Shown here: positions 1 through 38,592 of the stretch, piece after piece | Layout: each line of letters begins with the position of its first letter | Numbering within the stretch: position 1 is the first letter of the stretch | NCBI GenBank assembly: GCA_020047815.1 | Contig: JAIFNG010000032.1 | Location: 1-38,592 of the forward strand | DNA length: 38,592 bases | Source: Anaerolinea sp. | Lineage (GTDB): Bacteria > Chloroflexota > Anaerolineae > Anaerolineales > Villigracilaceae | Direction: 5' to 3' | Made by a program: the position numbers and the translations under genes | The notes under the pieces: generated by a model | Seen by the model: the letters and a program-made list of their open reading frames with translations, nothing else | Databases searched by the model: none | Told to the model about the DNA's origin: nothing

Positions 1-260
1 AATACCTGGTCTCTTGATGCCGCCCAACGGGGAAGCTGGTTTATGTGGGCAGCTTGTTCATTGGTTACGTCAAATTGAACAAGTTTTCCTTCTTGGTCAA
101 GAGCTTTCTGGAGGGATATGCTGGCGGGATACAAACCAAAAGCGTCAAAAATCGCACGTTCGTTTTCTTCGCCGACATACCATTTGATGAATTGCCAGGC
201 TGCTTCCTGATTCTCTGAATAGGTTGAAATTCCAAGGGCGGCATCAAGAGACCAGGTATT
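1..260. repeat. 25-bp perfect inverted repeat at the contig edge (1-25 and 236-260)
   Basis: Positions 1-25 are an exact reverse complement of 236-260, both inside the binding-protein gene; the match fails at 26/235 and cannot be followed left of position 1. A perfect inverted copy of coding sequence that abuts a sequence end is more typical of a fold-back read or assembly join than of biology. Confidence 0.8.
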
Positions 261-1205
261 GCCGGTTTCCGGCAGGACCATGTATTTTACATTTGGAGCC
301 TGCTTGGATTGCTCGGGATTATTCATCAGTCCATTTGCTCCAAGCCATGCCTGGTGGAAAGTTCCCACTCCAGACATGAACACGCTATGCGGGGTGGTCT
401 CGGAAAGCATGGCGGGAGTGATCAATTCATCCTTGAAATAACTGAGCAGCAGCGCCATCGCTTCACGACCCTTGGATCCTTCGTCTGCAAAGACAGGGTT
501 AAGGTCGGCATCAAACATCGGGTCACCCTTGGTCAAGGCGATCAGATACCAGGACCAATCGATCGCACCGAGTGAGATCGGATACTCATCGATCTTGTCC
601 TCTTTGAGTTTCTTGGCCATGGTGGTCAATTCGTCCCATGTTGCCGGGGGGGTATCAAAACCAGCCTGAGCCAGCTTATCGGCATTGTAATCCATCATCA
701 CGGTCTGAACGTAGGATGGAATACCATAAGTATTCCCATCGATCGTCCAGAAATCTGCTCCAGCGATATCGTCCATATTGAGTTCGGTGTCTGCTGCGAT
801 AAGGTCGTTCAGCGGTTTGACAAAGCCAGGCGTGACAATGAATGAGGGTGATTCTTCGGTTAGGAATAGAACATCAGCAGCAGCCTGTTCGGCTGAAGCA
901 GCGACCTGGACCTTGCTATAAATTTGATCCATCGGCAGAGACAGGACTTCGACTGTGATGCCGGAGGTTTCCTGGAATGCTTTCAGAGCCGCTTCTGGGG
1001 GAACTCCCCAGGGTGGCGCCATAAACGTGATCTTTTGTCCCTCTGCAGTTGTCACTGGAGCTTCGGTTGCTGCAGGAACTTCCTCTGCGGCAGGCGCTTC
1101 AGCCACAGCAGGGGCCTCAGTTGCAGCAGGAGCGGCACCACCGCATGCTGTAAGTGCCATGCTGACGAGTACCAAAACAGACATCAAAGTGAACAGTTTC
1201 TTCAT
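1..1205 (-). CDS. ABC sugar transporter substrate-binding lipoprotein (3' end cut by window)
   Basis: This is an extracellular solute-binding protein of the MalE/UgpB type (SBP_bac_1), which captures a sugar outside the membrane and hands it to an ABC permease. I translated it directly, since the reading frame runs off the window edge. Residues 1-21 form a lipoprotein signal peptide (MKKLF start, hydrophobic core, lipobox LTAC with Cys21), followed by an Ala/Pro/Glu-rich linker to about residue 55. Typical SBP phrases follow, such as GIPSYVQTVMMDYNADKL, then PATWDEL and QAAWQFIKW-like helices. The start has a good ribosome binding site (AGGAGAAG). It lies 122 nt downstream of the PIG-L deacetylase gene, so it is probably in the same amino-sugar operon. 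The permeases would lie beyond the window. The final 25 nt may be an assembly fold-back, so the last residues are suspect. Confidence 0.85.
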   Translation of the reverse strand, partial: MKKLFTLMSVLVLVSMALTACGGAAPAATEAPAVAEAPAAEEVPAATEAPVTTAEGQKITFMAPPWGVPPEAALKAFQETSGITVEVLSLPMDQIYSKVQVAASAEQAAADVLFLTEESPSFIVTPGFVKPLNDLIAADTELNMDDIAGADFWTIDGNTYGIPSYVQTVMMDYNADKLAQAGFDTPPATWDELTTMAKKLKEDKIDEYPISLGAIDWSWYLIALTKGDPMFDADLNPVFADEGSKGREAMALLLSYFKDELITPAMLSETTPHSVFMSGVGTFHQAWLGANGLMNNPEQSKQAPNVKYMVLPETGNTWSLDAALGISTYSENQEAAWQFIKWYVGEENERAIFDAFGLYPASISLQKALDQEGKLVQFDVTNEQAAHINQLPRWAASRDQV

Positions 1206-1327
1206 TATTTCTTCTCCTATAGAATAATTGGTTGATTTATTTATATGCACAATCTGTGTGTACATCGTCTGAAATCATAAAAAATCGGGTCTTATCAGCC
1301 TCCTTTTTGCGATCGGGATAAAAAATT

Positions 1328-2176
1328 CTAGCTCAGCCTGCGAATACGGTCATTCACATCCTGCTCAAAGCGTTGAATAAATTCCTTTGCAAAAACAACA
1401 GGGTTTTTTGAAGGGTCATTCATCAAGGAAGTCATATCCATCGCATAAGACAGGCCAGTCGTGGCATCCACACCGTGCGACTCAAAATATGTGGCGTTTG
1501 CACGGCGCCTGCCCATTGAAGCGAGATCGTAACGTTTACCGCCAACGATCTGCGAATCAAACACACCCAATAAAGCCATTTGCAGATTTTCATGATCGGA
1601 GACATTCATCAATACCTTATCGGTATCGACCATCCAATCCAACGCACGCCAAACTTCACACCCGATAAGCCGGGCAGGGCGTTCGGACTCATCCAGCCGC
1701 TGAAGCGCTTCGATCACCCTGAGGGCAACCCCAACATGTGTGTCATGTTTGTCCGCGAGATTATGGGTATAAACGATCTGCGGTTTGGCTGCATGCAATA
1801 TTTCGATAATATCTTCCACGGTTTCTTTTCTTGAAGCATCCTTGACGACCTTGCTCGGAAAATCCAACATGACCTGTGCTGCAAATTCACCTACAAAAGC
1901 CGCCTTGCGCTGTTCCTTAAAGCGGACCAGGCGCATGTCATCATCGTCGTAATCTTTATATAGATCATCACGCGGCGAACCACGGCCGTCGGTCACGACC
2001 ACTCCCGTGAACCATTTATCCTTTTTCTGAAAACATTCAATGATCGGTTGGGCAGCCATGATCTCTATATCATCTTGATGCGCAGAAAAACAGATATGAG
2101 TAGTTCGGTCAAGAGCCTTTGCAACAGACTCGCCATCGGGGACGTAAACCTCAGCGGTTTCCAAATGGAATTTCAT
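1328..2176 (-). CDS. PIG-L family (LmbE-like) deacetylase
   Basis: This is a zinc-dependent deacetylase of the PIG-L/LmbE family, whose members remove the N-acetyl group from GlcNAc-type sugars and glycoconjugates. The first metal and catalytic motif is AHQDDIE at residues 32-38 (His33, Asp35, Asp36), and the distal histidine motif HDTHVG lies at 144-149. At 282 aa it is within the usual family range. There is no signal peptide, so it acts in the cytoplasm. The start is preceded by AGGAAGAACA and lies 11 nt after the ROK-like kinase stop, so the two are co-transcribed. Its neighbours (ROK regulator, kinase, sugar-binding lipoprotein) suggest it deacetylates an imported N-acetylated sugar. The family is confident; the substrate is inference. 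Confidence 0.85.
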   Translation of the reverse strand: MKFHLETAEVYVPDGESVAKALDRTTHICFSAHQDDIEIMAAQPIIECFQKKDKWFTGVVVTDGRGSPRDDLYKDYDDDDMRLVRFKEQRKAAFVGEFAAQVMLDFPSKVVKDASRKETVEDIIEILHAAKPQIVYTHNLADKHDTHVGVALRVIEALQRLDESERPARLIGCEVWRALDWMVDTDKVLMNVSDHENLQMALLGVFDSQIVGGKRYDLASMGRRRANATYFESHGVDATTGLSYAMDMTSLMNDPSKNPVVFAKEFIQRFEQDVNDRIRRLS

Positions 2177-2187
2177 TGTTCTTCCTG

Positions 2188-3570
2188 TTAGACAACTGGT
2201 AAACTCGCGGCGGCAACGGATTGACCTACGCGGCGTACTTTCTCATCGGGTAAATGCAAAACGATCTTGTTCAATAATTCAGGGAACTCTGTTTCAAGCA
2301 CTTTCTTGGCGCCTTCAAGCAGCAACTCGCCGCCGCGTCCGGATGTGCAGCGACCCAGGACCAATACATGTTTTATGTTGTAGAAATCTGCGTAATGAGC
2401 AATCCCATAGCCAAGATATATGCCCATGCTTTCCCATATCTTCCGGGCACCCAAATGCCCCGCCTCCAGTTTTTCCTGTACAATTTTCAACTTACGCGCA
2501 TCGGTCACATTTGCAGGAATTTCGATCCCTGCTTTGGGTGCGAGACGAAAAACGCATTGCTGTGAAAAATAAGATGCGCCGCAGCCTTTATCGCCAGACC
2601 ATTCTTCGTCAGGTGCGTTTGGGCTGTAGTCGATCGGTGCAAAGGCCAGTTCATTAAGCCAGCCCATGATATGCCCCTCAGTATTTACATAACCGGCAGC
2701 TTCACTTGAGCCTAAAGCAATACCCAAAATCCCGTTATCTTCTATTGACATGGAACCTGCCAATGCAGTCACGTCGCCGTCATTTATCACTTCCAGCGGC
2801 GCACCCATTTCTTCGCGAATGCGCAGGAACATGTTCTTTACTTCGGCAAACTTCTCCTGCGGAATTCCACGGAAAAGTGAAGCCACCATTGGGCGATTAT
2901 CGATATATATGCCCGCCGAACTGCCGCCAATCGCATCCACCCGCGGCATTTTGCTTGCGGCAGTATTTATTGCATTCATGACTTCCTGGTAGTGATATTC
3001 GGGATCCTTGTGTTTACGCGGTTCCCATACCACTTCTTCGCTAAAGATGGGTATCCCATCGACAACGGCACTCACTTTGCGGTCTGAGGCGCCAAGGTCA
3101 AATCCAATACGATAGCCCTTTAGGTTTCGACCGAGCAGCTTTCCCGTTTCATGTGAGGCAGGCACTTTATCCACGCTGCAGGAAATCACGGAGAATTCCC
3201 TTTCGTACACCTGTTCACTCATAAATTTATGATCGAATTTTCTTTCCCCTGTTGCTGAATAATTATTTCTCAGATAATCCGCAATCGTGGTTGATCCGCC
3301 GACGTATAACGTATGACCACCACGCTGCCAAAGTAAAAATTTGACGATGCGTTCGATGTATTGATAATCGCTTTCGAAATTTTGATGATTCTCAGGGTGG
3401 ATCTTTGTCTCAAATCTCGTGAATTCCCTTCCATTTCTTTCAAGGCCAAGTACAAAAGAGCTGCTAATTGCCTCCACTTCCCGCTGAAAATTCCGATTCG
3501 CCAAAATTGCGGGACGAAAATTCTCATCCAGCGGAGGCTGCACACGAGGGGGGACCAATTGCAGAGACAT
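2188..3570 (-). CDS. ROK/ASKHA-family sugar kinase-like protein with N-terminal extension
   Basis: A 460-residue actin-fold protein related to ROK sugar kinases. The first phosphate-binding loop is GFDLGAS near residues 156-162, the region around 217-221 carries GGSSAG, and the putative catalytic Asp is in INDGD (Asp264). The nucleotide-binding half continues through GIALGSSEAAGY and LVLGRCTSGRGG. Residues 1-150 are an extension beyond a normal ROK kinase of about 300 aa, of unknown role. The CxCGxxGC zinc motif typical of ROK proteins is not evident, so this is a divergent branch. Its ATG overlaps the stop codon of the upstream ROK repressor (TAATG), which implies translational coupling. It probably phosphorylates the sugar imported by this operon, but the substrate is unknown. 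Confidence 0.75.
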   Translation of the reverse strand: MSLQLVPPRVQPPLDENFRPAILANRNFQREVEAISSSFVLGLERNGREFTRFETKIHPENHQNFESDYQYIERIVKFLLWQRGGHTLYVGGSTTIADYLRNNYSATGERKFDHKFMSEQVYEREFSVISCSVDKVPASHETGKLLGRNLKGYRIGFDLGASDRKVSAVVDGIPIFSEEVVWEPRKHKDPEYHYQEVMNAINTAASKMPRVDAIGGSSAGIYIDNRPMVASLFRGIPQEKFAEVKNMFLRIREEMGAPLEVINDGDVTALAGSMSIEDNGILGIALGSSEAAGYVNTEGHIMGWLNELAFAPIDYSPNAPDEEWSGDKGCGASYFSQQCVFRLAPKAGIEIPANVTDARKLKIVQEKLEAGHLGARKIWESMGIYLGYGIAHYADFYNIKHVLVLGRCTSGRGGELLLEGAKKVLETEFPELLNKIVLHLPDEKVRRVGQSVAAASLPVV

Positions 3571-4718
3571 TAATCTTCCTTGTTGAACAATAGAGAGTAA
3601 TCATCCAACAGCAAAAAAGCGGATGCACCCAGTATGCAGGCGCGAAAATCCAAATTACCGATCTTAAGTTTTGTGCCTTCCGCCATGCGCGAAAACGCAT
3701 TTGTTTGCATGGATGTATTGACCGTGTCCAGCCACTTATCCCCAAAGCGGGTCATGTCGCCTGTCAGGACAATCTGATGAATATTCAGGGTGCCGATCAA
3801 ATTTGCAAGGGATATACCCAGATAATGCCCAGCCTTCCCAATTACAGCATCAGTTTTCTTATCACCATTCTGAAAAGACATGATTACTTCGTCAAGGGAA
3901 TTCATCTTCATTTGCTGAACAACCGCCCGCGCACTGGCAACAGTTTCCAAACACCCGAGTTTGCCGCAGCGGCATAGTTCTCCATTTTCCTGCACGACCA
4001 CGTGACCGATTTCCCCCGCGCCGCCGCCATCCCCCTGAAACAAACGTCCATTGATCAGGATGCCGGCACCGATACCATGAATGATATTCACAACGATCAG
4101 GTTTTTGTCGGGCTCATGTCCGCTGCCGTAAACATATTCGCCGATCGCAGTTGCCTGGCTGTCATTCAAGATCGAGACGGGAAGTTTATATTTCTTCTCA
4201 AGTAATTTCCCAAGCGGAAGGTTCTGCCATTCCAAATTCACTGCGTTAACCACAACGCCTTCACGTGTATTAACCAGGCCCGGTGTTCCCACCCCGATAC
4301 CGACCAGCGGCTTAAATTTTTTCCGTGTAAGTTGATCGAGAATTTGATAAACAAGTTTGATCGCATTTTCCCCGTTATCATCATGAACGGGTATTTCCAC
4401 AATCTCCTTGATCTCTCCCCTTAAATTGACAACCGCGCCAACAAATTTATCCTGGGCAAGATTCAAGCCGATCATATAGCGTGAATTTGTCACGATACTT
4501 AATAGGATTGGCGATTTTCCGCCAATTGATTCCCCGTGCCCGATTTCCTCCACCAAACCTGCGCTGAGCAGTCCAGTAACTACATCTGAGACCGTTGTGC
4601 GTGTGAGGTGGGTGATCCGTGCCACCTCGGCCCGGCTGATCGAGTCATGGGAAAAGATCGTTTGTAATACCAGATCGCGGTTATGCCGTTTGGTTTGTTG
4701 GTGGGTTGCTTTTTTCAT
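3570..4718 (-). CDS. ROK-family transcriptional regulator (NagC/XylR type)
   Basis: A repressor-type ROK protein. Residues 1-60 form a winged helix (THQQTKRHNRD start, HTH around 25-55) and the remainder is a ROK sugar-sensing domain. Sugar-site Asn185-Asp186 lies in ILNDSQA. The zinc site is complete: GEIGH (His239) with CxCxxxxC (Cys249, Cys251, Cys256). I chose the ATG at 4718 (382 aa) over a TTG 30 nt upstream, because the start MKKATHQQTK is the common form in relatives. Neither start has a strong ribosome binding site. It heads an operon with a sugar kinase, a PIG-L deacetylase and a sugar-binding lipoprotein, so it probably responds to that sugar or its phosphate. A palindrome at 4790-4814 is a candidate operator. 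Confidence 0.88.
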   Translation of the reverse strand: MKKATHQQTKRHNRDLVLQTIFSHDSISRAEVARITHLTRTTVSDVVTGLLSAGLVEEIGHGESIGGKSPILLSIVTNSRYMIGLNLAQDKFVGAVVNLRGEIKEIVEIPVHDDNGENAIKLVYQILDQLTRKKFKPLVGIGVGTPGLVNTREGVVVNAVNLEWQNLPLGKLLEKKYKLPVSILNDSQATAIGEYVYGSGHEPDKNLIVVNIIHGIGAGILINGRLFQGDGGGAGEIGHVVVQENGELCRCGKLGCLETVASARAVVQQMKMNSLDEVIMSFQNGDKKTDAVIGKAGHYLGISLANLIGTLNIHQIVLTGDMTRFGDKWLDTVNTSMQTNAFSRMAEGTKLKIGNLDFRACILGASAFLLLDDYSLLFNKED

Positions 4719-4789
4719 AGGAAGAGGATAAGGGTTGAGTCCTGGCAATCAAAGAATTCAAACAATGAGATATTAAGGGTAGGAGTAAC

Positions 4790-4814
4790 TTTGTAAATTC
4801 ACTAGACTAACAAA
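4790..4814. promoter_or_regulatory. candidate ROK operator upstream of the regulator gene
   Basis: A 25-nt imperfect palindrome with TTTGT and ACAAA half-sites; 8 of 12 symmetric pairs match around centre 4802. TTTGT-type half-sites are familiar for XylR/NagC-like ROK repressors. It lies about 70 nt upstream of the chosen start, where an autoregulatory operator would be expected. No convincing -35/-10 pair was found next to it. Confidence 0.35.
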
Positions 4815-4951
4815 CATATTTTAACCACTCTTTTGGAAAAGTCAAGGCTTTTGTGAACGCTAGGTGACTGGCAGGCGTACAGCCTTCTGAGCGTAGGTTT
4901 GCCGCAACCCTACAATTCCCATACGAATCGACCTCAACCCTGCTTTTCTTA

Positions 4952-4980
4952 TTGACTAGCATTTTGAATGGGACTATACT
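4952..4980 (+). promoter_or_regulatory. sigma-70-type promoter for the leader/SWIM unit
   Basis: TTGACT at 4952-4957 and TATACT at 4975-4980 are separated by exactly 17 nt, close to consensus. Transcription would start near 4987 and run through a short leader ORF and an intrinsic terminator before the SWIM-type gene. The 230 nt to its left, up to the ROK operator, show no gene I can support. Confidence 0.65.
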
Positions 4981-5003
4981 CAACGCATCGAGGTAACGCC
5001 AAC

Positions 5004-5042
5004 ATGCGCTTATTTCACGGAGTACCCAGTTTTGTCGATTAA
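5004..5042 (+). CDS. possible 12-residue leader peptide
   Basis: A short ORF (ATG at 5004, TAA at 5040-5042) encodes MRLFHGVPSFVD. GAGGT at 4990-4994 sits 9 nt before the ATG as a plausible ribosome binding site. The stop codon touches the base of the intrinsic terminator hairpin, the geometry of an attenuator leader peptide. The upstream CGCAT (4984-4988) could pair with ATGCG (5004-5008) and mask the start. There is no run of one amino acid codon to name a regulating amino acid. It could also be a chance ORF inside a roughly 90-nt small RNA. Confidence 0.3.
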   Translation: MRLFHGVPSFVD

Positions 5043-5075
5043 ACACACGCGGATATGCCCGCGTGTGTTTTTTTT
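5041..5075 (+). terminator. intrinsic terminator/attenuator between promoter and SWIM gene
   Basis: A 12-bp GC-containing stem (5041-5052 with 5059-5070, loop 5053-5058) runs into a continuous T tract to 5075. No ordinary + strand gene precedes it. It therefore either ends a small RNA starting near 4987 or attenuates transcription into the downstream gene at 5105. Confidence 0.8.
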
Positions 5076-5104
5076 ATATTTCCTCAATAAAGGAGACTAA
5101 TACA

Positions 5105-5341
5105 ATGGATTCTGGACTGATCGGCAAGGTAGAAAAAGCAAAAAGGTACGCGGAGGACCGACATCGCTTTCACTTTACCCAATTTGAAGTTGATTTTCAT
5201 GGTGACAATAGTGAGCATCATGTTTCCTACGATAACGGTGTTTTTAACTGTGATTGTGAATTTTTCCTGACCCACAAGCGCTGCGGACATTCCATGGCGC
5301 TTGAGATCCTGCTTAAAGATATGATCGCTGTCCCGGTATAA
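5105..5341 (+). CDS. small SWIM zinc-finger protein
   Basis: A 78-residue protein consisting of little more than one SWIM-type zinc finger: Cys49-x-Cys51-x8-Cys60-x-His62 followed by a short helix. SWIM fingers bind DNA or protein partners and are usually part of larger proteins; a free-standing copy of this size is uncommon. The N-terminal 45 residues are charged, including an aromatic/His-rich stretch, with no membrane segment. The start is fixed by AAAGGAG 9 nt upstream of the ATG; an in-frame extension to 5063 lies inside the terminator and is rejected. The only promoter seen is at 4952-4980, so expression would require read-through of the terminator at 5041-5075. An intrinsic terminator follows the gene. 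The cellular role is unknown. Confidence 0.75.
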   Translation: MDSGLIGKVEKAKRYAEDRHRFHFTQFEVDFHGDNSEHHVSYDNGVFNCDCEFFLTHKRCGHSMALEILLKDMIAVPV

Positions 5342-5365
5342 GCCCGGAATAAAATTGAAGGTTCC

Positions 5366-5400
5366 AACTGCCCTCCGCCAACGCGCAGGGCAGTTTTTTA
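5366..5400 (+). terminator. intrinsic terminator after the SWIM gene
   Basis: The 9-bp stem 5366-5374 / 5387-5395 has a 12-nt loop and is followed by T's to 5399, 24 nt after the stop codon. Confidence 0.8.
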
Positions 5401-5470
5401 TGGGGCATGCCGTTGATGGTTTATTTCACGATACGGGTCAAATTCTCATTAAATCTTAAACATTCTGGTG

Positions 5471-5476
5471 TACAAT
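5471..5476 (+). promoter_or_regulatory. -10 box of a probable leaderless promoter (L,D-transpeptidase gene)
   Basis: TACAAT ends 7 nt before the ATG at 5484, so transcription should start at or next to the start codon. There is no ribosome binding site in front of that ATG, as expected for a leaderless mRNA. The -35 (ATTAAA, 17-nt spacing) is weak. Confidence 0.45.
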
Positions 5477-5483
5477 TTTCCTC

Positions 5484-6581
5484 ATGAAATCACTATCCCG
5501 ACGCGACTTTTTAAAACTCAGCGGAGTCACTCTGGGTGGGCTGGCTTTCTCGCCCTTCATGCCCGGTTTGACCAGTTTTGATGACAGCTTTGTCGTGCGT
5601 ATTGGTACGGTTGAAATGCCTGTGCGGGTGGAACCCAATGACAAAAGCCGCATTTATCAGACCTGGTATCGCGACGACCTTGTGCATGTTTATGAGCAGG
5701 TGGTGGCAGAGGAACCCAAGCACAACCCGGTCTGGTATCGTGTTTGGGGCGGTTACCTGCACCGCGGACGCCTGCATCGGGTAAAGACCATTTACCAGAC
5801 CCCGCAGGACATCCCTGAAGGCAGACGCACCCTGGCTGAGGTGACCGTGCCCTTCACATCCCCTTACTGGTATACCAAAGCCCGCGGCTGGGAAACCCGC
5901 GAACCCCCGCTTTATTATGGCTCGGTCCATTGGGTGGAAGCCACCGAAGAAGGACCCGAAATGGCAGACTACAAGGGAGCTTGGTACCGTATTCACGACG
6001 AACTCGACTCCAACGTCCCGTACCATGTGCCCGCCATTCACCTGCGCATCTTTCCCCAGGACATTTTTGACCCCATTTCGCCCGAGGTCCCGGTTGCGGA
6101 TAAACTGATCGAAGTCAATCTCAGCACCCAAATGCTGATCGCCTATGAGTATGGAACACCTGTCTTCCAGACCAATGTCTCGACCGGTATTCGCGGCGGC
6201 GGCTTGAGCGGCAGCAAGGGACTCTCCACCACCACGCCCAATGGGAAGTTCACAGTAGTCGAAAAAATGCCGTCCAAGCACATGGGCTATAGCTACTTCA
6301 ACGTGGGACAGGGCGGCAACCTGCTCGCGGATGAAAGCGGTTACGTCCTGCCGGGTGTCCCCTGGACTTCCTTCATTGCGCCCATCGGCAAGCCGACAGC
6401 GGGGCACGCCTTCCACGGCACCTACTGGCACGAAAACTTTGGGCAGGAGATGAGCCATGGCTGCATTAACATGCGCACCAACGAAGCCAACTGGATCTTC
6501 CGCTGGGCGCAGCCAAACCATGCCGCCGGTGCCATCTCGAACCATTATGGCCAGGGTACGCCAGTGGAAATCCACTATTAA
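5484..6581 (+). CDS. Tat-exported L,D-transpeptidase (YkuD domain)
   Basis: A cell-envelope enzyme of the YkuD family that forms 3-3 type peptidoglycan cross-links or attaches proteins to peptidoglycan through an active-site cysteine. Residues 1-30 carry a twin-arginine signal (SRRDFLKLSG, Arg6-Arg7, then a hydrophobic run), so it is exported folded. Residues 35-200 form a region with SH3-like repeats, where the phrase VRIGTVEMPVRVEP begins. The catalytic domain starts around 200 (ADKLIEVNLSTQMLIAYEYG) and ends with the family motif HG...SHGCINM, with catalytic Cys327 and His325. At 365 aa the length is usual for two-part bacterial L,D-transpeptidases. It is followed after 61 nt by a DNA methyltransferase gene with no obvious functional link. 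Confidence 0.92.
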   Translation: MKSLSRRDFLKLSGVTLGGLAFSPFMPGLTSFDDSFVVRIGTVEMPVRVEPNDKSRIYQTWYRDDLVHVYEQVVAEEPKHNPVWYRVWGGYLHRGRLHRVKTIYQTPQDIPEGRRTLAEVTVPFTSPYWYTKARGWETREPPLYYGSVHWVEATEEGPEMADYKGAWYRIHDELDSNVPYHVPAIHLRIFPQDIFDPISPEVPVADKLIEVNLSTQMLIAYEYGTPVFQTNVSTGIRGGGLSGSKGLSTTTPNGKFTVVEKMPSKHMGYSYFNVGQGGNLLADESGYVLPGVPWTSFIAPIGKPTAGHAFHGTYWHENFGQEMSHGCINMRTNEANWIFRWAQPNHAAGAISNHYGQGTPVEIHY

Positions 6582-6642
6582 TTCTTTTGTGGAAATTCCG
6601 CTCCCGGGCTGTTTCCTCATCTCAAACCATTAACTCTACATC

Positions 6643-7896
6643 ATGCCACTACTCAATTGGAAGGGAAAAACCCTTTCCCCGCCTGCTCCTGCTGCGCTTG
6701 TTCAAGATGCCTTTCTTTACCCGGGCGGACTCGGCTATCCTGACGCGCCTTCCCAGGGCAGGCTCATTCTCGGCGATAACCTCGCAGTTATGTCTGCACT
6801 CCTGCCTGAATATGAAGGGCGCATTGAGCTTATTTATGCCGACCCGCCTTTCTTCACCAATCGCAAATTTTCCGCCCGTATTGGGCGCGGAGAAGACTCG
6901 CGCAAACCCGAAGAATGGCAGCTGGCCGAAGGCTACGGCGACTCGTGGCAAGACCTTGATTCCTATTTGCAGTTTCTCTACGAACGCCTGGCGTTGATGG
7001 TGCGCCTGCTTGCCCCAAACGGTACTTTATACCTGCACCTTGACTGGCATGCCGATGCCTACGCCCGCCTGATCCTGGATGAGCTGTTCGGCTCAGGGGG
7101 TGTTTTCATCAATGAGATCATCTGGACCTATCACGGACCATCACCGATCAAGACTGCATTCAACCGGAAACATGACACCATTCTGGTGTATGCCAAGGGC
7201 AGGGATTACACATTCAATACAGATGCGGTCCGCGAGCCGTATAACCCCAACACCATCGCGACCTTTAAGTCGTCACGCAAGGCGGGGTTTGGAAAAATCC
7301 CGAACCTCGCGCGCGGCAAGGTCCCCGAAGATTGGTGGTATTTTCCAGTGGTGGCGCGTTTGCATGGTGAACGCACCGGGTACCCAACCCAAAAACCAGA
7401 AGCCCTGCTGAAACGCATCATCCTCGCTTCATCCAATGAGGGCGATACGGTTGCCGATTTTTTCTGCGGCTCAGGTACCACTGCCAGGGTTGCCGCCTGT
7501 CATGGACGCAAATTCATCACCAGCGATATATCGGTGCGCGCCGTTCACACCGCACGCAGCCGTCTGGCGGAAACCGAGCGGGTCTTTTCACTGGAACATG
7601 ATTCTGTGCTGACCCCGGTCATGGCGGAATCAAAGAAGATCAGGGTGCATGTCTCGGCGGATTCCGTCAGACTCGAAACCCCGCTTAAAGTGGATTTTTG
7701 GGAAGTGGACCCTGATTGGGATGGACATGTTTTCAAGAGCGCCGTGCAGGCGCAGCGTCACACCCGCAGCGGTGAACTTCCGCTGGAGCTTAAAATAAAA
7801 ATCGGACGCAAAGCCAGCGTCCGATTGGTTACGATCCAGGGAAAAGAGTATCAGTTAAATATCCAGGCGGTAGCCAACACCGCGAATGGTCTTTAG
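6643..7896 (+). CDS. orphan beta-class DNA methyltransferase (N6_N4_Mtase)
   Basis: A site-specific DNA methyltransferase of the N6_N4_Mtase family. The catalytic motif IV, DPPF (residues 67-70, in LIYADPPFF), comes before the AdoMet-binding motif I (FCGSGTTA, near residue 274). This order defines the beta class, and the DPPF form favours adenine N6 methylation. The segment between them (about 130-250) would hold the target-recognition region. Residues 320-417 form an unusual C-terminal beta-rich tail after the methyltransferase fold. No restriction endonuclease or specificity subunit is adjacent, so it looks like an orphan regulatory or epigenetic enzyme. There is no clear ribosome binding site at the ATG. 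The 3' end overlaps the convergent response-regulator gene by 42 nt. Confidence 0.85.
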   Translation: MPLLNWKGKTLSPPAPAALVQDAFLYPGGLGYPDAPSQGRLILGDNLAVMSALLPEYEGRIELIYADPPFFTNRKFSARIGRGEDSRKPEEWQLAEGYGDSWQDLDSYLQFLYERLALMVRLLAPNGTLYLHLDWHADAYARLILDELFGSGGVFINEIIWTYHGPSPIKTAFNRKHDTILVYAKGRDYTFNTDAVREPYNPNTIATFKSSRKAGFGKIPNLARGKVPEDWWYFPVVARLHGERTGYPTQKPEALLKRIILASSNEGDTVADFFCGSGTTARVAACHGRKFITSDISVRAVHTARSRLAETERVFSLEHDSVLTPVMAESKKIRVHVSADSVRLETPLKVDFWEVDPDWDGHVFKSAVQAQRHTRSGELPLELKIKIGRKASVRLVTIQGKEYQLNIQAVANTANGL

Positions 7897-8514
7897 AAGT
7901 TTGGGGTTATCAGGGTCGATCTCGATCGCGCGCCGCAGCCAGGAGATATGCACATCCAGTGTGCGCGTATCGCCGGTGTAATTGGTTTCCCATGCCTTTT
8001 TAAAGAGGGGTTCGCGTTCCACCACTTCACCATGTTTATCCATTAATAAATTTAAGAGGGTCACCAGGCGCGGTGTAAGTTTTGTGCTCTTGCCCATGCA
8101 GCGCACACGGCGTTTCTCCAGGTCAAGGCGGATGGGGCCGACATGGATCACATTCTTTCCATCACCGGGTAAGAGCGGCTTGATGCGGTTTGCCAGTTTT
8201 TGAACGGTAAAGGGCAGGGTCAGCACTGCATCTGCCACGTCAGTGTGGTTGACATCATTCCCGCTTTCGAGGATGAGGATGATGGGAAGTTTGGGGTCTT
8301 TCTCGCGGATCGATTGGCAGATGCGCAAGCCCGTGCTGCGGAGTGTGGCGGCATTGACCACCACCACGCTGGGACTGATTTCCTTGAGTCGCGCGACAGC
8401 CTGGCTGCCGTTCTGTGCTATTTGGACATCAAATCCCTTCTTTTGCAGATCAGCAGCAAAGGAAGGGATTTCTGCGTGGCGGCCTTCAATGACCAGGAGG
8501 GTTGTGGTCTTCAT
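7855..8514 (-). CDS. atypical OmpR/PhoB-family response regulator with degenerate receiver
   Basis: A 219-residue protein with a CheY-like N-terminal domain (1-115) and a clear C-terminal winged-helix DNA-binding domain (about 125-219, including LTPRLVTLLNLLM, RTLDVHISWLRR and the canonical ending TIRGVGYRLDI). The receiver has lost its phosphorylation machinery. The acidic pair is replaced (IEG, residues 9-11), the phospho-Asp position is Asn54 (VVVNAATL), and the switch Lys is Leu100 (TLP rather than TKP). It should therefore bind DNA without phosphorylation, as known for other atypical PhoB-like regulators. No sensor kinase is adjacent. It is convergent with the methyltransferase gene. TTAAC/GTTAAG motifs around its promoter suggest autoregulation. 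Confidence 0.9.
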   Translation of the reverse strand: MKTTTLLVIEGRHAEIPSFAADLQKKGFDVQIAQNGSQAVARLKEISPSVVVVNAATLRSTGLRICQSIREKDPKLPIILILESGNDVNHTDVADAVLTLPFTVQKLANRIKPLLPGDGKNVIHVGPIRLDLEKRRVRCMGKSTKLTPRLVTLLNLLMDKHGEVVEREPLFKKAWETNYTGDTRTLDVHISWLRRAIEIDPDNPKLLKTIRGVGYRLDI

Positions 8515-8553
8515 AATAAGTGGTTGATAATGCCTGTTCTTTGTTCAAGGATA

Positions 8554-8614
8554 CCTTAACGAGGGGGTAAACATATTTGTTAAGGTTTTGAGATTATACA
8601 CCAAATCTTAACGA
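8554..8614 (-). promoter_or_regulatory. promoter of the atypical regulator, with three TTAAC motifs
   Basis: On the minus strand a perfect TATAAT covers 8598-8593, putting the transcription start near 8586, about 70 nt before the ATG. The -35 is weak, which suits an activated promoter. Copies of a CTTAAC/GTTAAG element lie at 8554-8562, 8579-8585 and 8606-8614, straddling the -10. They are candidate binding sites for a winged-helix regulator, possibly the gene product itself. Confidence 0.45.
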
Positions 8615-8695
8615 ATAATGCTGGTCTTGCATTAATTTGTTATAAAATTCTTATCCGGTTTTTTTGATCTGATCCATGCAATTGTTGAACCATGC

Positions 8696-8725
8696 TTGAC
8701 GATTTATAGTTTATCATGGTAATAT
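8696..8725 (+). promoter_or_regulatory. promoter of the initiator tRNA
   Basis: TTGACG (8696-8701) and TAATAT (8720-8725) with 18-nt spacing lie just upstream of the tRNA; the predicted start near 8732 leaves a short 5' leader for RNase P. Confidence 0.6.
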
Positions 8726-8739
8726 TGCGCTCCATCTGA

Positions 8740-8811
8740 TGCGGGGTGGAGCAGTGGCAGCTCGTCGGGCTCATAACCCGAAGGTCGCAGGTTCAAGTCC
8801 TGCCCCCGCTA
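8740..8811 (+). tRNA. initiator tRNA-fMet (CAT)
   Basis: The full cloverleaf can be drawn. The acceptor is 8740-8746 with 8804-8810, and the D stem is GAGC/GCTC with a short 7-nt loop. The anticodon stem TCGGG/CCCGA encloses loop CTCATAA (anticodon CAT at 8772-8774), and the T stem is GCAGG/CCTGC with loop TTCAAGT. Two hallmarks mark it as the initiator: three consecutive G-C pairs at the base of the anticodon stem, and no Watson-Crick pair at position 1:72 (here T opposite T). CCA is not encoded. A terminator follows 9 nt later, so it is a single-gene transcript. Confidence 0.93.
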
Positions 8812-8820
8812 CTATTTATA

Positions 8821-8846
8821 AAACGTCCAGAAATGGACGTTTTTAT
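8821..8846 (+). terminator. intrinsic terminator after tRNA-fMet
   Basis: The 9-bp stem 8821-8829 / 8834-8842 is closed by a GAAA tetraloop and followed by T-rich sequence. Confidence 0.8.
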
Positions 8847-8896
8847 TTTAAGGTTTTCCTGCACTGTCTCATCCTTCGTTTGTTTGAAGTCCAGCG

Positions 8897-8902
8897 TATA
8901 AT
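8897..8902 (+). promoter_or_regulatory. -10 box, likely promoter of the phosphofructokinase gene
   Basis: A perfect TATAAT lies 107 nt upstream of the phosphofructokinase ATG, with a poor -35 (TTCGTT at 16-nt spacing). It would give a leader of about 100 nt in which I see no known riboswitch. Confidence 0.4.
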
Positions 8903-9009
8903 GATTATGTCACTTGGATTTCATAATTGTCAAACTAACAACGTGAGTTGGATCTTGCGCATCATTTGGCGAACTACACCAATTTTATTTATCGAATGGC
9001 AGGTTAAAA

Positions 9010-11229
9010 ATGGCAACGAAAAGAATAGCAGTACTTACAAGCGGGGGGGATGCACAAGGCATGAATGCCGCTGTCCGGGCGATCGTGCGTATCGCGCTGG
9101 AACGCGGGATCGAGATCTACGCGATCTTTGAAGGTTACCAGGGGATGGTGGAAGGCGGGGACCGCATTCGCCAAATGGATTGGAACTCTGTCGGCGGCAT
9201 CCTGCAGCTAGGCGGTACAGTCATTGGAACGGCGCGTTCCATGGAGTTCATGACCCGTGTGGGCCGCCGTAAGGCAGCCCGCAACCTGATCGAGCATGGC
9301 ATTGACGGGATCATTGTGATTGGAGGCGATGGTTCACTTACCGGGGCAAATATTTTCAGACAGGAGTGGTCTTCCCTGACGGCGGAATTGGTTGAGAATG
9401 GTGAGATATCAGCAGAGGCCATGCAGCAGCATGCCAGTCTGTCCATTGTTGGGTTGATAGGTTCCATTGATAATGACTTTAACGGCACAGATATGACCAT
9501 CGGAGCGGATACCGCACTGCATCGCATCACAGAAGCGGTGGATTCCATCACCAGCACAGCAGCCAGCCATCAGCGCACATTCGTGGTAAAGGTCATGGGA
9601 CGAAATTGCGGTTACCTGGCGTTGATGGGCGCGCTTGCCGGCGGCGCCGACTGGGTCCTTATTCCCGAGTCGCCGCCTGATGTGGATAACTGGGAAGATG
9701 TAATGGCTGAACGGCTCAAGGCCGGTCGTAAAGCGGGGCGCAGGGACAGTATCGTGATCGTGGCCGAGGGCGCCCAGGACCGGCATGGAAAATATATTGG
9801 AAGTTCGGATGTGCAGAAGGCATTGGAGGAAAGGCTGGGCGAGGAGGTGCGTATCACTGTGCTGGGACACATTCAGCGCGGCGGCCGCCCGAGCGCCTTT
9901 GATCGCAACCTGGGAACGTTAATGGGGTATGAGGCAGTCGAGACCATCCTGCATGCCCGTCCGGAAGATGAGCCTGTGGTGATCGGCATTAAGAACAATC
10001 GTATGATCCACCTGCCGCTGATGGAAAGTGTGCTGAAGACGCAGGCTGTGGCGAAGGCAATTGCCGCCAGGGATTATAAACTCGCCATGTCCTTGAGGAG
10101 CTCGTCGTTTTCACAGGCATTCAATACCCTGCGGACAATGATCCGCGCCCTGCCTCACCCAGTTGAAGAGGGCCGGAAACATTATCGGATCGCCGTGCTT
10201 AATGCCGGCGCACCCGCGCCGGGGATGAACACTGCCTCGCGCGCCGCGATCCGTTTTGGGCTCGATCAGGGACATACCATGATCGGTATCTCCAACGGTT
10301 TTGAAGGATTGGCAGATGGTCAGATCGAAGAAGTGAACTGGATGAGTGTCAGCGGCTGGGCATCGATGGGTGGCTCTGTATTAGGCACAAATCGCAAGGT
10401 CCCCACCGGCAAGGACTTCTACGAAATGGCACGCGTGATCGAGGATAATCATATTGACGCATTGTTATGCATTGGCGGCTGGACCGCATACGAAGCGGTG
10501 CATGCCATGATGGCGAGCCGCGCCAACTTCCCGGCATTTAATATCCCCATGGTCTGCCTGCCTGCGTCCATTAACAACAACCTGCCGGGTTCCGAGTTCA
10601 GTATTGGCGCTGATACGGCATTGAACAGCATTGTTGATGCGGTTGATAAGATCAAAATGTCAGCGGGTGCGACCCGCCGCTGTTTTGTCGTTGAGGTGAT
10701 GGGGCATCACTGTGGTTACCTGGCGGCGATGGGAGGCATGGCAACCGGCGCTGAGCGGGTTTATATGAATGAAGAAGGCGTATCGCTCAAAGACCTGCAG
10801 CAGGATGTGGATATGCTGACCAAAGGCTTTCAGGCAGGCAAACGGCTTGGGCTGCTGATCCGGAATGAGTATGCCAACCCGATCTACAGCACCGCCTTTA
10901 TGTGTGCACTATTCGAGGAGGAGGGCCACGATCTTTTTGATGTGCGCCCGGCGATTTTGGGGCATTTACAGCAGGGCGGCGATCCTTCTCCATTTGACCG
11001 CATTCAAGCCAACCGCTTCGCCTACCTGTGTGTGGAGGCGCTGATCCAGGAATGTTCGCAAGGTAAAAACCGGATCAGTTTTATGGGCATGCAGGATGGA
11101 AAGATCCAATTCCATGACATGCAGGACTTTGAGCGCATGATCGATGCCGAACACATGCGGCCCAGGGAACAATGGTGGCTGGACTTGAAAAATATCGCCA
11201 ACATGTTGGCGCAGCATGGACCCTCATAA
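9010..11229 (+). CDS. pfkA: fused double-domain 6-phosphofructokinase
   Basis: Two complete phosphofructokinase domains in one 739-residue chain, the arrangement otherwise best known from eukaryotic PFK. It phosphorylates fructose 6-phosphate in glycolysis. The N-terminal half (1 to about 385) looks catalytic: TSGGDAQGMN at the start, GGDGS (105-109) and SIDND with the catalytic Asp154. The Gly of GGDG and the Gly before SIDND fit ATP rather than pyrophosphate as donor. The C-terminal half (from about 393) repeats every landmark in degraded form: NAGAPAPGMN, IGGW (488-491) instead of GGDG, and SINNN (520-524) with Asn in place of the catalytic Asp. It is therefore probably an allosteric half. 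A weak AGG lies upstream of the ATG. An intrinsic terminator follows. Confidence 0.92.
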   Translation: MATKRIAVLTSGGDAQGMNAAVRAIVRIALERGIEIYAIFEGYQGMVEGGDRIRQMDWNSVGGILQLGGTVIGTARSMEFMTRVGRRKAARNLIEHGIDGIIVIGGDGSLTGANIFRQEWSSLTAELVENGEISAEAMQQHASLSIVGLIGSIDNDFNGTDMTIGADTALHRITEAVDSITSTAASHQRTFVVKVMGRNCGYLALMGALAGGADWVLIPESPPDVDNWEDVMAERLKAGRKAGRRDSIVIVAEGAQDRHGKYIGSSDVQKALEERLGEEVRITVLGHIQRGGRPSAFDRNLGTLMGYEAVETILHARPEDEPVVIGIKNNRMIHLPLMESVLKTQAVAKAIAARDYKLAMSLRSSSFSQAFNTLRTMIRALPHPVEEGRKHYRIAVLNAGAPAPGMNTASRAAIRFGLDQGHTMIGISNGFEGLADGQIEEVNWMSVSGWASMGGSVLGTNRKVPTGKDFYEMARVIEDNHIDALLCIGGWTAYEAVHAMMASRANFPAFNIPMVCLPASINNNLPGSEFSIGADTALNSIVDAVDKIKMSAGATRRCFVVEVMGHHCGYLAAMGGMATGAERVYMNEEGVSLKDLQQDVDMLTKGFQAGKRLGLLIRNEYANPIYSTAFMCALFEEEGHDLFDVRPAILGHLQQGGDPSPFDRIQANRFAYLCVEALIQECSQGKNRISFMGMQDGKIQFHDMQDFERMIDAEHMRPREQWWLDLKNIANMLAQHGPS

Positions 11230-11253
11230 TCACAAATGAAGAATTTCCGTTCC

Positions 11254-11285
11254 ACAAAAAAATGCCCGAATGGGCATTTTTTTGT
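11254..11285. terminator. bidirectional intrinsic terminator
   Basis: A 14-bp perfect stem (11254-11267 / 11272-11285) with loop GAAT has A-rich left and T-rich right arms. It can terminate the phosphofructokinase transcript on the + strand and the convergent small gene on the - strand. Confidence 0.88.
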
Positions 11286-11313
11286 CAGGCAGAATGAGTG
11301 ATTTTTTCAAGGT

Positions 11314-11766
11314 TCAGGATTTCAGGTCGATCATGCTGCCGGAATTCATGAAACCCTGTTCCTGAAGTATGCTTAATAAATTGGATGCGTTCTCATCGGA
11401 AAGATTTGTCAGGTCGAACTGACTCAATATATCCTGGAGAGACTGCAAGGTAGTAAGGTTGATTCCGGAGCTGCTGGAGGTTAGCGGCGCATTTCGCGGG
11501 CCATCCTCGGGCATGCCCTTTGTCCGTAAGTCTTCTGCGTCGAAGCCCGCCGCTTCAATGGCTTCCTTCATTCCGCGGGCGGGCTTGATCCCTGCATCAC
11601 GGAATGCCTGGAAGATCGCTTTTGCATCTTTAGTGGAGACATTTTCCGGATCATACTGTGATAGGATCTCCTGCATCCTGCCTTGCTGTTCCTCTGTCAG
11701 CGGTTCCGTTTTGAATTGCATGCCTGCGCCTCTCATCGGACCCATGCCTTGAATTTGATTGACCAT
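11314..11766 (-). CDS. small protein with two internal repeats, function unknown
   Basis: A 150-residue soluble protein containing the same roughly 36-residue unit twice, at 30-66 and 110-145. Each begins with MQEILSQYD or LQDILSQFD, has an Asn and Ser four to six residues later, and ends GxGxM-like. The link between them is Pro/Ser/Gly-rich. The spacing of acidic residues (YDPENVSTKDAK; FDLTNLSDENAS) recalls EF-hand or dockerin-like helix-loop-helix units but lacks a canonical calcium loop. There is no signal peptide or membrane segment. The start has a strong ribosome binding site (GGAAGG). It is divergent from a gene encoding a true EF-hand protein, which hints at a shared role. I recall similar rhizobial and environmental sequences, but no known function. 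Confidence 0.7.
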   Translation of the reverse strand: MVNQIQGMGPMRGAGMQFKTEPLTEEQQGRMQEILSQYDPENVSTKDAKAIFQAFRDAGIKPARGMKEAIEAAGFDAEDLRTKGMPEDGPRNAPLTSSSSGINLTTLQSLQDILSQFDLTNLSDENASNLLSILQEQGFMNSGSMIDLKS

Positions 11767-11958
11767 ATAACCTTCCTTTTTTTATAATTTTTAGTTGACT
11801 TTCTGCCCGCCAAAAGTATAGCAAAGGAGTATGTGGAACTTGTGTGGATGGGATAAAAATCAAATAAAATCCTAAAGGTTCGATGATTTAAGTCGACAGT
11901 GGAATAAGTACTATCAGATGACCATTGGTCATCCCATTTGGCAATGAAAGGAGGTAAT
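11767..11958. other. divergent promoter region between two small genes
   Basis: TATACT on the minus strand near 11816-11821 could be the -10 of the leftward gene. On the plus strand TTGACT (11795-11800) with TATAGC at 11817-11822 (16-nt spacing) could drive the rightward EF-hand gene. The two -10 boxes overlap back to back, so the genes would compete or be coordinately controlled. Confidence 0.4.
11917..11933. promoter_or_regulatory. perfect palindrome, candidate operator
   Basis: GATGACCA and TGGTCATC are perfect 8-nt arms around a single central T. The TGACC/GGTCA form resembles TetR-family operators. It lies 15 nt before the ribosome binding site of the EF-hand gene and could act as operator or mRNA hairpin. 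No T tract follows, so it is not a terminator. Confidence 0.45.
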
Positions 11959-12324
11959 ATGGAAATACAGGCAATCAGCAGTACCGCTGCAACTCTTGCC
12001 CAGTCGCAATCGACCAGCGCCGGTGCGTCGGCCAGCAAGGCGAGTCAGTCCGCTCCGCCAAAAGCAGGAGGAACTCCTCCAGCCAAACCACCAGCCGCAG
12101 CCAGCGAAAGCAGCAGCAGTAGCAGCAGTTCAAGCACCGACAAGATCTATGACAAACGCGATGCGGATCAAGACGGCATTGTTTCCTATCAGGAACAGCT
12201 GCTCTATTCGTTGAAACATCCAACGGATGAGACAGAGAGTGAAGCGACCGTTTCAGCCAGTCAGACCCAGGCAGGTTTGAGCGCTTACAAGCAAGCGCAG
12301 AAGGCAGGCAGCCAGTCGGAGTAA
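11959..12324 (+). CDS. small EF-hand calcium-binding protein with low-complexity N-terminus
   Basis: A 121-residue protein. Residues 1-60 are Ala/Ser/Pro-rich, including a proline stretch and an uninterrupted nine-serine run. Residues 68-79 form a textbook EF-hand loop (DADQDGIVSYQE: Asp68, Asp70, Asp72, Gly73, Glu79), and the tail is Gln/Ser-rich. It contains one EF loop only, so calcium binding may need dimerisation or a partner. There is no hydrophobic signal peptide, so the location is uncertain. The start is chosen at the ATG 3 nt after AAAGGAGGT; the in-frame ATG at 11944 lacks a ribosome binding site. It is divergent from the internal-repeat protein gene, with a palindrome between promoter and start. 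The function is unknown. Confidence 0.75.
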   Translation: MEIQAISSTAATLAQSQSTSAGASASKASQSAPPKAGGTPPAKPPAAASESSSSSSSSSTDKIYDKRDADQDGIVSYQEQLLYSLKHPTDETESEATVSASQTQAGLSAYKQAQKAGSQSE

Positions 12325-12340
12325 TATTCTTCCTGACTTA

Positions 12341-12389
12341 ATAAAAATCTCACTCCCGCCTTTTCCGGTATTGGAGTGGCGGGAGTGAG
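12341..12389 (-). terminator. intrinsic terminator for the DUF1684 gene
   Basis: A 12-bp perfect GC-rich stem (12349-12360 / 12378-12389, 17-nt loop). Read on the minus strand it is followed by ATTTTTATT, so it serves the leftward gene ending at 12418. On the plus strand there is no T tract, but the hairpin could still protect the EF-hand mRNA 3' end. Confidence 0.7.
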
Positions 12390-12417
12390 GTGATGGGTCT
12401 GGTTCAAGTTTTGTGTT

Positions 12418-13236
12418 TTAGCGGTGTGTGTAGGTTTCCCCGGCAGTCACTCGAAAATTCAGATGGTTTTGTTCAGGGGCAAAAACGCAGGTGGCAAAAT
12501 TGGTAATGGAGCAGGGCGGGTTGTAGGCTTTATTGAAATCAATGAAAAATTTTCCATCCACTTCATCCGCCGTCAGATAGCGGCCTGTTGGGTAGGTTTC
12601 ATTCCCGCAGGTTGGATCACAAAAACGGACGAAGAGGGAGCCGTCATCTTCCTTGTTGACGTCAAGCTGGCACTGATCTCCACTATATTCAAAAGACAAA
12701 TAGCCCTCAACGGGAAACTCGGATTTCTCGCCTGCCAGGTCTGGAAAAAAAGCCTTCCTGGGATGGTCATAGGCGGTATAGACTGCCGGGATGCGAAAAC
12801 TTTCATCGATCTCGAACCAGGTGCGGGCGGGGAAGGTATGTCGTTCTGCGCGTTGGTTGTCCCACATGCGGATCCCGACCCGATGGCCGCGTTCAATAAC
12901 AACCAGGCGGACATCGTCCATGGTGGCATAACTCGGGTCGTCAGCGATATCGGGTTGGAGGACTGCAAAATCCACGAGCTTGTCATTTACATTGATCTTA
13001 AGCCCCGGGTTGGCGCGTAGAGAAACCGATTTTCCGTTGTTCTCAAAGGTACCCACCCTGGCAGGCAAACGGTTGGGTAATTGGACCTCGCATTTTGGAT
13101 CTGAGCCAAACTGGCTTTTGCCGAGCTTTAACCAGAACAGACCGGCAAGGGCCAGCCAGCCATTTTCCTTGCGGATATTTTTATCAAGTCCGATGCGCCA
13201 GTCATTTAGATCATTCCGGTAGGTTTCATTTGCCAT
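12418..13236 (-). CDS. DUF1684 family protein
   Basis: A 272-residue protein of the DUF1684 family, recognised by its ordered landmarks: WLALAGLFWL near residues 27-36, RVGIRMWDNQ, RTWFEIDESFRIPAVY, VEGYLSFEYSGD, and the C-terminal block FIDFNKAYNPPCSI. Biochemical function is unestablished. The fold is predicted all-beta, and the conserved Asn-Pro-Pro-Cys and RYL/FCD residues are suggestive of an enzyme. There is no signal peptide here, although some relatives are secreted. A TATAAT ends only 6 nt before the ATG, so the mRNA is probably leaderless. It stands alone, with terminators on both sides. Confidence 0.88.
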   Translation of the reverse strand: MANETYRNDLNDWRIGLDKNIRKENGWLALAGLFWLKLGKSQFGSDPKCEVQLPNRLPARVGTFENNGKSVSLRANPGLKINVNDKLVDFAVLQPDIADDPSYATMDDVRLVVIERGHRVGIRMWDNQRAERHTFPARTWFEIDESFRIPAVYTAYDHPRKAFFPDLAGEKSEFPVEGYLSFEYSGDQCQLDVNKEDDGSLFVRFCDPTCGNETYPTGRYLTADEVDGKFFIDFNKAYNPPCSITNFATCVFAPEQNHLNFRVTAGETYTHR

Positions 13237-13242
13237 GGAAAT

Positions 13243-13248
13243 ATTATA
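13243..13248 (-). promoter_or_regulatory. -10 box of a probable leaderless promoter (DUF1684 gene)
   Basis: On the minus strand TATAAT is followed by six nucleotides and then the ATG at 13236. A fair -35 (TTTCCA, 18-nt spacing) precedes it, and no ribosome binding site fits between. Confidence 0.5.
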
Positions 13249-13275
13249 CCTGTCTGATTTGTAATTTGGAAATAT

Positions 13276-13316
13276 AAGGGACCTGCCTCTCCAATGGAGA
13301 CAGGTCCCTTTGTTTT
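13276..13316. terminator. intrinsic terminator between DUF1684 and membrane-protein genes
   Basis: The outer 10-bp stem 13276-13285 / 13301-13310 is extended by an inner TCTCC/GGAGA stem. A weak U-rich tail occurs on both strands. On the minus strand it ends the transcript of the membrane-protein gene at 13331. Confidence 0.7.
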
Positions 13317-13330
13317 ATCTATCTTCGATG

Positions 13331-13918
13331 CTATCCCGTGGCGATCGGGACGTAAGTGATAATTCCTGCCACGAACATGATCAGGCCGAAAAGGGCGAAG
13401 AGCAGCCGCATGTTGCTTTCAGCGCCAAGCAGGGACGCCCAGGCAGCGAATGCGAGGCCAAGCGCCATGATCATCATGACAAGTTGGAGTTGGTCGCCTT
13501 TTTCATCAAAATTGGACGCAAGGCCGAAATTGGTTTCAGATTCATCCCAAAGACCAATGGCATCGGTGTACATTTCGTCGTAGTACTGCTCGTCCCACAC
13601 CAGGTCAGGGTCGCGTTCAATTGCGGCCGCAAGGGCTTCCGAGAAACTTGACTGGTAGTATTCACCGATATCGGGGCGTTCGTCCACATTCAGATACCAG
13701 TTGTCAAAGTAGTTGTAGTCCTGGGTAATGTCCTGGTTTGCACGCAGGTATTCAGCGTTTCCGTCGTTCAACTGCTGCATGCCAAGGATCTCATATTTGT
13801 TCTGCTCTGAATCTGACATGGCACCCTGATAACTGGCCAGAGCGGTAAAAACGCTCAATAACGCGATCAATGTGCCCAGGAATATCTCGTTCCCCAAAAA
13901 TCCCAAAACTTTTTTCAT
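13331..13918 (-). CDS. small integral membrane protein, DUF4337-like, function unknown
   Basis: A 195-residue protein with a hydrophobic segment at about 10-30, a long acidic and Tyr-rich soluble middle (about 35-140, e.g. DYNYFDNWY and WDEQYYDEMY) and two closely spaced C-terminal membrane segments (about 145-163 and 170-192). The architecture resembles the DUF4337 family of uncharacterised inner-membrane proteins. The start is well supported (AGGAG 8 nt upstream). It is a single-gene unit with a terminator just downstream. No function can be assigned. Confidence 0.7.
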   Translation of the reverse strand: MKKVLGFLGNEIFLGTLIALLSVFTALASYQGAMSDSEQNKYEILGMQQLNDGNAEYLRANQDITQDYNYFDNWYLNVDERPDIGEYYQSSFSEALAAAIERDPDLVWDEQYYDEMYTDAIGLWDESETNFGLASNFDEKGDQLQLVMMIMALGLAFAAWASLLGAESNMRLLFALFGLIMFVAGIITYVPIATG

Positions 13919-14110
13919 TGCATTCTCCTTGTTGAATTTTTGATGGCAGCCCGAAGGCTGGTACTGACATTATTAAGCGTGTCCAGAATAGCATATTTCC
14001 GGCTGTTCCGGAGTAAAAGCGGCATTAATTTTGGATATGACGTGGACCGGGTTTTGAAAAAAGTGTGCCTGCTTGCTTTAAAACTTCATAGCGGACTTTA
14101 TCGGCACTTG

Positions 14111-14170
14111 AAAAAAACATCCCTAAGGTTGTCTTGAGATGCTCAAATTCCTCAAGATAAACCTTAGGGA
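14111..14170 (-). terminator. long intrinsic terminator for the gene ending at 14205
   Basis: The stem 14120-14130 / 14160-14170 (11 bp) continues through a small internal loop into 14132-14138 / 14151-14157 (7 bp), with a 12-nt loop. On the minus strand it runs into TTTTTTT (complement of 14111-14117). Confidence 0.75.
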
Positions 14171-14204
14171 CAGTGCTTGATTTTATTTTCGAAAAAGTCC
14201 AATG

Positions 14205-14657
14205 CTACAAATACGCATCCCTTAAAAGTATACGGCCTGGATTTCTCTGGTCGATCACCAGCGTAACTTCCTTTTGTGTCAGAAAGCCCTTCGTCTTGCC
14301 TGTGATCACCTGGTCAACTATTTTTTCCTCTGGCTGTGTAAGATATGTATATCGCAGTTTTAGCCGCAGGTTACTTTTGTGGTGACTGGTCTCAACGACC
14401 CTGGCTTGCACCGTCACCCCGTTTTCAAAAATTTCCCGTACATATCGAATTCGATGGATCGCGATGGCAATGGTGACAGGCAGGGATACACCTGACATCC
14501 AAATAAAATTGACCGGGTCAACCGTTTTTGAGCCGAGTATTGGGTTGGCAAGCAGGACAATGAGCGTTATGGAGACCAAAAATACCGACGAACCCAGGGC
14601 GGGGGCGGCCCATGAGTCGTTTAAAATAATACTGGGGATTCCTGGTGTGTGGTCCAT
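14205..14657 (-). CDS. two-TM membrane protein with DUF3592-like C-terminal domain
   Basis: A 150-residue protein with two membrane segments (about 22-40 and 50-68) and a soluble beta-rich C-terminus (GVTVQARVVET, LKLRYTYLT, VTLVIDQRNPGRILLRD). That pattern resembles DUF3592-type proteins, where the domain follows one or two helices. The function is unknown. Its ATG starts 2 nt after the stop of the pyrophosphatase gene, so the two are translationally coupled. The 270 nt between it and the next gene to the left hold only its terminator. Confidence 0.65.
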   Translation of the reverse strand: MDHTPGIPSIILNDSWAAPALGSSVFLVSITLIVLLANPILGSKTVDPVNFIWMSGVSLPVTIAIAIHRIRYVREIFENGVTVQARVVETSHHKSNLRLKLRYTYLTQPEEKIVDQVITGKTKGFLTQKEVTLVIDQRNPGRILLRDAYL

Positions 14658-14659
14658 AT

Positions 14660-16003
14660 TTATTTTTCGAGCAGACCCAGTACGGCGGGCAGTAATTGTT
14701 TTTTCCGTGATACCACTCCCTGGGCGTCACGCGTACCATCAGGCAGGGGCGGATATGGGAGGTCATCCAACAGGGAAGGCGGGTTTGATGTGACGAGCAG
14801 TCGGCTTGTGCCACGCACTACATCCGTGATAAGGAGCATGGCGAAGTCAAGCCCGCGTTTGTCGCGCAAATCGTTCAGTGCGTTTTCGAGAGGGGTAAGA
14901 TGGTCGGTAAGCTGAAGCAGGTCCGTGACCTCGGCTTGGGCAACTGCAAATTTATAGCCGCCGCCTTCGAAGGGCTTGATGTCTGTGCTAACCACATCCT
15001 TCGCGTCCCGATTGGATAGACCTGCGCCAGCATTGACTACGGCTTTGCCATACGTCTCGATCGTGTTGCCTTTGAGCGGACTTCCGCCCACAAATGCCCA
15101 CCGTGACAGCCTTTCAGCAGCGGTTTTGTCACGCAAAGTGGTGGTGGGTGATGTGAGGATGAGGGTATCTGCCAGCAGTCCGGCGAGAAGAATGCCCGCC
15201 AGGGCGGGCGGCATGGATAGCCCGGCCTCGGCGGTCAGTTCCGACACCAGGGTGGATGTTGACCCGACTGTATCCACTGTGAAGCGGATGGGTTGGTGGG
15301 TGTGTGGATTCCCGAGGCGGTGGTGATCCAAAATCTCAAGCAGTTCGGCTTCTTCGAGCGCGGCAATTGCCTGACGAGGTTCGTTGTGGTCCACCAATAT
15401 GATCTTTAAGCGCGGCGGGTTGAGAATTTCGCGCTGGTTCGCAATGCCGACATACACACCATGCTCATCGACGACCCAGCAGTCATTGAATTCATCTCGC
15501 AGGATCTTGTTGAGCGAATCGCGGATGTGCGCGCTGGCTGCATACTTGGGGACGGTGACATCAGCAGCATCCTTGCATTGCGCCGACATCATTTCGCCCA
15601 CGGTTACATCCCCAGGGCGGGGGCCGAGCGTGTCGGTAAAATACTTGAACATGCTCATCCCATTGATGATGCCGTACGGTTTACCATCCTCGCCCACCAC
15701 AGGGGCAACGCCGCCTGTTTTGCTGGCAAGGGTCCAGGCGAGACCGAGCTGTGAATCAGGGCGGATGGTGTCGAGGCGGCGCGTGACCGATTCAAAGCGC
15801 GGTGAAGCATCGGTTAACAGAATGGGAGCTTCCAATCCGAGGGTTTTTAATACATATAATGTTTGCTGGTTGATCGCGCCGGCGCGCGCGGCAATGGTGT
15901 TGACCCCGTCGCGTTCGCGCAGCAACCAGGCATAGCCCATGGCTGAGGCTATGGAATCAGTGTCGGGATTGACGTGCCCAATAACGTATATTTGATTTTG
16001 CAT
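14660..16003 (-). CDS. ppaC: family II (DHH) inorganic pyrophosphatase with CBS domains
   Basis: A manganese-dependent family II pyrophosphatase, which hydrolyses pyrophosphate to orthophosphate and so pulls biosynthetic reactions forward. The DHH catalytic domain starts with GHVNPDTDS (His10, Asp14, Asp16). It is interrupted by a CBS-domain pair (about residues 65-195), then resumes with DHN (205-207) and DHH (226-228). The DHHA2 domain holds SNRDAKD. CBS-containing versions are regulated by adenine nucleotides. There is no large DRTGG insert, so this is the short CBS form. I chose the ATG at 16003 (447 aa) because AGGA lies 9 nt upstream; a TTG at 16012 would sit on top of it. It is co-transcribed with the small membrane protein that follows. 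Confidence 0.92.
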   Translation of the reverse strand: MQNQIYVIGHVNPDTDSIASAMGYAWLLRERDGVNTIAARAGAINQQTLYVLKTLGLEAPILLTDASPRFESVTRRLDTIRPDSQLGLAWTLASKTGGVAPVVGEDGKPYGIINGMSMFKYFTDTLGPRPGDVTVGEMMSAQCKDAADVTVPKYAASAHIRDSLNKILRDEFNDCWVVDEHGVYVGIANQREILNPPRLKIILVDHNEPRQAIAALEEAELLEILDHHRLGNPHTHQPIRFTVDTVGSTSTLVSELTAEAGLSMPPALAGILLAGLLADTLILTSPTTTLRDKTAAERLSRWAFVGGSPLKGNTIETYGKAVVNAGAGLSNRDAKDVVSTDIKPFEGGGYKFAVAQAEVTDLLQLTDHLTPLENALNDLRDKRGLDFAMLLITDVVRGTSRLLVTSNPPSLLDDLPYPPLPDGTRDAQGVVSRKKQLLPAVLGLLEK

Positions 16004-16160
16004 TTTTTTCAATCCTAAAATTGTGCGTGAGAATTTGTGAATAACCCGAATGACGGTGCAGTACCTGAACCGGCGTCAATTATATCCCTTGCACGTTTAC
16101 ACGCGAACATGTGGATTCCATGTTTGACCAGTAAATTATACAGGAAAGATGAAAAATTCC

Positions 16161-17339
16161 TCAGAAGACACTCTCAATATAAACAGGTTCTAAAATCGCA
16201 TGGGATCGAAAATAGTTAACCAATTTATACATGAGTACATCGTTGATCATGGTGTCTTTTGCGACGATCAGAATGCCATTCCTGTCGATCACATCCCTCG
16301 AGAGTACCATGCCCAGCCTGACCGCTTCTATGGTGATTTCCTTTTCGCCTTTTCTTGCATTCGATATCTTATGGGAATATTGATTTTCTGCATTCCGTAT
16401 GATGGAACGGAAAGCGGCTAAAATTTCGGGGTCATATTCCGACTCATGGATCAGCATGGTCTGAAAGGCAACCAACGGCTCATAGGATTTTTCTACCAGG
16501 CGGTCAAAATCAATGATCACTTTTAGTATTCGAGCCATCAACGGAATGTCGCTGGCAGTGGGGGCATCTACGGCTGCCTGCCCGCTGTATGTGCAGTTTT
16601 GATAACCCACCGCTTCGGCAACGTTTTCCAGGCGGGGAATATTTTTGATCAATAATTTTCCTATTCGGGGGATCGACCTGATGATTTTTGTTTCCGGTTC
16701 ATCCAATAATTCACCCCTTTGCCATCGATCGAGAATATAGCGCGGTATGGTCACTGCGCCGATCTGGCTGAGCAGCGCAGCCAGTTCGATCTCCCATGCC
16801 TGATCCTCGAGATGAAGTATAACGGCAAGGTCCCGGGCAAGGTTGCGCAGGCGACTGGCCTGGGAGAATATGCCTGGGCTGAGCATGGATAGGATGTCAA
16901 CCATCACCTTGATACTGCCGCTTAACGTCTTGGTGAGCAGTTCGCGTTCCGCGGAAATTAACTCGTTCTGGCGCAGCCCATCTTTAATGGCTGCTGTAAA
17001 GTTTTCTGTTGAACAGGGTTTGAGGAGGAAGCGGAAAATATTGCCCTTATTAACCGCATCCAGGGCCATTTCAAGATCTGCCGCGCCGGTTAGTAAAATG
17101 CGGATCACATCGGGGGATGCCTCCCGCACCTTCGCGAGAAGGTCAATGCCATTTATTCCCGGCATATGGAAATCAGTAACGATCAGGGCCAGGTCGGGGG
17201 TGTTCTTGATAATTTCAAGAGCATCCTGCCCATTTTGGGCAATTTTAATATTGTCAAAATCCTCTTCACTGAGAGAGCGTGAGAGCGAGTAAAGTACTTT
17301 TACTTCATCGTCAACGAGCAGGATGGGTTTTGAACTCAT
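16161..17339 (-). CDS. response regulator with degenerate HD-GYP-like output domain
   Basis: A 392-residue protein. Residues 1-125 are an intact receiver (Asp10-Asp11, phospho-Asp56, Lys107). Residues 135-310 have the shape of an HD-GYP phosphodiesterase domain but without its chemistry. The HD pair is replaced by Ser191-Gln192 (LLSQIGAVTIP), the following Lys is Ala, and the GYP motif region reads VGYQNCTYSG. A C-terminal beta module (about 335-392, GMVLSRDVIDRNGILIVAKD) follows. It is therefore a phosphorylation-controlled signalling protein that probably binds partners or c-di-GMP rather than cleaving it. The ATG at 17339 has AAAGGA 8 nt upstream and lies 11 nt after the HDOD regulator stop, in the same operon as the kinase at 18580. 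Confidence 0.88.
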   Translation of the reverse strand: MSSKPILLVDDEVKVLYSLSRSLSEEDFDNIKIAQNGQDALEIIKNTPDLALIVTDFHMPGINGIDLLAKVREASPDVIRILLTGAADLEMALDAVNKGNIFRFLLKPCSTENFTAAIKDGLRQNELISAERELLTKTLSGSIKVMVDILSMLSPGIFSQASRLRNLARDLAVILHLEDQAWEIELAALLSQIGAVTIPRYILDRWQRGELLDEPETKIIRSIPRIGKLLIKNIPRLENVAEAVGYQNCTYSGQAAVDAPTASDIPLMARILKVIIDFDRLVEKSYEPLVAFQTMLIHESEYDPEILAAFRSIIRNAENQYSHKISNARKGEKEITIEAVRLGMVLSRDVIDRNGILIVAKDTMINDVLMYKLVNYFRSHAILEPVYIESVF

Positions 17340-17350
17340 ATTGGATCCTT

Positions 17351-18580
17351 TCAAGATTCGAGGCCGTCAGGTGAATGGGAATTTTCCAACAGATCACGGG
17401 TCATTAAAACCCATTCATCCAGGCGGTCAACAAGGCACAGTTTTTGTAAATAGGGCATGTCCAAATAGGCTACGAAATTTTGGCCTTTTTCCGTCTGGCA
17501 CATTTTTAATAATCCATTGGCCACGTGCAGGGAAGTGAGCAGATCGGGTTTCAAGGCTGCCTGAACAACGGGGGAATGATGGAACGTAACTGCTTCCACG
17601 ATGGAATCGGGCAGACCCCAAATTCCCAATAAATACCCGCCCATTTCTGCATGTGAGGTTCCCATATATTGGTATTCAGATTCGATCAGGGATTGTCCAT
17701 TTTTATTGAAAATTACATTTTGATAGAAGCCGGGTATTTGAAAACTTAACAGCATGCCGATGTCCAGCAGCACTCCGGATACCCTGGCGTCCTCCCGTTC
17801 CCTGCTGCTCAAATTTAGACTGCGGGCAATGGATACCGCCAGGCTGCTGACCTGCAGGCTGTTTTTCCATATCGCATCGATGGAAATGGGCAGGTTTTTT
17901 TTGCCCTGGTACTCTGAAAAAACCTGAATGCCCAGCACCAGTGATTTGATGGTATTAAGTCCCAAAATGGTGACCGCCTTTTGAGGGCTGTTGATATTTT
18001 CCGAGAGTCCAAAAAAGGCTGAATTAACCAATTGGAGGATCTTGGCGGTCATGGCCGCATCCTGCGCAATAATATTTGCCACGGCTTGTGAACTAATGGT
18101 GTCGGCTTGAAGCTGTTCCCTGAGCTGGTTGTAAAGCCTGGGGACGCTTGGCAGGGTTTTGATACCGGTGATGATGCGCAACAATTGCGGGTCAGAGAGC
18201 TTGTCTCGCAGGCAGCATGCGCGTTCAACAATGCCATAGATCTTTTGCATTTCGCATGGTTTTGGGATCATCTGATGAACCAGATGAGTGGATTTTAGAA
18301 TTTGCGCGTCACTGGTGTCACCCGAGAGAACAAACCGGATCACTCCAGGGTTGAGGCGGCTGACCGCATCCAGCAGCTGAATGCCATCCATCACAGGCAT
18401 GTGGATATCGGTGACGATGGCATCATAAGAATGCTCCGATAACCTATTGATCGCCTCTTTGCCAGAAAATGCAAAATCTGCTCTCCAATTCTCACAGTAC
18501 TCATCAAGGGAACGCTCAAAACCCCTGAGGATAAAGGGGTCATCATCGACAAATAGAATGGAATGTTTGCGCTGTTCCAT
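17351..18580 (-). CDS. response regulator with HDOD output domain
   Basis: A 409-residue regulator. The receiver (1-125) has a full active site (Asp12-Asp13, phospho-Asp58, Lys in IPKPC). The HDOD domain covers about 130-330 (LPSVPRLYNQL, IIAQDAAMTAKILQLVNSAFFG, AVTILGLNTIKSLVLG). HDOD domains are non-catalytic relatives of HD hydrolases, usually found in signalling hubs that control motility, c-di-GMP levels or stress. The ATG overlaps the kinase stop codon (TGATG), so synthesis is coupled to the sensor kinase. It is followed by a second receiver protein with a degenerate HD-GYP output. Phosphotransfer from the 1089-residue kinase to both is the obvious hypothesis. Confidence 0.92.
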   Translation of the reverse strand: MEQRKHSILFVDDDPFILRGFERSLDEYCENWRADFAFSGKEAINRLSEHSYDAIVTDIHMPVMDGIQLLDAVSRLNPGVIRFVLSGDTSDAQILKSTHLVHQMIPKPCEMQKIYGIVERACCLRDKLSDPQLLRIITGIKTLPSVPRLYNQLREQLQADTISSQAVANIIAQDAAMTAKILQLVNSAFFGLSENINSPQKAVTILGLNTIKSLVLGIQVFSEYQGKKNLPISIDAIWKNSLQVSSLAVSIARSLNLSSREREDARVSGVLLDIGMLLSFQIPGFYQNVIFNKNGQSLIESEYQYMGTSHAEMGGYLLGIWGLPDSIVEAVTFHHSPVVQAALKPDLLTSLHVANGLLKMCQTEKGQNFVAYLDMPYLQKLCLVDRLDEWVLMTRDLLENSHSPDGLES

Positions 18581-21500
18581 CACTGATCCACTGGTGAGTA
18601 GTTAACCGGTAACTCGATCGTGAAGGTTGTTCCCTGGCCAACGTCTGAGTCAATGCCAATATTACCGTGGTGTTTATTAACGACGATGTTGTGTGCCATC
18701 GACAAGCCCTGTCCGGTCCCCTTGCCAATGCCCTTGGTGGTAAAAAACGGATCGAATATTCGGGCGCGAATATCAACGGGAATACCGGAGCCTGTATCCT
18801 GAATGGTGATAAAAACCCTGTCTTCCTGATGGCGGGTCCTGATCAGGATATTCCCTTTCTGCTCAGATCCCGGCGGGCACTTTTCCTGGATGGCTTGAGA
18901 TGCGTTAACGATCATATTTAGAACAACCTGGTTAATTTCATCGATCTGGCAGTAGACCAACGGCAGCTCATTGTCAAGATCCGCTTCCAGATCGGCACAA
19001 TACTTCCACTCATTGCGGGAGATCACGATGGTGGTCTCAATGCCGTGGTTGATGTCGGAGAGTTTTTTCTCCTTTTCAGAAGGATGAGAAAACTCTCTCA
19101 TTGCCAGGACTATCTTTCGGACCCGCTCCGTGCCATCCAGCGATTCCTGAATGGCTTTGGGGATCTCGTTCTCATAATAGGGTACTTTCTTTTGAAGAGC
19201 AAGCTCGTTCACCTGATCCAGCTCATCCTGGGTGACGGCTTTTCCAAGGTGTTCGTGAATAACCTGCCGGTAGGCAGCCAGTGTTTCGGAATATTTGGAG
19301 TAAGCCTTGCCCAGAAATTTGATATTATCGCCAACATATTGTATCGGGGTGTTGATCTCATGGGCAATACCGGCGGCCAGTTGTCCGATCGCCTCCATCT
19401 TTTGGGAAAGCGCATTTTGTGCTTCGGCTTTTAGTTTTTCATTGATGTTTTGGAAGACAAGTACAAATCCAGCCGGGCCTTCCTCGAGGTCAGCTGCCTT
19501 AAGCGAGGTGATATTTCCCGATAAAAGTATGTTTTCGCCGGATTTGCTGACGATCAGCGGTGAACGATACGGCAGATGGTTTTTCTGGGCATACTCCAAT
19601 TCCAACAGGTATTTGATCACGTCCGGCACTATTTCGAATTTATTGGAAATGTGTAATCTAAAAACACTGTTAATCGGTTGTTTGATGGCTTCGGATAAGG
19701 TGTATCCTGTTATGGATTCTGCCGCTCGGTTGAAGAGAATGACCAGACCATCCTTGTCCATCACGATCACGCCCTCGGCAATGCTCATCAGTGTGGTGGA
19801 CAAAAGCTCCTTTTCTGCGGCTAATAATTCCTGGACAACGATCTTTTTATTGATCTCGTTTTGTAATTCTTTGTTAAATGCCTGGACTTGATCGTTCAAG
19901 CGGGAGCGGGTGATGGCGCTTGCAGCCAATTGGGAGATGATGGTCAGCATCCGTACTTCGTTCCTGCTGGCGATCCGCGGCAACTGAAATGAAATAATTA
20001 ATAACCCAATCGAGCCGCTTTCGCCGCGAATGGGTAAGAACGCACCGCTGGATCGGGGCGGGAAGAGAGGACGGTCCTGAACCCGGATCAATTCGTCGGT
20101 TTTATGATCAAGGGAAATATAGGGTTCGTTGGTCGCAAAGAGTTGTCCTGCGATCCCTTCATCAGCACGAAGGGAAAGATCCTTGATCGTTTCGAACCAA
20201 CCCTGGCTTTCAGTCAGTCTGAGCAGGTGATCCACCGGGTCCAGCAGGAGAATACAGCCGTCAAATGATTTCACCACTTTCAATGTTTCATACAGCAGGA
20301 TCAAAAGCAGTTCCTTTAAATTTTTTCCGGCTCGCATGGAAGCTGACAGGTTGCTGACGGTTTCAAGTTCCATTAATCTGAGCTGTAATGATATTTCCAT
20401 TTCTTTCCGTTCGGTGATGTCTTGGGAAAAAATGGATACACCAATGACTTCGCCAAGATCGGTTGTGATCGGGGCATGGGATACTTCAAAATATCTGCGC
20501 GAGAGATCTTCATCCCCCGAGTAGGCTTCCTCAACAAGATGTTCTCCAGCCAGGGAACGGTCAATATTTTGCCTGGCGATCAGCCGATCACTTTCCACCG
20601 TCATATATTCCAGGATATTGCCGCCGACCTGAATGTCCCGGTCATAAAGTTCCTTCATTTTTTTTGCATGCACACTATTAAAACTTGTATAGCAGTATTG
20701 CCGGTTCAAAGAAAATATCAGGGCATCCGTACTCTCAAGAATGTTATGCAGTGTGGAGTAATTTTCGGTGAGCGCCTGCTCCGTCTTTTTGCGTTGGGTG
20801 ACATCATGGATGAGACTAAGTATGCATTTTTCATCCTGCAGTTGAATGATCTCGCCTGAGATCCAACCGATAAAGACTTCACCGTTCATTTTACGAAAAC
20901 TGGTTTCGAGATTTTGTATACGGCCCTCTTTTTCAAGAACCTTTGCGAATTCAAGCTGGTCATTTTTATTGCCCCAAAAACCCAGGTCATCGATGCTTTG
21001 GCCGGTGATATCCTCCTTTGAATAATTGGAGAGCTGGAAAAAGGCATCATTTGCCTCGAATATTTTTCCATCACCAAGGGAGGTTATTAAAACCGCATCA
21101 GGGATGTTTTGAAACGCGACCGAAAATTTTTCCTCGCTAACTCGAAGCGCCTGCTCAGTGAGCTGGCGTTCCCTGATGTCAACCTCCAATCTGTCAACCA
21201 GGTGATAATTGACCAGGAGGAACAAAGTGAAAGTGAGACCCATGTATAACATCTGGTAGATCAGGGTGGCCAGGGCGTAAAAAGTGCCGGATTGGAATAG
21301 GTCATTGGCGTTTGCCCCATTTGTGTTAAACAGGATACGGCAAATATTTACCAGGGCGATCGCAATAAAAATGAACCCGACACTGGTTGTGCCCGGTCGA
21401 AACTTTACATCAGCCCGATGGAACATGAGCCATGCAACCTGGATGCATAGCAGCAAGGTTGTGAATGAAAAATTATAATTTCGCCAGGTCAGACTGGGTT

Positions 21501-21849
21501 GGAGGTAGGTGAAATAGGTGTGAACGGAAAAGAATACTGCCAGCAGGAGGTAGTTGTGGTGTTGTGGACCCGGTGTCTCGGTAAAATATTCCAACCCGAT
21601 ATAAAGGAGAATTATTCCCGCAACTGCGATGGTATTTGCAGCCACGATCGACATGAAATCCGGGATAACCCCGCGTAATGTGATCAGCAAAACAGCCGCG
21701 AACTGCATTGTGAAACCTGCAAGCCAGAAACCAAGCCCGGGATAACGCCTGTGGTTTTGACGCCACAGGAAACCCACGACAATGGCGCAGATGGCATTGC
21801 TGATTGTATAACCAATGAAAATCGTTCTGACATCAAGGTTGTTGATCAT
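18580..21849 (-). CDS. membrane sensor histidine kinase, 7TM-PAS-PAS-GAF-PAS-HisKA-HATPase
   Basis: A 1089-residue sensor. Residues 1-225 contain about seven hydrophobic helices forming an integral-membrane sensory domain. PAS domains lie near 240-360 and 365-490 (each preceded by EQAL, with the second followed by DITERKEME). A GAF domain spans about 500-665 and a third PAS about 685-810. The HisKA dimerisation helix has phospho-acceptor His830 (AAGIAHEINTPIQYV). The ATPase domain has the N box (NMIVNASQAI), G1 (DTGSGIP) and G2 (GKGTGQGLS). Membrane, redox or small-ligand input is possible; the ligand is unknown. The stop overlaps the start of the HDOD regulator. The start (GAGAGAAA then ATG) follows a long untranslated region. 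Confidence 0.93.
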   Translation of the reverse strand: MINNLDVRTIFIGYTISNAICAIVVGFLWRQNHRRYPGLGFWLAGFTMQFAAVLLITLRGVIPDFMSIVAANTIAVAGIILLYIGLEYFTETPGPQHHNYLLLAVFFSVHTYFTYLQPSLTWRNYNFSFTTLLLCIQVAWLMFHRADVKFRPGTTSVGFIFIAIALVNICRILFNTNGANANDLFQSGTFYALATLIYQMLYMGLTFTLFLLVNYHLVDRLEVDIRERQLTEQALRVSEEKFSVAFQNIPDAVLITSLGDGKIFEANDAFFQLSNYSKEDITGQSIDDLGFWGNKNDQLEFAKVLEKEGRIQNLETSFRKMNGEVFIGWISGEIIQLQDEKCILSLIHDVTQRKKTEQALTENYSTLHNILESTDALIFSLNRQYCYTSFNSVHAKKMKELYDRDIQVGGNILEYMTVESDRLIARQNIDRSLAGEHLVEEAYSGDEDLSRRYFEVSHAPITTDLGEVIGVSIFSQDITERKEMEISLQLRLMELETVSNLSASMRAGKNLKELLLILLYETLKVVKSFDGCILLLDPVDHLLRLTESQGWFETIKDLSLRADEGIAGQLFATNEPYISLDHKTDELIRVQDRPLFPPRSSGAFLPIRGESGSIGLLIISFQLPRIASRNEVRMLTIISQLAASAITRSRLNDQVQAFNKELQNEINKKIVVQELLAAEKELLSTTLMSIAEGVIVMDKDGLVILFNRAAESITGYTLSEAIKQPINSVFRLHISNKFEIVPDVIKYLLELEYAQKNHLPYRSPLIVSKSGENILLSGNITSLKAADLEEGPAGFVLVFQNINEKLKAEAQNALSQKMEAIGQLAAGIAHEINTPIQYVGDNIKFLGKAYSKYSETLAAYRQVIHEHLGKAVTQDELDQVNELALQKKVPYYENEIPKAIQESLDGTERVRKIVLAMREFSHPSEKEKKLSDINHGIETTIVISRNEWKYCADLEADLDNELPLVYCQIDEINQVVLNMIVNASQAIQEKCPPGSEQKGNILIRTRHQEDRVFITIQDTGSGIPVDIRARIFDPFFTTKGIGKGTGQGLSMAHNIVVNKHHGNIGIDSDVGQGTTFTIELPVNYSPVDQ

Positions 21850-22262
21850 TTTCTCTCAATATTCTGCGGTATGCTATTCGTCCTGGGTTCATGTTGTGGT
21901 TGAAGGGTGGCTAAGCATCACAGGCAGACTTTTGTGTCACACCCTGCCCGGCAACCCCTGATTGTATTGGCACGTGTGCTGGCTTACATGGATGGTTATT
22001 TGCAATTAAGAATCCATGACTGACTTCTCTCGGCTGCTGGCGCCAAAAATTATAGCCATGGAATTTCCGGCGTCCAGTCAACTCTATTGTAAGAAAAAAA
22101 GGTGCTTTTGGGAATAAAAATACTATGAAATCTAGTTTCATAGTACAGTCGTGATCGATATTTCCCCACTTGGCAGGCGTTCGGAGAAATGATTTTCGAC
22201 GTGGGTTCCACACAGTACCAGGTCTCCCCTCCGGCGAAAACCTTCCAGTGTTACCCTACTCC
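21850..22262. other. 413-nt intergenic region between two signalling operons
   Basis: It holds a terminator-like hairpin for the NarL-type regulator gene and a candidate promoter for the large kinase gene. The latter has TATAAT on the minus strand at 22054-22049, but its only good -35 (TTGACT, 22081-22076) is 21 nt away, so the promoter may need an activator. The resulting leader of about 190 nt includes a GGCAG...CTGCC hairpin enclosing GTGT/ACAC (near 21930-21955). I could not match the leader to a known riboswitch, and I see no ORF worth calling. Confidence 0.4.
22116..22145 (-). terminator. terminator-like hairpin for the NarL-type regulator gene
   Basis: The 10-bp perfect stem 22121-22130 / 22136-22145 with a 5-nt loop is followed on the minus strand by TTTTTATT. 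It lies 118 nt beyond the regulator stop. The stem is AT-rich, so it could instead be a palindromic operator. Confidence 0.5.
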
Positions 22263-22919
22263 TCATTTTAGGTCTGCCAGTCCCTCACGCAATGCAAATA
22301 AAGCCGCTTGTGTCCGGTTTGCCAGGTGTAATTTCCCGAGGATGTTCCGTACATGGGTCCGCACAGTCCATTCGCTGAGAACAAGGCGGGTTGCGATCTC
22401 CTGGTTGGTCAATCCTTGAGCCACCAGTTTTAAGACTTCCAACTCGCGTTCAGACAGGGGGTTTTCAACTGGGGGAAGTTCAGAGGGGCGATTGATCTCC
22501 CGAATTAACTGCAGGGCAATACTAGGGTGCAGGGAAGCCTCTCCGCGATAAACATCATGGATGGCTTTAAGAAGTTCCTGGGGTGACGAGTCTTTTAAGA
22601 GGTAGCCCAACGCGCCTGCCCGGATTGCAGGGAAGACCTTATCTTCATCGGAAAAACTGGTCAGCACCAGGATCGAGACTTCGGGCAGCAGGCTTTTAAT
22701 TTCACTGATCGCTTCCAAGCCATCTTTTACCGGCATGACCAGATCCATCAGGATCACGTCAGGTTTCAGTTCAAGGGTTTTGCTGACAGCTTCCTCACCG
22801 TCAACAGCTTCTCCAACCAACTTCAGGTCGGGTTCAGTGGCGATCAAGGTTCGAAGGCTGTCTCGAATAATTGGATGATCGTCTGCAATCAACACCCGTA
22901 TGATTTTTGTTTTATCCAC
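22263..22919 (-). CDS. NarL/LuxR-family response regulator (LiaR-like)
   Basis: A 218-residue regulator with an intact receiver (Asp13-Asp14, phospho-Asp59 in VILMDLVMP, Lys109 in LLKDS) and a C-terminal LuxR-type helix-turn-helix (about 150-215: LSEREVE-like LSERELEVLKLVAQGLTNQEIA, then TVRTHVRNILGKL). It uses a GTG start with GGAG about 10 nt upstream. It lies 44 nt downstream of a HisKA_3 sensor kinase, its evident partner, and is the second gene of a two-gene operon. Confidence 0.93.
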   Translation of the reverse strand: MDKTKIIRVLIADDHPIIRDSLRTLIATEPDLKLVGEAVDGEEAVSKTLELKPDVILMDLVMPVKDGLEAISEIKSLLPEVSILVLTSFSDEDKVFPAIRAGALGYLLKDSSPQELLKAIHDVYRGEASLHPSIALQLIREINRPSELPPVENPLSERELEVLKLVAQGLTNQEIATRLVLSEWTVRTHVRNILGKLHLANRTQAALFALREGLADLK

Positions 22920-22963
22920 GATTTACTTTCTCCAACTGTCTATATGTCGGTATTCCACACAAG

Positions 22964-25288
22964 TCATCTGCCGGTTTCTGGAAGATGTACGCTTACTTTA
23001 ATGACCGTACCTTTGCCCGGGCTTGACCGGATCGCCAGTAATCCATCGATTCGTTTCACCCGGTCTCTCATGTTGACCATACCCATGCCTCCCATTTGAT
23101 CAACGGTTTTTGGGTCGAAACCTTTGCCGTTATCAGCGATTTCCAGCACGGTCGTTTCATCCTGTATATAGATCCGAACAGTTTCCTTTGTGGCTCTGGC
23201 ATGTTTCAGGGCATTATTCAATGCTTCCTGGGCTATCCAGTATAGTTCTTCTTCCACTTGTGGCGGTAGTTCAATGAAGTCCTCCATCACAACCCGCGCT
23301 GCGATACCGACCCGTTTTTCCACTGCATCCAGCCTTTTTTTCAAGGCTCCCACCAACCCCTCTTGTTCCAATATCGGAGGTCGTAACTCGAGGATGAGAA
23401 GCCGCATTTCCTTCAATGATTGCTGCGCGATCTCCCCAATCCTGTTCAAGTACTCCTCTATCTTGTCCGTTCCTTCACTTTTTAGCATGCGCCGCCAGCC
23501 TTCGGTAAAAAGCACCAGGCTGTAAAGTGATTGTGTGACCGAATCGTGCAATTCACGCGAGAGGCGGTTGCGCTCCTCCAGGACAGCCAATCCCTTGCTC
23601 TGGTTATAGAGATATGCGTTTTCTATTGCCACAGCGATCTGATCGCCCAAACTTTGAATGACCAGGATGTCTTCTTCCAAAAAGGCATACACCTTGGAAG
23701 CATGCACATCCAGAGTGCCTATGATCCGGTCGCCGACTTTCAGGGGTATCACCAGTTCGGATCGCGTTTCAGGCAGATTATCATCAAATAAAAAATTTGA
23801 ATCCAGCAGGACATCATTTACCAGTTGGATCCTGCCGCTCTGCGCGGCTGCGCTATTTATACTTCTTTTTATGATATCCAGGCGTTGGTGCTGAATGCTG
23901 CGGTTGCCGCTGCTGGCTCCCATGATAAATTGTTTCGTATCTTGTTCGAGCAGGAATACCTGAACATGATAATACCCGAAGGCATCCTGGATCAATTCCA
24001 CAACCCGGTTCAATAAAATATCCACATCCAGAATTGAGGTGATCTCACGCCCGACCTGTGCGCTTGTTTCCAATTGCAGTGCCCTTTGCTCCAAGGCCTC
24101 GTTCGCTTCACGCAATTCGTGTGTTCTTTCCTGGACACGCTGTTCCAAAGAGTTGATCAGGTCGCGGATCTGTGCTGTCATACTGTTGAAGGCGCGGGCA
24201 AGTGCGCCAACTTCATCTTCGCGGACAATGGTTGCAATCGGTTCCAGATCGCCCTGGGCAATGTTTGAGGCTGTTTTTGCAAGTTCGGAGATGGGATTGG
24301 CTATGTTTTGTGTCATGAAAAGAGCGGCAAACACAGCCAGGACGAACGCAATAAATGCGATCACAAGATTGATGGTGGCATTTGCAAAAACTGCCTGAAA
24401 GACTTCAGTAGAATCCTGCTCTACGGCAAGAACGATTTTTAGGTCGGGAATCCAGCGGTAGATGCCAACTGTACTTTTTCCGCTGGGGTTGGAGTAATTG
24501 CCCGCAATATTGGATGCCTGTTGAATTGCCTTGTCGACCCCGATGGTTCGGATGGAGTGCGGGTTTTCCTGAGAGTCCAGCTCGGATCCAAAAAAACTTA
24601 ACCCTGCCAGCGGTGCGTAATCCCAGTTTACGAGATACGCTGTCCCGGTGTCGCCTAGTCCGGTCTTCTCGTTCAAAATGATATGAAGTGCGTCGATATC
24701 GACCTTCCCGCCAATCGCGCCGATGAAAAGCCCATCATCCTTGTTTAACGGGATTAAAACAAAAGCAGATGAACGATCCGGTTCAGCCAAAATCACCTTG
24801 CGGTCAGCATTTTCCATATCCCAAAGGAAAGGCAACTGGGTGTATGGAGCAGTCAACTCCTGGGGATAAAAAATAAAATCGCTGTAATTATTTTTCTCCC
24901 TTTCAACATTGGTGGATACGACCACTTCCCCGTTGGTGTTGATCAAGAACATCTCTTCGAATTGGGAGGATTGGTCGGCAAAAAATCTCAATCGTTTTCG
25001 CACCAGGTTGTTGTACCAGGCGTAGGAGATATTTTCATTTGAGAGTTTCAATGCATTACTGACCAGTTTTGGGGAATAGTCAGTTTGGGAGGCAACTTGT
25101 AATTCCTGCTGCAAAGCCTGCACCCAAACCTGGATGGCAAGCTCCTTGCGCGCGGCAACTGATTCAAGGCGGTCAATGGATTGCTGGCGTCCGTTTTGGT
25201 GACTAACGATATAGGTGCTGATCCCCATGCCGAGAACGGGAAGCAAGGCAACCAACACAAAACCAATGAGCAATCGTACTCGAATCAT
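22964..25288 (-). CDS. sensor histidine kinase, Cache-HAMP-GAF-HisKA_3 (LiaS/NarX-like)
   Basis: A 774-residue membrane kinase. A first transmembrane helix (about 5-25) and a second (about 310-335) enclose an extracytoplasmic dCache-type ligand-binding domain containing LINTNGEVVVST and GAIGGKVDIDAL. A HAMP domain (about 335-390), a coiled coil, and a GAF domain (about 410-560) follow. The HisKA_3 domain has phospho-acceptor His581 in SRELHDSVTQSLYSL, and the ATPase domain ends with DNGKGFD and GGMGMVNMRDRV. It is the partner of the NarL-type regulator downstream. The ATG has GGAGAGA directly upstream. The Cache domain suggests sensing of an external small molecule; the ligand is unknown. Confidence 0.93.
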   Translation of the reverse strand: MIRVRLLIGFVLVALLPVLGMGISTYIVSHQNGRQQSIDRLESVAARKELAIQVWVQALQQELQVASQTDYSPKLVSNALKLSNENISYAWYNNLVRKRLRFFADQSSQFEEMFLINTNGEVVVSTNVEREKNNYSDFIFYPQELTAPYTQLPFLWDMENADRKVILAEPDRSSAFVLIPLNKDDGLFIGAIGGKVDIDALHIILNEKTGLGDTGTAYLVNWDYAPLAGLSFFGSELDSQENPHSIRTIGVDKAIQQASNIAGNYSNPSGKSTVGIYRWIPDLKIVLAVEQDSTEVFQAVFANATINLVIAFIAFVLAVFAALFMTQNIANPISELAKTASNIAQGDLEPIATIVREDEVGALARAFNSMTAQIRDLINSLEQRVQERTHELREANEALEQRALQLETSAQVGREITSILDVDILLNRVVELIQDAFGYYHVQVFLLEQDTKQFIMGASSGNRSIQHQRLDIIKRSINSAAAQSGRIQLVNDVLLDSNFLFDDNLPETRSELVIPLKVGDRIIGTLDVHASKVYAFLEEDILVIQSLGDQIAVAIENAYLYNQSKGLAVLEERNRLSRELHDSVTQSLYSLVLFTEGWRRMLKSEGTDKIEEYLNRIGEIAQQSLKEMRLLILELRPPILEQEGLVGALKKRLDAVEKRVGIAARVVMEDFIELPPQVEEELYWIAQEALNNALKHARATKETVRIYIQDETTVLEIADNGKGFDPKTVDQMGGMGMVNMRDRVKRIDGLLAIRSSPGKGTVIKVSVHLPETGR

Positions 25289-25424
25289 TCTCTCTCCATA
25301 TATGAAGTGTTTCGATCATTGCAACAGAAGTCTATAACAATATGGTAAAGACAGAGTCCCCAAAATCTGGATAGGGGGACTTTCAGTGTGTTTATTATAT
25401 CCAAACCCAGGCAACCAAATAGGA

Positions 25425-25442
25425 CGCCCTGTCTACAGAGCG
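25425..25442 (-). terminator. weak hairpin after the aminotransferase gene
   Basis: CGCTCTGT and ACAGGGCG (minus-strand sense, one G-T pair) can form a 7-8 bp stem about 40 nt beyond the aminotransferase stop, but the following sequence is only moderately U-rich. It may end the seven-gene ABC/oxidoreductase operon. Confidence 0.3.
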
Positions 25443-25481
25443 CCATATTCGGTGGTTTTCTGGGAGATGAACAGGAACCCT

Positions 25482-26597
25482 TTATTTTTTTAGCAGTCTT
25501 GAAAGCGCCGAAAGCAGGAGGATGACGTTCTCCTTGCGGGAGGAGTAACCCATCAATCCGATGCGCCAGGCTTTACCCTTAAAGACACCCAAGCCGCCGG
25601 CAATTTCAATATTGTATTCCTCAAGCAGGCGTTTGCGGATGTCGACATCATTCACGCCATCTGGAATTGCCACTGTCGTCAGGGAGGGCAGACGGCGTTC
25701 CACAGGCACGATCAACTGCAGGCCGAGATCCTCCAATCCGTCCCATAATATCTGGCTGTTTTCGCGGTGACGCAGATGGCGGGCTTCCAAACCCTCTTCA
25801 TACACCAGGCGCAGCGCTTCACGAATGGCGAAGTTCATGCTGATCGGTGCGGTGTGGTGATAGGTTCGCTCGTCACCCCAGTAATGTTCAAGCATGGTCA
25901 TGTCAAGATACCAATTGGCGACTTTGGTCTTTCTTTGATGAAATACTTCACGGGCGCGGGCGCCAACCGTCACGGGGCCCAGCCCGGGCGGGCAGCTCAT
26001 GCACTTTTGTGTGCCGCTGTATGCAATGTCAATATCCCATTCGTCAATTTTCAGGGGTATGCCTCCAAGAGAAGTGACACAGTCAACCAGCAACAAAGCC
26101 CCGTGTTTATGGACAACTTCAGCCATTCCTTCCAAAGGAGTCAACGCGCCGGTTGAAGTTTCAGCATGGATAATTGCCACCACTTTTGCGGGTTGTTTTC
26201 TTAATGCGGCGTCAATTTCTTCGGGAGTGAAGACTTCGCCCCAGGGTTTGTCAAGGCGGTTCACGATCGCACCATAGCGCCCTGCCATGTCACAAAGCCT
26301 TTCCCCAAAATAGCCATTAACCCCGATCATGATGGTATCTCCCGGCTCGAGCAAGTTGGCAACTGTGGCTTCCATGCCTGCACTGCCAGTTCCGGAGATG
26401 GGCAGGGTCATCTGGTTTTTTGTCTGAAAGACGTAACGCAGTAATTCCTGCACTTCCTTCATCAGTTCAATGAATTTAGGGTCAAGATGTCCGATGAGCG
26501 GATGAGCCATGGCTTGCAGAACTCGTGACGGGACCATGCTTGGTCCCGGACCCAGCAAAATTCTTTCAGGGGTGTTCAAATCGGTAAATATATTCAT
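25482..26597 (-). CDS. alanine/serine-glyoxylate-type aminotransferase (class V)
   Basis: A PLP enzyme of the AGXT/serine-glyoxylate/serine-pyruvate aminotransferase group (371 aa, normal length). It begins with the family phrase ILLGPGPS (13-20). It has the GTGSAGMEA loop (70-78), the cofactor Asp172 (VDCVTSLGG) and the Schiff-base Lys198 (SGTQKCMSCPPG). It should transfer an amino group from alanine or serine to glyoxylate or a similar keto acid; 2-aminoethylphosphonate aminotransferases belong to the same superfamily and cannot be excluded. I chose the ATG at 26597 (GGAG 8 nt upstream) over the GTG at 26609. It is the last gene of a run with a peptide-type importer and two FAD oxidoreductases, so it may process an amine imported by it. 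Confidence 0.88.
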   Translation of the reverse strand: MNIFTDLNTPERILLGPGPSMVPSRVLQAMAHPLIGHLDPKFIELMKEVQELLRYVFQTKNQMTLPISGTGSAGMEATVANLLEPGDTIMIGVNGYFGERLCDMAGRYGAIVNRLDKPWGEVFTPEEIDAALRKQPAKVVAIIHAETSTGALTPLEGMAEVVHKHGALLLVDCVTSLGGIPLKIDEWDIDIAYSGTQKCMSCPPGLGPVTVGARAREVFHQRKTKVANWYLDMTMLEHYWGDERTYHHTAPISMNFAIREALRLVYEEGLEARHLRHRENSQILWDGLEDLGLQLIVPVERRLPSLTTVAIPDGVNDVDIRKRLLEEYNIEIAGGLGVFKGKAWRIGLMGYSSRKENVILLLSALSRLLKK

Positions 26598-26668
26598 TGG
26601 ATGCTCCACTTCTTGGATTTTTTTTCACGCTGGATGACAGACCAAAGAGGCAGTCTGGTGTTCATTGT

Positions 26669-28027
26669 TTAGGAAATTCGAGCGCCCTGTTTTTGGAGCG
26701 CCGTTTGCACATGACTGATGTTGACTTCACCGAGGTCTACTCCATCCTTGACCGAAACTGCCGCTGCCACTCCGGCGCCTTGACCGGTCACTGCGCAGCA
26801 CATCATGTTCCGAACAGAGGCATGGGAGATTTTGTCCCCGGCAACACTTCGTCCGGCAATCAAAAGGTTGCCAATTTTCCGGGGAAGAAGAGCGCCGAAT
26901 GGGATCTGGTAGTAGCGTCCCGACGTGGGTAGAACCAGGACACCATACCCGTCAATGAACTCCGGGAATATTCCGATCGAATCTTCAAAGCGTCCCTGAT
27001 TTCGTACATCATTCTCGGTCAATTCATAGCGCCCGATGATCTTGCGGGTATCCCGTACGCCAAGGGTCATGCCATATGTCCTGAGTTTGGCTTCCTCAAA
27101 ACCGGGAACAAAATGGTTCATGGCCTTGATGGCTTGCAATGCCTGGTACCTGCCTTCCATTTCTGCCCGAGTTAGGTCATGCACATCGGTACCGTCAAAG
27201 TTGGTCATGTGGATCATGTTGAGGTAGGTGGCTTCGCCTGAATTGGTGATGGCACTCCAGGTGCCGCCGATACTTTTCAACCCCGGGGGAATGACGCCTT
27301 CTGCACGGGCTTGATCAAAAGGTTTTTCCAGATAGGGACTGAACATGTCATCTTCCTTGCCGCCTTTTTGAATGTCCCAGTTCATACCCCAATCCTTGTA
27401 GGAGGATGGGTTTTCTTTTACATAGTCTAGAAAGCGTTTTTTGTTGACACCCGAGCAGGAGAACATGACGGTCACGGGCAGCATGTCTTCCCTGGGTGTT
27501 TTCCGTAGTGGTGCACCCGCCAGGAAGGCGAGGTCAGCGTCGCCGGACCCATCAATCACCCGCTTTGCCAGAATTGCCTGCCTGCCCGATTTACTATGAA
27601 TGATGACACCCTTGATCACATCCTCTTCCACAATCGTACCGATCACGAGACTGTGCAGCAGGGGTTGGATGCCCGCTTCCTGTACCATGACATCAGCCAC
27701 ATATTTGAACATATCTGCGTTGATCGCCTCACTCCTGGATTGGGGTTCGGGATTGGTGCCCCCCATTAACTTTGCTCTTTGTTCGAACTCAATGCCAATA
27801 CCTTCAACATCTGTTGTGCCTTCCTTGCGATACCAGGCGATCCCTTCCACACCGACCGTGGTGATGTTGCCGCCAAAACAACCAAACCTTTCGACCAGCA
27901 TGGTTTCAACACCTTCACGCGCTGAAGCAATCGCTGCGGCTAATCCGCCAGGGCCGCTGCCTACAACCAGTACATCCGTCTCGGCGATCACAGGAATATT
28001 TTTTGAAATTTCCGTTATCTGTTTCAT
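26669..28027 (-). CDS. FAD-dependent oxidoreductase (FAD_oxidored family), copy 1
   Basis: A 452-residue flavoprotein of the FAD_oxidored (PF12831-like) family. The dinucleotide-binding motif GSGPGG is at 23-28, followed by an acidic strand end (VERFGCFGGN). The block VIDGSGDADLAFLAGAP lies mid-protein, and the C-terminal FAD-contact region reads LLIAGRSVAGDKISHASVRNM. There is no signal peptide. It lies 24 nt downstream of a paralogous oxidoreductase and upstream of the aminotransferase, within the ABC-importer operon. The substrate is unknown. Proteins of this family often sit beside sugar or amine transporters, so an imported amine or hydroxy compound is plausible. Confidence 0.85.
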   Translation of the reverse strand: MKQITEISKNIPVIAETDVLVVGSGPGGLAAAIASAREGVETMLVERFGCFGGNITTVGVEGIAWYRKEGTTDVEGIGIEFEQRAKLMGGTNPEPQSRSEAINADMFKYVADVMVQEAGIQPLLHSLVIGTIVEEDVIKGVIIHSKSGRQAILAKRVIDGSGDADLAFLAGAPLRKTPREDMLPVTVMFSCSGVNKKRFLDYVKENPSSYKDWGMNWDIQKGGKEDDMFSPYLEKPFDQARAEGVIPPGLKSIGGTWSAITNSGEATYLNMIHMTNFDGTDVHDLTRAEMEGRYQALQAIKAMNHFVPGFEEAKLRTYGMTLGVRDTRKIIGRYELTENDVRNQGRFEDSIGIFPEFIDGYGVLVLPTSGRYYQIPFGALLPRKIGNLLIAGRSVAGDKISHASVRNMMCCAVTGQGAGVAAAVSVKDGVDLGEVNISHVQTALQKQGARIS

Positions 28028-28051
28028 AAGTTTTCAACCTCGCATAATGGT

Positions 28052-29329
28052 CTATAGAGGAACTGCGCCATGCTCAATGGTAACGGCAACAATGTCCCTG
28101 CTGTCAACATCCCTTGAGGCCGCATTTTTTTGCACTGCCAACGCCGCCGCTGCGCCCATTGCCTGGCCCATTGCCATGCAGGTACACTGTGCGCGAATCC
28201 CTGCAAAAGCTATTCTATTGGCGGAAATGTTCCTGCCTGCCACAGTAATGCGCCGGCTGTCTTTTGGGATGAGGGCGCGGAAGGGAACTTTGGGCAGCAG
28301 GTCTTCTGATTTAAGAAATTGAACTTCACAACCGGTTTCCTGGCTGTGCATATCAATGTAATTGAAGGCATTGCACACCTTATCTTCAAAATCAACAGCC
28401 TTGAGAAAATCATCACTCTCGATCAGGATTTCGCCCAGGGTGTGATAGGTCTCGCGTGCGAGCGCATAAGGCGCCATCATTTTGAGGGTTGCCCGCTCAC
28501 AGCCGGGGATGGATGTGCGGACGAACTTGAACATGCGCAGCATACGTGCCCTGCCTTCAATATTGGCACGAGTCTGCCCATCGGCTTCAGAAGTGTCTGC
28601 GTCGTAGATGTGTGTGCCGTTGTGCCCACCGTGAGCGAGGTAGTACTGGAAAGGTTCAAGGTTGGGGTATGCCCAGTCTCCCTTCTTCAGAGTGCCATCA
28701 TCCATTGCCTCTTCGTAAATCTTCTGTACTTCCTCTTTCCAGATTTGCTCATGTTCGATGCCTTCGATCTTGTATTGGAGCGTGCCAGGCTGGGAAACAG
28801 TTGATCGAAGTACTTTTAACCCAAGAATGCGCACAACATCCGAATCGCCAGAGCAATCAATGATCTCTTTGGCTTTTGTGACACGCTTGATGCCGCGCCC
28901 AAAGGAGGTGACCTCCCAAAGATTTCCTTCCGCTTTCACCTCAGCAATGAACTCATGGTAATGAAGGATCGCACCTGCCAGCAAAGCCTCTTCTTCAGCA
29001 ATGGCGGCGTATACAGGAACATTGATGTAACTGTAATAGCCGGGTGTTTCCATTGGCCTTCTTTTCTGGTAATCGGGAATGGGCAGTCCTTCAATTTCTT
29101 TTGACCTGATATAAAGCTCCCAGGGAATACCCTGAACTACTGGCCCCCTGGTGTTAAAGAAATGGTTGGGCATGTAGACACCGCCGGCAGTCATCGTGCC
29201 GCCCAGCATGGTTCCCGCTTCGATGACCGAGGTTTTTACACCAAGCCGCCCAGCTTGTATGGCGGCGATATGACCGGCAGTTCCACCTCCGGCCACCACT
29301 ACATCAACTTTTTCTATGATTGTTTTCAT
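28052..29329 (-). CDS. FAD-dependent oxidoreductase (FAD_oxidored family), copy 2
   Basis: A 425-residue flavoprotein with the same architecture as its downstream neighbour: GGGTAG motif at 14-19, acidic end of the second strand (VIEAGTMLGGTM), IIDCSGDSDVVRILG in the middle, and ITVAGRNISANRIAFAGIR near the C-terminus. The pair looks like an old duplication with diverged sequence. The ATG lies 2 nt after the stop of the DppF-like ATPase gene, so it is translationally coupled to the importer. This argues that both act on whatever the importer brings in. The substrate is not known. Confidence 0.85.
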   Translation of the reverse strand: MKTIIEKVDVVVAGGGTAGHIAAIQAGRLGVKTSVIEAGTMLGGTMTAGGVYMPNHFFNTRGPVVQGIPWELYIRSKEIEGLPIPDYQKRRPMETPGYYSYINVPVYAAIAEEEALLAGAILHYHEFIAEVKAEGNLWEVTSFGRGIKRVTKAKEIIDCSGDSDVVRILGLKVLRSTVSQPGTLQYKIEGIEHEQIWKEEVQKIYEEAMDDGTLKKGDWAYPNLEPFQYYLAHGGHNGTHIYDADTSEADGQTRANIEGRARMLRMFKFVRTSIPGCERATLKMMAPYALARETYHTLGEILIESDDFLKAVDFEDKVCNAFNYIDMHSQETGCEVQFLKSEDLLPKVPFRALIPKDSRRITVAGRNISANRIAFAGIRAQCTCMAMGQAMGAAAALAVQKNAASRDVDSRDIVAVTIEHGAVPL

Positions 29330-29331
29330 TG

Positions 29332-30360
29332 TTAGTAAATCGGCGCGTCCTTTAAAATTTTATGATCAATTTGCGTGTGAGCCAAATGGCACGCGGCAAA
29401 TTGTCCCGGTTGAATCTCACCAAACTCGGGGGCTTCGATTTTGCAAATTTTTTCTGCAATGGGACAGCGCGGATGGAAGACACATCCCGTCGGTGGATTC
29501 GCCGGGCTGGGCGGTTCCCCCTTCAGGATGATTCTCTGCCGCTGGCGTTCCATTTTCGGGGAGGGAATCGGAACTGCGGAAGTGAGCGATTGGGTATAGG
29601 GATGAATCGGGTTGTCGAAAATTTCGTTCCGTCCAGCCAACTCCACCACCTTGCCCAAATACATGACCGCCACGCGATGAGAGATGTGTTTCACCATGCT
29701 CAAATCATGCGCGATGAAAAGATACGCCACGCCAAGTTTTTCCTGTAACTCCTGCAGCAAGTTGACGACCTGCGCTTGAATGGAAACATCCAGCGCGGAG
29801 ATGGGTTCGTCGCACACAATGAAATCAGGTTTCACGGATAGCGCACGTGCGATCATAATGCGCTGGCGCTGACCGCCAGAGAACTCATGTGGGAAGCGGT
29901 GCATGTATGCGGGATTCAAGCCGACAAGTTCCAGCAATTCCACGACCCGTTCGTGTAATTCGGCTCCATTCATCATTCCATGAATGACCAGCGGCTCCGC
30001 GATAATTTTCTTGACGCTGTGGCGCGGATTGAGCGAAGCATACGGGTCCTGAAATACCATTTGAATCCGCGTGCGTAGTAGGCGGAGTTCCTCATCGGAC
30101 GCCGCAGTCAGGTCTTTATCTTCAAAATACACTCTTCCAAATGTTGGCTTTTGAAGTTGTAATATGGTGCGACCTGCCGTGGATTTTCCGCAGCCGCTTT
30201 CGCCGACCAAGCCAAGCGTTTCGCCTGCGCCGATGTTGAATGAAATGCCATCCACGGCTTTGACGACTACTGTATTTTGTCCGAACAGACCTGTCGGGAT
30301 ATGAAAGTGTTTCTTGAGGTTGAACACGCGAACGATGGGCTCAGTGTTTTCCATTTTCAT
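29332..30360 (-). CDS. dppF: peptide-type ABC transporter ATP-binding protein (DppF/OppF)
   Basis: The second ATPase of a Dpp/Opp-type importer. It has Walker [10 protein letters not shown] (53-61), signature FSGGQRQR, Walker B FIVCDEP and the D-loop SALDVSIQAQ. The oligopeptide-transporter C-terminal module has a Cys cluster (PTGCVFHPRCPIAEKIC) typical of the OppD/OppF family. The start overlaps the stop of the DppD-like gene (ATGA). It works with the ATPase and two permeases upstream. The family also transports nickel, opines and sugars, so 'peptide' is only the default substrate. Confidence 0.92.
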   Translation of the reverse strand: MKMENTEPIVRVFNLKKHFHIPTGLFGQNTVVVKAVDGISFNIGAGETLGLVGESGCGKSTAGRTILQLQKPTFGRVYFEDKDLTAASDEELRLLRTRIQMVFQDPYASLNPRHSVKKIIAEPLVIHGMMNGAELHERVVELLELVGLNPAYMHRFPHEFSGGQRQRIMIARALSVKPDFIVCDEPISALDVSIQAQVVNLLQELQEKLGVAYLFIAHDLSMVKHISHRVAVMYLGKVVELAGRNEIFDNPIHPYTQSLTSAVPIPSPKMERQRQRIILKGEPPSPANPPTGCVFHPRCPIAEKICKIEAPEFGEIQPGQFAACHLAHTQIDHKILKDAPIY

Positions 30361-31349
30361 CCGCCTTTCTCGAAGACATGAAAGCAGGCAACCTGATGCG
30401 CCTCTTCAACATTGGTCAATACGGGATTTTCATTCCAACAATGTTCGAAGGCATGGATACAACGCCACGCAAAAGGGCAATGATTAATGGGAATGGTTGC
30501 GTCAGGTGGCGCGCCGTCAATGCTGACCAACCGCTTTGCTTCATGAATATCAAGACGCGGAAGCGCGCCGAGCAATCCAACCGTATAAGGGTGGCAGGGA
30601 TTGTCGTATAGGAGGTCAACCGGCGCGGCTTCCATGATCTTGCCGCCATACATCACCAGAACGCGATCTGCCAACCCCGCAACAAGTCCCAGGTCGTGCG
30701 TGATCCAAATGGTTGCGACTCCCATCTTCGCCCGCAATTGTTTGAGGAGGTTCACGATCTGCGCTTGAATGGTGACATCGAGCGCGGTGGTGGGTTCATC
30801 CGCGATGACAATGCGCGGCGTACATGCCACTGCGATGGCGATCATCACGCGCTGTCTCATCCCGCCTGACATCTGAAAGGGATACGCGTTGTAGCGTAGT
30901 TCAGGGTCAGAGATGCCGACTTCGGCGAGCAGTTCCAACGCCCGTAACCGCGCGTCTCTCGCGCTGATTCCCAAATGTTTCATCAGTGATTCGGAAATCT
31001 GTTCGCCAACTTTCAGGATCGGGTTGAGCGAAGTTTGCGGGTCTTGAAACACAAACCCAATCTGCCCGCCGCGTACTTCATTCATTTCATTTGCAGAGAG
31101 TTTCAGTAGATCGCGGGCGCCTTGTGATGTGTAATAGAGCGCCTCCCCGCTTTCAACTTTTCCGGGCGGCGATGAGATCAGCCCCATGACAGACATCATG
31201 GAAACGCTCTTGCCGCATCCGCTCTCGCCGACGACCGCAAGAGTCTCGCCTTCGTCGAGCGTAAAACTGACGCCATTCACCGCGTTGACCACGCCATCAA
31301 GCGTGTAGAACTTTGTGACCAAATCTTTGACTTCAAGAATCACAGCCAT
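30357..31349 (-). CDS. dppD: peptide-type ABC transporter ATP-binding protein (DppD/OppD)
   Basis: The first ATPase of the importer (330 aa), with Walker [10 protein letters not shown] (41-49), signature MSGGMRQR, Walker B IVIADEP, and [11 protein letters not shown]. The C-terminal oligopeptide module has [14 protein letters not shown]. The ribosome binding site is strong (AGGAGGG), 9 nt after the DppC-like gene. It overlaps the DppF-like gene by four bases, as expected for a heterodimeric ATPase made in equal amounts. Confidence 0.93.
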
Positions 31350-31358
31350 GTTGCCCTC

Positions 31359-32285
31359 CTATTTCCTTGAACGTCGCAGGCGCGGATCAAGCACATCGCG
31401 CAGCCAATCGCCGGCGAGATTCATGCCCATAGAAGTGAACATGATCGCCAGCCCAGGGAAGGTGGTCAGCCAGTGGTCATTTACCAGATATTTGCGTCCC
31501 TCTGCCAGCATATTGCCCCAACTCGGCACATCGGGCGGAACACTCAAGCCCAAAAAGCCAAGCCCCGCTTCATAGAAAATCATCGCCGACATTTCGAATG
31601 TCGCCAGTGTTATCAACGGTCCTATCAAATTGGGGATGATGTGATCGAAGATGATGCGTCCCGACCGGGCGCCCGCGCTAATGGCAGATTCGACATACGC
31701 GCTTTCGCGGATTCGCAGCACTTCGCCGCGCGCCACACGCGCAAAAATGGGCGAGTCGGTAATGCCGAAGATAAGGATCACGTTGAGCAAACTTCTTCCA
31801 AGAATGGCGGCGATGAAGACCACGAAGAGTAAATACGGCATGGCGAGAATCAAATTGATGGGTCCCATGATGATGGAGTCTACCCGCCCGCCGAAATATC
31901 CCGCAATCGCGCCGATAACCAGCCCAAGTGTTGCCGCGATGAGCACGCCGAAGAATCCGACTGTGAGCGAAACCCGAGCGCCAGAAAGGATACGGCTGAA
32001 CATATCGCGTCCGAGACTATCCGTGCCAAAGGGTTGCTCCCATGCCCCGCCTTCTTCCCACGCGGGCGGCATTTTGCTGTTGATGAGATCTTGATCCAGT
32101 GGGTCGCGTGCGGTAATGACAGACGCAAAGACCGCCGCGAAGACGACAATGAAAAACATAATCAAGCCAATCGTTCCGCCTTTGTCGCGCCAGAGTAGCC
32201 GAGCTAAAAATGCAAGGCGGTCTTTGAAGGTTGTCTTTATTTCGAGTCGGCTGTCGGCTTTGGGGGAGAAGGTTTTACTTACCAT
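31359..32285 (-). CDS. dppC: peptide-type ABC transporter permease (DppC/OppC)
   Basis: A 308-residue inner-membrane permease. A cytoplasmic N-terminus is followed by about six membrane helices, with an extended periplasmic loop after the first (residues 60-100, DPLDQDLIN...FGTDSLGRDMFSRI, a DppC/OppC hallmark). The cytoplasmic coupling (EAA) region is SAGARSGRIIFDHIIPNLI. It overlaps the upstream DppB-like gene by 11 nt. It forms the channel with DppB. Confidence 0.92.
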   Translation of the reverse strand: MVSKTFSPKADSRLEIKTTFKDRLAFLARLLWRDKGGTIGLIMFFIVVFAAVFASVITARDPLDQDLINSKMPPAWEEGGAWEQPFGTDSLGRDMFSRILSGARVSLTVGFFGVLIAATLGLVIGAIAGYFGGRVDSIIMGPINLILAMPYLLFVVFIAAILGRSLLNVILIFGITDSPIFARVARGEVLRIRESAYVESAISAGARSGRIIFDHIIPNLIGPLITLATFEMSAMIFYEAGLGFLGLSVPPDVPSWGNMLAEGRKYLVNDHWLTTFPGLAIMFTSMGMNLAGDWLRDVLDPRLRRSRK

Positions 32286-33195
32286 AGCGAATCCTCGGGT
32301 CGAGCAGGGCGTAAGCCAGATCAGTTGCGAGATTGAGCGCTAACACCACCACACTGGTAAAAATCGCCAGCGCCTGCACAAGCGGAAAATCGCGCCAGCC
32401 GATTGCCTGCGAAAGCAACTGTCCCATGCCAGGCCATGCAAAAATCGTTTCGATATAAATCGAGCCGCCGAGCATGTAACCGAATTGCACGCCAATTACG
32501 CTGATCAACGGGATGGCGACGTTTCGCAAAATATGTTTGAAATAAATTGTGGCTTGATTCAAGCCTTTGCTTCTCGCCGTGCGGACAAAATCCTCACCGC
32601 GCACCTCCAACACGGTCGAGCGTGTCATGCGCAGAATTTGACTCGATACTGCGAGGCTGAGAACGAAGGCGGGCAACACCACCGACTTCGCCTGGTCCGC
32701 GCCAAAGGATGGAAACCAATGCAGGCGTACCGCAAAGACAAGAATGAGGAGCAATGCCAACCAGAAGTTTGGAACGCTTTGTCCCAACAGGCCCCAAAAC
32801 CGTCCCAGCGAGTCAAGCGGGCTGCCGGGGTTAAGTCCGCCTGTCAGACCCAGCGGCACGCCAATTAGAATCGCCATGAGCAGCCCAATCACCGCCAGTT
32901 TAACAGTCGCAGACAGGCGTTCCATCACAAGGGGCAGGGCCGGCGTTGCGTAGTGAAGGGAATTTCCAAAATTGCCAACGGCTGCCTTCGAGAGGAAATC
33001 CAAAAATTGAACGCTGACCGGGCGGTTGAAGCCCATCATTTCGCGGAAAGCTTCCATCTCTTCGGGCGAAGCGTCGCGCGACATCATCAACGCCACAGGG
33101 TCGCCAGTCATGCGCAGCATGAAGAACGCAAGAGTCAAAACACCCAAGAGCAACACAACGGAAATGAGAAGTTTGGATACAAAATAGCGCAGCAT
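32275..33195 (-). CDS. dppB: peptide-type ABC transporter permease (DppB/OppB)
   Basis: The first gene of the importer operon. It has the standard DppB start (MLRYFVSKLLISVVLLLGV, then FFMLRMTGDPV), about six membrane helices, and the coupling motif TARSKGLNQATIYFKHILRN. I chose the ATG at 33195 (306 aa), which has AAAGG about 10 nt upstream; the longer reading from 33219 would place that ribosome binding site inside the gene. No substrate-binding protein gene precedes it, which is unusual: DppA/OppA normally leads such operons. It must be encoded elsewhere, or the system is partly degraded. Confidence 0.9.
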   Translation of the reverse strand: MLRYFVSKLLISVVLLLGVLTLAFFMLRMTGDPVALMMSRDASPEEMEAFREMMGFNRPVSVQFLDFLSKAAVGNFGNSLHYATPALPLVMERLSATVKLAVIGLLMAILIGVPLGLTGGLNPGSPLDSLGRFWGLLGQSVPNFWLALLLILVFAVRLHWFPSFGADQAKSVVLPAFVLSLAVSSQILRMTRSTVLEVRGEDFVRTARSKGLNQATIYFKHILRNVAIPLISVIGVQFGYMLGGSIYIETIFAWPGMGQLLSQAIGWRDFPLVQALAIFTSVVVLALNLATDLAYALLDPRIRYGK

Positions 33196-33679
33196 TATAT
33201 CTACCTTTCTTTGAATCATCGGCGCTTATACCGCTAACTCGCTAATTAAACGACATTGACAGTGTAATCCGCGACACAGCCGGTTACTACCGTTGTGATA
33301 TGGTTTTCAAAATAAATTCTTTCCATGCCAAAACCTTTCCGGATAGCTGCCTTCGGGTTCGCTGGCATGCATTTGCGACAGTGACGTTCTTATGCTACGA
33401 AAGCGTCGGTAGTTGTCGCTCATCGTTCGCTACTTGGCTCTGTGATTGGAGCTTATGCTCAGAAATCAGCCTCTTTTTCCTAATTTTCAAGCTATACGGA
33501 TTTTGTACGGTAGAGAATAACTTGTAAGTGATGAGCTAACCTACTGATTTTTGTGAATTGAAAGTCTCTTTTTTTATCGCAAAAATGCCAAAATTACGGG
33601 TAAATTCGGGCTTAAGGGCGATTTTTTCGGGACTTACTTTATTCAAAAATCAGTAGGTCAGATCTCCCTGCAGATACCT
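33196..33679. other. 484-nt intergenic region separating the importer and ETF operons
   Basis: No gene is supported. The right part holds a 120-bp element with 15-bp terminal inverted repeats (33539-33658). The left part is AT-mixed, with an imperfect inverted repeat (GCGACA...TGTCGC, about 33373-33418) and no convincing promoter for the importer genes. The missing binding protein is not here: the only ORF, of 75 codons, resembles nothing I know. Confidence 0.5.
33539..33658. repeat. 120-bp AT-rich element bounded by 15-bp perfect terminal inverted repeats
   Basis: The left arm 33539-33553 (ACCTACTGATTTTTG) and right arm 33644-33658 are perfect reverse complements, separated by 90 nt of AT-rich DNA without an ORF. 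The size and ends fit a MITE-like non-autonomous element. No target-site duplication is evident at the outer ends, and no second copy was seen in this window. A long-range hairpin that trims or ends the kinase mRNA (stop at 33680) is the alternative. Confidence 0.5.
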
Positions 33680-35125
33680 TTATCGATTTGCTTCTTCGCA
33701 TGCCCGGTGTATTTGCTTGAGTGTTTCCTCCAGCATGGTTGTTAGCTCCCGATAAGCCCCCACATTGATGGTTGTATAAACCTTGTGATTCTTTGGGTTG
33801 GGACTGAACTCGTCACGTTGATGTACCATGGCACCGACTGCCTGGGCAAAGTCGCTATAGATTCCCGTCGCTACAGCCACACAGATCGCGGCCCCCAGGC
33901 CCGCCGCCCCATTGATCTCGTTACGTACGGTTCGGATACCGAAGACATCTGCTACAATCTGCATAAAGAGAGGACTGTTCGACCCCCCGCCGCTGACGAT
34001 AAGCTTGTCCGGTACGATTCCGGTATCCTTAATCATGCCGTCCAGATTGTTCTTCATTCGCATGGCAATTGCTTCCATGATGGATCGGTACATGTGACCC
34101 CGGGTGTGGCGCTGATCGAAACCGATCATAACGCCCTTCTTGTGCAATTGTGTCGCAGGAGCAAGCCAGTCCGGAACGGTTAGCAGACCATCGGAGCCAG
34201 CAGGAACCTGGGCTGCTTCCTCCTCCAGCAGTTCCTCCACGATTCGGCCTGATTCACGTGCCTTCCGCTCTAACTCTTCACCGATGATGCCTTTAAACCA
34301 GGAGATATGCCACATGCCACCCCGAATACCCGAGCTTTCATACAGATACCGGTACGGGATGCACGACAGATTGGTGAAATAAGTTTTCCCATCAGGCAAA
34401 TTCCGTTCCCCCGCGACCATTGATGCGATGTAGGTGCCCAAAGACAAGAGGGCTACCCGGGGTTCGATAAGCCCTGACCCCAGGGACTCCACCGCTTTGT
34501 CGTTCGCTGTGGCTACCACAGGAATGCCCTCGGGCAAACCTGTCTCTTCCGCCGCCGAGGCGGAAACGCGCCCAAGGATTTTTCCGGGCAGGCACATTTC
34601 CAGGAGTTTATGACGGGGAATCCTGAAGGTGGAGAATGCGTCCGGATCCTCGATCCACTTCCAGGTCTCCATGTCTACTGGGAATTGGCCCTGGTACTGG
34701 TTGGCTATGGTGTCCTTTAGCTCCCCGGTCAGACGGAAGGTTAGATAGCCCGAGGTTGACCCGGTATAGCCGATATCCGGTTCGTCCTCATACGTCAGAT
34801 AGGCTCGTATATCCATCCAGCTCATGACCGGCGCTGCCAGGGAACCATCCTTTTTCAGAAAGACCCGGCAGGTGCGGATCGAACAGAGGCCGATCCCCTT
34901 GATGTCTGAAACATCCCCTTTGAAGGAAGCCATAAGTTCTTTCAACGCCGCTTTCGTGCTATCCCACAGATCGTCATCAGGATGTTCGACCCAGCCCTTC
35001 TGTCGGGTTAGCATGGGCCGCAGGGGCTGGCTTGCGCTGAGGAGTATCTCTCCCCGCTGGTTGATAATGGAAACCTTGGTGCTTTGGGTGCCGCTGTCGA
35101 CGCCGATAAAAAACACGTCATTCAT
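33680..35125 (-). CDS. FGGY-family carbohydrate kinase (YgcE-like)
   Basis: A 481-residue ATP-dependent sugar/polyol kinase of the FGGY family (xylulokinase/glycerol kinase relatives). The N-terminal phosphate loop is IGVDSGTQSTK (7-17). The second domain has TANDKAVESLGSG, LSLGTYIAS and the adenosine motif IVSGGGSNSPLFMQIVADVFG. I chose the ATG at 35125 because GAGAGG lies just upstream; the longer reading begins with TTG at the SDR stop codon. It is the last gene of the ETF operon, about 29 nt after the SDR gene. In family and context it matches E. coli YgcE from memory. The substrate is unknown. Confidence 0.88.
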   Translation of the reverse strand: MNDVFFIGVDSGTQSTKVSIINQRGEILLSASQPLRPMLTRQKGWVEHPDDDLWDSTKAALKELMASFKGDVSDIKGIGLCSIRTCRVFLKKDGSLAAPVMSWMDIRAYLTYEDEPDIGYTGSTSGYLTFRLTGELKDTIANQYQGQFPVDMETWKWIEDPDAFSTFRIPRHKLLEMCLPGKILGRVSASAAEETGLPEGIPVVATANDKAVESLGSGLIEPRVALLSLGTYIASMVAGERNLPDGKTYFTNLSCIPYRYLYESSGIRGGMWHISWFKGIIGEELERKARESGRIVEELLEEEAAQVPAGSDGLLTVPDWLAPATQLHKKGVMIGFDQRHTRGHMYRSIMEAIAMRMKNNLDGMIKDTGIVPDKLIVSGGGSNSPLFMQIVADVFGIRTVRNEINGAAGLGAAICVAVATGIYSDFAQAVGAMVHQRDEFSPNPKNHKVYTTINVGAYRELTTMLEETLKQIHRACEEANR

Positions 35126-35154
35126 ACTTACCTCTCTTATTGTTCCTATTGAGA

Positions 35155-35934
35155 TCAACGCATCAGGTAGCCACCGTCGACGGTCAGGACGGTGCCGTTC
35201 ACATAGTTCGAGGCGTCACTCGCAAGGAATACGCAGGCGCCCATGAGATCAGCAGTCCAGCCCCAGCGGTTTGCAGGAATATGGGAAAGGATCGTGGCAT
35301 TGCGCTGTGGGTCACTGCGGGTCTTTTCCGTCAGGCTGGTGGCGAAATAACCCGGAGCGATGGCGTTGACCTGGACATCGAATTGCGCCAGTTCGTCGCA
35401 CATGGCTTTGGTCAAGCCAACGATTCCGTGCTTGGTGGCGGCATAGGCTGGAGACCATTGTCCGCCCAAAAAGGAGTAAAGGGAGCCAATATTGATGATC
35501 TTGCCGCGATTTTGCTTAATCATGTGCTTGCCTGCCTCATGAATCATCTCAAAAGCCGCAGTCAGGTTGACAGCTACCATCTTGTCCCATTCCTTGCGGG
35601 TGAACTTGGTCACATCTTCGATATTGATGCAGATGCCCGCACAGTTGACCAGAATATCTATGCTGCCCCAGGCTGCCACACAGGCGTCTACGGCTCGTTT
35701 ACATTCGCCGTCAGCGGTAATGTCTCCGAGCAGGTGCTTGTACTCGACTCCGCAATCCTCGACCCAGCCCCTGGTCTCGCCATCCTCCTCCACAAGGCTG
35801 ATGACCAGCACATTCGCTCCGCCCCTGGCGAGCGCCACCGAAAAAGCTTGCCCCAGACCACTGTTGCCGCCGGTAACTATGGCGTTCTTGCCTTTCAGGG
35901 AGAAAAAATCCATCGTAAAGTCTGTAACATTCAT
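35155..35934 (-). CDS. SDR-family dehydrogenase (YgcW-like)
   Basis: A classical short-chain dehydrogenase/reductase of 259 residues. It has the cofactor motif TGGNSGLG (21-28), NCAG (97-100, one change from the usual NNAG), Ser151, and the catalytic Tyr164/Lys168 (YAATK). The segments MDFFSLKGKNAIVTGGNSG, LGGQWSPAYAATKH, IPANRWG and SNYVNG match what I recall of E. coli YgcW very closely, unlike generic SDRs. It should oxidise or reduce a hydroxyl/keto group with NAD(P). The ATG overlaps the EtfA stop (ATGA), so it is tightly coupled to the flavoprotein. A start at the second Met (residue 8) is possible. Confidence 0.93.
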   Translation of the reverse strand: MNVTDFTMDFFSLKGKNAIVTGGNSGLGQAFSVALARGGANVLVISLVEEDGETRGWVEDCGVEYKHLLGDITADGECKRAVDACVAAWGSIDILVNCAGICINIEDVTKFTRKEWDKMVAVNLTAAFEMIHEAGKHMIKQNRGKIINIGSLYSFLGGQWSPAYAATKHGIVGLTKAMCDELAQFDVQVNAIAPGYFATSLTEKTRSDPQRNATILSHIPANRWGWTADLMGACVFLASDASNYVNGTVLTVDGGYLMR

Positions 35935-36899
35935 CTTTTTTGATCTCCAGAATTTTGAGTATTTGATGCTTCTATGCGATTTAGAAGCCCTTCCACAAAT
36001 GCCCGGCTGTCCCCTTCTACAACTATGTCCGACATGCTGCAGATCGGGGCCTGCCTGTTTGTATTCACAGAAATGATATACTCCGCGTCCCTGATGCCCG
36101 CCACATGCTGGGCTGACCCGGAGATGCCAAGGGCGATGTAAAGCCGCGGACTCACGATCTTTCCCGACTGGCCTACCTGGATTGCCCGCGGGGCCTTACC
36201 CATGTCTACGACCTTGCGGCTTGCGGCGACCATGCCATGCAGCGCTTCCGCGAGTCGCTCAAGGAGGTGGAAATCACGGATTACTCCGCCGCCTCCGGAA
36301 ATCAGGACTTCGCTTGTGCGTATATCTCGAGCCTCGGACTTTTCTCGACGTTCGATCAGCTGAATGCCCGGGGTCTTCATATCCTGCACATCAACATCTA
36401 TAATTTCTGCAGACTTGAGGACTGGCTCTTCATAGGTGAAGACCCTGGGGCGTACACTCATCATGACCGGTCCGCTTCCCCGGCAGACAACCGTAGCCAA
36501 CATGCGCCCGCTGAAGGCCGGCCGCACCATCAAGACTTCATCACCATCAGTTCCGATTCCTGTTACGTCCGCCACCAGTCCGGCGTGGAGCCGCATAGCC
36601 GCCCTCGGGGCAATCATCCGGCCGCAGTGGGTTGCCGGAACAACGATCGCGTCAAAACAGTAAATCCTGTGCAAGAACTCGATACAGCGGGCAATAGTGG
36701 CCGTATCATAATTTGGCAGCGCCCCATTCTTCACCTGGAACATATAATCGAACAGGCTGCCTGCCGCTCCGTATCGGACTCCTGCGGCAAGGGCGTAGGA
36801 ACAAAAGCCCTTATCTCCGTATATCAGCCGACCGACCTCGAGCAGATCGATGGAGTCTTCCACTGCATCTTCGTCGATATACACCAGCACCCGCTTCAT
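35931..36899 (-). CDS. etfA: electron transfer flavoprotein alpha subunit (YgcQ-like)
   Basis: The alpha subunit of an ETF, which carries FAD and shuttles electrons from dehydrogenases to the quinone pool or another acceptor. The C-terminal FAD domain is intact: VGQSGKIVSP (242-251), LGISGSAQHVAG (257-268) and the NTNRQAPIC segment that continues the fold. The N-terminal domain is more divergent than housekeeping ETFs. At 322 aa it is normal in length. It overlaps EtfB by four nucleotides and the SDR by four, so the complex is made as a unit. Its location beside an FAD oxidase and kinase points to a dedicated pathway rather than fatty-acid oxidation. Confidence 0.93.
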   Translation of the reverse strand: MKRVLVYIDEDAVEDSIDLLEVGRLIYGDKGFCSYALAAGVRYGAAGSLFDYMFQVKNGALPNYDTATIARCIEFLHRIYCFDAIVVPATHCGRMIAPRAAMRLHAGLVADVTGIGTDGDEVLMVRPAFSGRMLATVVCRGSGPVMMSVRPRVFTYEEPVLKSAEIIDVDVQDMKTPGIQLIERREKSEARDIRTSEVLISGGGGVIRDFHLLERLAEALHGMVAASRKVVDMGKAPRAIQVGQSGKIVSPRLYIALGISGSAQHVAGIRDAEYIISVNTNRQAPICSMSDIVVEGDSRAFVEGLLNRIEASNTQNSGDQKR

Positions 36900-37696
36900 G
36901 GCTGTAGAAATCCCTTTTGTTCCAGCCAGTGGTACACCTTGTCGATACCGTCCTGGTCGACACGAAGCAGCACCGGGTCTTTGGCTTCCAAGGCATCCAC
37001 CTCAAGGCGGCGTACCTGGGTAAGAGACCCTTTCAGTCCCAGCTCCGACTCGTCCATCCCAAGTTTGTCGTTTCCCAGCACAGTAATCCGACTGGACACA
37101 TCCCGGTTCAAGTCTTCATATTGGATGTAGGGCAGCTTGCGTTCAGGGCTGTACTGGAACCCCAGCACCGCAGGAAGAGCAATGGAGAATCGCATCATCG
37201 CCGTCTCTCCCTCAACATCAACAACAGCCTGCCCTTCCTGGGAGATAAGTTTTACCAGGGCGCAGATGCCCACCATGAGGGGCAGCCCCAAGACTTCGGC
37301 CAGCTGAGCCGGCACCTGGCCGGTTCCCCCATCGAGGGTGTGGGTACCACAGAAAACACAGTCAAAATCCCTCGTCCCGAGATATCGCGCCAGCACCCTG
37401 CTCGTCGCCCAGGTATCACTACCCGCATGGCGCGGATCGGATATCAGCGTGACATGGTCGATTCCACGGCGCACTAGGTCCTCGAGGTGAGGCATGGCTC
37501 CCCGCGGAGCCATGCTCACAGCTTCAATGTACGTATCGGGGGCATCTCTTTTTAAACCCAGCGCCGTAGCCATTGCGGTAGCATCCTCGGGGTTGAGCAT
37601 CAGGCGCGCATTCTCACGGATGAGGATGTTCCTTTCGCGGTCATACCGAAGCTGGTCCACATCGGGTACCCACTTGAGCAAGCACAGGATTCTCAT
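36896..37696 (-). CDS. etfB: electron transfer flavoprotein beta subunit (YgcR-like)
   Basis: The beta subunit of the same ETF (266 aa). The nucleotide-binding loop is recognisable as CGTHTLDGGTGQVPAQLAEVLG (about 115-136), with the N-terminal strand ILCLLKWVPD and the NPEDATAMATAL helix. Standard ETFs bind AMP here, bifurcating types FAD; the sequence alone does not settle which. It lies 39 nt after the FAD-linked oxidase gene and overlaps EtfA (ATGA). It provides the docking half of the ETF for its partner oxidase. Confidence 0.93.
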   Translation of the reverse strand: MRILCLLKWVPDVDQLRYDRERNILIRENARLMLNPEDATAMATALGLKRDAPDTYIEAVSMAPRGAMPHLEDLVRRGIDHVTLISDPRHAGSDTWATSRVLARYLGTRDFDCVFCGTHTLDGGTGQVPAQLAEVLGLPLMVGICALVKLISQEGQAVVDVEGETAMMRFSIALPAVLGFQYSPERKLPYIQYEDLNRDVSSRITVLGNDKLGMDESELGLKGSLTQVRRLEVDALEAKDPVLLRVDQDGIDKVYHWLEQKGFLQP

Positions 37697-37735
37697 GCGT
37701 CATCCGTTTCGTTTGAATGCTTTCTCTTTTTGGAA

Positions 37736-38592
37736 TTATTTTTGGAACCTGGCGCCTTCTTCCTGATAGAAGATGGTGCCGAAGTTCATGATGCCATTAG
37801 GATCGAATGCTTCCTTCAGTTTCTCAAGTATGTAGTACGCGGAACCATGTTCCTCCCTGGTCCATTCGTTGCGGTATTTGCCAATGCCATGGTGATGACA
37901 CATGGATCCGCCGAGCTTGAGGGTTTCTTCCACAATGATGCGCTGGATCGAGTGGTGGTAGACTCGCATTTCGTCCTCGGGAGCACAGTTGATGGCGTAG
38001 TTGTAGACGAAATACATGTTGGTGCCGTTAATGTAGCTATGGGAAGAATGGCCGCCCAACATGGTTAAATCGTGTGCCCTTGGGAATTCCTCCCTGACGC
38101 GCTTAATCACATTGTCATACAGGGTCGGGATGGTTTCCCAGTCGGCAGATACCTCGGTAGTGAACCCGGCATGGGAATCGTTGTCGATCATCCCCTGGAA
38201 TTCGTCGTCGATATCCTGCTGGGACCAGTTGAGGTTCTTGAACCAGGTCGCAATCCGTCTTTGAACTTCTCGACCGCCTCTTCGATCCCAGCACAGATGG
38301 CCTGAACGATGCCCTTGTTCCCTTCGGCCATGAAAAGGAGAACGCATTTTCCCTTGTGAAAGTGGTAAAAGTGCTGCCGGGCATCCTCTTCGGAATAGAC
38401 GCGGGCAACAGAAGGCCGGTACCCGTTGACCATGACCTCCCGAAGCACTTTGATTCCACTGGCCACATCCTTGACGAGATAACCGAAAAAGGTATGGTTC
38501 TCCGGGAAGTATCGGTAAATTTTGATCGTCACCTCGGTGATGTAGCAGAGGGACCCTTCGTTGCCAATCGCAATATGACGAATATCGGGACC
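37736..38592 (-). CDS. FAD-linked oxidase, AGPS/YgcU-like (N-terminus off window; apparent frameshift)
   Basis: The C-terminal part of a flavoprotein of the FAD_binding_4/FAD-oxidase_C family (alkyl-DHAP synthase, D-lactate dehydrogenase, E. coli YgcU). The first visible residues, GPDIRHIAIGNEGS, are the end of the FAD-binding domain. The AGPS signature GGSMCHHHGIGKYR lies near the end, and the stop is preceded by FDPNGIMNFGT. One reading frame runs from 38592 to about 38258 and the matching continuation is in another frame (RIATWFKNLNWSQQD). A single base is therefore missing near 38254-38262, either a sequencing error or a real mutation. It should oxidise the pathway substrate and reduce the adjacent ETF. 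Confidence 0.85.
   Translation of the reverse strand, partial: SRYSSYCDWQRRVPLLHHRGDDQNLPILPGEPYLFRLSRQGCGQWNQSASGGHGQRVPAFCCPRLFRRGCPAALLPLSQGKMRSPFHGRREQGHRSGHLCWDRRGGREVQRRIATWFKNLNWSQQDIDDEFQGMIDNDSHAGFTTEVSADWETIPTLYDNVIKRVREEFPRAHDLTMLGGHSSHSYINGTNMYFVYNYAINCAPEDEMRVYHHSIQRIIVEETLKLGGSMCHHHGIGKYRNEWTREEHGSAYYILEKLKEAFDPNGIMNFGTIFYQEEGARFQK

Follow-up and report, generated by a model that had tools for sequence, protein, structure and literature searches.

AGPS works through a covalent-flavin mechanism, and in animals its site of a tyrosine, an arginine and a histidine triplet makes ethers of the alkyl-DHAP type; the alkyl-DHAP reductases belong to the SDR family. AGMO, an animal membrane enzyme that depends on O2, cleaves glycerol ethers. 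A 2021 review (PMC7911779) names no other enzyme with this activity as known, and AGMO was also the one enzyme found for glycerol-ether cleavage among the matches listed in our search of open-licence papers. Betaine lipids, according to the cited papers, substitute for phospholipids in algae and in phosphate-starved bacteria (PMC9892843, PMC4796936) and occur in fungi (PMC6383925). The enzymes breaking the ether bond of DGTS are described in a 2023 review as unidentified but presumed to exist (PMC9892843). Among the open-licence matches listed, no title or abstract start named a catabolic enzyme for the betaine-lipid or trimethylhomoserine ether, and the single paper that joins headgroup, betaine lipid, trimethylamine and BCCT concerns phospholipids.

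The ygc locus of E. coli K-12 is an orphan. Among open-licence papers naming two or more ygc/yqc genes, none was a functional study to judge by its title; a ygcU deletion is described in a paper from the wider set naming at least one ygc gene. An earlier note on the present DNA had assigned a cassette to the same five families and read it as a sugar or polyol oxidation pathway defined by a dedicated ETF. Here we describe the gene content, orthology, linkage and catalytic residues of this cassette as observed. We tentatively propose, with somewhat less than even confidence, that it degrades quaternary amines carrying a glycerol ether, of which the glyceryl-trimethylhomoserine-type head group of betaine lipids is the likeliest.

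Organization of the cassette in the window

The window, i.e. the whole stretch of DNA analysed, is an entire contig of 38592 bases. On its minus strand, the open reading frames encode, in transcription order, an AGPS/YgcU-like FAD oxidase, an EtfB-like subunit (36896..37696; PF01012, ETF), an EtfA-like subunit (35931..36899; PF00766, ETF_alpha, and PF01012), an SDR orthologous to YgcW (35155..35934; adh_short) and an FGGY kinase orthologous to YgcE (33680..35125; FGGY_N/C). The ATGA overlaps of EtfB with EtfA and of EtfA with the SDR are present in the DNA, and the five-gene order and strand of the earlier note were likewise confirmed. For the kinase, the ATG at 35125 was used, and the ORF is open to a TTG at 35158 (33680-35158).

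This copy of the cassette is incomplete, being both truncated and frameshifted. The oxidase gene runs off the end of the contig and, because the window is the whole contig, lacks about its first 198 residues. Alignment against two intact relatives showed a 28-bp out-of-frame gap at about 38255, which shifts the reading frame of the oxidase and may be a real loss or an assembly error. The middle part (38251..38592, minus strand, with the 5' end beyond the contig; second-frame ORF 38188-38592) matched YgcU residues 199-315 at 57% and the oxidase of the nearest relative, L013, at 96%. The 3' part lies in the other frame (37736..38257, minus strand; ORF 37736-38347; PF02913, FAD-oxidase_C) and holds the equivalents of AGPS Tyr578 and of its histidine triplet. 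The DRL gene of L013 was considered as a link to the absent upstream part, but a search run without a positive control detected it in neither G000 nor G1281.

After the kinase, on the same strand, lies a Dpp-type ABC transporter (29332-33219). It comprises a DppB-like permease (32275..33219), probably an importer of the same run as the cassette, a DppC-like permease (31359..32285), an OppD-like ATPase (30357..31349) and an OppF-like ATPase (29332..30360), which matched L013 in the same order at 94%, 97%, 92% and 95%, respectively. The run continues with an FAD oxidoreductase (28052..29329, minus strand; PF12831) that matched at 88% over 300/425 aa, the L013 contig ending there.

Orthology of the oxidase, SDR and kinase to the ygc genes was borne out. 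The window oxidase matched YgcU of K-12 at 57% over 119 aa and 56% over 170 aa, the kinase matched YgcE at 46%, and the SDR, which had been called strikingly YgcW-like, matched YgcW at 62% over 254 aa. ETF subunits are also present, EtfA matching YgcQ at 26% over 235 aa and EtfB matching YgcR at 25% over 99 aa only. The subunits of the window and of E. coli fell into separate clusters (c3/c4 against c11/c5), and some loci carry both types. The E. coli locus has the YgcS/YqcE carriers, YgcN/YgcO and YgcP, whereas the window has the Dpp-type transporter instead. The window kinase scored below the NCBIfam cut-offs of the named FGGY kinases (xylulo-, glycerol, AI-2, ribulo- and gluconokinase; best XylB, 171.6 vs 380.25), and the SDR scored below that of KduD (315.5 vs 369, NF005390).

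Distribution of the cassette and absence of ETF

We compared 92 loci, namely the best 80 of 427 relatives in order of similarity to the kinase of the window, ten added loci, the window and E. coli; L111, L112, L114 and L115 were swapped for longer stretches of the same genomes. Kinase and SDR genes were found in 92/92 loci and oxidase, SDR and kinase together in 83/92, a count in which the two oxidase pieces of the window lay below the coverage limit. The cassette recurs under nine phylum labels, taken from record titles with Bacillota as the default (the title of L079 is ambiguous), and the phylum shares are biased because of the ranking by window-kinase likeness. Within the class of the window, the oxidase was found at E 1e-60 or better in 2/396 genomes, including that of the window itself, and the kinase matches in 20 relatives did not exceed 36% identity. 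The cassette is real and rare. In the kinase tree (a quick tree without bootstrap, with a warning of long branches), different phyla intermingle, and the cassette has probably spread laterally; it looks mobile, as the earlier note had suggested from its conservation across phyla. Mirror-tree correlations over 75 loci also agreed with the co-inheritance that the earlier note had wanted checked by trees (oxidase-kinase r 0.67, oxidase-SDR 0.54, kinase-SDR 0.43; shuffle maxima 0.16-0.26, from shuffles that ignore relatedness).

ETF had been regarded as a defining part of the cassette, but no ETF was seen in 29/83 loci that have all three core genes. Of these 29 loci, 19 have flanks of 2.5 kb or more on each side and 10 have less than 2.5 kb on one side; one retains an EtfA scar. 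ETF is therefore not part of the core, which weakens two alternative readings. In the first, the flavoprotein oxidises a plain sugar, a sugar acid or a polyol, passing electrons through ETF to the quinone pool, and the kinase phosphorylates the product, the betaine genes being neighbours for osmotic reasons or by chance; FGGY kinases and KduD-like SDRs are indeed families acting on sugars, and we nevertheless consider this reading unlikely. In the second, which we also find doubtful, the substrate is a hydroxylated quaternary amine without a glycerol ether, such as a betaine resembling carnitine, choline or a sugar; the AGPS-like enzyme would then act as a dehydrogenase that passes electrons to ETF.

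Catalytic residues of the oxidase

Residues were numbered after AGPS structures 4bca (Tyr578Phe) and 4bc7 (Arg419His) and counted in 75 of the 83 oxidases, the other eight being too short or mis-started. Equivalents of Arg419 and Tyr578 were each found in 75/75 of these full-length proteins and those of His615-617 in 74/75, whereas 11/11 GlcD-type neighbours checked were without the set. The full-length L013 oxidase scored 141.5 bits against the GlcD family TIGR00387, below the cut-off of 567.9. An AGPS-type rather than GlcD-type site argues against a plain sugar. It also argues against a hydroxylated amine that has no ether, since the set is that of the ether-forming enzyme, and such a substrate leaves the FGGY kinase and the G3P-type antiterminator, taken together, unexplained. 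The same site would suit a general cleavage of glycerol ethers (alkylglycerols), with the amine linkage reflecting one ether class, a reading that we hold to be improbable in view of the gene context given below. Fold comparison was not used to decide between AGPS and LDHD, because the scores of the two were close.

Linkage to quaternary-amine genes

Gene-context analysis found quaternary-amine functions in 51/92 loci, with BCCT carriers in 22, OpuA-type transporters in 24 (21 with an OpuAC binding protein), MTTB/MtbB in 10 and an aspartase-like lyase in 7; marker lists for L119 and L121-L124 were compiled by hand. The count is 49/92 without the two loci whose matches were to an OpuA-type permease/ATPase alone. 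By source, the marker loci were 45/80 of the listed relatives (of 427), 6/10 of the added loci and 0/2 for the window and E. coli. Bacillota show a strong linkage, whereas none is seen in Bacteroidota, in E. coli or in the window itself, where the Dpp-type importer was the only carrier seen. BCCT genes occurred at 15 places in about 63 Mb of 14 cassette genomes, a density at which 92 loci of 20 kb should together hold fewer than one; this null is rough, as it comes from genomes other than those of most of the 92 loci. Control loci (n=19; 18 below 4.1 kb, one of 10 kb) contained no betaine carrier and were too short for comparison.

In the nearest relative (L013/L120), amine genes, cassette and transporter are held in one co-directional run. 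It contains an SBP, MTTB, a corrinoid protein, two MtmB, a class III aminotransferase, AFOR, a MoaD-like small ORF and DRL, followed by the oxidase, EtfB, EtfA, SDR, kinase and DppBC-OppDF. Neither MtmB has an in-frame stop, and a non-Pyl MtmB demethylates tetramethylammonium and choline according to an excerpt of one paper (PMC13044021). RpiR/SIS regulators or G3P-type antiterminators, found in 59/92 loci, fit a phosphorylated glycerol-like intermediate.

A sugar substrate would be consistent with the MFS carriers in 39/92 loci, with the RpiR regulators, which as a family are often sugar-phosphate sensors, and with the 41/92 loci without a quaternary-amine marker. The 51 loci with quaternary-amine carriers or enzymes speak against it and, together with the oxidase residues, disfavour the plain sugar or polyol of the earlier note. 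General alkylglycerol cleavage would likewise accommodate loci free of amine genes, such as six of Flavobacterium and Streptomyces; against it, the small-zwitterion BCCT and OpuA-type carriers are frequent, and lipid-uptake or fatty-alcohol genes were not noticed among the annotated neighbours. The evidence favours ether-type glycerol derivatives, a class that the earlier note had itself listed for testing. Microcompartment genes suspected beside two loci were rejected, the scanned genes being ribosomal proteins at L041 and RecQ, a YhcG-type nuclease and an AlbA_2-type protein at L066.

The linked aspartase-like lyase

In Bacilli and Vibrio, the cassette is accompanied by the lyase and an ALDH, and in 4/7 loci by a Zn-ADH too. 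The marker threshold for the lyase was also passed by the E. coli aspA locus, one of the controls, so the marker alone fails to separate lyase from aspartase and a residue check is needed. Thr101, Ser140 and Thr141 have roles in aspartase, and the position of His188 is Gln in E. coli AspA. His188 and Asn142 are amine contacts of aspartase according to an excerpt of the source (PMC11744663). Among the best 120 of 392 lyase homologs, His188 is replaced by Cys in 120/120 and Asn142 by Ser/Ala in 119/120, as they are in 7/7 cassette lyases. In the same 120, Thr101 is Ile in 116 and positions 320-321 are Phe with Phe/Tyr in all; the SS-loop serines (with one Thr for Ser319), Ser140, Thr141, Thr187, Lys324 and Asn326 are retained. 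This family, often annotated as aspartate ammonia-lyase, is probably not one, and its signature is a further point against a plain sugar. No paper joining aspartase with trimethylamine, betaine, lyase and fumarate was found among open-licence papers.

Predicted pathway and comparison with known systems

The glycerol-ether reading builds on the head-group structures of DGTS and DGTA, and every substrate and reaction assigned to the cassette is a prediction. The zwitterion would be imported by a BCCT, OpuA-type or, in the window, Dpp-type carrier. The FGGY kinase would phosphorylate the glycerol moiety at its free primary hydroxyl, and the SDR would oxidise C2, in either order, giving an alkyl-DHAP-like ether of dihydroxyacetone phosphate. 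The AGPS-like flavoprotein could then open the ether via a flavin adduct at its Tyr/Arg/His-triplet site, yielding a betaine alcohol together with DHAP or a C3 phosphate in oxidised form, and ETF, if present, would accept electrons from the oxidase flavin. Corrinoid methyltransferases (MTTB, non-pyrrolysine MtmB) might demethylate the betaine. Alternatively, in Bacilli and Vibrio, it might undergo oxidation to trimethylaspartate, which the aspartase-like lyase would split into fumarate and trimethylamine.

It is possible, although we would not yet call it probable, that this constitutes the missing catabolic route of betaine lipids, with O2-independent ether cleavage by AGPS chemistry run in reverse on the alkyl-DHAP-type product of kinase and SDR, a new trimethylaspartate lyase acting next in certain bacteria, and the E. 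coli ygc locus as one copy. If so, candidate enzymes would be named for the opening of the betaine-lipid head-group ether, the ygc locus would gain a function, trimethylamine and fumarate would have a further source, and the betaine-ether question could be tested with a few purified proteins.

Among known systems, AGPS (4bby, 4bca, 4bc7, 2uuu) shares Tyr578, Arg419 and His615-617 with the cassette oxidase; however, AGPS has 658 aa as compared with 490 aa, and the cassette oxidase is instead found in a catabolic-looking operon with a kinase, an SDR and often ETF. The Ldh-EtfAB complex of Acetobacterium woodii (LctBCD, 7qh2) likewise places a VAO-fold flavoprotein beside an EtfB-EtfA pair, but its family is GlcD-type, of which the 11 proteins checked do not carry the AGPS residues, and to our knowledge it has no kinase or SDR. 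The linked lyase differs from the aspartase AspB (1j3u, 3r6v) at the amine-contacting His188 and Asn142 as well as at Thr101. AGMO resembles the cassette in the ether cleavage proposed here, but it is an animal enzyme dependent on O2, whereas the cassette also occurs, to judge from organism names, in anaerobic lineages.

A three-gene core with an accessory ETF

A kinase-alignment scan of genomes yielded 427 relatives. The counts below are based on 92 loci: the best 80 of these relatives, the window, E. coli, five plasmids, G1281 (a genome of the window's class) and four further Bacilli. The SDR and the FGGY kinase were found in all 92 loci, the AGPS/YgcU-like oxidase in 83 and ETF in 59. ETF was not seen in 29 of the 83 loci with oxidase, SDR and kinase, 19 of which had 2.5 kb or more on each side, and such three-gene loci included six from Flavobacterium as well as those of Streptomyces, Vibrio and Priestia. 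Between the intact oxidase and SDR genes of G1281 (L119:3482-3620), there was only a 38-residue EtfA match (79% identity) and no EtfB match. This stretch, the end of which matches the EtfA C-terminus, can be read as the scar of a deleted EtfA. The ETF-less loci and this putative scar indicate that ETF is accessory and not the defining part of the cassette. ETF is perhaps more typical of anaerobic lineages, and its presence would imply net oxidation in some lineages, so that the third step of the proposed pathway, in which the AGPS-like oxidase opens the ether of a DHAP-type intermediate, may be oxidative rather than hydrolytic.

Rarity and probable lateral spread of the cassette

In the window's class, the oxidase turned up in two of 396 sampled genomes, G1281 and that of the window itself. 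It was also found in one of 385 Alphaproteobacteria and one of 369 Gammaproteobacteria, each time only in the genome used as the sample centre, and in six of 398 Bacilli, two of which were already in the locus set. Among 20 relatives, which include 12 from the same genus, no kinase match exceeded 36% identity. G1281 belongs to another family of the class; its oxidase is 92% identical to that of L013, the window's nearest relative, whereas two RecA proteins from G1281 share 68-72% identity with RecA of the L013 genome. In a quick kinase tree, 20 phylum-label changes were needed, the minimum possible being 9, and Actinotalea (L015) was grouped with four Chloroflexota. Some copies lie on sequences recorded as plasmids, from Ilyobacter, Priestia, Vibrio, Enterococcus and Streptomyces. 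The simplest reading is that the cassette has spread laterally.

Linkage to quaternary-amine genes

Besides BCCT, OpuA-type ABC and MFS carriers, recurrent neighbours of the cassette were MTTB and dimethylamine methyltransferases, SurE, RpiR/SIS regulators and glycerol-3-phosphate type antiterminators, as well as an aspartase-like lyase that is accompanied by ALDH and frequently by Zn-ADH. Over the 92 loci, many of which are cut by contig ends, we counted BCCT in 22, OpuA-type genes in 24 (OpuAC in 21), MTTB/MtbB in 10, the lyase in 7 and MFS carriers in 39. At least one amine marker (BCCT, OpuA-type, MTTB/MtbB or lyase) was present in 51 loci, or 49 without two loci matching only an OpuA-type permease or ATPase: Bacillota 39/51, Actinomycetota 5/7, Spirochaetota 4/7, Pseudomonadota 2/6, Chloroflexota 1/8, Bacteroidota 0/6, Desulfobacterota 0/3 and others 0/4. 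Among these loci, no amine genes were found near the cassette in E. coli, Bacteroidota or seven of the eight Chloroflexota. Fourteen cassette genomes (~63 Mb) held 15 BCCT places in total, with none in 10 genomes. At this density, which serves as a rough null, 92 loci of 20 kb should contain less than one BCCT place. MTTB was commoner, with 43 places in eight genomes, and its linkage therefore weighs less.

Compact arrangements were observed in Vibrio pelagius (BCCT, SDR, oxidase, kinase, lyase, ALDH), in Priestia (Zn-ADH, ALDH, lyase, SDR, oxidase, kinase) and, on a single strand, in the Bacilli locus L121 (lyase, ALDH, OpuA genes, kinase, SDR). A dimethylamine methyltransferase ORF at L055:1352-2416, in a cluster common to L051 and L059, matches its profile up to position 353 of 463; a pyrrolysine codon would be expected close to this point.

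We aligned the seven cassette lyases with the nearest 120 of 392 homologs. Ser140, Thr141, Thr187, Lys324, Asn326 and the SS loop of aspartase are conserved (one Thr for Ser319). Among the 120 homologs, His188 is replaced by Cys in all, Asn142 by Ser or Ala in 119 and Thr101 by Ile in 116; at positions 320-321, all have Phe and then Phe or Tyr. The cassette lyases agree, except for Phe at Thr101 in one and the lack of the two Phe in the Vibrio protein. These homologs (P0241-P0360) are annotated as aspartate ammonia-lyase or lyase family protein, and nearly all are without the amine-contacting residues of aspartase. According to one study, which also assigns His188, Asn142 and Met321 to the carboxylate pocket, His188 and Asn142 of aspartase contact the amine of the product (PMC11744663), so the changes perhaps do not concern the amine alone. 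The greasy, aromatic amine site predicted from the alignment would fit a quaternary ammonium leaving group.

A betaine-lipid head group as the predicted substrate

The FGGY kinase and the glycerol-3-phosphate type antiterminator point to a glycerol part; the AGPS-type site, together with the fact that alkyl-DHAP reductases are SDRs, to an ether at DHAP; and the carriers, methyltransferases and lyase to a quaternary amine. Together, we infer, these parts make up a betaine-lipid head group. In the betaine lipid DGTS, homoserine betaine is the alcohol that lies across the ether bond from the glycerol; on chemical grounds, Zn-ADH and ALDH would convert it to N,N,N-trimethylaspartate.

The window copy and its nearest relative

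The window is one entire contig (C138, 38592 bases) of a 4.06-Mb assembly in 192 contigs that is 88.8% complete. On the minus strand, the transcription order is AGPS/YgcU-like flavoprotein, EtfB, EtfA, SDR and FGGY kinase, with ATGA overlaps at EtfB/EtfA and EtfA/SDR; DppB, DppC, OppD, OppF and a PF12831 flavoprotein start 460 bp after the kinase on the same strand. The oxidase ORF is cut by the contig end and extends past it. Near this end (~38255), a 28-bp out-of-frame gap relative to the intact L013 and L119 genes splits the oxidase into two pieces in different frames; the gap may stem from decay or from faulty assembly, and the cassette copy in the window is possibly non-functional. Elsewhere, beyond an aminotransferase, sensor kinases and response regulators (HD, HDOD and LuxR type) form a run at 16161-25288 on the minus strand, and a 739-aa protein (9010-11229) has two matches to the phosphofructokinase domain.

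The nearest relative (L013/L120) shares 91% identity in the kinase and ~95% in the oxidase. On one strand, it carries an SBP, MTTB, a corrinoid protein, two MtmB, a class III aminotransferase, AFOR, a small ORF without a family match that we read as MoaD-like, DRL, oxidase, EtfB, EtfA, SDR, kinase, DppB, DppC, OppD, OppF and PF12831. This run shows which genes may lie past the window's contig end; no DRL was detected in the assembly that contains the window, so the upstream genes of L013 are not shown for it. The SBP at one end and the Dpp permeases at the other suggest a putative importer of a dipeptide-sized substrate. The tandem MtmB homologs (L120:4922-6388 and 6401-7765), adjoining MTTB and the corrinoid protein, contain no in-frame stop and are thus of the non-pyrrolysine kind, one member of which demethylates tetramethylammonium and choline (PMC13044021).

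Comparison with known systems

The earlier note had equated the cassette with the five families of E. coli ygcU-ygcR-ygcQ-ygcW-ygcE, for which no published function was found in the literature searched; one study describes ygcU deletion as without effect on the D-serine response that it examined (PMC13012123). Comparison with proteins translated from NC_000913 bore this out for the SDR (YgcW, 62% identity), oxidase (YgcU, 56-57%) and kinase (YgcE, 46%), but not for the ETF pair: YgcQ and YgcR share only 25-26% identity with the window subunits and fall in separate clusters, and thus come from another branch. Both ETF types occur in L052, L064, L075, L080 and L090, where the E. coli-type pair is followed by a second flavoprotein of the GlcD type, a gene order similar to that of LctBCD.
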